This document shows, piece after piece, positions 1-64,000 of a stretch of 64,000 nucleotides of DNA. Within the stretch, counting starts at the first letter, position 1; every line of letters starts with the position of its first letter. Both the position numbers and the translations under genes were made by a program. Below the pieces are notes generated by a model that saw only the letters and a program-made list of their open reading frames with translations, did not search any database and had not been told where the DNA came from. This DNA is from Lantana camara (lineage: Eukaryota; Streptophyta; Magnoliopsida; Lamiales; Verbenaceae): positions 21,535,001 to 21,599,000 of the forward strand of contig CM074860.1 in assembly GCA_037501455.1 (NCBI GenBank). The letters are read 5' to 3'.

Positions 1-426
1 CACATTCTCAGAGTTCCGTCCTTCTTCTTAACAAAGAGAACCGGTGCACCCCACGGTGAAGAACTCGGCCGAATATACCCATTCTTCAGTAATTCTTCAA
101 GCTGAACCTTTAACTCTTTCAGCTTGGCTCGAGCCATTCGGTAAGGAGCTTTAGAATAAAGTTCTAATCCCGGATGTAAATCTATCACAAACTCAATTTC
201 TCGATCTGGTGGTAAAGAACTCAAATTCTCCGGAAAAACATTGGGATAGTCCTTCACAACGGCTATCTCCTCGAACCGTGATTGATCCTTCGTCTTATTG
301 AGGAGGATGGAACGTATCCTGTAGCTCCGTCTCTCACTAACTTGTAAGCTTCTGGGAAAGACAAGAGAGGCACCGACTTCGATCAACTTCCCACTATCAC
401 TTCTTCACCCAGCCGGATTCTCTTAT
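1..426 (-). pseudogene. Gypsy element B: start of reverse transcriptase (pol fragment)
   Basis: Read on the minus strand, this encodes the conserved N-terminal RT stretch [19 protein letters not shown] near bases 1-60, preceded by the linker found in plant gypsy pol genes. It aligns throughout with 5984-6408 of element A, with many substitutions. It stops at 426, where the LTR of A begins; the next part of the same gene resumes at 11106. The window start cuts the catalytic RT core. It is a remnant with no long open frame. The family assignment is firm; expression is very unlikely. Confidence 0.85.
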
Positions 427-2112
427 TGTAGTACCCGAGCGCGAGATGCCACATCCCACGCATCGATACCCGACCCGCATATGAAATGGAAAGTCCATAC
501 ACGTGCCAAATCACGCCAAACGAGGACACGACACACTCTCTATGCTAGGCGGGAGCTAACCCTTAAACCATTCAAGAACAGGATAAAATAAAATCAGAGC
601 AATGACATAAAAACGGAAGCAATCTTAACATATAACATTTACAGTGAGCCTCAAGCTCTAGACATCAAAATATACAAGTACTAACAAGTGTCAACGTCCT
701 ACACAGCATATCATAATCAAAATAGACCCAACAACATAATCAAAATACAAAATAATAATATGAGTGTATATGAAACTGAGAGAAAGTGCTAGACCCAAAT
801 GCAAGACTCGACCGACTTGTATTCCCACCTAGCACTCCCCAAAAACCTGCACAGAACAACTGAAAACAAACCGGGTTCAGTCTAAAGGAGACTCGTGGGT
901 ATAAAACGGGGCATGGCATATAATATCAAAGAATTTGAAAACCTTCATGCTAGCCATAATCCCGTGTGAAGTTTTACAACAATTTCCCAAGTGGATAAAA
1001 CAAAGAAAAGCATCAATGGGATTACAACTATCATATTCATTCGTTAGGATATTCATGGCCCCGGCGAGTGGGCGTGCATAATCTCCAACCTACACCATGT
1101 GTAATCATAAACATTAATTATTAGGTTGTCACACGCATAATCTTTCGTGCTCATTTATACGATTCTTTCATAATCATTCATATACACCTTTTTTCTCCAG
1201 GTGGTGGACGGGTTTGTAAAGCCCGGCCACCCATACATAATGGCTAGTGAGGTATATGAATCCTCAAAAGCCCGGTTCCCCTTCCTCGCCAAATCTCCTA
1301 GCGAGGTCGGTTCTACCGTAGTTTGATTGGAACTAATACATGGGATCACCGTCGGCCCTTGCCTCCCCGGATAGCCACATGTACTAAGTCCCTAGGCCCG
1401 TGTTATCATTCATTCTCTCGCCAAAAATCATAGGTAGGGATACGTAAAAGAAAGGCTTTACATTTGAAATCATTTACTCTAAAAAGACTCAATATATAAG
1501 TATAGTACTTTGGGTCAAAACTTTTCACATAAGGGATATATCGGGTCATCATAACTATTAGAAGAGAAACCCACCTTGTAAAAGAAAGAGAGAAAGTACT
1601 AAAGCCTTAAAGACTACCCTCGTCTCCGACTGGACCCAAATCTGTATAAAAGAAAGTGAAGTGAGACTCAAAATGACTATATACGACGCACGGCAATGTT
1701 ATGCGCATGGTATGAGATGTTTAAGAAGTAAATGATGTCATAAAGTCACATAATCGAGTAATTCGTTTAAGTATATCCCATACATGAAGGTTTCAAGCCC
1801 AATCGTTTTATAATTCATAGCAATTCAAGTCATGAATTTCATATAACAATTATAACTCAAATATATCAAGTTTACAATTATAAAATAAAAAAAAATAAAG
1901 GCATTCAAATCATTTAAATATGCAAGAACGTGAAATAGACAACAAATTAATTCCATAATTCCAAATAAATTAAACAATACATAATATATCACACATGCAT
2001 GAAACATATATATATATATACACGTACACATACATGCATAAATATATATTACACAATATATTATATATATACACATTACACATGCACACACACACACACA
2101 TATATATATAAT

Positions 2113-2149
<37 letters not shown>

Positions 2150-2194
2150 CATATACATACTGTACCACACATGCACATACACATTACACATGCG

Positions 2195-2232
<38 letters not shown>

Positions 2233-2282
2233 AATACATATATGTACTGTACCACACATGCACACATGCACAAATACATATT

Positions 2283-2362
<80 letters not shown>

Positions 2363-3367
2363 GCATGCATATTAGATATAATATATATACAATATCCTGC
2401 ACCTTCGAACAACACCGCTTGGTCATGTAATTTTTCAGTTCAAAACCCGCGAGGCTATCCAGAATTATTCATCCCAGTCGAGAATTAGCGCACAGCCGTG
2501 AGCAAAATTGGCCTTGAAGCCACGCGGCTCTCCCAATTTTAAAATGCAGCAGTAGCTATTTCGTGCAGGGGGAAAAGCAGGGGATGGAGCAGCAAATTCT
2601 CAGCAGCAACACCAGTACAAACCATTCTTAAGTGCAGAAAAATCATGCCATATACATCACAAGTTTGTAGTAATTTCCTCTCTCTCTCTTGCCTTGGACG
2701 AAATGAGACTTGGAGCATCAGGTATAGGGTTTAACTGGGGTCATTTGAGGTCAAACCTTGGTTAGTTTGATTAAGTATTGAGAGAGTTACGGTTAAAATG
2801 GCTAAGTGTGGAAATTATGCGGACGAAGCTTGTTTCAGTTGAATTTCGGAGGTTTAAACGGGCTTAGAAAAATATAAGGCTTGTTCAATTTGCTCCGAAT
2901 TGTCGATTCATGTCCAACTAATGACAGAATTCAAAAATCGGAATTCCTGAGCTCGAGATACGGCGCCCGAAACCAAAGGTGCACTAAATATTCTTTAACC
3001 CCATTTTGGTCCCCGTTCAAACAAAATAAATCTGAAACCAAGTCAAACATGTTCGAAATCAAGCGTCGGGCATACGAGCATAATCATAACTTATATAATT
3101 CATGCATACCAAGTTTTCACAAAAATCGGAATTGAATTCGAATAAGAACGACACACATTTCATGATCATAGGAACATTTCATTCATAAATTCAATTAACA
3201 AATAAATTCCAATTTAAAATATTCATGAAAATTTATAACGAATTAAAAAAAGTGAGATAATTAAAAATAATTATAATAAACAATTTATTACATAATTAAA
3301 TGATTTAAAAGCGTAGCTAATATACACATACATCATACCTGTACGGCCGAAAAGTCGGGGCGTTATA
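427..3367 (-). repeat. LTR of element A (3' LTR in element orientation)
   Basis: Starts TGTAGTACCCGAGCGCGAG and ends GTCGGGGCGTTATA; the other LTR ends in TTACA, so the last C has mutated. It aligns over its length with 8085-11105. Two differences stand out. The dinucleotide tract at 1999-2360 is far longer than its counterpart near 9647-9682. About 400 bp corresponding to 10010-10409 is missing, with the junction near 2661. Confidence 0.88.
1999..2362. repeat. Compound microsatellite (AT)n/(AC)n inside an LTR
   Basis: Alternating runs of TA, CA and mixed TACA units, including a pure CA run near 2288-2313 followed by a pure TA run to about 2359. The reading frames across it encode only Tyr-Ile and Thr-His (or Cys-Val) repeats and are not genes. 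The equivalent place in the sister LTR carries only a short TA run. Confidence 0.95.
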
Positions 3368-3368
3368 A

Positions 3369-3382
3369 CCTCTCCCCCTTAA
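3369..3382 (-). other. Polypurine tract of element A
   Basis: On the minus strand TTAAGGGGGAGAGG lies directly before the LTR that begins at 3367. This is the usual site of plus-strand DNA priming in Ty3/gypsy elements and fixes the LTR boundary and the orientation. Confidence 0.8.
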
Positions 3383-3400
3383 AAGAATCCGTCCTCGGAT

Positions 3401-3595
3401 TCACTGCTCGCCCGAAAACAACTCGGGATGAAACTTTTTCATCTTATCCTCCGTTTCCCACGTAGCCTCTTCGGTCTTATCACTTCTCCATAGGACCTTT
3501 CCTAGTGGAATATGCCGATTTCTGAGTTCCTGAAACCTCCCATCCAATATCTTAATCGGCTTCTGAACGAAGGTAAGATTAGGATCTATTTCCAC
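3401..3595 (-). pseudogene. Element A: chromodomain-like C-terminal tail of pol
   Basis: A 64-residue open stretch ending 20 bp from the polypurine tract. It contains PIKILDGRFQELRNRHIPLG followed by KVLWRSDKTEEATWETEDKM and ends in HPELF. This matches the last part of plant chromovirus integrases, where a chromodomain-like fold (VKVLW...EEATWE) is thought to direct integration to heterochromatin. It lies downstream of the integrase remnant in the right order. The sequence between it and the integrase (3596-3874) carries stops, so this is a decayed exon of the polyprotein, not a separate gene. Confidence 0.8.
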
Positions 3596-3874
3596 TTCTT
3601 CAACCGGTAGAACCTCGAACTTATCTCAGTAGTATTTTCGGAGTTACGAAACATGGAACACATTATGAATTCTGGTCAAACTCGGAGGTAAATCCAAACG
3701 GTAGGCTGTATCCCCAATCTTCTACAAAATCTCAAACGGACCCAAATAACGAGGGTTCAACTTCCCTCCTCTACCGATCCTTGCAAATCCTTTCCGTGGA
3801 GAAGCCTTCAAAAAGATCCTGTCTCTAACCTCAAACTCAAGATTCTTAAGTCTTTGGTCAGCATAGCTCTTCTG

Positions 3875-4855
3875 TCAATCTTGAGCTGCCTTCATCCATT
3901 GTCTAATCAGTTGGACCTTGTCTATCGCATCCTGAACGGCTTTAGAGGGTTTTTCCTTCTTCTCCCCACTTTTCACACCTTCTTGTTTGGTCCAATTCCA
4001 CTCTTCCAAATCAAAGAACAATGGAGACCTACACTTTCGTCCATAAAAAGCTTCATAAGGTGCATTCTCTATCGAGGCATAACAACTATTATTATAAGCA
4101 AACTCGATTAATGGCAACTGCTCGTTCCACGAGCTCTGGAAGTCCAAAGCAAACGCTCTCAACATATCCTCTAAGTACTTGATCAACCTCTCGGAGTGCC
4201 CGTCTGTCTGAGGATGAAAAGTTGTGCTAAACTGAAGTCTTGATCCCAAATTCTTCTGTAGCTCTTGCCAAAACCTTGAAGTAAACCTTGGATCTCTATC
4301 TGACACAATACTAACCGGTATTCCACGAAGTCTAACAATCTCATCACAGTACTTCTTGGCTAGTTTGCTTACTTTTTCGGATATCCGGATGGCAAGAAAA
4401 TGAGCCGACTTCGTCAAACGATCCACAATAACCCAAATCCCATCAAGACCACCCTTTACTCTTGGCAAACCCGAAACGAAATCCATAGTTATTTGTTGCC
4501 ATTTCCACTCCGGAATAGGCAATGGCTGAAGTAGCCCCGATGGCTTCTGGTGTTCTGCTTTCACTACCTCGCAAGTCATGAAATGCTTCACCAAGTTGAT
4601 CACATCCCGTTTCAGACCATTCCACTAATAAAATTGCTTAAGATCCTTGTTCATCTTATTTCCTTCGGAATGTATCGAATAACCTGACCGATGAGCCTCT
4701 TCCAGAATAATCCGTTTCAACTCTCCTGGCACAACAATTCTATTCTTGAACCTTAGAAGTCCCATAACGTCAAACCCAAACGGGCACTCTGAATCAGCTC
4801 GAGCTTTCTCTGCTAACTTTTGAACCTCAGGATTAATTCTCTGAGCCTCAAACAA
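3875..4855 (-). pseudogene. Element A: integrase domain
   Basis: Two open stretches in series (4625-4855 then 3875-4603) encode the gypsy integrase. The first has the remnant of the N-terminal HHCC zinc region (EEAHRSGYSIH). The second has the catalytic core: QQITMDFVSGLP, then SIVSDRDPRFTS, then FHPQTDGHSERLIKYLED, giving the D, D and E residues. Most gypsy elements have TDGQSERT here, so Gln and Thr have changed. A stop separates the two stretches near 4625. The enzyme would insert element cDNA into chromosomal DNA; this copy cannot make it whole. Confidence 0.88.
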
Positions 4856-4858
4856 TCT

Positions 4859-5383
4859 CTACTGAAGATCTGGCTGAACTAAAATATTCCGAACACTAGC
4901 CTTTAATTTGAATGACTCTTTTTCATCCGCGACCACGTTGGCTTTGCCGGGATGGTACCAAATTGTACACTCAAAATCCGCAAGGAATTCCATCCAATGT
5001 CGTTGTCTCTTGTTCAACTCCTTTTGAGAGAATAAATACTGGAGACTCTTGTGGTTGGAAAAGATCTTGAAAGAAACTCCGTAAAGGAAATGTCTCCACT
5101 TACCCAAAGCAAAGATCACCACCGCTAGTTCAAGATCATGAGTAGGGTAGTTCTGTTCATGTTCCTTCAACTTCCCAGAGGCATAGGCAATCACTTTTTC
5201 ATTTTGCATCAATACACAATCCAAACCCTCTTTCAAGGCGTCCGTATACACTGTATATCCTTCTGTACCCTCGGGAAGTTCTAGCACAAGTGCAGTTGTT
5301 AATTTCTCCTTCAAAAGATGGAAGCTCGCATCACATGCCTCATCCCACTCAAATTTAGCCTCTTTCTTAGTCAATCGGGCCAA
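4859..5383 (-). pseudogene. Element A: RNase H domain
   Basis: A 174-residue open frame with the gypsy RNase H signatures: [18 protein letters not shown] (first catalytic Asp region), [20 protein letters not shown], and [20 protein letters not shown]. In this family the domain degrades the RNA strand of the RNA-DNA hybrid during cDNA synthesis. It follows the RT frame after a short break (5384-5408). The usual VVADALSRK end has become VVADEKESF, so the C-terminal part is altered. Confidence 0.87.
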
Positions 5384-5408
5384 ACGGGCAGCAATCTTTG
5401 AAAAAGTC

Positions 5409-6590
5409 CTACACTAATCTCCGATAATAGCCAGCTAGACCTAAGAAACTTCTTACCGCTGAGGCATTCTTAGGACTTTTCCACTGTAAGACTGTCTCAA
5501 TCTTCGAAGGATCTACTTCTAGACCTCTACTTGAGACAATGTGGCCTAATAAAGTTACCTGGTCAATCCAAAACTCGCATTTGTTGAACTTAGCATATAA
5601 CCAGTGTTCCCTAAAGGTATCCAACACCACTCTAAGATGTCGAGCATGATCTTCCAGAGTCCTTGAGTACACAAGAATATCAGCTATGAAGATAACCACA
5701 AACTTGTCGAGATAAGGACTGAAAATTCGATGCATCATGTCCATGAAAGCTGCTGGGGCATTAGTTAATCCAAATAGCATCACTAGAAACTCATAATGCC
5801 TATACCGGGTATTGAATCCCGTCTTCGGAATATCCTTTTCCTGGATTTTCAGCTGATGGTATCCTTGTCTCAAATCCAATTTCAAATACACTCCTGAACC
5901 TTGCAACATATCAAACAAATCCTTGATATAGGGCAAAGGATACTTGTTATTCACGGTCATCCAATTCAACTCTCGGTAATCTATACACATTCTTAAAGTC
6001 CCATCCTTCTTCTTGACAAAGAGAATCGGTGCACCCCAAGGTGAAGAACTCGGACAGATATACCCAGTCTTAAGTAACTCTTCGACCTGAATCTTCAACT
6101 CTTTCAATTCGGCCGGTGCCATACGGTAGGGAGTCTTAGAATACGGCTGTGCTCCCGGATACAAGTTTATCACAAACTCAATCTCCCGATCCGGTGGTAA
6201 AGAACCCAAATTCTTTGGAAAAACATCAGGATATTCCTTCACAACTGCGGTATCCTCAAACTTTGCTTGATCCTTCGGCTTATTAAGGAGATAAGCAATA
6301 TACCCCATGGCTCCCTCTCTCATCATCTTATGAGCTTCCGTACAAGACAAGAGTGGTACCGTCTTCGAACTAGTAATAACAATCAACTCTATACCCAGCT
6401 TGACTTTCTTCGCAAAACAATCAACTATAGACCGATGTTCGAACAACCAATCCATACCCAAAATAACTCTGTACTTCTTCATAGGCATTACGATGAAGTC
6501 TGCAGGGTAGTCTCTGCCTTCCAAACTCACTGAACAACCCCGAACAACCCGATCTGTCTCAAGACTTCCCCCGAGAGGGGAACTAACCAA
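5409..6590 (-). pseudogene. Element A: protease end and reverse transcriptase, catalytic Asp lost
   Basis: A 393-residue open frame. It opens with the protease C-terminal half ([11 protein letters not shown]), then the linker ([20 protein letters not shown]), then the RT palm and fingers ([71 protein letters not shown]). At the polymerase active site the sequence is [11 protein letters not shown], where gypsy RTs have FIDDILVYS. The first Asp of the catalytic pair is replaced by Ala through a single GAT to GCT change. This copy could not polymerise even if expressed. The frame is otherwise well preserved. Confidence 0.92.
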
Positions 6591-6602
6591 GTAATAAAAA
6601 TG

Positions 6603-6950
6603 TTAACAGGTAACAGGCAAGCACATAGTAGTTGCTAGATCACACGAAATAAAGGAATTCGTGGCACCCGAATCAAAGAGTGCATGAATCTTCATGTTAT
6701 GTATGCATATGGTACCTTCCACCATGGCGGTAGGATCGGCCTCTACATCCTGTTCCTCGCCCTCAAGGGCATATACACGGGCTTGGATCAGTGGCCTCGG
6801 AACTCCAGCTTGAAGACCTGGAGTCTTATCTGGACCAACATCCGCCCTGTGATCACCTTTCCCGCAAATGAGACACAATCCCAACCTTTTTCGATAATTA
6901 TGGTAGTTGTGGGTTGGTCCTCCACAATGTGTGCACATCGATTTACCCAA
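6603..6950 (-). pseudogene. Element A: gag zinc knuckle and protease active site
   Basis: A 115-residue frame. It begins at the nucleocapsid region, with a zinc-knuckle-like CLICGKGDHRADV (the fourth ligand appears lost), and runs into the aspartic protease with IHALFDSGATNSFIS, which keeps the D-S-G triad of plant gypsy proteases. In the intact family gag and protease are translated as one polyprotein. Here a stop after LPVTC separates it from the RT-containing frame. Only part of the protease is in this frame; the rest is at the start of the next one. Confidence 0.85.
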
Positions 6951-7871
6951 TCACGCCACACTCGGAGCTAGTAAAGCCGGAGGTGCCACTGGTAGGACCT
7001 GTGGAGCTTGTGGGGCCTGTCCTTCATTTTGAGGCTTCTTGAACGGACCCTTAGTTGGAGCAGCTTGAACCATAGGCCTCTTTCCCGATCCTGATCCGGA
7101 CCCTTGTCCCATGAATACCCTAGAAACCAGATCTTTCTTCTTGTATTCCTCTCCTTATACCATGGCCCGTTGGACTTTATCCGCAAAGGACTCGAAATTG
7201 TACCCGGTATGACCATACCACAAGTCCTGTTTTAACCCTGCAATGAACTTCCTTGGTTTTCTCTTCTCATCTCGGGTTATATGAGGAGCATATTTACCGA
7301 GCTGCTTTAATATAGCAAGGTATTGAACCACGGTGCGTGTCCCTTGCTTCAGATCCATTAATTCTTGCTCTTTCCTTTCTCTCAAAACTTCGGGCACAAA
7401 AGACTCCCAAAATTCTCTTTTGAGTATTTCCCAAGTGACCTCCTCTCCATCTACTTCAAGCTTTTCCCTTGTCCTTTCCCACCAATCATATGCCTCGCCA
7501 TCTAATTGAAAATTGGAGAATTGAGCCTTCTCTTGTGTAGTAAACTACCGGACGCTATAAATTCTCTCAATTCGTGTCAACCATCCCTCAGAGACCGTAT
7601 CATCTATAGAGCCCGAAAACCTTGGGGGATTGTAGTTCCGAAATATTCCATGAGAATCCAGTTGTTTAGGTGGAGGTGGTGGTTGTTGCTCGGCTTGTTG
7701 TGGTGGGAGAGCTTGAGCTCTTCGATGCACAACATAGCTAAAGACCGCTTCCATAAAGTTCTCCATCTTCATGGGAGGCGGCTGTGGTTGTTGTTGTGGT
7801 CGTGGAGTAGGAGTACGATCACGACAATGGTGTCGGTCCGGAGATCGATCTCTACGTCTCCAAGGGGGCAT
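6951..7871 (-). pseudogene. Element A: gag
   Basis: The likely gag start is the ATG at 7871, giving MPPWRRRDRSPDRHH, because the same Arg-rich opening follows the leader in related element B. Next comes a proline and glutamine rich stretch, then the capsid part: FRNYNPPRFSGSIDDTVSEG, and further on ELMDLKQGTRTVVQYLAILK with FIAGLKQDLWYG, matching the retrotransposon gag domain. Stops and frame changes near 7545, 7400 and 7155 break it. Gag would form the virus-like particle in the cytoplasm. The overlapping plus-strand open frame at 7506-7940 is a shadow of this gene. Confidence 0.82.
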
Positions 7872-8062
7872 ACTATAAAAAAAACACTGAAAATGCGTGC
7901 TATGATTAGTCCATGCATGAGAGTGCAATTAATTCATTAAAAACCAAGAATTAAAGCACATAAGCACATAAGAGATGCATATGAAACATGTTGACAAGTA
8001 GTTCCTAAAGCCGTAACTTAGACTGACTCAACACGACACGAGAGCCCGAGTTTTACTACCCT

Positions 8063-8076
8063 GGGCTCTAATACCA
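8063..8076 (-). other. Primer-binding site of element A (initiator Met tRNA)
   Basis: On the minus strand TGGTATTAGAGCCC lies 8 bp inside the 5' LTR. It matches the plant initiator-Met primer site TGGTATCAGAGC with one mismatch, and marks where minus-strand cDNA synthesis began. Confidence 0.82.
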
Positions 8077-8084
8077 CTTAAGGA

Positions 8085-9647
8085 TGTAGCGCCCGAGCGC
8101 GAGATGCCACCTCCCCCGCACCGAGACCCGACCCTCATATGAAATGGAAAGTCCATACACGTGTCAAATCACGGTGAACGGGGACACAGAACACTCGCTA
8201 TCTAGATGGGAGCTAACCTTTAAACCATTCAAGAAGGGGATAAAATAAAATCAGAGCAAAGACATAAAAGCGGAAGCAATCTTAACATATAACATTTGCA
8301 GTGAGCCTGAAGCTCTAACCATCAAAATATACAAGTACTAACAAGTGTCAACGACCCACATGGCCTATCATAATCAAAATACGCCCAACAACATAATCAA
8401 AATACAAAATAATAATATAAGAGTATGTGAAACTGAAAGAAAGTGCTAGACCCAAATGCAAGACTCGATCGAATCGTATTCCCGCCTAACTCCCCAAAAA
8501 ACTGCACAAAACAACTGAAAATAAATCAGGTTCAGTCTAAAGGAGACTGATGGGTATAAAACGGGGCATAACATATAATATCAAAGAATTTAAACACGTT
8601 CATGCAAGTCAAAATCCCGTGTGAAGTTTTACAATAATTTCCCAAGTGGGTAAAACTAAGAAAAGCATCAACGGGATTACAACTATCATATTCATTCGTT
8701 AGGATAAACGAGTGCTCGTACATAATCTCCAACCTACACCATGTGTAATCATAAACATTAATTATCATGTTGTCACACACATAATCTTTCGTGCTAATTC
8801 ATACGATTCTTTTATAATCATTTATAGACACCTTTTTTCTCCGGGTGGTGGACGGGTTAGCAAGGCCCAGCCACCCATACATAATGGCTAGTGAGTTACA
8901 TGAATCCTCAAAATCCCGATGCCCTTTTCTCGCCAAATCTCCTAGCGAGGTCGGTTCCGCCGTAGTTTGATGGAACTAATACATGGGATCACCGTCGGCC
9001 CTTGCCTCCCTGGATAGTCATATGTACTAAGTCCCTGGGCCCGTGTTTTCATTCATGCTCTGGCCAAAAATCATAGGTAGGGATACATAAAAGAAAGGCT
9101 TTATGTTTGAAATCATTTACTCCAAAAAGACTCGATATATAGGTATAGTACTTTGGCTCAAAACTTTTCACAAAAGGGATATATCGAGTCATCATAACTA
9201 TTAGAAGAGAAACCCACCTTGTAAAAGCAAGAAAGAAAGCACAAAAGCCTTAAGGACCGCCCTCGTCTCCGACTGGACCCAAATCTGTGCAAAAGAAAGT
9301 GAAGTGAGACTCAAAATGACCATATATGATGCACGACAATGCTATGGACATGGTATGAGATGTATAAGAAGTTAATGATGTCACAAAGTTACATAATCAA
9401 GTAATTCATTCAAGTATATTCCATACATGAAGGTTTCAAGCCTAATCGTTTCATAATTCATAGCAATTCAAGTCATGAATTTCATATAACAATTATAACT
9501 CAAATATATCAAGTTTACAATTATAAAATAAACAAAGTAAAGGCATTCAAATCATTTAAATATGTAAGAACGTGAAATAGATAACAAATTAATTCCATAA
9601 TTCCAAATAAATTAAACAATACATAATATATCACACATGCATGCAAT

Positions 9648-9686
<39 letters not shown>

Positions 9687-11105
9687 CACGTACTCATTAT
9701 GCATGCATATTACATATAATATATATACAGCAAGCTGCACCTCCGAACAACACCGCGCGGCCATGCAATTTTTCAGTTCAAAACCCGCAAGGCCGCGCAT
9801 AATTATTCTAGCCCAGTCAAGAATTAGCTCACAGCCGCGCGCAAGATTGGCGTTGAAGCCGCGCGACCGCGCAACTACTTCCCTTCCAATTTTAAAACAC
9901 TGCAACAGTTGTTTCGTACGGGGGAAAAGCAGGGGATAGAGCAGCAAATTCTCAGCAGCAACACCAGTACGAACCATTCGTAAGTGCAGAAAAATCATGC
10001 CATATACATCACACACAACCGAGCAAATGAAGGAGCTCACGCAGGCAACATATCCCATGATATAACTTGCAAGAACTTGGAATTCATTAATGGCAACATC
10101 AATAATTCTCAACCACCATGCCAAATCAGTTCATATGAGTAATAATGGATTCCTTAAGTTCATTTATGATGTACAAATCATAAGAAATTACAAGAATTCA
10201 TCCATAATCTCCAAGAATACCTCTAACCCTTACTATTCATTCATAGATTCATATCTCAATCAATACCAAGCCAAAATCTGAAATCCACGGAGCAAAACGA
10301 CCACAATTGCAAAAAGAAAACATTCATAAACTTACTTCTTGAATATGATGGAGTTTGGTTGATATTTGAGCTCAAAATCTCTCAATGGGAATAGTGAATT
10401 GATGTCCAAGTTTGTAGCAATTTCCTCTCTCTCTCTCTTGCCTTGGACGAAATGAGACTTGGAGTATCAGGTAGACAATTTAACTAGGGTCATTTGAGGC
10501 CAAACCTTGGTTAGTTTGGTTAAGTATTGAGAGAGTTACGGTTAAAATGGCTAAGTGTGGAAATTCTGTGGACGAAGCTTGTTTCGGTTGAATTTCGGTG
10601 GTTCAAACGGGCTTAGAAAAATATAAGGCTTGTTTTATTGCCCCTGAATTGTCGATTTGAGTCCAATGCTGATGATGGAATTCGAATCCGAATTCCCGAG
10701 CTCGAGATACGTTGCCCGAAACTAAAGGTGCGCTAAATGCTTTAGCCCTATTTTGGTCCCGTTCAAACAAAATAAATTCGAAACCAAGTCAAACAAGTTC
10801 AAAATCAAGCGTCGAGCATACGAGCATAATCATAACTCACATAATTCATGCATACCAAGTTTTCAAAAAAAATGGAATTGAATTCGAATAAGAACGGCAC
10901 GCATTTCATGATCATATGAACATTTCATTCATAAATTCAATTAAAAAATAAATTCCAATTTAAAATATTCATGAAAGTTTATAACGAATTAAAAAAAAAG
11001 TAAAATAATTATAATAAACAATTAATTACGTAATTAAATAATTTAAAAGCGCAATTAATATACACATATGTCATACCTGTACGGCCGAAAAGTCGGGGCG
11101 TTACA
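8085..11105 (-). repeat. LTR of element A (5' LTR in element orientation)
   Basis: Starts TGTAGCGCCCGAGCGCGAG and ends AAAGTCGGGGCGTTACA in plus-strand order, with TG...CA ends. It is 3021 bp. It is the more complete of the two LTRs, keeping the segment at about 10010-10409 lost from 427-3367. On the minus strand it would drive transcription of the element. Around 9740-9880 it has several short GC-rich words built on GCCGCGCG. Confidence 0.9.
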
Positions 11106-11546
11106 CTTAGCAAAACAATCAATCATAGCCCGGTGCTTGAATAACCAATCCATTCCCAGAATGAATCTATACTTCTTCATCGACATCACAATGAAGTCTG
11201 CAGAGTAATCCTTACCATCCAATCTCACCAAACAACCTTGAACAACCAGGTCTGTCTCAAGACTTTCCCCAAAAGGGGAACTAACCAAATAGCAAGAATT
11301 CAAGCACATAACAGGCAAGCACATAGTACCTAATAGTCCAAATGAAATAAAGGAATGCGTGGTACCAGGGACAAAGAGTGCCTGTATGTTCATGTTATGT
11401 ATGCAAATGGTACCTTCCACAACAACGGTGGGGTCAGCCTCCACATTCTGCTCCTCGCCCTCAAGGGCATAAGCACGTACTAGTTTCATAGGCCTCGGTG
11501 CTCCAGGTTGATAAGCCAGATTCTTGTCTGGACAAGCATTCACCAT
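11106..11546 (-). pseudogene. Gypsy element B: protease region with destroyed active site
   Basis: The frame carries ALEGEEQNVEADPTVVVEG, then IQALFVPGTTHSFIS, then [20 protein letters not shown], exactly parallel to the protease of element A. The catalytic D-S-G triad is replaced by V-P-G, so the protease is dead. The frame runs into LTR A at 11105, and the apparent last residues of the open frame are encoded by LTR A, an accident of the insertion. The normal continuation (RT) is at 1-426. Confidence 0.88.
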
Positions 11547-12552
11547 ATGATTCCCTTTCCCCGCATATTAGGTACAAACCCAACCTCTTCCGACAATTAT
11601 GGGATGTGTGAGTAGGTCCTCCATAATGAGTACATGGAGGTTTGTCCTCTCGGGGCCCAGAGGGAGTTGGTGGTAGAGCTGGTGGTGCCTGTGGAGCTGA
11701 TCCTAAAGTACGGGGCTTCTTGTTCGGGCCTTTCATTGGTGGAGCTGAATAATTGATAGGTTTCTTGCCCAAATTATACCCCGTTCTCGATCTTGACCCT
11801 TGTCCAGAATGATAAGTGGTCCTGCTGCTCACAACTCCATATTCAACTTTCAATGCCTTAGAAGTTGCCTTCACCCACATACTAATATTAACATCCTCAA
11901 TAGCTGCCTGAATGTTAGGCCGAAGTCCTTGAACAAATTGCATGGCTTTGTGAGTATCATCACTAGCAACGTTGGGATCATACCGAACTAACCGATCGAA
12001 TTCAGAAATATATTCCGAGACAGTCCTATTCCCTTGCTTCAATTCCATAAATTCCTTCAATCTCCGAGATCTAGCAGAAGGTGGAATAAACTTGCTCTTG
12101 AATTTGCGAGCCAGAACATCCCAAGTTACTTCTTCCCCGGCGGCATCTAAGCGAACCTTGGCAGTTTGCCACCACGAGAAGGCCTATCCTTGTAATAAAG
12201 CAATGGCACACCTCGCTTTCTCTTGAGATCCATGAGGAATAAGTTCCCAAATCCTCTCAATCTCCCTAAGCCACTGCTCGGCTTGTATATCATTTCCAGA
12301 ATAGAATTTAGGGGGATTTTGATTTCTGAATTCCCGATATACCACTATAATTCCTCCTTCTTGTACTCCCATGGGTGTAGGTGGAGGTGCAGGTGTCAGT
12401 GATACACAATCCCAAAGCCTTTGATCCATAATATTAATTACCAAATTGACAAAAGCCTCAGCCTGCGGTGGTTGTTACAGTTGAGGAGTGGGAGAACGAT
12501 CATGGTGATGGCGTCGGTCTGGGGATCGATCCCGATGTCTACAAGGTGGCAT
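11461..12552 (-). pseudogene. Gypsy element B: gag
   Basis: The start is the ATG at 12552 (MPPCRHRDRSPD), in the position matching the gag start of element A. The order is an Arg-rich N-terminus, then EFRNQNPPKFYSGNDIQAEQ with WLREIERIWELIP, then ELKQGNRTVSEYISEFDRLV with MQFVQGLRPNIQAAI, a proline-rich hinge, and the degenerate zinc knuckle CTHYGGPTHTSHNC. The capsid part is closer to typical plant chromovirus gag than the one in A, so A and B are different families, not copies of each other. Stops near 12480, 12180 and 12060 break it. Confidence 0.85.
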
Positions 12553-12747
12553 CCTATCAGAGAAACACTAAAATGTATGCTATGTTTAGTCCATGCATGA
12601 GAGTGCACGTATTTCAGTCAAGTATCAAGATTTAAGGCACATAGGCACATAAGCAATGCAGGTGAAACACATTGACAAGTAGTTCCTAAAACCGTACGAC
12701 CTAGATTGACTCAACACGACACTAGAGCCTGGGTTTTGCAACCCTAA

Positions 12748-12759
12748 GCTCTGATAACG
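12748..12759 (-). other. Primer-binding site of element B (degenerate)
   Basis: On the minus strand CGTTATCAGAGC lies 8 bp inside the LTR that starts at 12768. Two changes from TGGTATCAGAGC. Its place matches the primer site of element A. Confidence 0.65.
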
Positions 12760-12767
12760 CTTAAGGA

Positions 12768-14730
12768 TGTAACGCCCGAGCGTGAAACGTTACATCCCCC
12801 GTACCATGATCCGACCCATAAATGAAATGGGAAATCCATACACATGCAAAATTAAGGTGAACAGGGACACCACAGACTTACTACGCTAGGCCAGAACTAA
12901 CCCTTGAACCAATCAACCAATAATAAGATCATCAGAATGATTACAAAAGCAGAAGCATATAAACACTATATACATTAAGTTATAACTCCATACATCAACA
13001 ATACATTCCCAAGTACCAACGGCCCATACGGCCTCATATCGTTCCAAATACGATTCATACATTTATAATTCAAGAATGATCAAAAGGTATAAGTGTATAC
13101 ATAAAAGAAATGCTAGACCTTAATGCGAGACTCCCAAAGACTCGTATTCCAGCCTAGCACTTCCCACCTGCAAAAGTTAACTGAAAACATAACCGGGTTC
13201 AGTCTTAAAGAGACTGGTGGGTATAAAACAGGGCATAAGATATATAGATATTACGGAATTTAAACACATACATGCAAGCCATAATCCCGTATGAAGTTTT
13301 TATAACAATTCCCCAAATGCGTAAAACAATAAAAAGAATCAACGGGATTATAACATCGTATTCATTCATTCAATAGGTTATCCGTGAGCCTGGAGAGAGG
13401 GCTAAGCCTCCAACCTTCACCTTGTGTAATCGTTAATATTATTTATTACGTTATCACACACATAATCTTTCATGCATAATCATTCGATCATTTATAATCA
13501 ATCATATACCCTCCTTTTTTCCTCCCCGGCCACCTCAATCATTATGGATGGTGGGGTACATGAATCCCCAAGAACCCGGTTCTCATTCCTTGCTAACCTC
13601 CTAGCAAGGGCCGGTATTGCTGTAGTTTTGGTGGAACTAGTATACAGGGTTCACCGTCAGCCCATGCTTCCCTGGTTAACCACGTACACTAAGTCTCAGG
13701 GCCCCATTCGGTGCATTCATTCAATCTTGCCAAAATATTAGGTAGGGTATTCATTAAAGAAAGGGCTATACGTTCAAAATCATTTACTCTTCTAAAGATT
13801 CGGTATATACGTATAATAATTTGGCTTAAAACTTTACACATTAGGGGATATATCGGGTCTATTTACTACTAGAAGAGAAACCCACCTGATAAGTAGAAAG
13901 AAAGACAAGAAGATCTCACTGCTCGGCCTCGTCTCCAAACTGACCAAGATCCGTGTAACAAAAGTAGTGTAAGACTCAATATGACCATAACGAAGCACGA
14001 CAAGGCAATAAATGTAATATGAAGTATATGAATAAGAATAATCATGTGATGGAGATGTTCATATGCGCAATTAGGGTCACGAAAATAGGTAGACATATCA
14101 TTCACTCAATACATGAAGAATTGGTATTGAGTCATGATCATTCATTCATTTCATTCGATTCAATTCATACGTTAATCCATAACCAAGCTTCACGTATTCA
14201 TATCATAGCATAAGGATTCATATAATACTCAATATTCATTGACGAAGTTCATGAAATACGAAAAAATAGGTATGCCATTCAATATAAAAAACAAGTATTA
14301 ATATTCAAGGAAACAGGGGAGACACAGGTGTGTCTCCATCTCAGTTCAAATGGGGACATGGGCGTGACTTAGGTCAGGAGCCGAATCCCCTGTTCTGACA
14401 TGGGTGTATCACCAACATAGTTAAAATTAGGACATGCCCATGTTTTGACACAGGTGATGTCCTTCACAAATAGCTGGTGACACGGGCGTGTCACGTTTCA
14501 TGCGTTAAGGTCGACACGCCAGTGTCTGCACCAGTCACCATCATCTCCTTCGAATTTCCAGAGGCAACACACATAAACACATACTTGTTCCCCTGTTTTG
14601 AACCATTCCTAATAACAACAACAACTTAGCATGGAATGAACCAATCAAGTGTCTGTGCATCATAGATCGGTGAACGGTACACTTAAACATGCATATCACG
14701 TGCACTATGCATTTTGTTATTACCATCCAT
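12768..14730 (-). repeat. LTR of element B, outer end lost
   Basis: Starts TGTAACGCCCGAGCGTGAAA and shares the order of conserved blocks with the LTRs of A (for example CCGGGTTCAGTCTTAAAGAG at about 13194). It can be followed to about 14.7 kb but has no matching CGGGGCGTTACA end before element C begins. At 14310-14540 it has a cluster of short palindromic words of the form GACACGGGCGTGTC. Confidence 0.72.
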
Positions 14731-14848
14731 GGTTCTTTCTATTTGTTAATTGTTTGTTTGACTAATTGGAATACCTGACTTCTTATACTTGCTCCTTATG
14801 TGACGGATTGTGTGTGAGTGTTTATTCACTTGAGCTTAGGTTGTGTGT

Positions 14849-15045
14849 TTCTTGTTTGAGAGACGGGGTTCTCTTATTGCTTGTTTGAGAGACGGGGTTC
14901 TCTCACTGATTGTTTGAGAGACGGGGTTCTCTCATTTCTTGTTTGAGAGACGGGGACGGGGTTCTCTCATTGTTTGTTTGAGAGACGAGGTGCTCTTGTT
15001 GCTTGTTTGAGAGACGGGGCTCTCTCTTACCGCTTGTTTAGAGAT
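14849..15045 (+). repeat. Minisatellite, about six 30-bp units, at the 3' end of element C's internal region
   Basis: Repeats of TTGTTTGAGAGACGGGGTTC plus a variable tail begin near 14850, 14881, 14911, 14940, 14973 and 15002, with a partial unit near 15032. One unit carries an internal ACGGGG duplication. The array ends about 40 bp before a polypurine tract, so it belongs to the 3' non-coding end of a plus-strand gypsy element. The unit spacing varies and no spacer diversity is seen, so it is not a CRISPR array. Confidence 0.85.
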
Positions 15046-15083
15046 CTAGAACTCGAGTTTGGACCTGGGGACCAGGTCCTCTT

Positions 15084-15097
15084 AAGGGGGAGAGAGT
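15084..15097 (+). other. Polypurine tract of element C
   Basis: AAGGGGGAGAGAGT lies directly before the LTR start TGTAATGCCCCG at 15098, so the LTR that follows is the 3' LTR of a plus-strand gypsy element. Confidence 0.8.
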
Positions 15098-15730
15098 TGT
15101 AATGCCCCGTTTTTCACGGTTGTACCTTACGTGATATTATGTGAATTATAATACTAAGTGTCTATATGAAATTTTATCAACTTGTAATTTATGGAATGAT
15201 TCATATTTAATTGATTTGCGTTATTTAATTTTCTTTACTTGCACACTTGCAATTATGATTTAAATTATAACTTCGTGAATTCAATTTTGTGATTGTGTAT
15301 TTAATTCTCCGAGCATGATTTAAGTGATTTAGCATAACGTATATTCAACTCCATTTCATCATATTCCTTTTTGGAGCCTTATATCTATACTATATAAAAA
15401 GCAAAGAGGGTTTCTCTCTCACAAACGGCAGTTTTCTAGGCTGCAAGACCAATTTTTTAATTTTCCAAATATGCCCCTTAATTTTATTGTGTGAAAGAGA
15501 ATTTGAGGTTGAAAATGACATTTTATTAGAAAAGATAATAACTCTCACTCCCCAAGTTTCTATGTTATCTATTTTTCTCTCATCAGTAACAACTCTCATT
15601 TTTCTTCAATCACATTTCTATTAGAAAAAATTATTTATAAAATAAGAAACTCCATCGAACACAACTAATATAGTAAAAATAGAAAAAAAATTAAAATAGG
15701 TAAAATTCAAATAATTTATATAATTTTTTT

Positions 15731-16130
15731 GGGTTAATTACATATAGACCCCATGAGAGTATTAGAAACTACAACTTGTGACCCTCTTAGTCAAATAATT
15801 ACGCATACACCCATTGAGGAGTTTAAAAATTACATATAACACCCAAGAATCAAGATTCTCTTAAATTTTTCATGACATCATCAAATTTTTAGCTTGATTT
15901 TCCTACTTTACCCCTTCATTTAGTATAAAAATTTTTATTTCAAGAATTACCCCTAATTATATTTAAATTGGTATCCCAAATTTAAATTTAATAAATTAAA
16001 TCATTTGCTAATATAAAATGGTGTGATTTTGTCATTTCAAATATTAAATTATATAAAATAAGTCTTAATATAATGTGTTAAATATAATATTTAAAAAACT
16101 TGATATATATATAGAGTTATAATATATAAC
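15731..16130 (+). repeat. Left terminal inverted repeat of the Pack-MULE
   Basis: Matches the reverse complement of 16700-17100 through many blocks, e.g. GACCCTCTTAGTCAAATAAT and TGGTATCCCAAATTTAAATT, with scattered changes. The inner limit is set by the TA-rich tract near 16140. Confidence 0.85.
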
Positions 16131-16140
16131 AAATAATATT

Positions 16141-16181
<41 letters not shown>

Positions 16182-16254
16182 CCTTTTTGAATTAAAATGT
16201 GAAAAGTAATAAATAAGAAATGATGCTTAATTAATTAATTAGTAATAATCGAAT

Positions 16255-16665
16255 TCCGAGCAAAATTGGAGAGAAGCTTAAATCTAAATCCACCTCCACC
16301 ATCATCTTCCCCAATTATGTTCTCCACGGTCCAACTTTGTTTCAGCACTCGAGAACTTCTTCGATCCAGATGCTTCAAAGCTTTTCACTCTTCGCGCTTC
16401 TCTAGATCCGCAGCCTCCGCCGCATCGGAAAGACCCATAGCGTAGCGCTTCCGCCGCACCTGCCCCGAGTTCCGATCCGTTACCCCCCAAACCATCTTCA
16501 AACTCCGGGAATGGCTTCTCCGGAAGCCGATTCCCACTTGTCGCAAGTGTTAATCCCGGCTCTCGACAAGATCATCAAGAATGCGTCGTGGCGGAAGCAT
16601 TCCAAACTCACCGCCGAGTGCAAATCCGTTATCGAGCATATCAACTCGCCTAATCGGAATCAAAA
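16255..16665 (+). pseudogene. Captured 5' UTR and first coding part of a BIG-type ARF-GEF
   Basis: From the ATG at 16511 the frame reads MASPEADSHLSQVLIPALDK, then IIKNASWRKHSKLTAECKSV, then IEHINSPNRNQ, and runs out into an AC/TA tract and the right inverted repeat. This is the conserved start of the DCB domain of BIG1 to BIG4, large plant Sec7-type exchange factors for ARF GTPases at the trans-Golgi network. Full proteins are around 1,700-1,800 residues, so about 50 residues are present. The roughly 250 bases before the ATG are pyrimidine-rich and look like the native 5' UTR. The frame is undamaged, so capture is recent or conserved. The exact paralog cannot be named from this part. Confidence 0.85.
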
Positions 16666-16699
16666 CACACACACACACATATATATATTAAGTTTTATT

Positions 16700-17100
16700 T
16701 ATTATATATTATAACTCTATATATATATTAAGTTTCGTAAATATTATATTTAACATATTAAATTAAGACTTATTTTATATAATTTAATATTTGAAATGAT
16801 AAAATCACACCATTTTATATTAATTAATAATTTAATTTATTAAATTTAAATTTGGGATACCAATTTAAACATAATTAGGGGTAATTCTTGAAATAAAAAT
16901 TATTATACTAAATGAAGGGGCAAAGTAGGAAAATCAAGTTAAAAATTTGATGATGTCATAAAAAATTTAAGGGAATCTTGATTCTTGGGTGTTATATGTA
17001 ATTTTTAAACTCCTCAATGGGTGTAAGTGTAATTGTTTGACTAAGAGGGTCACAAGTTGTAGTTTCTAATACTCACATGGGGTCTATATGTAATTAACCC
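16700..17100 (-). repeat. Right terminal inverted repeat of the Pack-MULE
   Basis: Reverse-complement partner of 15731-16130, ending GGTCTATATGTAATTAACCC at 17100 directly before the second copy of the 9-bp target duplication. Confidence 0.85.
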
Positions 17101-19964
17101 AATTTTTTTTTCATGATTTTTCTTTATTAACATCACAATTTACTTTAAATAATTAATTAGATTATAAATTCTTTTTGCACACAGGGATGGTGTGCACAGA
17201 TGACTAGTGTATATATATATATATGTATTTATAATCAATCATGCATGCCAAGTGAAGCATCTCTAACTTGTAAATTCATAAGAGGTAAGGACTTATGTGC
17301 AAATAACTTTTAATATCAAGACTTTTCATCCAACTTTAGTGATATACAATGTATACATATATATATATATATATTGACTCATATAACTTATACACACATA
17401 TACATACATTTCTCCCTCATTCTTATACTCAAATACAAGACACACACATCTCCATTTTTCCCCTCATCATCTCGATCCAACTAAGGAAGCTAGGAGTCAA
17501 GAATCTCCATCCATCTTCACAAGAATCAAGCCTTGCACTCACTTCTTTTCATCTCCTCCATTTCTTTCCCCTTTTCAAGGTAAACTCATGCATATGTCTT
17601 GATGAGTTCTTGTATAATATTAGGGTTTATTGATTCTTATGCTTTCATGAGTTAGTATGAAATATATGTGGTGATTTTGAGTTGGTTTCATGCATATATA
17701 GCTTAAGTTCTTGAAGTATTGAGCTTATGTGATCATATTTCCATGTTGAAGGTTTCATACATCATTTTGGTGAATCAAGCATGTTTTATTCATTTCTTTG
17801 TGGCTTAAATGATATATGTGAGACTTATGCATGTTATATGTTAGTTTCGAGGTGTTTAATTGATGTGGTTTTGTGTTGGGAAGGCTTGGGAGCCAATTCC
17901 CGTGCATAGCCCCTATTTTTCCACTGTTTTTCGCCCAGATCTCTTCCAAATGCCCGTTTGGGATCCTAATTATAACACCAGACGCCCGTGTGGGAACCTA
18001 CTGCATCACCCGAGTGCTTCCAAACTCCCGTTTCTGCTTTTAGACCATTTTTAAAACGTGTGTTTCTCCCTCATACAAACTCTGACTGACCTGATTTTTG
18101 AACCGTTAGAAACCTCTTGAAGTCTAGAACACTCTCCAATTATAATAACCTCAATATCATTTCTATATTTTAAGATATGATCAATTCTTTTAGGTGTCGC
18201 CATTTTCCCGAAAAACTGCACTCGCTTAACTTCAAGCTTATGCCATTTTCTCCTCGCTCTGAACTAGAAAACGAGCCATATATCATCCGAAAGGTATTTG
18301 TGTATAGTTTCATTCTCAATAAACAAAACTCAATTTCCACTTCTAGAATTAAAGATATTCCAGTTTTCCTACAGCGTGTGCGTTTCCTAAAATTGTCCGT
18401 TTTTGCCAAACTTCACCAAAACCTTTCTTATTGCATTACTTTCACTCTCTTGGCTCCCATATGTGAATTATATGATATATATACTTGATTAATTGATAAG
18501 TATGCTCCTACTTGACACTTCTTGGTACTTAATTGCTCAAACGTGATTGTGTGACTCCATGCATTACATGAATTGAACTTGAAATAATTGAATGATATGA
18601 ATACATGATTTCTTGATATTAACCTCATCTCTTAAGTGTTAATTGGTTCTCATACATGTTTAAGTATTACTTGATTATCAATTTAATTGGTTATTATAGT
18701 GTTGGGATAGTTTACTTATTTACATGAGCATTGCCGTGCGTCATACTTGGTCTCTTTATTGAGTCTTGTCTCACGAGTTTCCGCTATTCCCTTTCTTGTC
18801 CAGTTTTTCTCCAGGGCGGAGATCATGGATCGTTTGGGAACTTTCTTATATCCTTATCTTGTCCCGTCACTCGTCAGGTGAGGTTTAATTTCTAGATATA
18901 TAGAACCCTTACAACCCTATGTGATCTTTCGGCCAAAATATATCTATATATCTATAATTTTCCAAAACCTTATTGATTTCCAATTGATTTACCGAATTGA
19001 ACCGATTGATTGATTGATTGTTTTGGTGAGTATATTGTTCACCGTGGGCCCGAGGGTAGTGTATGGAGCCAACCGGGAAAGCAAAGGCTGACGGGCAACT
19101 CTTGAGCTATCCTCACCAAAATTGGGATGACCCCTGAATTCACTAGGAGATTAGTGGAGGAAGGAGTTCCGGGCATAGGGACTCATGAACCCTATGCCCA
19201 GATTGATTGGGTGGTGGGGCCTTGCATTCCCACCACCACCCGGAGGAAGAAGGGGTTATTGAAACTGCTAATTGTGCACTGTAAATTGATTGTTTGATCA
19301 CCTAATCACTTAATGACTGAACTATTGTACACTTTTGGAGAAAGGTTGGAGATTTGCCCTCACTCGCCGGGCCACGTATTGAATTGATCATGATTGAATT
19401 ATTAAATCGATTAGTTGTAATCTCGGGCGAGTTCTATTTTATTATTGAGTTTGTATTGCTTCCTTTTATAAAACCTTACCCGAGATTATGGCTTGCATGG
19501 TAATTGCGCTAATATTTATTTATAAACCCCTCACTCAGTCTTGTGTAGACTGACACCTCACATTTTCAGGTTTGCAGGGTGCGTGCTAGGCGGGATTGAG
19601 TCGGTCTTTTACTTTGGGTGTAGCACTGGTCCTTCTCACTTTCACGTATTTATTGATGCATATCTATTACTTATGAATTGATTTGGGTAGCTATTTATAT
19701 TATGAATTATGATTGGAGAAGTTGAACATTGTATATTTGGATAATGAAACCGGACTAAATCAATGGTAATGTATATAATTATGTTCTCGCATTATTCTTT
19801 ATGCATTGTTGTAATTAGTTGAGGGTTAGTCCTGCCTAGCTAGTGAGTCATTTTTTTATTGTCTCTCGTTCGCTATAGGCTTGATTCATGTATGGGTACT
19901 CGTTCCATATGTGGATTGAACTATAGTGCGCGGGATGTGGCTACCTAGCTTTCCTGGTGCTACA

Positions 19965-20241
19965 GTATATATATGTACATGTGCATTTTTTCGAAAGTCC
20001 CAAAAACATAAAACTCATCGACAGAGATGTAAAGGAAAAAAACACACACAAACAAACCTATTTGTTTTTTTATTAAAATTATGTACAAAACACGCTATAA
20101 TAAGGCGAGAAGCCTAATAACTAGTAAGGCAAGAAAGTCATTTGTGTAGGACGAATTTCTAATAATAACTATTTTGGCGGTCAAGTAAATTAGTTTAATA
20201 ATTCACTACTATGATAGTCTAAAGAACAGATAATATATGAT
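19965..20241. other. Unassigned spacer
   Basis: AT-rich sequence between LTR C and the next inverted-repeat element. No gene, LTR or clear repeat was recognised. Confidence 0.5.
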
Positions 20242-21092
20242 AAATCCCTGATATGCTATCAAACTTATCCTAAATTTCCCATTTTGAATTTTACATATTT
20301 TAAATCCCCAATATATAACATACTTTTCCTAAAACCCCAAAACGCACAAAGAAACCAAAATGTACTTTATAAAATTGAAAAATGACAACCATACCCCTTT
20401 TCTTCTTCTTCCTCCTTTTTTGTCTTAAAAATGACATGACTTCCGGCGAGTTCTCGGGCGCTGTCTCCGACCAATTTCCGAAGATGGGAGTATCGTGCTC
20501 TGACTCATTTCGACAAGTCGACTTCATTGGTGGCAACCCCGTCTCTTGAAAATGGCCGGAGAAGGCACTGATATGGTGGTCCGGCCGACGACTGAAAATC
20601 ACGCAGGTGGGTATGTACGTCGGCGGCTTTTCGGCGCTACTTTCCGGCGATCAAGGTATGGATCTTGAAGTTCTCAACACGGGAAAGAAATTACAAGTTA
20701 CGGATTTTATTTTCGTTAAGTGGTTTGGGAGTAATTGAGATTTTTTTTTTAGATTTAAAATTCTTAGATCTGAAATTGGGACAAACAATTTCGAATTTTG
20801 ATAAACTAATCAGAGATATGGAACAAGCACGAGGAGTACGTCCGGGGCGAATTTTTCGGGAATTTTCTCTCCACCTCCGCGGTGGTGGCCGGCGAAGTGA
20901 ATGAAGAAGATGAAGAGGAAGAAGGGGTGTGGAGGAAGCAAAACTGGTGTGGAAAAAGTGAAAAAAAATAAGGATAAAATAGATTTTTTAGGACATTAGG
21001 GGGTTTAGAAAAAATCTTAGAGATAAATTGGTTTTTAAAATGGGTAAAATTCGTAATGGGGGGTTTAGGAAAAGTATTAGAGATGGTTGGTC
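20242..21092. mobile_element. Candidate MULE-like element with degenerate inverted repeats
   Basis: The left end (20242-20340) and the reverse complement of the right end (about 20995-21092) share blocks such as ACTTTTCCTAAACCCC, ACGAATTTTAC and CATTTTAAA, giving imperfect inverted repeats of about 95 bp. The interior is much richer in G and C and has repeated CCGGCG words, like a captured coding or UTR fragment, but no protein was recognised. No convincing target duplication was found, so the class is uncertain. Confidence 0.5.
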
Positions 21093-21628
21093 ATTATAAT
21101 TTAGTGTCCCTATTTAGAAATATCATATTCGAATTTTTTAAATTGTAGAAACAATTTGTGTTGAATGAATTTTATACTTAAATAGGTTGAAAACTATAAA
21201 TAAGATATAAAAAAAAATTATATTAACTTTTTTGGAAAAGAGAATTGTGAAATTAATTAACTTGCGACTTTCATTTGTTTCTTGAAGCTTTGTTAGTGGG
21301 CACATTGCCCACGAAGTGAATAGAAAAATGGAGAAGGCCATGACGACACAAACATGGTTATAATTTATAAACTCACGTGTTGAATACAAAGGTGGAGAAG
21401 GCCACACTTCAACATAACAGAAAGCAAGATTGAGATTCTTAGAAAAATTAGTAATATGATTTTATCATAGAGGTACAAAATTATTAATTTATTGACTTTT
21501 TTTTTTTATACAAACTTAAAAATTACAATATTGGAAAAATATAAAGTAAAAGTCTAAAAGATCACAAAGAGTTGTTTTAAGTTATTTCTTTCTTTCTTTC
21601 TTCTTGTAGTTAGCTATTTTCGCTAAGT

Positions 21629-21860
21629 TGATGCACTTGAGAGCATACATGTTTTTATATTATTTATTTTTTTTAGTTTTATAGTTCATTTATATAGATC
21701 ATTTTTGGTTTTATAATTCATTTACCTAGGTCTGAGTTAAGGTCCTAAATTGATGCTATTGAGAGCATACATGTTTTCATAGTACTTATTTCTTTTTGTT
21801 TTACAACTCATTTATATAAGTCATTTTTGTTTCCATAACTCATTTATATAGGTCGCAACA
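21629..21860 (+). repeat. Two diverged direct repeats, period about 122 bp
   Basis: TTGATGCACTTGAGAGCATA near 21629 recurs as TTGATGCTATTGAGAGCATA near 21751. Each is followed by ACATGTTTT, an AT-rich stretch and CTCATTTATATAGGTC-like words. A degenerate tandem duplication of unknown origin. Nothing else was recognised between 21093 and 22104. Confidence 0.6.
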
Positions 21861-22500
21861 TGTGGAACAAGGTGTAAAATTCTCTCTTTTTTGGTTCTAT
21901 AGTCCAGAGTCGGATCGAACTACTAAGATATAAAATTTTCGATTTTTGGTTCTATTTCTCATTTATATGGATCAAGTCAGGTCAGACTACTAATGTATAA
22001 AAATTCTCCCCACCAATAGTAGTTGTGTACCCAATAATTTAAATATAAGATTTTTGGTTAAATTAGCATAGCGCCCAACAGTCAAGTTACACCATTTAAT
22101 GGTACTAGTGAAATAAACGTGCGTTGCACGTTTATCATTTAATTTTATTTAAATAAGTTTAGCTAATATGTTTATTGGATAAATTAAAATATTAAAAATA
22201 TCTTATTTCATTAAATAAATATAATAATATTTTTGATGAATTATTTTGATCTTAAAAAACTACACATACATACAAAAATATTCATATGAAATCTGTATTT
22301 AAAATTATGTACAATAATTAGAAATTCAAAGTAGAGAAACATTCAAATAAATAAAAAATAAAAATATTTGAAATTATATTATTATATAAAAAAAATTTAA
22401 AGTATATAATAATTTGTCCAAATAATTCTAACTTTTAAGCATAAGTAATAATTTATAACTTTCAAATATATTTAATAAATAAAAAGACATATATAAAAAA

Positions 22501-22921
22501 GGGTTAATCCTAATCGCCCCCCCCCCCCCCCCCTTCCTTTGGGGGGTTTTGCAGTTTTCCCCCACTACTTTGATTTCTAGCATTTACTTCCCTGACCTTT
22601 GAAAAATATACACTTAATCCCTTTAAAAAAATTTGACCGTCGATTTCTCCTTCGTTATAGTGACCCAAGTTTCAAGACCACCGTCATCGTGTTCATCTCT
22701 CCAAGGAGAACAAAGCCTATACCCCAGTCGACACAAGGGGTTAAAGTTTTGAGATCAGTTTTGTATAGATTTGCTTTGTTAAATTTTGTTACAAGGGGTC
22801 AAGTGTGATATTTTTCAAAGGTTAGGAGGGTAAATACTAAAAATCAAAGCATATGAGGGAAAGTGCAAACCCCCCCCCCCCCCCCCCCCCCAAAGGACGT
22901 GGGGGTGACCGAGATTAGCCC
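22501..22921. mobile_element. MULE-type MITE with poly-C tracts in its inverted repeats
   Basis: Ends GGGTTAATCCTAATC and GAGATTAGCCC are inverted, and the match extends about 120 bp inward (for example CTTTGAAAAATAT...CACTT on both arms). Flanks TATAAAAAA (22492-22500) and TATAAAAAT (22922-22930) form a 9-bp target duplication with one mismatch. Each arm holds a run of about 20 C, at different places in the arm. The open frame at 22599-22808 is not a gene. Confidence 0.8.
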
Positions 22922-23816
22922 TATAAAAATATAGACAAAAACTAAAAGATCATATAAAATACTATATTTATACTTTATTCTTTCTATTGTTTGATTTTTT
23001 TAATATAATTTGTGATTTATTTTTAATTTTATTTATAAAGTTTTGGAGAATCTTTTCGCTGTCATTCAAAATGTAAAAGTTATATTCACTTTCAAAACCA
23101 TAACTTTTGCACCTTATCTTTCTCTTAATTTTGATCTCGATTCCATCATTTAAAATGAAAATATAGTTAATTTTTTTTTTAAATTTCATAATCTTTAGAA
23201 ATTATAGTTTTGGTATATCATTATCACTCTTGGGTTCCTTCCTAATCACTCTTTTCTCTCATTTTATCTCATATTATTTAGTATGCCTTTAATTAATGAT
23301 TCCTCTTCCTTTATTTATAGATATCAAACTCCTCTTAGTCACAATTACTCGTTCTCTTCTTAACCTAGATTTGTTCTTATCTTCAAGCTTAGTTATGAGA
23401 TATTTCATAAAGTCTCATATGTGCTGACCTCTCTTGGTTTTATTCTCACCGGTTCGCCTTACGCCGCTTCTTCAGTTTGCCACCTGATAGACCAGCCTAC
23501 TCCTCAGGCAAGTTGATCTTAGTTTGGTTCCATTATAGGCCTAATGAGTATGTCCCTAACAATCACTAATTTTAGTAAAATTACCTTAAACTAAATATTC
23601 ATCTCTCAAAACTGTGGGTTTGGCGTATCATCATTTTCAATATTACCTCATTTCTTAAAAATCTCCATCTTCTTCTCCATAATTGTAGCTTGATTTAATG
23701 AGTATTTCTATTTTTCTTTCTCCATCTTTTTCCCATTTTCTTTTTATTTTTCTATTTGATTTCACAATCGAAAATGCTCATTTTAGTTTTAGCTAAAGTT
23801 CTAGCTTCTACACCCC

Positions 23817-25400
23817 TAATTAGTTCCTTAAGTTGTTTATACTTTCCATACCCAAAATTCTACTAACCTATTGCTTTACATCATTTGACATATAAGGTGC
23901 GAACAATACATGTAATTTACTAAAATTTAATTTGAGACCCAATACCTTGCAAAATGCCTCAACCACACTTTGAATGCACTTTGCTCCATCCACGGTTGCT
24001 TTGGCCCCCAATATTAAGTTATCCACAAAAAGCAAGTTTGAGATATGAGGCCTTTTCTGACATACCATAATTGTCTTCCATGTCTGGCTGAAATGGTCTC
24101 CTCAATTATATATGTAAGTTGTTCCATGTGGAGTACAAACAAATAAGGTGAGAGTGATTACCTTACCTAATGCCACACATCCGTGCAACCTCCGTCGGTT
24201 GACCATTCGATAAAATTTTTGATTGTATCCTCTACATTCTGCTCATAATGATATTGATGATTTTTTTCGAGAATTTGAAGGAAATTAAAGTTTTTCTCAA
24301 GAAATTCTACCGAATTTTCTCGTACGCCTTTTCAAGATTCAATTTCAGCACCATGCCCTTTTTTATCATTGGAGTGATGTAGCATTCATAACACTTCTTT
24401 ATGCATTAAGATATTGTAATGGGTGTCTCGGCCGGGAATGAAGCTATTCTGGTTCGATCCCACATTTCTTTGATATACGGCTTAAACGAAGTATAATCAT
24501 CTTGGTAATCATTTTTGAGCAATACATTAACATAATGGCCAGAAACTCGTTTATTTTTCTAGAGCATTAATTTTTTAAATTAGGCAAATAAACAATCGAT
24601 AATCCTTCTTTGGAATTGATTCTTTCTCCATGCAATCATTGATGAAGTTCATTAACTAGTCTCCAACTATATCTTAATAAGTTTTAAAAAAGTAAGTTGA
24701 AAACCATCTACTCCCAGCTCTTTGTAAATGTGCATGCTCTTCACTATCCTCAAGATTTTCTCATTTGAGGTCATTCTTGCCAATTTATTTTTCCGCTAAC
24801 ACCTTAGGGTTCGTTAGTGCAAGCTAATACCAAGACTCATCAGCTCTTTAATGGTATCTCCATTGAATAGTTTGGTGTAGTACTCTCAAGTGTGTGGCTT
24901 CAGTTGATCATTATTGGTTGTCCATTCATTGCTTATTTTGAGCGTATTCATCTGGTTCCTCATTCTTCTCATTATGGTTGAGAGATGAAAGAAACGTGCA
25001 TGTGTATCCCTTGAATTGGAGCCAATTAATTCTCGACTTTAAAACCAAATAATCTCTTTTTGTTTTAATAGTTTGTTATATCCTACCATCAATTCTTTCT
25101 CCAAATCTTTTGAATATTTACCTTGCTTGGTTCATGCATAATGCTCTGAAAATTCTTTGTATTTTTTCGCTTTTCGAACACATTGAAAACTGTTCAAGGA
25201 CCATTATTTTGGAGTAATGATTCCAAGTCAAAATGTCCTTCAAGTTTTGATTCGGCCAATAAGTCGTGTATTGCTACTTTGGAAAATGTAGATCTAAATT
25301 GAGTTGTATCAATCTCATTCAAATTTCGAAAATTCTCCATATCGTTTCTTGAGCTGACACTCGTTCTAACATCTTAAAATTTTTTAATCTAATTTTCAAA
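23817..25400 (-). pseudogene. L1-type LINE reverse transcriptase remnant (ORF2)
   Basis: The minus strand holds broken pieces of a non-LTR RT in the correct order. NSFIPGRDT lies near 24440 (the SFIPGR motif), SLSPYLFVLHMEQLTYI near 24110-24160 (the LSPYLF motif), and ISNLLFVDNLILGAKATVDG near 24000-24040, followed by FCKVLGLKLNFSK. The active-site block FADD is changed to FVDN. Many stops and frameshifts separate the pieces; the longest open stretch is 66 residues (23868-24068). The limits are approximate. It lies inside the 22105-26648 Helitron and could have been captured by it or inserted into it. Confidence 0.78.
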
Positions 25401-26648
25401 ATTTCATTTACCATTGTATGTAATATTACTTCTCACTTTGTCATGTCCTTTATAAATATATTTGTAAAGATATTTTACAGTTGTCTTTAAGTTTGGTATG
25501 CATAGGTATATACATTAAAATTAAGTATTTCTTCTTTTACTAACTATTCTTTATCTCTTTTTTATATTATCTTTGTCATTTGATCTTGGATTCCATTTTC
25601 TTATTTGTATTTTTCTAATGAGTATTATTTCAAATTTATGTTAATTTTTTTTTATAATTAGTTTTATGTATATAGTAGAAATAATTAAAAGAATATATTT
25701 ATTTAAAATTTTAAGGAATGTTTAATCGAATACTATAAAAATTATTTATAAAATAAAATTATATCTTATTTTTATATGCACACACATTGAGTCTCTTTAG
25801 GATTATTAATTTAAAGGGACTTTAGTCTAACAACCTGACATTCTAAATTGTGGTATATTAAATCGTAAGAAACAAAAAATGCTATTTGTACTTTTATGTA
25901 TTTAATTTATATTTTATTATATAAACTAAAGGAAGATTATATGGTTAGTTAGATTTAGATAATTACAATTATATTACTATATTAGTATTAGTTAATTAAA
26001 AAATATTATATTAGAATTAATTAATTTATTGAAAAATCTTTTATGTAAATTATTCAAGTATATTATTTTGTTAATTAGATAATTTTATAAAATTATAATA
26101 TGATATTAATTTAAGAAAGTTTATGAATTTAGATAATTACAACTATGGACTTATATAATTAGATTTACATTAGGATTAATTTATTGAAAGTTATCTTATG
26201 TAACTTGTTCAATTTAAACAATATTTTATTTTACATAATTCTAAAAATTTATTAAAATTTATAAAGTGAATCAAGTTTTTGTTTTTTGATTCGTTTTTAG
26301 ATATATCTTATTATAACATTTTAAATTATAAACCTTAAAATTAAAAAATGGACAACTTATATCATAAAATTCGAATACAATTAATTGATATATTAATATT
26401 AAAACAAAATCCTTGTTGAACTATATATCTTTTTTTTGGGTAAGTTGTACAAATTTTAATTCTACCAAGAGTCTATTTTAAGTTGATAAGTACTTTTTAA
26501 ATATAGTTAAATTAATAATTTATAACATGGATTTACATTATTATCCTTGACTAATAGTTATTGACGTAATTATTGTCACGATATTTTAGGCGATTCGTAT
26601 TTTGTAAGAAACCAAAAACCCAACTCGTGCTTTTATAATATATATAGA

Positions 26649-26962
26649 TATAGATAGATATAGATTTTCATATTATTTATGACACTTAACTGCAAAAGTT
26701 TCAAAAATGAGATGCAATACCACTTGAAAGCTATATAGATTTATCTACGTATAAGTTTTGCGTGTTAAGGTGAATTTGTGGTACTGAAATAACTCATTTT
26801 TTGTGATATCCATGAAATTAAGGCATTGCGGCAATCCACGTACACACACAAACACCTCAATTTGATTGAAGATGTAACCTCTTATGCCTTGCATGCGGCT
26901 GATTTTATTCTTACTTATTAAGGCCTTATTCTCGGATTTGTTAAATTTCTATTATTTATTTT
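26649..26962. other. Unassigned spacer
   Basis: AT-rich sequence between Helitron 22105-26648 and the fold-back element. No feature was recognised. Confidence 0.5.
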
Positions 26963-27415
26963 GGGAAATATTTTTAATTCATCTGGTTAGTTATTCTAAT
27001 TTATAATTTCTAAACACAAATTTTCTAATTTGCAAATATGAGTATATACTTTTTAAAATCATAAAATTATCGGCCAGTTAGTAACCGAAATTTAAAAAAA
27101 AAAAATTGCCGGAGCCGTCACCTACATCCACGTGTTTGCCAGACCAACACGTAGTTTAATATATATTATATTATTTCCACCTGGAAAAGTTTCTCTTATT
27201 TTTTAAAATTAAAATAAGGTGGAAAATACTAGATTACAACATGTTAGTCTATGTGTCGCTATGGCAACCACGTGGGCGCAGGTAATCGGCTTCAGCAACT
27301 ATAACTATCCAGTAATTTTATAATCTTAAAAAGGGCTCACATTTACAAATTAAAAAAATTATTTTTAAAGATCGCAAATTGGAATAACCAACTAGATGAA
27401 TTGAACAATTTTCCT
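26963..27415. mobile_element. Fold-back MITE, nearly full-length hairpin
   Basis: The left arm from GGGAAATATTTTTAATTCAT and the reverse complement of the right arm share ATTCATCTGGTTAGTTATTC-like blocks, then ATAAAATTA, and closer to the centre CCACGTGTTTGCCAGACCAA against CCACGTGGTTGCCATAGCGA. The arms therefore continue almost to the middle (near 27190). No target duplication could be fixed. No coding content. Confidence 0.7.
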
Positions 27416-27540
27416 TTTAATTATAAGATCATGATTAGTCCAAATGGCCTTCTTGACTAGATAAAATTGAACTATTATTCTAATTGCCTTTTGGATAGTG
27501 AAACTCTTCACTTTTCATACCAATTCGAGACATCAGGCAA

Positions 27541-27600
27541 GTGAAAATATTTGAAAATATTTCATGCCAAAGTGAAAATATTTGAAAATATTTCATGCCA
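27541..27600 (+). repeat. Tandem duplication of a 31-bp unit
   Basis: GTGAAAATATTTGAAAATAT followed by TTCATGCCA occurs at 27541 and again at 27572. The rest of 27416-28782 is AT-rich and no gene was recognised in it. Confidence 0.85.
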
Positions 27601-28782
27601 CAATGTACAGTTACTAAAATGATACTAACCCCAGAATATTAAAACATATACATATTTTTTTAATCAGTAGTTAGTTCCAAATGCATTCAATTGGGGAAAT
27701 GAAATATGATTCGCCCAGATAGTCACAAACTCTTTGAAAGATAATAGTCCAAAACTAAAAATTTTGTTTTGACTCAAACCGTTTGAAACATATTGTTAAG
27801 CTATACTTGTGCTCTTGTTAAGATATATTTGTACTACAGAGCACAGAAAATGGAGCACTTTGTCCATCGTTAAGGGATATTGGATTCCACTTATCCAAAA
27901 GTTTGCTCATGCTTAGTGGTGAAGGCGCGCACCGATTATACTATACTGTTTGGCTGTAATCAAATTAAAGCTCTCGAATGTGAGAGATTAAGTTTTGTGG
28001 TGAAAAATTGAAAGAGTTTTTATCGGAATTCGAACGGTTAGAGAAAAGAAATTCATTGGGAGATATTAATTTCTTTGTGAAAAATTCAAAGAATTTGACA
28101 TGATTGTTTGATGGTTATAAATGAAAAGGTATCCTTAGGCTCAACTTAGAAATACATGAATACGATCTATTTGATTTATAATCCTTAGAGATCAATTTTG
28201 TATGCTACACGAGCACCAAAAAAAAAATTTGTATGCTACACCACTACTTTAAATTATTATATATATATTCAAGATTTATCTAAAATACTCTAAAATATTC
28301 TATGCACAAAAATAAAAATAAAAATACTATAACGCACGGATAACTTGAAAATATCATCTTATCATACGTGTATTAGCCGGATACATGGGGTCTTCCACTT
28401 GTATCTATATCATATGTCGTGTCGACACTTATTACTTGCAAAATTCAAAAGATGTGTCTGCATTCCTTGTCGGTTCGTTCAAGAATTAATGTATTACACA
28501 ATATTTTCCTTTCTAGTGCTATTTTATTACATATTTAACACACATGGCAAACGCGTCAGAATAAGTGGTACTATATACTAAAAAATGATTGGATCCCCCA
28601 AATCATTTCTTTCGTCTTCTTGTTTTATCTCCACGGGTGTCGTCTTGCAAATCTTGGTGCTCTTTGACCATACCTATCTGCACCAAATAGGCTATAAAAT
28701 TATTTATTTGCTAATTTGCAGTTTAACATTATTCTCAGGAAATTAGTATATTAACATATTATTATGATTAGTTTCCGAAAAA

Positions 28783-29445
28783 TTAAATTATAAGAGAGTT
28801 ACTTGTGTACGGTCTTGCAGATAGAGATCGGAAATATGACTGAAAGAAGTCTTTATTCTCTTTCTGCAACTCCCTCCACACTGCCAATAATTAACCATAT
28901 ATCAAATCAATGCTCTATAGACTACATAATTCAGTTTCCAATATTAAAATAAACTTCAGAACAATTAAAAATATGTTATTTCTATTTGTGCATGAGATTA
29001 CAATAAGTCAATAACAGACCTGTGAGAGTTACGAGGGGCCGAATTCCGGCATGCTCCGCCAAAGCCTTGACACATTGATCTCTGTCCATATGCAGCAGCA
29101 AACACCTCTCGATCAGATTCTGAACCTGTGAAAATAACATGCAAATGTGTCTGAATAGTGAATATATATATACACACACACTTCTGTACCCAAAAATATA
29201 TGTATGTATGTGTACACACACTGTAAGGATCATAGCAAGAAAATAATAATGGATTTTCATGTGAAAATAGATTGGTTTTGTATGAAGAAATGAAGATATT
29301 ACAACAATTACATAGATGTGCATGAGGGTTTATGGGGTTTTCTGCGGGAAATTAAAAATAATACCATTCTAATGTAGGTTTTGGGGTGGCAATGCAAACA
29401 AGGAAAAGGGTGGAGCTGGTTATTGTACTGATACATATCCCTCAT
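28783..29445 (-). CDS. Small plant-specific protein, TIGR01589 domain (94 aa, three exons)
   Basis: Three exons on the minus strand: 29365-29445, 29020-29125 and 28783-28880. All introns have GT...AG ends (29126-29364 and 28881-29019), and the summed coding length of 285 bases is a multiple of three. The protein starts MRDMYQYNNQLHPFPC. The core spans the exon joints: YIRMVQNLIERCLLLHMDRD (about residues 24-43), then ALAEHAGIRPLVTLTVWREL, then KENKDFFQSYF. It ends PYTSNSLII. This matches the plant-specific domain known as TIGR01589 (A_thal_3526), a short helical domain without known biochemical role. The start is the first ATG after a TATA-like box about 200 bases upstream. A continuous open frame at 28982-29323 merely reads through intron 1. 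No transposon interrupts it. I am confident of the family and exons, not of any function. Confidence 0.85.
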
Positions 29446-29644
29446 TTGGGTAGAAATGGACAAGAAACAAGAATGGGAATTTATTGTTTCTTATTTTGAG
29501 TTGGGAACAATAGAGAAGGATTTTGAGGAAGCAAACAAATGAAGAAAAGTGCAAAGGAGGAGAAAGAAACAAGATATTTGTAAGCCCTTCTTATCATAAT
29601 TCATAGCACAAATTGGTGCATTGGGGGGTGGAGGTGGAGGGAGG

Positions 29645-29653
29645 GGTATATAG
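29645..29653 (-). promoter_or_regulatory. Putative TATA box of the TIGR01589-type gene
   Basis: On the minus strand ACTATATACCCC lies about 200 bases before the start codon at 29445. The sequence in between is pyrimidine-rich with no earlier ATG in a good frame, consistent with a 5' UTR of about 170 bases. Confidence 0.5.
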
Positions 29654-29659
29654 TATTGT

Positions 29660-30564
29660 TATCCACAATATCCAAGTGAAGGGCCAAAAAGCACATGAAA
29701 TCCAAACAAGATTCACCTCATCTCTATATGAGGATAAGAACATTTGCACTAGAAAAGATTAGTTCTTGATGATGACTCTATCTTCACCCTTAGCCAATCC
29801 TTATACCCACCACTTGATCATCAACACATAAGTTTAATAACACATTCAAATTATGTGCAATATTCTCGCTCAAATCTGTCTTGACCGAACCCAATTAAAT
29901 ACAAGTATATTATAGTTCAGATCCATATCTCGATTGAACCCAAATAAATACTCTTGTCATTTGATTGATCACTCTCCCCAAAATTTTTATCAATGAAACG
30001 ATAAACATAAAACATTTGCTCCGTTGTTACAATGATTTGATCGAATCGGGTTCGAACTAGAATTAACGAAACTAGGTCTCTCTTCATCAACTACTAATTT
30101 TTGTAACTATTTTTTTTGGTCCCCACTTTGTTATTAAATTCAAATTGTAGTACAAATGCAGCAATTGGACAATATATGTATGGTCCCCTTTTTATCATTT
30201 TTTGGTTCAACAAAATTAAATTGGCATTTATTATAAGGTTTATTGTTATAATATTGAAATCCTCTTCAAGGGTTTTGGTCTTTAATATGCTCTCTTTTTT
30301 GGCTGTAATATTAAAGATTATACATATTCATATGTATAAAATAATGGTTTCTGCCAACATATATATTTATTTGGTTCATTTAATTACTGAGGAAATTAAA
30401 TTTCCAACCAAAGACAATTAGTGAGCATAGATTGGGACCGTGGGCGGTGGAAGAAGATATCCTTGTTATTATTATTAGGGTTATAGGATGCCACCAATAT
30501 GAATATTATTCAAATGAGACTGACGATTGTCAGATTACCGCTCACATACACATACACACACACA
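29660..30564. other. Unassigned intergenic region upstream of the TIGR01589-type gene
   Basis: AT-rich, without recognised transposon ends or coding similarity. The open frames of 101 and 69 codons here (30116-30421 and 30432-30641) have no recognisable protein features. It may hold the gene's promoter. Confidence 0.45.
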
Positions 30565-30596
30565 CAATAATGTCCAACCATATCTACCAGAGACCT

Positions 30597-30632
<36 letters not shown>

Positions 30633-30690
30633 TTATTTTAAACAATTAATCAATAATGTCCAACCATATCTACCAGAGACCTAAGGTATA
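30565..30690 (+). repeat. 40-bp direct repeat separated by a (TA)n tract
   Basis: CAATAATGTCCAACCATATC plus TACCAGAGACCTAAGGTATA occurs at 30565-30604 and 30651-30690 without mismatch. Between them are about 15 TA units and 21 further bases. The perfect match implies a recent duplication, probably slippage or repair around the TA tract. Confidence 0.9.
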
Positions 30691-30916
30691 TTAATCATGA
30701 CTCATCAATCAATTAAACTTATTAATAACTTAATTAATCGGATAATATGAAAGTTGTTGTTGATTATGTGTTGAGTGATATTCTAGTGGTTGGCTCTAGT
30801 GATTAATTTTTTTTTTTTTAGGATAATGACTCTAAATTTAAGAGACAAAGAAAGTGTTAAGCGACACAAAGTTTTATTTATTACTAAAATATATAATTTT
30901 TGCAATATAGCTTTAA

Positions 30917-33900
30917 CTAGCCTACCACCCGTGCGATGCACGGAATGATTATAGTTATACTATATTTAAAATAAATAAAAATATTATATAGAATTATTAT
31001 AATTATATTATATTTAAAATAGTTAAAAATTATTATCAATTATATTTTTAGTAACATATAACTATATGCCTCTGCAACCCGTGCAATACATATAATTATA
31101 TCTTTTATAATATATAATTATATGCTAGTATGCAATGCATGCGATACACGTAGTTTGATAATTATATATTCTAAAGTAACTAAAAATTATTAAATATTAA
31201 AATAATATTACAATTATAAAGTAGTTATATTATAATTATATTATATATATATATATATATAGAACGTCTAACTAAAAATATGTAAAGTTATTATTATTGA
31301 TAAAATTAATTGAAAAATGTATGTGAACCAAAAAACACAAAAAGATAACTAAAAACATATTACACATATTAGAATTACAATAATATGAGTATCATATTAT
31401 AATAATGTTTCATTTTTCTAAAATGAATATAGAACCATATGAAGTATATAAAATGAATAAAATATAACTAAGAATATAACTTTAAAGTGAAATTGATCGA
31501 ATATAAAAGAAAACTCAAAATTATTAGATTTTAAGAATATCAATTTGATAATTCTAAAACCATATATGTAATTTTGCATAAAAAAACCATATAAATTATA
31601 AAGTAAAAGAAGTAAAACATGAACCGTGAAAACAAATCACATTCTTAAACTACATATCAATTTTGTAATATCATTATATACTAAATAACGAAAATATTAT
31701 GAATAATATGAACATTTAAAAATTAATTTATAAATTTTTACATAATATAATATTTATTTTATAGATTTTATAAATTTGTAATAGTTGATCATTAAAGGTA
31801 ATAATTTAGTAATAATAATAATAATCAATTATAATTTTTAATAAAACTTAAATAAGATCTCTTCCTCCATTAAAGAGTTAATATACTCTATAGTCTAACT
31901 TCTTTTTTTTTTTTTTTTTGTGCTACTCTATAGTCTAACGACATGATTGATCTGAGAAAATAACGTATGAATGGAATGAGCATTTTCACATTCATTTCTA
32001 AACCCTTGATTGGTATAAAATACAATTAAGAATGTTCATTATTCCTTCCCAAGATAATGTCCATTGCTTTATTCATGGTATTATCCATTACCCCAATCTT
32101 GATGGTATTAATGATTCTCAATCTATTGAGAAACAACTATATTTTACTTTTATAAAATTATCCTCATTAAATCTAATTAAATCAAATCTTATTCTTTTAT
32201 GTTCTTCAGTTTTATTGCTTTATTTATGTTTTAAAAAAGTTAATTAAGAAGATTAAGAAGCTAATAGTGAAAGCGAAAAAATCATAACATTATTGCATGA
32301 ATAAGGATAAGAGGTCTTGAGCAAAGGGCCAACATTAAAAAGTAAAAAATAAAGGTAAACTATTAGTTATAAATTTAATGAAGAAAAATTGCTACAAATA
32401 ATTCATAATTAATGTTATAAAATTAAAATATAAGAGGATTTTTTTTTTTTAAATAACACAAAGAAAAAGGATTGAAAAAGTTTTTAAATAACGTAAAGAA
32501 ATATTATAAATCCATAAATAGTTAGACAAAAAGTAAAAAAAGAACACTGGAAATTAAAGAAACAACATAAATGCTTCAGAAAAAAAATATATTATAGAAA
32601 AGATAGATGAATGCACAAATATATTCAAATATATTAATCATATAGATGAATTCACAAATATAGCTAAATACAAAAATAGTAAAACTAAATCTGGGATAAT
32701 TTAAATAAATAGCGGATTCAAAATTACAAAGAAATGAAGATTTGACTATTAAAAAGGTAAACATCCATAAATTTAATATAACAAATATAAATTAATAATT
32801 AAAAAAAATATACATCACATCAACAAATAACAGATCTGAAAATTAAAGATACATAATAATATGAAGAAACTAAAAATATTACAATTCAACACACTTATTT
32901 TAGTAAAAATAGAGGTATCTTCGAAAACATGAAACTAAAATACTAATCAATAAACAATAATAATAAAAATTTATATATAAATCTGCAACGTATAGTATAA
33001 ATTCACATTCTTCCTAACGGAAAAATTAAATGTAATCATTGAACAAAGGTCAATGAAAAGTAAAAAAATTCAATTAAAAAGAAATTTAAGAAACTCTCTT
33101 ATTTTTAACTTCATCTTTACATATTATACCATTCATGAAAATACAAAGAAAAAAAACCATGAACCTCAAACATCATCAAAGGAAGAGACAAAGATTATGA
33201 ACACTATACATTAACTGAACCCCCAATCAACATTACGAAATTGCGTACAAATCTCTACAATTTAAAACATCTTAGATGAATTCGAAATGAGAAAAAAATG
33301 AATGATAGAAATAAATCTGAATGAATGCATTTGAAGAGATGAGATTTGGAGATGGAGAGAATGATTATATAGGCATGACCAAATTTGAATGATATGGTAA
33401 ATTGAAAGAAATAAGGAAATAATAAATAATATCCATTAAATACGTTTGTAATTGCATACTAATAGAGAATTGATTCTTGAGATCTTTATGAATTAATTAA
33501 AAAATACGAAAAAGAAAAAACAATTAAAATCATTCTAATTATATTTTTGATTAACAATAATTTGGAATTATTAAAATTCACCATTAAATAAATTTCAAAT
33601 GCCATGAATTCTGAGGGAGTGGTGGTTATATTAGGGAATTCAATTCCGTTTGCTCATTTTTAGGAGATTTGATTACCAATAGCATATATTTAGTATTGAT
33701 TCATGGAATAATTAATGAATTGCATATAATAAGGATTGTGTTTAATAATAATTGAAATATATTGATCCAACAACCAATTAGAAATTATTTTTTTAATAAA
33801 ATATTTTTAGAAAATAACACAAAATAATATTGAGTCAAAATAGTACAATATATATAATAGTATAGATATGTATATTTTCAAAAGAAATTCATAATGAAAA

Positions 33901-34378
33901 ATATATTATGAATATTGCTGAAAATAATTATTTTCTTTAGTAATAATTATTTTCATAATAAAATTATATACAAAATAAATATTTTAATTTTAATTTTTCT
34001 TTATCTATCTCTTTAAACCTAATTAATGATAGCATTAAATATCACCCTAATTATGGGGTGAATGTCATGATATATAAAAATTATCAATTCATTCTTTCTT
34101 AATTTAAAGCTCATTAATCATGACCTTTATTTATATTGATAAAAATATGTATAATTTAGAACAGAAATTCATACATAGAAAGTATATTATAAATATTGTC
34201 AAAGATAATTATTTCCATAAGTTACTATTTGTTTTAAAATAAATAATATGCAAAATAAAGATCAACCAATTACATTTTTTCTATTTAATTAAAAATCTCA
34301 AAAAACCCACAAAATTCCACATCATCAAAATACACAATAAAAAGTCAAAACTCGTTTTCAAATATATAATAGTATAGA
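30917..34378 (-). mobile_element. Helitron (minus strand), 3.46 kb, with extra internal Helitron ends
   Basis: On the minus strand the 5' end is TCTATACTATTATATATTTG at 34378, preceded by A. The 3' end is the hairpin CCGTGC-ATC-GCACGG (30929-30943) followed by GTGGTAGG CTAG (30917-30920), then T. A second 5'-type end, TCTATACTATTATATATATT, lies at 33866. Further degenerate hairpin-like 3' ends lie near 31075 and 31125-31150, so Helitrons appear stacked here. No Rep/helicase was recognised; the interior is AT-rich. Confidence 0.78.
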
Positions 34379-34488
34379 TTAGCTAGGAGGTTGGTTACAA
34401 ATTGTTGCTATTACACTTAGTGATACTCCTATGATGAAACCTTAATGATTATGATTATTTATGGTAAATCATAGTGATCATCATTATA
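34379..34488. other. Unassigned spacer
   Basis: Short AT-rich stretch between the Helitron and the hAT target duplication. Confidence 0.4.
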
Positions 34489-34496
34489 CTGCCCAT

Positions 34497-35393
34497 CAGT
34501 GTTTTTAAAACCGGACCGGACCGGCCGGTTCAACCGGTGACCGGTAGCTAGTCCGGCCCGGTTGACCCCCCAAAATCGGTGAGGTTCGGATCGGAAGGGA
34601 ACCGGAATAACCGGGCGGTTAACCGACGGTTTCGGTCTTGAAAACCGGACCGAACCGCTGGTTTATAGATTATGAACACTTTTTTTTTTCTTTCTCTCTG
34701 TTCTCTAACTTCTGATTTTCCTCGCCTGATTCCTCGCCGGTTTATAACTGCTGTTTGATGCCTTGATTCTGATTTTGACAAAAAAGAAAAAAGAAATTCA
34801 CTCATCTTCAGTCGGTGAAAAAGAGAATGAGAGAGAGAGGAAAGAGGTTTTGATTTGGGGAGAAGAGAATTATAGAGAGAGCCACGAGAGCGAGGGGAGC
34901 CGAGGGGAGAGGTTGAGAGAAAGAAATTACCAGAATTACAGAAAAAAGTTTTCCCAAAAAATCCTTGTGGAAGATGAGTAGCCAACCTTTTCTTTGGGAC
35001 AAATCCTTGTCGCTGAATGCTGATAATGTGTAATTCCAAAAGGTTTTAATGTAGTTGTTTTTGGGCTTGGGCTTTTAGGGTTTATTCAAAATATATAATA
35101 ATTATTTTTATATGTTAATGGTATATAATAAATATTGGTGTTGTGGAAATATATTATTTTGTGTAGTAAATTTTGGATTCTATTTTTAAGATATTGGATA
35201 TAAGAAAATTTTTATTTAATATATTTAAAATTATAAATTTATATATGTTTATAATGTGCTATATTTAATTAATAAAATAAAAATTAATTATGACGTCATA
35301 CCGGTTCGACCAGTGGTTGAACCGACCGAACCGGTTGAACCGGTAACCAGTAAGCCTGCCGGTTCTACCTCCGGTCCGGTTTTGAAAACATTG
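34497..35393. mobile_element. Non-autonomous hAT element
   Basis: Inverted ends CAGTGTTTTTAAAACCGGAC and CAATGTTTTCAAAACCGGAC are flanked by an exact 8-bp target duplication CTGCCCAT (34489-34496 and 35394-35401), the hAT length. Both ends are packed with ACCGGTT words, so each can fold on itself. No transposase is present. The 897-bp interior has a purine/pyrimidine-rich tract (34680-34920) whose open frames on either strand are not recognisable proteins. Confidence 0.9.
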
Positions 35394-35429
35394 CTGCCCA
35401 TTTAAAGTACTAAATCTCGTCATTTGTTT

Positions 35430-36978
35430 GGGTGAGGTATGGTGATTGGACGTTTTTAGAAGAAATACGATATGGTAAAACTCCAGATTTTTGCATTAGA
35501 TGCCGCCGTTTGGGTCACGCAAACCAGGCTTGCAAAGGAGGGGATGACCATGGTGATGGGTTAGAGGTTGGCGACGGTAAGGACGATGGAGACCTTCAAG
35601 AGGATGACGATGGCAAGGCTTAGGGACGACTGGATGGCGACCCTAAGGTTGATTGTGCAAACCTTGTTGCGCCGAAGAAGGTTGATATCCAGGTTAATAC
35701 TAATGACAGGAGAGACCAATCCAATAAAGTTTGGATTAAATCTAAGAATAAGAAATCAGATAAGAATATCACCTTTGGAAGTGTTTTGATCCTAAAAAAG
35801 GGGGATAACATTTCGAATAAAACTACTCTAGGGAACAAATTTCAGGTGCTTGAGGGTGATGATTTGATTGAGAAAGCTGAAACCATTAAGGGAAAAGAAG
35901 AAACATCTGGGATCATTGATAAGGACGAGATAATTGCTCTACAAGATGCTAAAAAGCAACAATTAGAGGCCGTAGATAAAGGTACACCTAGGTATTTAGA
36001 TACACGTCCTGGGAGTGATGAGGAGAATGAGTCTCTGGGGTTTGATGATTATAAATCTGATAATTTTGAGGAAGATGAAGTTAACTTTGATGATAGCCTC
36101 GATACGAATAACAATATTACATGAGAACAGGCTATTGAGGAGCTGCAAGATGTTGGAGGGAGTGCTTATGTGAAAGACAATGTAAACGATATTATAGATA
36201 TTTAGTATGACACACAACATCCAGAGAGAAAATTTGTGGAATCGAATCTGCTTGCTGATTTGGGCTCATCAGAGAGTGCAATTCAGCAAGCCAAAGCAGC
36301 TATAGTATAGGTTAATAAGCAGGTGGTGGTTAGTATACAGCCTGCTACTCAAGATGAAGAGGAATCACTTCAGGATTTGTTTGAGTCTAAAGAGGTTAGG
36401 GATTGCAAAGGTTAAGATAACTTAGTAGTTGAGGATGCTGTCGACCAAAAAAAAAAGTAGTTGAGAATGCTAAATATGCGAATGATGGTTATATTTCGAA
36501 CTCTGATATTATTTCTTTAGATCATAAGGAGAGAAGTTCTAATGAGGATTCGAGACATACTTCACCTCGAATAACGCGTAGCTATACGCAAAGAGGTTAT
36601 TCTAGAGGAGGACATTATAGAGGAGGTCAAGGTGGATACTACCAATTGGGGGGGGGGATGCTATAGTGGAAGGTATTAATCCGCACCGAGACGGATGTCG
36701 TTTTTGGTGTTCTTCTTGATTTCATTTTAGTGTCGACTTTGGATGTTATTTCCTTTGTTGTTTTGTTTTCCAATCCTATTTGTTTTTGGACTTGGTTTTT
36801 TTTTTTTTTTTTTGGTTTTGGTTTTGGTTTTTATTCCAGCACTACATGTTAGCTGGTTTGGTTAACTTGTTTACTTAGGGCCTAAAAACTCCTTTGTAAA
36901 CTTTTTGGTTCGGATTGCAATAATACGTGGGGTACACCACGAACAAGGGGCTTCGACCCCGTTTTTGAAAAAAAAAAT
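35430..36978 (+). pseudogene. LINE ORF1 remnant joined to a 3' tail
   Basis: The frame at 35432 carries GKTPDFCIRCRRLGHANQAC, a C-X2-C-X4-H-X4-C zinc knuckle in the context typical of plant L1-type ORF1. Downstream pieces include TTLGNKFQVLEGDDL (35786-36124) and an acidic stretch, broken by stops and frameshifts, then an Arg/Gly-rich piece near 36590-36650. After that come non-coding sequence with T-runs (36799-36822) and an A-run at 36968-36978. No ORF2 reverse transcriptase lies between, so it was either deleted internally or belongs to a short derivative. The 5' end is lost near the hAT insertion site. Confidence 0.72.
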
Positions 36979-37099
36979 GTTTGAAAGTTTAATAAGTTTT
37001 TTTTTTCAAATAATAATTTTAATTTATTGCTTAATAATCCAATAGTAACATGCATATATAATTTAAGCAATAATTCAAAAGTGACATAATTTAATGCTC

Positions 37100-37428
37100 A
37101 AATATAGACGTTGTCATAGCAAATTCTTATCAACAATTCAGTCATAAAAAAATTATTCCATATAATTTTTTATCTATTATAAAGCTATCAATTAAGAGCA
37201 AGAACAACAACAATAAAAGTAATGTTAAGAGGGTTGAGAGACAAGAGATAAATATTATTTCATTCTTAAGTATGTTTACAATGTCTCAATAAGTCTCAAT
37301 TTATGGACTATACAATACAAAAGAAAAAGAAAAGTTGACTAATCAATTAATCTTAATTATGGATGTCAATCCCATAAATTAATCAATTACACAATAAATG
37401 GACATTCATAATATCCGTATTTATAACA
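37100..37428 (-). repeat. Probable 3' LTR of copia element F
   Basis: On the minus strand, TGTTATAAATACGGATATTA starts directly after the purine tract at 37429-37440. It runs through AT-rich sequence with CTTGTCTCTCAACCCTC. The outer end is not clear, so the left limit is approximate. Confidence 0.45.
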
Positions 37429-37440
37429 CTCCCCCTTTAA
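37429..37440 (-). other. Polypurine tract of copia element F
   Basis: On the minus strand TTAAAGGGGGAG precedes the LTR start TGTTATAAATACGG and lies about 180 bp after the end of the RNase H remnant. Confidence 0.7.
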
Positions 37441-37618
37441 TGTCCATTGAGGATTGATGCATCTTGCTAAAAGTGTATATATCCATGAAACACACAAGTC
37501 AGACTGTTTTGTTAAAAACCATCACTAGGAAAACCCAATAAAACAAAGCCTTAGTAAAAGAAAAGAAAACAGTGTGTATTCACTCCCCCTTATGATGACA
37601 TCGCTTAATATCCCTGTA

Positions 37619-40600
37619 TCAATGCTTCCCATTCTTGTATATCAACTTTTTAGATGTTGCACTAGACAATGCTTTAGTGAACATATCGGCTAAGTTATCG
37701 CTCGAACGTATTTGTTGGACATCTATGTCTCCATTCTTCTGAAGGTCATGCGTGAAAAAGAACTTTGGTGAAATGTGTTTTGTTTTGTCTTTGATATATC
37801 CTCCCTTTAATTGGGTAATGCATGCAGTGTTATCTTCATATAACACTATTGGAACCTTTTCTCATAGGGATAAATGACACATTTCTTAAATTTGTTGGGT
37901 CATCGATCTTAGCCAAATGCATTTTCGAATCGCTTCGTGAATTGTAATGATCTCTGCATGACCTGAACAAGGGGCAATTATTGTTTGTTTTGTCGAGCTT
38001 CATGATATAGTCGTACCTCCACTTGTGAATAGATAACCTGTTTAGGATAGAGCTTTATGGGGATCAGATAGATATCCTGCATCTGCATAGTCAATTAGTT
38101 GAGGAACATAATCATAAAAATAAACACATATCAGATGCTTCTCATAGATATAGGAAAATATGTTTAATACCGCTCCAATGTCTTTGAGTTATGAATGAGT
38201 TAAATCTTAATAGTAAACTCACTGAGAATACTATGTCTGGTCTTGTATTATTAGCAAGGTATATTAATGCCCCAATAGCGCTAAGATATAGTACTTCAGG
38301 ACCAAGAATTTCTTCATCATCTCCCTTAAATCGAAATAGATCTTTTGTTATATCAAGTGATTACACAACCATTGGAGTACTCAATGGATGTGCATCATCC
38401 ATATAAATTCTTTTTTAAAATCTTTTCGGTATATATTGATTGATTGTTCACTTATGCAATGTTCAATTTGTAAACTGATACATAAATTTGTTCTTCCAAG
38501 ATCTTTCATTTCAAATTCTTTCTTTAAGTAATTTATTGTATTTGATAACTTTTCAAGAGTTCTAACGATATTTAAGTCATCGACATACACTACGATTAAA
38601 ATGAATATTAATTGATCCAAAACCTCTTTACGAAGACATAAAGATAAATAGGGACATTTTTATGTTCTTCCTTTAGTATGTATTCATTAAGACGATTATA
38701 ACACATAAGTTCAGATTGTTTTAATCCGTATAATGATCTCTATAATTTTATTGAATACGTTTCTCAGGAACTCTTACGTGCTTCAGGTATTTTAAATCCT
38801 TCGGGGATCTTCATATAAATTTATCAAGTGATTCATATAAGTATGTTGTAATAACAACCATTAAATGCATATCAAGTCTTTCATGCACTGCCAGACTAAT
38901 AAGATATCCAAGCGTGATTGTATCCACCACAGGAGAATAAGTTTCTTCACAATAAACACCAAGTCTTTGTGAAAATCCTTGTTCCACAAGTCGTGCTTTA
39001 TATCTTATGACTTCATTTTGTTTGCTTTTCATACAAATATGCACTTGTGCCCCATTGTCTTTACATTATCAGGTGTTTGAAATATGGGTCCAAAAACTCC
39101 ACATTTAGAAAGTGAAATAAGGTCTTCTTGAATTACATCTTTTCATTTTGGCCAATTATTCCTATTTCTGCATTCTCAACAGACTTTGGTTCATGATCCT
39201 TATTTTCTTCTAATATATTTGTAACTGCATTATGTGCAAAGATATTGTGAACAATTGTATATCTTCGATTCCATTTCTTTTCATTTGTGACATAACTTAT
39301 TGAGATCTCTCCATTTTCACAATTTATAGGTACTTGTGCTTCTTCTGGAGGTTCAATCATAATTATGTCTTGTTGAGCATTAGCCTCCTCATTGTGATCA
39401 TTTTGATCACTTGCACCCTTTGTTTTTCTAGAATTCTTATCATTTGGATCCAATTGGTCTTCCATGCTTCAGGCGTAATTTAGATTCATTTATTTGAATA
39501 GATTATCCTTCAGGGATTTCAATTCTGATCAGAGCATTTAGAGCTGGAATATGAGACTAGGTAACTCTTTTGGGTGAGTAAATACTTCTTGCAGTTGATT
39601 TGCAATAAATTATAATAAATTATCTTTTGAATCTCTTATTTTTGTTCGAGTGTCTAAATGATTCAAAGATAATGCATTCCGTGTAATTTTCTTTTCCAGC
39701 AGTTTATTTTCTCTCCCTAATGTTGGAAAAATTGTTTCATAAAAAAAATAATCAATAAATCTTGTTGTAAATAAATTCTCAGTGATTGGTTCAAGATATT
39801 GTATTATAGATGGTAAATCATATCAACATATATTTCTAATCTCCATGACCCATTTTTGTGCTTTGTGGTGGTTCAATAAGGACATATACCGCACATCTAA
39901 AAATTTTGAGATGGAAAATACTAGGCTCCTAACCAAAAGCAAATTGTAATAGGGAGAATTCATGGTAACTTATTAGCTTGATGCGTATAACTGTTGTTGC
40001 ATGTAATATAGCATATCCCCATGCAGAGATAGAAAGATTTGCTGTCATAAGTAATTGTCTAGTTATTAATTGGAGGCTTTTAATAAATGCTTCTGCTAAA
40101 TCATTTTGTGTGTACATGAGCAACAAGCTTTTCTACTTTTATTTCCATAGACATACAATAATCATTAAGAGCTTGAGATATAAGCTCATCTGTATAGTAA
40201 GAACAAGTTATTTGGGCTAACAATCTTGCAAAAGCTAGGTTACAAGTTGATAATAAACACATACGTAACCATCTGGTAGATGCATCAATTAAAATCATGA
40301 AATACCTAAAGGGTCCACATATGTCACCTAGAATACATTCCAAAAATGCAGATGATTTAATTCCAACTTTAATTAATGATGGTTTCATGATCAATTTACC
40401 TTGAAAATAAGCAGCGCATGAGAATTCCATAACTTGGAGAATCCTTTGGTTCTTTAATGAGTATACATGTAAATTCTCAAAAAAATTCGCATCACAACTG
40501 ATCCAAGATGAACCAATCAATAATCATAAATAATAAATGTATTTGGATTACTAAACTTCTAATTTACTATCGCATGTGTTTCAATCATGCTAATATTTGT

Positions 40601-40640
40601 GTAGTATAAATTGGAGGAAGGCGCGGGTAATTTTTCCAAC
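37619..40640 (-). pseudogene. Ty1/copia element F: degraded integrase-RT-RNase H polyprotein
   Basis: Minus-strand pieces lie in copia order. Near 40101-40520 are the pre-integrase and integrase start (LGDICGPFRYFMILIDASTR). At 39929-40126 is more integrase (SISAWGYAILHATTVI). At 38811-39044 is RT start (YKARLVEQGFSQRLGVYCEE, TYSPVVDTIT). At 38381-38620 is the RT catalytic block (VVYVDDLNIV, then EFEMKDLG). Near 37900-38100 is RNase H (DAGYLSDPHKALS, APCSGHAEI), ending at 37619-37846 with LYEDNTACITQLKGGYIKDK. Many stops and frameshifts lie between. The RT catalytic YVDD survives. The 5' part is cut off near 40640, where gypsy LTR D begins; gag and the 5' LTR are absent. Confidence 0.85.
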
Positions 40641-40666
40641 GCATACTTTTTACCCGATAGACTTGT

Positions 40667-43164
40667 TGTGACACCCTGTTTTTCCGGCAAGCCAGGTCGA
40701 GGTCATGTGAGAGTTTAATTCAGCCCCAAAAAGGAGCCAAGTCTTCCTCCCTCTTTCATTTTCCATGTACAAGCCCAGGAAGAAGAGAAGGAGAAGAATT
40801 CTTCCCCTTTTGGCCATGGACCCTCCAAACTCGGGTTCTCGCGATCCAACCATCCGATCAATGACCTAAGGTAACCATTGTATTTCTCTCGTTACGTGCT
40901 TTAATTCTATGCATATATTGTAACTTGAATCCTTGACTAAATGTTTAAGTGGGGAAGTTGATGAATAGTGTAAGGGGTCGGGATTTAACGTGTTTGAGCC
41001 CGTTTTACGGGCTCTAACTTGCAAATATGTGATTTACGTATCGATTATGTTCCGTGGTGTGTTTATTGCATGATTTTGGGCTTGTTGGGGTGTGTGTGTG
41101 TTGTTTTGCTCCTTGCTCTTCCATTGAAGGCGGAGCTTGAAGCTCTGCAACGGGGGTGGTTAACCCCCGTTATCCCTTTTTCTCTTGGGGGTGGTAATGG
41201 GTTTTGGCCGTCTGCCTGGGTTAATGGGCGTTACCCCATTTGTGCAGATGAGGGGTAGCGCCCGTTACCCCTTTGCCCTTGCGAGCCTCTACCTGTTAAC
41301 AGACGTTACAGGCCTTGTTCTTGGAAGGGGGTAACCCCCGTTACCCCCTCAAGTTTTAGAGGTGGTTTTGCCTCGTTTTCCTTTTCGTTCGTTTTCATTT
41401 TCGGTTTTGTTTCTTATGTGTTTTATGTTCGTTACGTGATAATAATTGACGTGCAATGCTATGAATTGATATGTTAAAAATGTGAATTTATATATTAAGT
41501 TGTGCATTGTAATTTAATGACTCGATTTTAGCGATTAAATGTGATACGTGTTTATATCCGAGTAATTGCTATTATTCGCATTTATTTGCACCTAATTGCA
41601 TTTTATTGTGCACATGAAGACGATCACCCCATTCCATGATATACTTACTTCATATTGAATCATGTCATGACACGTACACCACTTCATAAACATTTACCAT
41701 GCGTCCTACTTGGTACCATTTTGAGTCGTGTCTCGCAAGTACATTGTGTCTTCTTTCTTGTACAGTGTTCTTCTCGATGGAGACATTCCAGCTTCGTGGT
41801 TCTTCCCTTGGTCCTTCTTACACTTGGAGGTGAGCGTTTTATTTTCTAAACGACCTACGACCTTGCATGCTATAAAACTAAGCTAAACAGTTTTCCACAC
41901 TAAACTTGCCATTGCTTTTATATCGGCTATGTACCGGAAATGATTTATAAACTATGTAGTGTTAACCCTGAGCCGGTTTTATGAGATCTTACTGGCCCCC
42001 AGCTCTCCTAGTGCTGGGCTAGCCGGTTTGGATCCTGTACCTATTCCTGGTGCCCAGGGGATTGGGTATTGAGGGAACCGGGGAGGTATCGGGCCGACGG
42101 TGAACTCTTGCACAGGTCCCATCCTATTGGAGTAGCCCGGATATCTGCCAGGAGGTTGGTAGAAGATGAGATTCCGGTTTAGCTACCCGAACCATCACCA
42201 AAGAAGAAGGTTAACCTGTATTTGTTTCCCCGCTTGATAATAATAATAATTCCTGTTCCTGCTTGCCTGACAGTTTATGTATTCCTGTTCCTATCATGTA
42301 ATAAGTGAAAATGGAGTCCAGGATGGATTAAATACCTGGTCTCGTAGGGTCCCCTAAAATGTAATTGCATAGATATCCGTATCCTCTGGCATGCCCCAGT
42401 CTTGATGCAGCAGCTGGAGTTCGTAGAGGCTTAAGGTAAAACGGCATCAACAGAAGGCGTACGGATATTGACACACGCATTTCTTATCCTGATTACCTGA
42501 TTGTATGACTTGATGTAATTCCACCGTACGTGTTAATTAATTCCTGTCTCCTGTTACCCGTTTTAATAACCGATTACGTATAGTCGAATTACGCTTGCCT
42601 GACTGCCTGTTTATATATATATATACTTGTGCTAACCCCTTCACTCGGTCAGTTGGCTGACCCCCCCTCGTTATTTTTAGTGTCTGTCTTGCAGGTTCTG
42701 TGGTCGTTAGGCCGGAGTCTTTTGAAGTATTTGATCGAGTCTTGGTCCTGTTTGCACTGCATCGTACTGCACTTCCATTTTCTGTTTTGATTTAGGCCTT
42801 GTAGGCCATCCTAAACTTTTATCGTTATCTTGAACTCAGGACAGGCTTCTAGGGCTCTAGTTGAACAAGTTTGTATGTAATTGAATTGGATTGGATTCGG
42901 GATAGGTTAGGACAAGTGCTTCTATTTTAGTTGAACCCCGAATTTATATTCCTGTTGTTTTATTGAATATGTTTGAATGATTACATTGCTTCAGCATTCT
43001 TTATTTTATTGAACTGAGTGGTACAGGGTCTAGTCCCGCCTAACAGGTTGGTTTTTGTTCTGTCTCCGTTCGTCGTGAGCTTGGTTTATGTATGGACTCC
43101 CATTTCATGGGTGGACCGGGCTCTCGGTGCGGGGGATGTGGTGCCCTCCATTTAGGGTGTCACA
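40667..43164 (+). repeat. 5' LTR of gypsy-type element D
   Basis: Starts TGTGACACCCTGTTTTTCC and ends TTTAGGGTGTCACA; the terminal 9 bases TGTGACACC and GGTGTCACA are perfect inverted repeats. A Met-tRNA primer site follows within 10 bp, so this is a plus-strand 5' LTR. It has blocks shared with LTR C (for example TCACTCGGTCAGTTGGCTGA near 42641, and CTCGGTGCGGGGGATGTGG near the end). No partner LTR of this family is in the window. Confidence 0.88.
41144..41351 (+). repeat. Cluster of GC-rich imperfect palindromes in LTR D
   Basis: Five units of the type GGGGTAA-N-CGTTACCCC, including GGGTTAATGGGCGTTACCCC, GGGGTAGCGCCCGTTACCCC and GGGGGTAACCCCCGTTACCC. Each can form a stem of 7-9 bp. They occur within 210 bp of otherwise ordinary LTR sequence. 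Confidence 0.8.
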
Positions 43165-43172
43165 TTCTAAAG

Positions 43173-43184
43173 TGGTATCAGAGC
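43173..43184 (+). other. Primer-binding site of element D
   Basis: TGGTATCAGAGC, an exact match to the plant initiator-Met primer site, 8 bp after the LTR end. Confidence 0.9.
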
Positions 43185-44897
43185 TCCAGGTTGTAAAACC
43201 GGAGTTCTAGTGTCGTGTCCTGTCGAGGCTAGGTCATACGGCTTAGGAACTACGTGACAACGTGTGCATTGCATTGACCTTGAGCATGAAATTGCATTCC
43301 TTTTTGAACCTTGTTGAATTATTTTGCTGCTTATTGCATCAGATTCGTGCCTTTCGTGTTGAAAATGTGATATGAGCATGCACTAATCACATGCATATAT
43401 TCTTGAAATGAGTTATAATTTATAGGTATAAAGATAATATCAAACCACGACCAATCTCTACGTCAACAACGGTCTATCATAAGCTCGATTTTTAGGCATG
43501 GAAATTGTAAAGAACGTACTGGGGATTATATACAGGAATCCTAGATTCAAGGCCTTCTCCAATTAAGCTATGGCTCGGAGGTAGAATCCGGAATTAGAGA
43601 ACGGTGTATAAGGAAAAGTTTGCAATTTCTATCGGAGATGCTGAATCCGGGGCGAAGTAAGGCCTTACAAGAACCGACATCTATGCTCATATTATAAAAG
43701 TTGGTCAACCGGATCCCCTAGGATCATTCATTTAAGAGAAAAGTGAGAAAAATCTCGAAGGTACTTTAGTTCGAGGTTCAGATCATTGAAGAAGCGGTGA
43801 GCAATAGGGATCGTCAAGGTTGAAGTGATTTTTGGGTAGAGTTAAAGAAGATCAACCTATTAGAATTTAAGTTTAGTCAAGTGGAAGAAGAAGAGGTAAT
43901 TTGTGGTACTTCGGGTTTCGAGGAAGAAAGAGTTTGGCCTAGGATGCTTTGGATTTCTAATAAAAAAGAATTGAATTAGGCAGAGTTAAAGAGGACCGAT
44001 CGATATAGTAATTCCAAGCCGTTGGTAGAGAAGTCAAGACAGAAACCACAAGAGAGGATGTCAGTTATCAGTAATGCTTTGGAGATTAACAATTATGATG
44101 CAGGACCTATACTTTGCTCTTGAGAAGTTTCTTTTAGTAGTAGCTTTACTCAGGTTGAAGATCGTGTCTTGCCCACTTCTAAGCGTAAAGTCAAGGGAGA
44201 AGATCTCCTCATTAGGAATGGAAGGTAGGATTCGATATATATCAAGAGCCGTGAATCGCGAGCAATACAAGCGTCAAAGAAGGACTTCCAAATAAATCAA
44301 ACTATTAGAGTCGAGTTCGGGAAAAAGAAAAATAAGATGAACTAGAAATAATTTGGATTCCGGGTAAGGAAGAAGTTGGATTGAAAAGAGTTAAGTAAAA
44401 ACCAAGCAACACGATCCAAGTTGAATCGTTGTGTTGTGAGGTCGAATTGGGAAATATGGAGCAACAAATGGAAATGATAAAGAAAGGCGAAGAGCTCTTG
44501 GAAGGAAATTAATTGCTCAAGTGTAAGCAATTAAACGATAAATTCTACAACCGATTCGAATTGATAATGGAAATCAAGGGGACTCCATTCAAGGTGATCA
44601 CTAGGAGGAGGATTCGGGAGAAATTCGGGGATCAATCCCAGAAAGGAATTCGGGTAACATTGAAAGGTCGATTCTCTAGTTAGGAAGCCAATTCCATGAA
44701 TGTAGAAGAAGTTGCGGATCAAGAAATCGCAATCTTGGGCCGTAGAGATATACATGTTTATGCACGAAGATTCATAGAAATCTTGAAGATCGTGGGAAAA
44801 ACAAGGAATGATGAATAAGTCAAAGCAAGCTCATGATTAGAGAAACGAGGACCAGTTGCCGAGCGTACAGCTTACCACCTTGGTGACAGGTTTAAAG
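43185..44897 (+). mobile_element. Internal region of element D, non-coding in the part present
   Basis: Between the primer site and copia LTR E1. No open frame exceeds about 75 codons, and no gag or pol motif could be recognised on either strand. The composition is purine-rich on the plus strand (many GAAG and AGAAG words). It could be a large non-autonomous derivative (LARD-like) or a strongly decayed gag. The copia array breaks it at 44898, and no continuation was found after 62552. Confidence 0.5.
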
Positions 44898-46044
44898 TGT
44901 TAGGAATAGTGCCCTAGAAAGCCGATTGTATATCCGCTTTGTGCTTTTCCTTATTGTAATCACAGACAATCTTTGAATGAAATAACGAATTGAGGCAACA
45001 CTTCTTTATATGCTCTTGTTTGGTATGCGTTTACTTTATCTGTGCATGTATGAGAACTCCCCTAATCCTGATGACTTTAGGACTCTGCCATTTAGGTGAA
45101 ATGGTTCATGAAACGAGCCCTATATCACATAAGTCATGATTAGTAAAATACTCCAAGCCGATGAGTCCTACAGACAGTGGGAGTGTCAACCTGACTCCTC
45201 TAAGGCTTGCTTGTGGGATCACGCCCTTAAGAAGGACCACCTTGTTTCATGGAGGTGGAAAGTGTATAGTTGATACGTGCGTGATACATAAGGGTGCTTA
45301 CTTTAATAAGTGAGTTCACTGAGGCGCCCCGTGTGAGAACATTCCTAAATGGGAAAGGAAGTTTCTATTTCAGGAAATGGAAACTTCCAGATTAGGAAAT
45401 ATCTCACGAGTCATTGATGTGATTAATTGATCCTTAGACTTGAGGTTCCTTGTCACTTTATGAGTTAACTCTGTAGTCTTAGGTATAAGCTTTAAAGGGT
45501 GTCGCCTTAGACAACTGATTCAAGGCTTATGCTGGGGTTGCACAAGTGACTCATGAAAGTGAATGAGAATCAAGATAGGACCTACACTTGCATTTGCAAG
45601 GTGATCTCTTATTGTGTAAGTCATTCATATGCCATATGGAGTCCTTGGCCAAGGCAGTAGATCAAGACATCAAGAAAAGGGTTTCTTGGATTGAGATCAA
45701 ATGGATATGAAATGCACTTAGCTTTAAGACCGGATTATTAGGGTTCTGATTATTCCCTTGCCCTAGATCTTGGTTGAGAGATAGTAAGTAGGAGGATTGT
45801 ATCTCACATGAATCAATGACTTAAAGGTTCGGTCGAATCCGAACATTCCAATTCAGCTAGGGGTTAAACACCTGTTGCTAGACTATGGTCGTTTAATCTG
45901 TGGACTGATTAATTAATTAGTGAATTAATTAATTAGGGTCACTGCTAATTGAATTGAGAACCTAGAGGGTCACACACAACAACTTGGTTACATGAGTTGA
46001 GGCTTGAAAATGATTAAATGAGTTAATCGGGCCAAGAGGGTTCC

Positions 46045-46105
46045 ACACGTGTGAAGTCACACGTGTGGCTCACGTGAGTGACACGTGTCACACACGTGTG
46101 TATAT
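46045..46105 (+). promoter_or_regulatory. Cluster of five CACGTG (G-box/ABRE-core) motifs in LTR E1
   Basis: Five CACGTG hexamers in about 60 bp, mostly extended as ACACGTGT. Plant bZIP and bHLH factors bind CACGTG cores. The cluster lies about 340 bp before the LTR TATA box, where an LTR enhancer would be. E2 and E3 carry six such motifs in a different arrangement. Confidence 0.7.
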
Positions 46106-46438
46106 ATATCTATATTATATATATTAAATAATTAATTAGTTAATTATTTAATAGACTTTGGTTTAATTTTGAATTAAAAAGAAAGTCTAATTTTGGAGAA
46201 AATAATCTAGTTAATTAATTATGAATTAATTAATTAGATAAAATAAGTTATTTATTTTATAATAAATAAAGTATAAAATTATCCAAAAATAGTTTGGATA
46301 TTTTTAGCTCTCTTAAAAGTTGACTTGAAATAGAATTCAAAGTCAAAGTTGGAAAATACTTGATGATCAAGTAATAGGAGAGAGAGGGACCAAATCCTTT
46401 GTCCATTAGGACTAGGTTCGGCCGCCCCTCCCCTTTCC

Positions 46439-46464
46439 TATATATAGGGGAGCTCATGCTCCCC
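46439..46464 (+). promoter_or_regulatory. TATA box and adjoining palindrome of LTR E1
   Basis: TATATATA (46439-46446) is followed at once by GGGGAGCTCATGCTCCCC (46447-46464), a 7-bp stem with a TCAT loop. Transcription would be expected to start just after it. E2 has the same layout at 54521-54546 with a perfect palindrome. Confidence 0.72.
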
Positions 46465-46833
46465 TTTAGAGCTAATTGACAATTCTTGGTTCATGTGTTG
46501 AACACCTTCCCTTCTCCAAGATTAAATTAAACCCTAGGTTAAGCCTAAACACTAACTAGAGAACTAGCATCCTTACTAGTTAGATTGTGATCAAGTTGGT
46601 GGACTTTCTCTAGAGACTTCAAGTTAGAAGTTTGAAGATTCGAGCTTTACCAAGGAGAGGGGATCAAGCCGCGTGAAGAGCGTTCTTGGGTGGCTTGAAA
46701 CGCTTCAAGAAAGAATAAAAGAAAAGTAAGTTTTCTATCTCTACGAATTTGGTTACACGATTGCGAGTCCTAGATCCTTTTGTTCGAAAAATTTTTAAAT
46801 TCCGCTGCTTTCTGATTCGTGTTTTCCAACAAG

Positions 46834-46846
46834 TGGTATCAGAGCC
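46834..46846 (+). other. Primer-binding site of copia copy 1
   Basis: TGGTATCAGAGCC lies 2 bp after the end of LTR E1, an exact match to the initiator-Met primer site. Confidence 0.92.
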
Positions 46847-47098
46847 ACCTCGTTAATCGTGTTTCTGATTCGTCTCAATTATACTGAATTTGGTAGAAAT
46901 TCTTAGGCTTGATGCGATTGAGTATTTGTAATTGTTTTAGAAAGCCTGAATTACGAAACTGTATTTTTTCCTGAAAGTTTCTGAAAATTGGTTTTTGCAA
47001 AAAATTAATTTTTGAAAACAATTTTAGATTTGAAACTGTATAAACTGTTTTTGGATTCTTGGATTGGTTTTGCTTTTGAACGAAAACACGAAACGAAA

Positions 47099-47405
47099 AC
47101 CCGGATCGCGACGAATACGCGAAACCCCGCGCGCGAAGGCGTCGCGCGCGCACCGCCCGCCTGTGCTAGGCGTGCGCAAGGGCAACCGCCCAGGCCTGGC
47201 CGGGACAGACCGGCCAGTCGCCCAGCACCTCCCGCACGCCTGTGCGGGAGCCTAGGCGCGCCCGCCCAGGGCGGCCGAGACTGGCCGCCCACCCCGCCCG
47301 CATGCTTGCGGGAAAGCCGCGCCCAGCAGCGCGCAGCGCGCCGCGTGCGTGCGGTCTTCTCCGCGTACGGGTCCCGTTTTCGCGATCCGGCCTTTTCGTG
47401 TTTCG
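47099..47405 (+). other. GC-rich leader island of copia copy 1
   Basis: About 300 bp of very high G+C in an otherwise AT-rich element, full of CGCG and GCCC words. It includes the hairpin CTCCCGCAC-GCCT-GTGCGGGAG at about 47228-47249 and CCCGCATGCTTGCGGG near 47297. Open frames on both strands (up to 146 codons) are a product of the low stop-codon density and are not conserved with copy 2. It is part of the untranslated leader before gag. Confidence 0.75.
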
Positions 47406-48505
47406 TGCAATCCAGTCCCAATTTTATTTTAATTTTAAAATTTTATTTTTGAATATTTATTTTAATTTTGAACAAAACTTAAAATTGGGATTTTTGAGAA
47501 ATTGAAACGGTTTATATTTTGGGAAAATACATCTTGATAAAATTATTAATTTTCAGAAATTAATTGGAATTTTATTTGTTTTGGTAATTTGGGATTTATT
47601 GAAAACTTTTATAAACAAGACTCGCATCAAGTCGTGTTTGAAGCTATTAGAGCTTAAGGCGAGAATTTTAATTTATTGGTTAAATTTAAATTCTTGCAAA
47701 AGCATGTTAGGTGATCATGGGTTTAGATCTATGTATGGTTTTAATTTATGCACATGGATGGTTTAAATTGGGGTTGGAGCCCTATAGTTGCGTTTTTCAA
47801 TTGAGGTTGGAGCCTCACTTATGTGCGTACTGTTATGTGATTTATTATGTGGCTTTCCATATTACTGTTTTTGAGGCCGGGGTATGCCCCGTGTAATTGT
47901 CTAAGGCCAATATGAAGATTGAGCCTTATTACTTTATGTCTTTTTCTTTTTATTGTAATTTGAGAGTAGAGATAGGTGATGAGGTTTTATTTTCATTTTG
48001 GAGACAATGCACCCATGGAGTAAGATGGACCACATTCAAGTAACAAGGAGGCCATAAGTGAAGACCCCTCAAAATGTTAGGGAGGGGAATCTCAATTGTT
48101 AAATGTAATAGAGATAGGGCTCGTATTTTGTTACCGCTTTCCCTTATGTGATTTCAACTGTTTATGTGGCATGTATGTTAGAACTTGTGATTGTGGAGTG
48201 GCTCCCACATATCACGCATAAGATAGGTAGAACCCATGATCATTACATGTTAGTATCATGCTAGGACATGTTATCTGTTTATGTGCTTGTTTGAAATGCA
48301 TTTAAGTGTACTTGCATTAATCAAGATTAATAAAATTGGATAACGTATATGTTGGTGAGGTCGAACCGGACAACTCTCCGGTTGATTCGAAAATTCCCAT
48401 TAAATATTAAGCTAATTTCGAACAAATAGGTGTTTAATTCGAGATGTAAATTTTGAATTGAATTCCTAGCATTCCATCAATAGGTTTTAAGTTAAGTAAG
48501 TAAAG

Positions 48506-48842
48506 CTAGTTATTGTCCGCGAGTCGTGGGATAGCTAGAGGAGCTTATTAGTTCTTAGTTACCTAATTAATCATTTTAAATGGTCAATATTTCGTGGTCA
48601 ATTTTAGCAAGGGCGATGTCCGCGAGTCGTGGGTCGTTCGAACTAAGTTTTGGTCATGATCTTATGATTGATGGGTCTAGCTTAACGCCTAAGTAAATAT
48701 GGATGTCGCACGAGTCGTGGGTCCATATTGAAAGATAGGTGATGCAAAAACAATTACTAAGAGTTCTAAAGGTGTTAGAATTGGTAAGTTGTACCTACCT
48801 AGGGTTCTTACTTAGAATGTCCGCGAGTCGTGGGTTCGAGGT
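48506..48842 (+). ncRNA. Four repeated hairpins with a common loop motif in the copia leader (copy 1)
   Basis: The motif GTCCGCGAGTCGTGGG occurs at 48515-48530, 48618-48633 and 48819-48834, with a variant GTCGCACGAGTCGTGGG at 48705-48721. Each is enclosed by a different complementary pair: CTAGTTAT/ATAGCTAG, GGGCGA/TCGTTC, ATATGGA/TCCATAT, and CTTAGAA/TTCGAGG (one mismatch). The motif itself can form TCCGC-GAGTC-GTGGG. The motif is conserved while the stems differ. This suggests RNA structure in the genomic RNA rather than a simple DNA repeat. The array ends about 200 bases before the gag ATG. Confidence 0.6.
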
Positions 48843-49040
48843 AAAATGCCTAGGATCTTAGTACCCATTGGGAAACGTGTTCCTCTTAGATCTTTGGGAA
48901 TTCTAGATCTTTGAAAAACAGTGGGAGCTACATTAGATTAAAGACCTTATCTTTTGTATATCGTTATAATTCAGCATGCTCACTAGTTCTCTGTTTTACC
49001 ATTTAGGTCGTAGATTCTATGATTCTCTACGTGTTTTGAA

Positions 49041-52000
49041 ATGGCAACCAAAAACCCTCTTGTATCGATCCTCGAGTCAAACAAGTTGACTGGTCCCAAC
49101 TATTCTGATTGGCTGAGGAATCTAAAAATCATTTTAGATTCTGAGAAGAGAACTTATGTTCTCTTCGAAGGGGAGCCTAGTCCCGAAGGGGAGGCTCCCA
49201 CTCGGGCCGAGCGGGATGCGATTCAGAAGTGGAAGGGTGATAATCTCCAAGCCCGTTGCCTTATGTTGGCTAACATGTCTCCGGACTTGCAAAGGCAACA
49301 TGAGGCCATGGAATTTGCTTGGGAGATTTACGACCACTTAGAGCAACTTTACCGCCCTCATGAACGTGTTACAAGGTATAACACTTCAAAGGAATTGTTC
49401 CACTTGAGAATGAGGGAAGGTTCAAGTGTCCATGAATATGGACTCAAGTTTCTTGCCCTTACTGAGAAACTTGCTTCCATGGACATGCCACTGAAAGATT
49501 AGCTTTCAGTGGATTTGTTGCTAGCTTCGCTCCCACCATCATTCAACCCATTTGTCCTTAACTTCAACATGAATCATGCTGGTGCTACTGTAGCTGAGCT
49601 GATTAGTCAGCTTGTGACTGCTGAAAGCACGATCAAGAAGGACAATAAGGTTTTGATGGTGAATGCTCCATCTTCCTCTTCTGGGCCTTCTAAAGGTAAG
49701 GGCAAGAAAGCCCAAAAGAAGAAGAAGAAACCCCTTAGGCCCACTGGTGGCATTTCGAAGGGGAAGGCCCAAAAGAAGAAGAGTGATCAGAAAGAGGATG
49801 TTTGCTTCCATTGTGGCAAAGCGGGACATTGGAGGAGAAACTGCCGAGAGTACAAGGCTACTCTAAAGAAAGGTATCTTTCTCGTTGAAGTAAATCTTTC
49901 TATTAATTCTAGTTCTTGGGTACTTGATACCGGTTGTGGAACTCATATCTGTAATGATGTACAGATGCTAAGTGATGTTCAACAACTAAAAGAAGGAGAA
50001 TGTGTCTTGAAGATCGGCGATGGCTCAAACGTTGAAGCTCGAGCTTTAGGCACAATTAGATTAGATTTAGGTAGTTTTGAGTTAGTATTAAATAAAGTCC
50101 TTTATGTACCGAGCATTATTCGTAATATAATTTCAGTTCCAATATTAGATTGTGAAGGTTATGAAACTTATATTAAGAATGGTTAATATTTTATCAAACG
50201 GAACAACTCTTCCGTTCATATCGGTACTCTAAGTAATGGACTTTACCTAACTCAAAATATCAATATTATGAATATACAACGAGAAACAAAGCGTAAGAGA
50301 GATGACAAAGTTTCAGCTCCCTTATGGCACGCTAGATTAGGACACATTTCCAAGAACAGAATTAGCAAGATAAACACTTTAGGATCATTCTCTGAAAATG
50401 ATCTCAAAGAGTTGACTTCTTGCGAATCCTGTCTCAAAGGAAAGATGTCCAAAGTTCCTTTTAAAGGAACTGTGGAACGTGCCACTAAGGTTTTGGATTT
50501 GATCCATACTGATGTTTGTGGACCGCTTAGTGTAAGCACTAGAAACAATCATCAGTACTTCATAACCTTTACTGATGATTTTAGTCGGTATGGTTATGTA
50601 TACTTAATGAAGTATAAATCTGAAGCTTTTGAGAAATTCTTAGAATTTCAAAAGGAGGTTGAGAACCAAACTGGTCACAAGATCAAAGCACTTCGATCTG
50701 ATCGAGGAGGCGAATATCTTAGTGAAGAATTCCTTAATCATCTCAAGGATAATGGAATTATCTCTCAGTGGACTCCTCCGGGAACTCCTCAGCTTAATGG
50801 AGTTTCTGAGAGAAGGAATCGAACCCTACTTGATATGGTTCGTTCCATGATGAGTTTCACTGACTTACCACCTTCTTTTTGGGGTTATGCCCTAGAAAGT
50901 GCAGCAAAGATTCTGAATCTTGTTCCCTCTAAGTCAGTCCCTAAAACGCCCTATGAAATGTGGCATGGTAAAATCCCTAGTTATTCTTACTTAAGAATTT
51001 GGGGTTGTCCTGCTTACGTGAAGAGGACAGTGGGAGATAAGTTAGAATCTCGTTCTAACTTATGCTACTTTGTAGGTTATCCTAAGGAATCCATAGGATA
51101 CTATTTCTATGATCAATCTGAGCAAAAGGTGTTTGTTTCCAGAAATGCCACTTTTCTTGAGGAACCGTTCCTTAAAGAAAAGAAAGGCAAGATCATAGAA
51201 TTAGAAGAAGTACAAAGTGACCCCACACCGAAGAAACGTCCCACTCTGATCAACCACAACCAATCACGAATTTCGATACACATGAAAACCCTCCTCTAAG
51301 GCGTTCTGAACGCAATCCTAGACAGCCGGAGAGATGGTATGGATTCTTCCATGAAATCTCTCAAAAGGATAATGATCCTTCAACATATGAGGAGGCACTT
51401 TCAGATTCTGAGTCTGAATAGTGGATAGAAGCCATGAAATCCGAAATGGATTCCATGAACTCCAACCAAGTTTGGACCTTGGTAGATTTGCCTGATAGGG
51501 TCAAACCTATAGGTTGCAAATGGATCTTTAAGAGAAAGCTTGGAGTTGATGGAAGCATTGCAGCCTACAAAGCAAGACTGGTTGCAAAAGGATTCACTCA
51601 GAGACCCGGCATGGACTTTGACGAAACCTTTTCACCAGTTGCAATGCAAAAGTCTATTCGGATCATGCTTGCCATTGCTGCATATTATGACTATGAGATA
51701 TGGCAAATGGATGTGAAAACTGCCTTTCTCAATGGTGACATTGACAAAGACATTTATATGGAACAACCCATAGGTTTCACATTCAGTGGGAGTGAGCAAA
51801 AGGTTTGCAAACTCCAAAGATCAATCTATGGATTGAAACAGGCTTCTAGGAATTGGAACATTCGATTTGATGAATCGGTCAAAGCGTTTGGCTTCACCCA
51901 AATTTCGAATGAATCATGTGTGTATAGAAAGGAATTGGAGACCTCAGTGCAATTCTTAGTACTTTATGTTGATGACATCCTTTTTATTGGGAATTCGAAG

Positions 52001-52954
52001 GATGACATGAAAGTGACTAAGTTATGGTTATCGAACCAATTCGAGATGAAAGATCTTGGTGATGCGTCCTATATCCTTGGAATTAAAATCTATAGAGATA
52101 AATCTAGAAGGTTAATAGGACTATCACAGTCGATGTACATTGACAAAGTATTGAAGAGATTCAATATGGAGTCAGCAAAGGTTAAGAACCTTCCTATGAG
52201 TGTAGGAACATGTCTTTCAAAGAAGATGTGTCCTAAGACTAACCTTGAAAAGGAAAGAATGACTCATACACCTTATGCATCAGCAATAGGTAGCATAATG
52301 TATGCAATGTTATGTACTCGACCGGATGTGGCTTATGCACTCAGTGTAACAAGTCGTTTCCAATCTGACCCTGGAGATAGTCACTGGGCTGCCGTGAAGA
52401 ATATTCTTAAGTACTTGAAAAGTACTAAAGATTTATTCTTAGTTTACGGAGGTCAGAAAGATCTTACTGTCGAAGGATACTGCGATGCAAGCTTTGCATC
52501 TGACTTAGATGATTTTAAGTCAATGTCAGGATACATTTTCTGCCTAAACGGCGGGGCAGTGAGTTGGAAGAGTTCCAAGCAAACAACCACTGCAGATTCG
52601 ACCACTGAGGCCGAATACTTAGCTGCAAATGATGCAGCTAAGGAAGGTGTTTGGATTAGAAACTTCATTCAAGAATTGAATGTTGTTCCTAGCATGAAAG
52701 ACCCCATTACTGTGTTTTGTGACAACACTGGGGCGGTTGCTCAAGCAAGAGAACCAAGATCTCACCAACGGACCAAGCACATTATGAGGAAGTATCACCT
52801 AATCCGTGATATTATCAAAAGAGGAGATGTGCTAATTGAGAGGGTCACATCAGCAGAGAACGTGGCAGATCCACTTACTAAACCCCTTAGTCGAGAAGCT
52901 TTCCAAGGTCATCTTCAGAAGATGGGACTTAGAGTAGCTTTAAAATGGCTTTGA
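49041..52954 (+). pseudogene. Copia copy 1 gag-pol polyprotein, four disabling lesions
   Basis: The ATG at 49041 opens MATKNPLVSILESNKLTGPN (gag). Order: gag capsid; zinc knuckle CFHCGKAGHWRRNC near 49802; protease LDTGCGTHIC near 49924; pre-integrase WHARLGHISKNRI; integrase HTDVCGPL, LRSDRGGEYLS and SERRNRTLLD; RT with FLNGDIDKDIYMEQP and the intact YVDDILFIG; RNase H GYCDASFASDLDDF to FCDNTGAVAQA. Lesions: TAG at 49500-49502 (Glu in copy 2), TAA at 50184-50186 (shared with copy 2), a 7-bp deletion near 51228 shifting the frame, and TAG at 51419-51421 (Gln in copy 2). The zinc knuckle is intact here, unlike copy 2. The gene would make the particle and enzymes for retrotransposition; this copy cannot on its own. 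Confidence 0.93.
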
Positions 52955-52960
52955 CGGGCA

Positions 52961-52970
52961 AGTGGGAGAT
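52961..52970 (+). other. Polypurine tract of copia copy 1
   Basis: AGTGGGAGAT lies between the pol stop codon (52954) and LTR E2 at 52971. The identical tract occurs at 61001-61010 in copy 2. Confidence 0.8.
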
Positions 52971-54914
52971 TATTAGGAATAGTACCCTAGAAAGCCGATT
53001 GTATATCCGCTTTGTGCTTTTCCTTATTGTAATCACAGACAATCTTTGAATGAAATAACGAATTGAGGCAACACTTCTTTATATGCTCTTGTTTGGTATG
53101 CATTTACTTTATCTGTGCATGTATGAGAACTCCCCTAATCCTGATGACTTTAGGACTCTGCCATTTAGGTGAAATGGTTCATGAAACGAGCCCTATATCA
53201 CATAAGTCATGATTAGTAAAATACTCCAAGCCGATGAGTCCTACAGACAGTGGGAGTGTCAACCTGACTCCTCTAAGGCTTGCTTGTGGGATCACGCCCT
53301 TAAGAAGGACCACCTTGTTTCATGGAGGTGGAAAGTGTATAGTTGATACGTGCGTGATACATAAGGGTGCTTACTTTAATAAGTGAGTTCACTGAGGCGC
53401 CCCGTGTGAGAACATTCCTAAATGGGAAAGGAAGTTTCTATTTCAGGAAATGGAAACTTCCAGATTAGGAAATATCTCACGAGTCATTGATGTGATTAAT
53501 TGATCCTTAGACTTGAGGTTCCTTGTCACTTTATGAGTTAACTCTGTAGTCTTAGGTATAAGCTTTAAAGGGTGTCGCCTTAGACAACTGATTCAAGGCT
53601 TATGCTGGGGCTGCACAAGTGACTCATGAAAGTGAATGAGAATCAAGATAGGACCTACACTTGCATTTGCAAGGTGATCTCTTATTGTGTAAGTCATTCA
53701 TATGCCATATGGAGTCCTTGGCCAAGGCAGTAGATCAAGACATCAAGAAAAGGGTTTCTTGGATTGAGATCAAATGGATATGAAATGCACTTAGCTTTAA
53801 GACCGGATTATTAGGGTTCTGATTATTCCCTTGCCCTAGATCTTGGTTGAGAGATAGTAAGTAGGAGGATTGTATCTCACATGAATCAATGACTTAAAGG
53901 TTCTGTCGAATCCGAACATTCCAATTCAGCTAGGGGTTAAACACCTGTTGCTAGACTATGGTCGTTTAATCTGTGGACTGATTAATTAATTAGTGAATTA
54001 ATTAATTAGGGTCACTGCTAATTGAATTGAGAACCTAGAGGGTCACACACAACAACTTGGTTACATGAGTTGAGGCTTGAAAATGATTAAACGAGTTAAT
54101 CGGGCCTAGAGGGTTCCACACGTGTGAAATCACACGTGTGGGTCACGTGAGGAGCACGTGTCCTTGGGACACGTGCCTCACACGTGTATATGTATATATA
54201 TGATATATATTAAATAATTAAATGTGTTGATTATTTAATAGACTTTGGTTTAATTTTGAATTAAAAGAAAAGTCTAATTTTGGAGAAAATAATCTAGTTA
54301 ATTAATTATGAATTAATTAATTAGATAAAAAATAAGTTATTTATTTTATAATAAATAAAGTATAAAATTATCCAAAAATAGTTTGGATATTTTTAGCTCT
54401 CTTAAAAGTTGACTAGAATTAGAATTCAAAGTCAAAGTTGGAAAATACTTGATGATCAAGTAATAGGAGAGAGAGGAACCAAATCCTTGTCCAATAAGGA
54501 TTTGGATCGGCACTCCCTCCTATATATAGGGGAGCTCGAGCTCCCCTTTAGAGCTAATTGACAATTCTTGGTTCATGTGTTGAACACCTTCCTTTCTCCA
54601 AGATTAAATTAAACCCTAGGTTAAGCCTAAACACTAACTAGAGAACTAGCATCCTTACTAGTTAGATTGTGATCAAGTTGGTGGACTTTCTCTAGAGACT
54701 TCAAGTTAGAAGTTTGAAGATTCGAGCTTTACCAAGGAGAGGGGATCAAGCCGCGAGAAGAGCGTTCTTGGGTGGCTTGAAACGCTTCAAGAAAGAATAA
54801 AAGAAAAGTAAGTTTTCTATCTTTACGAATTTGGTTACACGATTCCGAGTTCAAGGTCCTTTTGTTGGGAAAATTTTTTAAATTCCGCTGCTTTCTGATT
54901 CGTGTTTTCCAACA
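52971..54914 (+). repeat. Copia LTR E2 (shared middle LTR)
   Basis: Starts TATTAGGAATAGTACCCTAG (first G of TGTT changed to A) and ends GTGTTTTCCAACA. It acts as 3' LTR of copy 1 and 5' LTR of copy 2. Over the 1431 bp that can be compared it differs from E3 by two transitions only (near 53017 and 53183). It has six CACGTG motifs at 54117-54187, a TATA box at 54521-54528, and a perfect palindrome GGGGAGCTCGAGCTCCCC at 54529-54546. Confidence 0.93.
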
Positions 54915-54916
54915 AG

Positions 54917-54929
54917 TGGTATCAGAGCC
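54917..54929 (+). other. Primer-binding site of copia copy 2
   Basis: TGGTATCAGAGCC, 2 bp after LTR E2. Confidence 0.92.
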
Positions 54930-55095
54930 ACCTCGTTAATCGTGTTTCTGATTCGTCTCAATTATACTGAATTTGGTAGAAATTCTTAGGCTTGATGCGA
55001 TTGAGTATTTGTAACTGTTTTAGATTTGAAACTGTATAAACTGTTTTTGGATTTCTTGGATTGGTTTTGCTTTTGAACTAAAACACGAAACGAAA

Positions 55096-55440
55096 ACCCG
55101 GATCGCGACGAACACGCGAAACCCCGCGCGCGAAGGCGTCGCGCGCGGCCTTCGCGCGCACCGCCCGCCTGTGCTAGGCGTGCGCAAGGGCAACCGCCCA
55201 GGCCTGGCCGGGACAGACCGGCCAGCCGCCCAGCTCCTCCCGCACGCCTGTGCGGGAGCCTTCAGGGCGCGCGGCCGAGACTGGCCGCCCACCCCGCCCG
55301 CATGCTTGCGGGAAAGCCGCGCCCAGCAGCGCGCAGCTTGCGCGCTGTGCGCGAATGTCGCGCGCCGCGCGCGCCCCGTGCGTGCGGTCTTCTCCGCGTA
55401 CGGGTCCCGTTTTCGCGATCCGACCTTTTCGAGTTTCGTG
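55096..55440 (+). other. GC-rich leader island of copia copy 2
   Basis: Counterpart of 47099-47405, but with several length changes (extra CGCGCGGCC and CGCGCGCCGCGCGCG words). The hairpin CTCCCGCAC-GCCT-GTGCGGGAG is kept. Just before it, 87 bp present in copy 1 (46935-47021) is missing here; the two sides in copy 1 share the 7-bp repeat TTTTAGA. Confidence 0.75.
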
Positions 55441-56538
55441 CAATCCAGTCCTAATTTTATTTTAATTTTAAAATTTTATTTTTGAATATTTATTTTAATT
55501 TTGAACAAAACTTAAAATTGGGATTTTTGAGAAATTGAAACGGTTTATATTTTGGGAAAATACATCTTGATAAAATTATTAATTTTCAGAAATTAATTGG
55601 AATTTTATTTGTTTTGGTAATTTGGGATTTATTGAAAACTTTTATAAACAAGACTCGCATCAAGTCGTGTTTTAAGCTATTAGAGCTTAAGGCGAGAATT
55701 TTAATTTATTGGTTAAATTTAAATTCTTGCAAAAGCATGTTAGGTGATCATGGGTTTAGATCTATGTATGGTTTTAATTTATGCACATGGATGGTTTAAA
55801 TTGGGGTTGGAGCCCTATAGTTGCGTTTTTCAATTGAGGTTGGAGCCTCACTTATGTGCGTACTGTTATGTGATTTATTATGTGGCTTTCCATATTACTG
55901 TTTTTGAGGCCGGGGTATGCCCCGTGTAATTGTCTAAGGCTAATATGAAGATTGAGCCTTATTACTTTATGTCTTTTTCTTTTTATTGTAATTTGAGAGT
56001 AGAGATAGGTGGTGAGGTTTTATTTTCATTTTGGAGACAATGCACCCATGGAGTAAGATGGACCACATTCAAGTAACAAGGAGGCCATAAATGAAGACCC
56101 CTCAAAATGTTAGGGAGGGGAATCTCAATTGTTAAATGTAATAGAGATAGGGCTCGTATTTTGTTACCGCTTTCCCTTATGTGATTTCAACTGTTTATGT
56201 GGCATGTATGTTAGAACTTGTGATTGTGGAGTGGCTCCCACATATCACGCATAAGATAGGTAGAACCCATGATCATTACATGTTAGTATCATGCTAGGAC
56301 ATGTTATCTGTTTATGTGCTTGTTTGAAATGCATTTACGTGTACTTGCATTAATCAAGACTAATAAAATTGGATAACATATATGTTGGTGAGGTCGAACC
56401 GGACAACTCTCCGGTTGATTCGAAAATTCCCATTAAATATTAAGCTAATTTCGAACAAATAGGTGTTTAATTCGAGATGCAAATTTTGAATTAAATTCCT
56501 AGCATTCCATCAATAGGTTTTAAGTTTAGTAAGTAAAG

Positions 56539-56875
56539 CTAGTTATTGTCCGCGAGTCGTGGGATAGCTAGTGGAGCTTATTAGTTCTTAGTTACCTAAT
56601 TAATCATTACAAATGATCAATATTTCGTGGTCAATTTTAGCAAGGGCGATGTCCGCGAGTCGTGGGTCGTTCGAACTAAGTTTTGGTCATGATCTTATGA
56701 TTGATGGGTCTAGCTTAACGCCTAAGTAAATATGGATGTCGCACGAGTCGTGGGTCCATATTGAAAGATAGGTGATGCAAAAACAATTACTAAGAGTTCT
56801 AAAGGTGTTAGAATTGGTAAGTTGTACCTACCTAGGGTTCTTACTTAGAATGTCCGCGAGTCGTGGGTTCGAGGT
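56539..56875 (+). ncRNA. Four repeated hairpins with a common loop motif in the copia leader (copy 2)
   Basis: The same four motif copies as in copy 1 (first at 56548-56563), with the same enclosing stems and spacing. A substitution just after the first hairpin (TAGAGG to TAGTGG) leaves the stem intact. Confidence 0.6.
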
Positions 56876-57073
56876 AAAATGCCTAGGATCTTAGTACCCA
56901 TTGGGAAACGTGTTCCTCTTAGATCTTTGGGAATTCTAGATCTTTGAAAAACAGTGGGAGCTACAATAGATTAAAGACCTTATCTTTTGTATATCGTTAT
57001 AATTCAGCATGCTCACTAGTTCTCTGTTTTACCATTTAGGTCGTAGATTCTGTGATTCTCTACGTGTTTTGAA

Positions 57074-60000
57074 ATGGCAACCAAAAACCCTCTTGTATCG
57101 ATCCTCGAGTCAAACAAGTTGACTGGTCCCAACTATTCTGATTGGCTGAGGAATCTAAAAATCATTTTAGATTCTGAGAAGAGAACTTATGTTCTCTTCG
57201 AAGGGGAGCCTAGTCCCGAAGGGGAGGCTCCCACTCGGGCCGAGCGGGATGCGATTCAGAAGTGGAAGGATGATAATCTCCAAGCCCGTTGCCTTATGTT
57301 GGCTAACATGTCTCCGGACTTGCAAAGGCAACATGAGGCCATGGAATTTGCTTGGGAGATTTACGACCACTTAGAGCAACTTTACCGCCCTCATGAACGT
57401 GTTACAAGGTATAACACTTCAAAGGAATTGTTCCACTTGAGAATGAGGGAAGGTTCAAGTGTCCATGAATATGGACTCAAGTTTCTTGCCCTTACTGAGA
57501 AACTTGCTTCCATGGACATGCCACTGAAAGATGAGCTTTCAGTGGATTTGTTGCTAGCTTCGCTCCCACCATCATTCAACCCATTTGTCCTTAACTTCAA
57601 CATGAATCATGCTGGTGCTACTGTAGCTGAGCTGATTAGTCAGCTTGTGACTGCTGAAAGCACGATCAAGAAGGACAATAAGGTTTTGATGGTGAATGCT
57701 CCATCTTCCTCTTCTGGGCCTTCTAAAGGTAAGGGCAAGAAAGCCCAAAAGAAGAAGAAGAAACCCCTTAGGCCCACTGGTGGCATTTCGAAGGGGAAGG
57801 CCCAAAAGAAGAAGAGTGATCAGAAAGAGGATGTTTGCTTCCATTGTGGCAAAGCGGGACATTAGAGGAGAAACTGCCGAGAGTACAAGGCTACTCTAAA
57901 GAAAGGTATCTTTCTCGTTGAAGTAAATCTTTCTATTAATTCTAGTTCTTGGGTACTTGATACCGGTTGTGGAACTCATATCTGTAATGATGTACAGATG
58001 CTAAGTGATGTTCAACAACTAAAAGAAGGAGAATGTGTCTTGAAGATCGGCGATGGCTCAAACGTTGAAGCTCGAGCTTTAGGCACAATTAGATTAGATT
58101 TAGGTAGTTTTGAGTTAGTATTAAATAAAGTCCTTTATGTACCGAGCATTATTCGTAATATAATTTCAGTTCCAATATTAGATTGTGAAGGTTATGAAAC
58201 TTATATTAAGAATGGTTAATATTTTATCAAACGGAACAACTCTTCCGTTCATATCGGTACTCTAAGTAATGGACTTTACCTAACTTAAAATATCAATATT
58301 ATGAATATACAACGAGAAACAAAGCGTAAGAGAGATGACAAAGTTTCAGCTCCCTTATGGCACGCTAGATTAGGACACATTTCCAAGAACAGAATTAGCA
58401 AGATAAACACTTTAGGATCATTCTCTGAAAATGATCTCAAAGAGTTGACTTCTTGCGAATCCTGTCTCAAAGGAAAGATGTCCAAAGTTCCTTTTAAAGG
58501 AACTGTGGAATGTGCCACTAAGGTTTTGGATTTGATCCATACTGATGTTTGTGGACCGCTTAGTGTAAGCACTAGAAACAATCATCAGTACTTCATAACC
58601 TTTACTGATGACTTTAGTCGGTATGGTTATGTATACTTAATGAAGTATAAATCTGAAGCTTTTGAGAAATTCTTAGAATTTCAAAAGGAGGTTGAGAACC
58701 AAACTGGTCACAAGATCAAAGCACTTCGATCTGATCGAGGAGACGAATATCTTAGTGAAGAATTCCTTAATCATCTCAAAGATAATGGGATTATCTCTCA
58801 ATGGACTCCTCCGGGAACTCCTCAGCTTAATGGAGTTTCTGAGAGAAGGAATCGAACCCTACTTGATATGGTTCGTTCCATGATGAGTTTCACTGACTTA
58901 CCACCTTCTTTCTGGGGTTATGCCCTAGAAAGTGCAGCAAAGATTTTGAATCTAGTTCCCTCTAAGTCAGTCCCTAAAACGCCCTATGAAATGTGGCATG
59001 GTAAAATCCCTAGTTATTCTTATTTAAGAATTTGGGGTTGTCCTGCTTACGTGAAGAGGACAGTGGGAGATAAGTTAGAATCTCGTTCTAACTTATGCTA
59101 CTTTGTAGGTTATCCTAAGGAATCCATAGGATACTATTTCTATGATCAATCTGAGCAAAAGGTGTTTGTTTCCAGAAATGCCACTTTTCTTGAGGAACCG
59201 TTCCTTAAAGAAAAGAAAGGCAAGATCATAGAATTAGAAGAAGTACAAAGTGACCCCACACCACCCACTGAAGAAACGTCCCACTCTGATCAACCACAAC
59301 CAATCACGAATTTCGATACACATGAAAACCCACCTCTAAGGCGTTCTGAACGCACTCCTAGACAGTCGGAAAGATGGTATGGATTCTTCCATGAAATCTC
59401 TCAAAAGGATAATGATCCTTCAACATATGAGGAGGCACTTTCAGATTCTGACTCTGAACAGTGGATAAAAGCCATGAAATCCAAAATGGATTCCATGAAC
59501 TCCAACCAAGTTTGGACCTTGGTAGATTTGCCTGATGGGGTCAAACCCATAGGTTGCAAATGGATCTTTAAGAGAAAGCTTGGAGTTGATGGAAGCATTG
59601 CAGCTTACAAAGCAAGACTGGTAGCAAAAGGATTCACTCAAAGACCCGACGTGGACTTTGACGAAACCTTTTCGCCAGTTGCAATGCAAAAGTCCATTCG
59701 AATCATGCTTGCCATTGCTGCATATTATGACTATGAGATATGGCAAATGGATGTGAAAACTGCCTTTCTCAATGGTGACATTGACAAAGACATTTATATG
59801 GAGCAACCCATAGGTTTCACATTCAGTGGGAGTGAGCAAAAGGTTTGCAAACTCCAAAGATCAATCTATGGATTGAAACAGGCTTCTAGGAATTGGAACA
59901 TTCGATTTGATGAATCGGTCAAAGCGTTTGGCTTCACCCAAATTTCGAATGAATCATGTGTGTATAGAAAGGAATTGGAGACCTCAGTGCAATTCTTAGT

Positions 60001-60994
60001 ACTTTATGTTGATGACATCCTTCTTATTGGGAATTCGAAGGATGACATGAAAGTGACTAAGTTATGGTTATCGAACCAATTCGAGATGAAAGATCTTGGT
60101 GATGCGTCCTATATCCTTGGAATTAAAATCTATAGAGATAAATCTAGAAGGTTAATAGGACTATCACAGTCGATGTACATTGACAAAGTATTGAAGAGAT
60201 TCAATATGGAGTCAGCAAAGGTTAAGAACCTTCCTATGAGTGTAGGAACATGTCTTTCAAAGAAGATGTGTCCTAAGACTAACCTTGAAAAGGAAAGAAT
60301 AACTCATACACCTTATGCATCAGCAATAGGTAGCATAATGTATGCAATGTTATGTACTCGACCGGATGTGGCTTATGCACTTAGTGTAACGAGTCGTTTC
60401 CAATCTGACCCTGGAGATGGTCACTGGGCTGCCGTGAAGAATATTCTTAAGTACTTGAAAAGTACTAAAGATTTATTCTTAGTTTACGGAGGTCAGAAAG
60501 ATCTTACTGTCGAAGGATACTGCGATGCAAGCTTTGCATCTGACTTAGATGATTTTAAGTCAATGTCAGGATACATTTTCTGCCTAAACGGCGGAGCAGT
60601 GAGTTGGAAGAGTTCCAAGCAAACAACCACTGCAGATTCGACCACTGAGGCCGAATACTTAGCTGCAAATGATGCAGCTAAGGAAGGTGTTTGGATTAGA
60701 AACTTCATTCAAGAATTGAATGTTGTTCCTAGCATGAAAGACCCCATTACTGTGTTTTGTGACAACACTGGGGCGGTTGCTCAAGCAAGAGAACCAAGAT
60801 CTCACCAACGGACCAAACACATTATGAGGAAGTATCACCTAATCCGTGATATTATCAAAAGAGGAGATGTGCTAATTGAGAGGGTCACATCAGCAGAGAA
60901 CGTGGCAGATCCACTTACTAAACCCCTTAGTCGAGAAGCTTTCCAAGGTCATCTTCAGAAGATGGGACTTAGAGTAGCTTTAAAATGGCTTTGA
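57074..60994 (+). pseudogene. Copia copy 2 gag-pol polyprotein, one frame with three stops
   Basis: A single frame of 1306 residues from the ATG at 57074, the usual copia length, interrupted by three stops. TAG at 57863-57865 falls in the zinc knuckle (CFHCGKAGH then stop, where copy 1 has Trp). TAA at 58217-58219 is shared with copy 1. TAA at 58286-58288 replaces Gln. From 58301 to the end 897 codons are open, with pre-integrase, integrase, RT (YVDDILLIG around residue 978) and RNase H (CDAS around 1150). In the integrase SDRGGEY has become SDRGDEY. Gag ends within the nucleocapsid, so the enzymes could be made only by readthrough or internal initiation, which is not expected. Confidence 0.93.
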
Positions 60995-61000
60995 CGGGCA

Positions 61001-61010
61001 AGTGGGAGAT
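61001..61010 (+). other. Polypurine tract of copia copy 2
   Basis: AGTGGGAGAT directly before LTR E3 at 61011. Confidence 0.8.
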
Positions 61011-62441
61011 TATTAGGAATAGTACCCTAGAAAGCCGATTGTATATCCGCTTTGTGTTTTTCCTTATTGTAATCACAGACAATCTTTGAATGAAATAACG
61101 AATTGAGGCAACACTTCTTTATATGCTCTTGTTTGGTATGCATTTACTTTATCTGTGCATGTATGAGAACTCCCCTAATCCTGATGACTTTAGGACTCTG
61201 CCATTTAGGTGAAATGGTTCATAAAACGAGCCCTATATCACATAAGTCATGATTAGTAAAATACTCCAAGCCGATGAGTCCTACAGACAGTGGGAGTGTC
61301 AACCTGACTCCTCTAAGGCTTGCTTGTGGGATCACGCCCTTAAGAAGGACCACCTTGTTTCATGGAGGTGGAAAGTGTATAGTTGATACGTGCGTGATAC
61401 ATAAGGGTGCTTACTTTAATAAGTGAGTTCACTGAGGCGCCCCGTGTGAGAACATTCCTAAATGGGAAAGGAAGTTTCTATTTCAGGAAATGGAAACTTC
61501 CAGATTAGGAAATATCTCACGAGTCATTGATGTGATTAATTGATCCTTAGACTTGAGGTTCCTTGTCACTTTATGAGTTAACTCTGTAGTCTTAGGTATA
61601 AGCTTTAAAGGGTGTCGCCTTAGACAACTGATTCAAGGCTTATGCTGGGGCTGCACAAGTGACTCATGAAAGTGAATGAGAATCAAGATAGGACCTACAC
61701 TTGCATTTGCAAGGTGATCTCTTATTGTGTAAGTCATTCATATGCCATATGGAGTCCTTGGCCAAGGCAGTAGATCAAGACATCAAGAAAAGGGTTTCTT
61801 GGATTGAGATCAAATGGATATGAAATGCACTTAGCTTTAAGACCGGATTATTAGGGTTCTGATTATTCCCTTGCCCTAGATCTTGGTTGAGAGATAGTAA
61901 GTAGGAGGATTGTATCTCACATGAATCAATGACTTAAAGGTTCTGTCGAATCCGAACATTCCAATTCAGCTAGGGGTTAAACACCTGTTGCTAGACTATG
62001 GTCGTTTAATCTGTGGACTGATTAATTAATTAGTGAATTAATTAATTAGGGTCACTGCTAATTGAATTGAGAACCTAGAGGGTCACACACAACAACTTGG
62101 TTACATGAGTTGAGGCTTGAAAATGATTAAACGAGTTAATCGGGCCTAGAGGGTTCCACACGTGTGAAATCACACGTGTGGGTCACGTGAGGAGCACGTG
62201 TCCTTGGGACACGTGCCTCACACGTGTATATGTATATATATGATATATATTAAATAATTAAATGTGTTGATTATTTAATAGACTTTGGTTTAATTTTGAA
62301 TTAAAAGAAAAGTCTAATTTTGGAGAAAATAATCTAGTTAATTAATTATGAATTAATTAATTAGATAAAAAATAAGTTATTTATTTTATAATAAATAAAG
62401 TATAAAATTATCCAAAAATAGTTTGGATATTTTTAGCTCTC
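61011..62441 (+). repeat. Copia LTR E3, truncated
   Basis: Nearly identical to E2 from its first base, including the TATTAGG start and the six CACGTG motifs (62157-62227). It stops at TTTTTAGCTCTC, about 80 bp before the position of the TATA box. The last 500 bp of the LTR is absent, so no 3' target duplication can be read. Confidence 0.93.
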
Positions 62442-62450
62442 CAAAAATAA

Positions 62451-62551
62451 AGTCCCCGTTTGCCTTGACTTGACACGTGTATGAACTTCCATTTCATATA
62501 CGGGTCGGGGTCTCGGTGCAGAGGATGTGGCGTCTCACGCTCGGGCACTAC
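62451..62551 (+). repeat. 3'-terminal fragment of an A/B-type gypsy LTR
   Basis: From GTCCCCGTTTGCC, through GACACGTGTATGAACTTCCA, to CACGCTCGGGCACTACA this matches the reverse complement of bases 427-540 and 8085-8190 (the LTR ends of element A), on the plus strand. Only about 100 bp is present. No primer site follows, so it is the outer end of a 3' LTR or a solo remnant. Confidence 0.8.
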
Positions 62552-64000
62552 AGACGAAGAGCTGTGAGGATGGACACATTCAAGCAAACGCGAAACGACA
62601 CCACCTAAATCTCAAATTTACATCCATGATTTCCTATGCTTTTTTTTAGAATAATTTTATCATTTTAATTATTCCTTACCAAACTATGTCTCATGGATTT
62701 GTTTTGGATTCATAGTTAATTTATTTACTTTGTTTATGGATTAATTATTGTGAATCCTTGTTTATGGGATTAATTGGTATAGTTAGTGCTCCGTGTCTTG
62801 TTAATTGTTGGTTTATGGATTAGTTATTTCGTCTCAGGCAAGGGGATGATAATTGTATAGTGTATGTGTTTTATGATATGCTCGTATGAATATTTCTTGT
62901 TTTTATGTGATGGAATTATGATTTTACTACATGTTGGAACTTGGTTCACTCTAGCATGAAATTGAGAATTTACTTATTAATTGAGAAATTGATTGTGAAT
63001 TCACATGAATAATTCCTAAACACTTAGAATTAAAGGTAGGAAGAGATTTGATCTTTTTTTGAGTAATCTTTCATTAAATGATGTATGACAAGCTGCTATT
63101 ATTTAATTAGACTAATCTTGGTTAATTATTTTAATTTGTTTTTGTATGTTTGACCATGAGAGTGGCTTGCACAAACACTTAAACACGAGTGTCTGACTTC
63201 AAGATAAGCTTATGCTCATATTCGTGATTAGGATTATGAGAACTTGAATATTTGTTGAGCATTGATTCGACCATTGAGTTGCAATATTGTCACTCCCCTA
63301 GCCATCTATTTATTTATTTGTTTTTGTTATTTAATTGCTTATCTAGTCTAGTTAGTAGTCGAGTCAACCCCCTATCTTCTCTCTTGGTCTATCGATTGGA
63401 GAAAATATTGAATGATTGATTGATTTCTCTTCCCTGTAGATTCGACACCTTATATGCTATAATTGACTGACTTGCATGTATATAGGAAATAACTACGGAT
63501 TAATAAGAAAAAATTAAAAAAAGAATTTATTGTTAAGTAGTTACATACATAGCTAATTAAGGTTTAGAACTTAAAAGCATTTTCATAAATAGAAAATTAG
63601 AAATCAAAATTATTACCAGTTGGTACTTAAAATTTAATTTCCTGGTCAATTCCAAATGGCTCAACCTTTAATGCATTCTTTTAATCTACCCGCCAAAATT
63701 TAACGGGTCCAACTGGAAAAGACGGGTATGGGTCGGCCATGAAATGGGACCCACATTTAATGCACTCCGCCCAACCCAAATTATGATTATGTGGTTCAGC
63801 TTATTATGGTCAACATTAAGCACTATATTTATATTCTGACCAAATTGCCTTTGAATAATCCCTTCATACTTCACAGTAATGATTTGATCTAATTTAAGGA
63901 TAAACATGTGACATGTGCATCAAAATTTAATGTCACAACGTCCGGCGAATATAGAAAATTAAAATGCGGCCGAAAAATAAATTACGATAAAAACCTCGGC
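62552..64000. other. Unassigned AT-rich region
   Basis: No gene or clear transposon end was recognised. The part at 63290-63440 (AGTCGAGTCAACCCCCTATC, then CCCTGTAGATTCGACACC) resembles the end of some plant gypsy LTRs of the Athila/Tat type, but I could not define LTR borders or a primer site. The open frame at 63686-63907 has no recognisable protein features. Confidence 0.4.

What the first reader, a model, noticed from the sequence alone, without database searches (positions are those of the whole stretch)
48506..48842. Four hairpins with one conserved loop-side motif and four different stems in a copia leader
GTCCGCGAGTCGTGGG (or a close variant) appears four times about 90-115 bases apart upstream of gag. 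Each copy is closed by its own complementary pair of flanks, including a G-U wobble in the first and a perfect 7-bp pair in the third. In the variant copy a change inside the inner stem turns a G-U pair into A-U. A conserved loop with covarying stems is the mark of a selected RNA structure, such as a packaging, dimerisation or translation-control element. I know of no described copia element with this array.
Basis: partly seen in the sequence, partly recalled or inferred. Interest (0 to 1): 0.75.

Follow-up and report, generated by a model that had tools for sequence, protein, structure and literature searches.

The report
Four-hairpin RNA module in plant retrotransposon
A very abundant plant jumping gene carries, just before its first gene, a folded RNA region with four hairpins that end in the same motif but stand on different stems; related copies change both sides of the stems together, and gene-dead partner copies still carry it, so it is probably the tag by which the element's particles pick up their own RNA.

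Summary
Three exact copies and one variant of TGTCCGCGAGTCGTGGG lie 207-527 nt before gag in a copia element's 2.2-kb leader. Each is closed by its own stem (8, 6, 8 and 3+6 pairs). A second element in the window carries the same array. The genome (1.27 Gb) has 21,256 exact 16-mer hits.

Two diverged subfamilies, found without using the motif, keep the hairpins while the stems change (10 of 13 loci have all four in place). Against 400 tree-based null alignments, both-sided changes that stay paired are in excess in the stems (27 cells, null maximum 23) and in the rest of a fold made from the window sequence alone (68, null maximum 48). So about 490 nt (48464-48958) is a selected RNA structure. 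No single pair passed an R-scape-like test.

A 41%-gag relative has a like first hairpin at nearly the same offset. Seven of 37 loci are partner elements: leader kept, gag region without a usable frame (longest ORF 49-83 aa), hairpins present. That favours a cis-acting packaging-type signal over control of gag translation. Gag binding itself is inferred. I found no described plant copia array in the papers searched.

The parts
44898..46831 (+). 5' LTR of element 1 (about 1.93 kb; TG start and CCAACA end read by eye)
   Evidence: self-comparison of window
46834..46846 (+). primer binding site TGGTATCAGAGCC (name recalled: complementary to initiator tRNA-Met)
46832..49040 (+). 2.2-kb leader with 45 ATGs before the gag start
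48464..48958 (+). structured RNA module (about 490 nt) that carries the four hairpins
   Evidence: window-only fold whose pairs are kept by both-sided changes in subfamilies B and C
48506..48538 (+). hairpin 1: 8-bp stem, core 48514-48530
48611..48639 (+). hairpin 2: 6-bp stem with two G-U, core 48617-48633
48696..48729 (+). hairpin 3: 8-bp perfect stem, variant 18-nt core 48704-48721
48809..48843 (+). hairpin 4: 3+6 bp stem with one A.G mismatch, core 48818-48834
48566..48588 (+). hairpin without the core, both-sided changes in two pairs between subfamilies
48888..48910 (+). hairpin without the core, both-sided changes in two pairs between subfamilies
48920..48946 (+). gag-proximal element AGTGGGAG..TTAAAGACC; 48919-48925 pairs with 48864-48870; shared with the distant relative L061
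49041..49502 (+). gag (copia type), interrupted by a TAG in element 1
56547..56867 (+). same four-core array in element 2
57074..57865 (+). gag of element 2, Retrotran_gag_2
58289..60994 (+). pol of element 2: gag_pre-integrs, integrase core, then RVT_2

Best explanation
Positions 48464-48958 are a cis-acting RNA module in the genomic RNA of a high-copy plant copia retrotransposon. Shown: four hairpins at fixed places present nearly the same tip (UGU bulge, 5-bp inner stem, AGU triloop, GUGGG on the 3' side) on four unrelated stems; related subfamilies keep tip and pairing while stem letters change; partner elements without a usable gag frame carry LTR, leader and hairpins and have multiplied. 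Inferred: the repeated tip is a multivalent landing site for a protein that acts in trans, most likely the Gag protein of the coding-competent elements. Loading Gag on four tips would mark full-length RNA for packaging into the particle. Also inferred: because the module lies between a possible splice donor in the LTR (46726) and a possible acceptor just before gag (49006), splicing could remove it from the mRNA and leave it only in genomic RNA, as in retroviruses.
For: Array and flanks; high-probability fold in context. Subfamily B (commonest core TGTCTCACGAGTCGTGGG, 10 of 19 units) and C (TGGCCACGAGTCGTGGG, 6 of 27; its other cores are variants) keep the sites. Both-sided stem changes include hp1 pair 5 G-C/A-T, hp1 pair 1 T-A/C-G, hp4 pair 2 A-T/G-C, and hp4 pair 7 C-G/T-A. 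Aggregate test: outer stems 27 B/C cells changed on both sides and still paired (null mean 5.0, max 23, 0 of 400); other window-fold pairs 68 cells (mean 13.6, max 48, 0 of 400) and 24 pairs (mean 11.6, max 20, 0 of 400). B and C stems read directly against their cores: 121 of 152 and 176 of 216 near positions paired; shuffle maxima 82 and 119 in 5000. Of 42 loci found by the gag-proximal pattern rather than the core, 41 hold at least one core with up to 2 substitutions. Distant L061 (gag 41%): core TGGCTGCAGATATGTGGG on a 12-bp stem, 407 nt before its AGTGGGAG; window hairpin 1 lies 406 nt before. Type II partners: 7 of 37 distinct loci, longest ORF 49-83 aa in 1.2 kb versus 143-395 (395 is the most the stretch allows, reached by 13) in 27 type I loci; leader 85.9-96.1%; LTR 91-97% over 0.5-1 kb and 85-87% over its first 230-250 nt in the two loci checked; stem pairing 177 of 183 cells in 6 loci versus 620 of 640 in 20 type I loci.
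Against: No binding, packaging or transcript data exist here. No pair was individually significant in the tree-aware test. Pairing of B rows at the window's outer-stem columns was not above null (0.823 vs 0.773, 67 of 400); the number of outer-stem pairs with any both-sided change was not (8 vs 5.6, 60 of 400); inner stems showed no excess of both-sided changes. Hairpin 2 gained nothing from native over chimeric arms (-12.1 vs -12.2 kcal/mol). Within the window subfamily, arms were no less variable than spacers (p = 0.18). Among type II copies the module is hardly more alike than the dead gag stretch: 92.9 vs 94.3% in 6 loci, 96.0 vs 94.0% without L074, whose leader is cut short. So type II may simply have received the leader by recombination or recent descent rather than kept it by selection. 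The unit counts lean towards a constant core, because units were recognised by CGAGTCGTGGG with up to 2 substitutions. Everything but L061 comes from one genome, and L061 lacks the CGAGTCGTGGG string.
Confidence: 0.52

Rival explanations
1. The tips bind a host protein, for example for nuclear export, stability or P-body targeting of unspliced RNA, in the manner of a constitutive transport element.
For: Same facts: repeated tip, covarying stems, present in type II. A long leader with splice-like sites would need export of unspliced RNA.
Against: No host ligand known. In L061 hairpin 1 keeps only TGGC..GTGGG and two other hairpins share a different motif, which fits a partner that changes with the element better than a fixed host factor; this rests on one sequence.
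Confidence: 0.2
2. The module serves dimerisation, primer-tRNA placement or strand transfer during reverse transcription rather than Gag recognition.
For: It lies in the leader after the PBS and is present in type II elements that must be mobilised in trans; any perfect hairpin can also form a two-strand duplex.
Against: The triloop AGU is not self-complementary, so no kissing loop is evident; the module lies about 1.6 kb from the PBS.
Confidence: 0.13
3. Translation control of gag (ribosome shunt, IRES or attenuator) across a leader with 45 ATGs.
For: Position directly before gag and many upstream ATGs. Among type II copies the module is not clearly more conserved than the dead gag stretch.
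Against: Type II elements have no gag frame (longest ORF 49-83 aa in 7 of 7) yet carry the hairpins at 177 of 183 paired cells in the 6 loci counted.
Confidence: 0.1
4. No selected structure: a short tandem duplication or a DNA-level binding site whose flanks pair by chance.
For: Within the window subfamily the arms are not slower than spacers; single-pair covariation is not significant.
Against: Flank pairing beyond 20,000 shuffles, both-sided changes that stay paired beyond 400 tree nulls, G-U pairs that only an RNA strand would use.
Confidence: 0.04

Closest known systems
Retroviral packaging signals (Psi), e.g. several stem-loops with like tips in murine leukaemia virus (recalled, not read here)
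   Same: Several hairpins in the leader just before gag, with recurrent tip motifs.
   Different: This is a copia element of a plant, the tip is a 17-18-nt motif with its own inner stem, repeated four times; Gag binding not shown.
BARE1/BARE2 of barley (PMC3735527, passages read)
   Same: Copia element with an untranslated leader, and a partner unable to make Gag whose RNA is packaged into the other's particles; that paper mentions conserved dimerisation and packaging signals in BARE2.
   Different: The passages describe no hairpin array with a repeated tip; here the partner's gag region is about 65% alike in DNA where it aligns (L072) and without any long frame.
Ty1 leader RNA structures of yeast (search listing of PMC8396678 and recall only)
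   Same: Copia-type Gag binds structured leader RNA.
   Different: Ty1 is known for a pseudoknot and pairings with the tRNA, not for a repeated tip on different stems (recalled).
LARD and other non-autonomous LTR elements of plants (recalled)
   Same: LTR and cis parts kept, coding lost, mobilised in trans; resembles type II here.
   Different: Type II still carries a recognisable decayed coding region; the four-hairpin module is not described for them as far as I know.

Membership tests
Copia (Ty1/copia) LTR retrotransposon | Copia-type gag and RVT_2 reverse transcriptase, integrase before RT | tested here: met
   PF14223, then rve at 78-178 before RVT_2 at 406-650 in element 2
Copia (Ty1/copia) LTR retrotransposon | Paired LTRs and a tRNA primer binding site | tested here: met
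   LTR copies 96.8-97.3% alike; TGGTATCAGAGC after the LTR
Psi-type packaging signal | Lies in the leader between PBS and gag | tested here: met
   PBS 46834, module 48464-48958, gag ATG 49041
Psi-type packaging signal | Stem-loops held by both-sided changes | tested here: met
   aggregate count of both-sided paired cells 0 of 400 nulls; single-pair test not significant
Psi-type packaging signal | Present and selected in elements that depend on proteins in trans | tested here: inconclusive
   present in type II, 7 of 37 loci; selection within type II not shown; trans-mobilisation inferred
Psi-type packaging signal | Bound by Gag and needed in cis for packaging | not testable with these tools
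   needs binding and particle-RNA assays
Known Rfam RNA family | Match to a family model | tested here: not met
   no match inside the module in a scan of 44898-50000 even at E up to 5
BARE-like separate RNA pools | Separate translated and packaged transcripts | not testable with these tools
   splice-like sites only

The most novel reading that the evidence does not exclude
A lineage of plant copia elements marks its genomic RNA with a multivalent code: four hairpins of fixed spacing, unrelated stems and one shared tip read by the element's Gag, with the tip motif changing between lineages together with Gag, and with gene-dead partner families surviving because they carry the module. The module may sit in an intron, so that only unspliced RNA carries it.
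Probability: 0.33. Interest if true: 0.8.

Novelty: new variant of a known kind. Interest (0 to 1): 0.62.

Why it matters
How plant LTR retrotransposons, which make up large parts of plant genomes, pick their own RNA is hardly known; a recent review of plant LTR elements has no occurrence of 'packaging signal' or 'secondary structure' in its main text (PMC12786077, term search). A defined module with a repeated tip, natural stem variants and natural gene-dead partners makes the question directly testable with short RNAs and purified Gag pieces.

Tried and rejected
Rfam scan: nothing in the module. IMG/VR exact-core scan: 0; IMG/VR gag scan: 0 relatives among 72 stretches. Pattern with G/C on both sides of the core: 0 places. 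Arms versus spacers within the family: no difference. R-scape-like single-pair test: no significant pair, phylogenetic covariation dominates. RNAalifold on 16 of 18 rows (L100 and L095 dropped) gave many both-sided pairs but mis-paired hairpins 2 and 4 and is partly circular, so counts rest on the window-only fold. Papers, judged from listings and passages: the motif string gave 7 unrelated papers; each found only the BARE paper; others (15 of 59 listed; 5; 12 of 13 listed; 11) listed none on a plant copia array. Kissing-loop dimerisation rejected as lead because AGU is not self-complementary. Extra tRNA pairing considered, not pursued.

Full report
What is there. The window holds two copia elements in tandem (LTR-internal-LTR-internal-truncated LTR, offset 8033, 99.0% alike over 7,081 columns). 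The LTR is about 1.93 kb, the primer site TGGTATCAGAGC starts at 46834, and the gag ATG is at 49041, so the leader is 2.2 kb. Proteins are copia type. That the genome is a plant is inferred: the named gag relatives are nearly all from flowering plants; the assembly is unnamed. Four cores lie at 48514, 48617, 48704 and 48818. Each abuts its own stem: the uninterrupted pairs sum to 25 against at most 18 in 20,000 shuffles of the flanks, and flanks of different hairpins pair in runs of 0-4. In an 800-nt fold the outer pairs have probability 0.90-1.00 except one hp4 pair (0.65) and the hp4 mismatch; the inner stem C4-G16..G8-C12 is at 0.86-1.00 in hairpins 1, 2 and 4. In hairpin 3 four inner pairs are at 0.63-0.72 and a fifth at 0.19.

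How common. The assembly that holds the window is 1.27 Gb, with 21,256 exact places of the 16-mer and none of its reversed control. Forty loci around listed places showed mostly the same four sites with few changes. Within this subfamily there is too little change to test pairs: arms 0.047, spacers 0.057 diversity, p = 0.18.

Diverged relatives. A gag-proximal pattern, AGTGGGAG..TTAAAGACC, excluding the window's own next base, gave 197 places of which 30 were cut out and 12 more fetched. It does not contain the core, yet 41 of the 42 loci hold at least one core with up to 2 substitutions (L100 does not). Subfamily B (L090, L092-L094, L102; leader about 75% alike to the window; gag of L090 70-84% identical in two pieces) has TGTCTCACGAGTCGTGGG in 10 of 19 units. 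Subfamily C (8 loci, leader 75-90%) is mixed: TGGCCACGAGTCGTGGG in 6 of 27 units (of hairpins 1, 2 and 4: 1 of 6, 1 of 7, 4 of 7), the rest variants such as TGGCCGCGAGTCGTGGG. CGAGTCGTGGG is exact in 223 of 263 A, 12 of 19 B and 15 of 27 C units, and GTGGG ends 248, 16 and 25 of them; these shares lean high because units were recognised by that string with up to 2 substitutions. The inner 5' side reads CCGCG, CCACG or CTCACG, so the inner G-U becomes A-U. Ten of 13 B/C loci have all four hairpins at the expected places; L092 and L095 have three, and L096 has four at shifted offsets. Stems change on both sides in hairpins 1 and 4.

Test. I anchored 75 leaders with all four hairpins (84 sequences considered, 81 with an anchor, six of these lacking a core at the expected place; 65 A, 4 B, 6 C; 74 unique), built a tree, and made null copies that keep tree, substitution counts and site rates. 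Single pairs: none significant. Aggregates on a structure taken from the window sequence alone: outer stems, B/C cells changed on both sides and still paired 27 (null 5.0, maximum 23); C rows paired 0.946 (null 0.793, 0 of 400 reach it); B rows 0.823 (null 0.773, 67 of 400: not significant); pairs with both-sided change 8 (null 5.6, 60 of 400: not significant). Inner stems: B 0.974 (1 of 400), C 0.974 (9 of 400), no excess of both-sided changes (2 pairs vs null 3.5). The other 104 pairs of the fold: 24 both-sided pairs (null 11.6, maximum 20), 68 cells (null 13.6, maximum 48), B 0.899 (1 of 400), C 0.939 (0 of 400). The A figures are not a test, since the structure came from A. So the 48464-48958 stretch as a whole behaves as a selected RNA fold, and the four cores cap four of its arms.

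Independent look at B and C: stems read directly against their own cores are paired at 121 of 152 and 176 of 216 of the eight nearest positions; 5,000 shuffles reach at most 82 and 119. Native arms beat cross-subfamily arms in hairpins 1 and 4 (-12.5 vs -11.3, -11.6 vs -8.8 kcal/mol), slightly in 3 (-11.1 vs -10.4) and not in 2 (-12.1 vs -12.2).

A distant relative. L061, a contig filed under a bacterium (surely foreign DNA; inference), encodes a gag 41% identical. It has no CGAGTCGTGGG within 2 errors, but has an 18-nt core TGGCTGCAGATATGTGGG on a 12-bp stem, one of three places with a 17- or 18-nt core and at least 9 abutting pairs in the stretch before gag. It lies 407 nt before AGTGGGAG; hairpin 1 of the window lies 406 nt before its own. 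Its inner stem CUGCA/UGUGG is of the same plan as CCACG/CGUGG. Two further L061 hairpins share CAATAA.CTA..ATGTGAGG on different stems, 108 nt apart, at -230 and -122, against -216 and -102 for window hairpins 3 and 4. This suggests the array is old and that tips change; it rests on one sequence, and the fold of the region between is less clear.

Partner elements. Among 37 distinct loci with an anchor and at least 1.2 kb of downstream sequence, 7 (L018/L019 as one, L065, L071, L072, L074, L076, L088) match the window at 0.95-0.97 over the 60 nt from the gag-proximal element, then 0.68-0.82 over the next 180 nt and 0.23-0.48 over the following 180. Their longest sense ORF in the 1.2-kb gag stretch is 49-83 aa, against 143-395 in 27 other window-type loci, 13 of which reach the ceiling of 395, and 143-297 in the three B/C loci. 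The copies are 94% alike in that stretch (6 of 7 compared), so they multiplied after losing the frame. Their leader matches the window at 85.9-96.1% (412 to 1,828 columns). In the two loci checked the LTR matches at 91-97% over 0.5-1 kb and at 85-87% over its first 230-250 nt. Five have all four hairpins at the expected places and L074 three, with 177 of 183 stem cells paired, like type I (620 of 640; 20 loci). L071 shows three cores at offsets shifted by about 445 nt and was not counted. Against me: among type II copies the module is hardly more alike than the dead gag stretch (92.9 vs 94.3%; 96.0 vs 94.0% without L074), so selection on the module after the loss of gag is not shown. The 37 loci are not a random sample: 30 were chosen by the gag-proximal variant pattern.

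Reading. A module carried by multiplying elements that make no Gag is most simply a cis signal used in trans. Four like tips on unlike stems point to a protein that reads the tip. Gag is the first candidate; host export factors are the main rival. The leader's 45 ATGs, a donor-like AAAA|GTAAGT at 46726 in the LTR and acceptor-like CATTTAG at 49006, and TTTTCTATTGTAG just before gag in L061 suggest, without proof, that the module is intronic in the gag mRNA.

Against known things. BARE1/BARE2 of barley is the nearest system in behaviour (PMC3735527, passages). No array of this kind appeared in the listings of seven answered searches of a library that lacks most subscription journals, so absence there is weak evidence of novelty.

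Noticed in passing
44898-62441: Tandem LTR-internal-LTR-internal-LTR arrangement of two copia elements, offset 8033, 99.0% alike over 7,081 columns; the last LTR is cut at about 62441.
   Followed up: partly
L019, L065, L071, L072, L074, L076, L088: A partner family with the window family's leader and LTR but a diverged gag region without a usable frame; its 3' LTR begins about 700 nt earlier than in the window element in the two loci checked.
   Followed up: partly
48920-48927 and 52957-52972: AGTGGGAG occurs both just before gag and as the purine stretch before the 3' LTR; the gag-proximal copy is shared with L061.
   Followed up: no
46726 and 49006: Splice-donor-like site in the LTR and acceptor-like site just before gag; the whole leader could be an intron.
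   Followed up: no
1-14000: Remains of other LTR elements on the minus strand with Ty3-type gag, RVT_1, RNase H and integrase pieces, and local repeats.
   Followed up: no
L061 2280-2299 and 2388-2407: Two hairpins with a shared tip CAATAA.CTA..ATGTGAGG on unlike stems, 108 nt apart, in a distant copia leader filed under Geminicoccus harenae.
   Followed up: partly
47130-47330: A GC-rich block with short near-repeats within the otherwise AT-rich leader.
   Followed up: no
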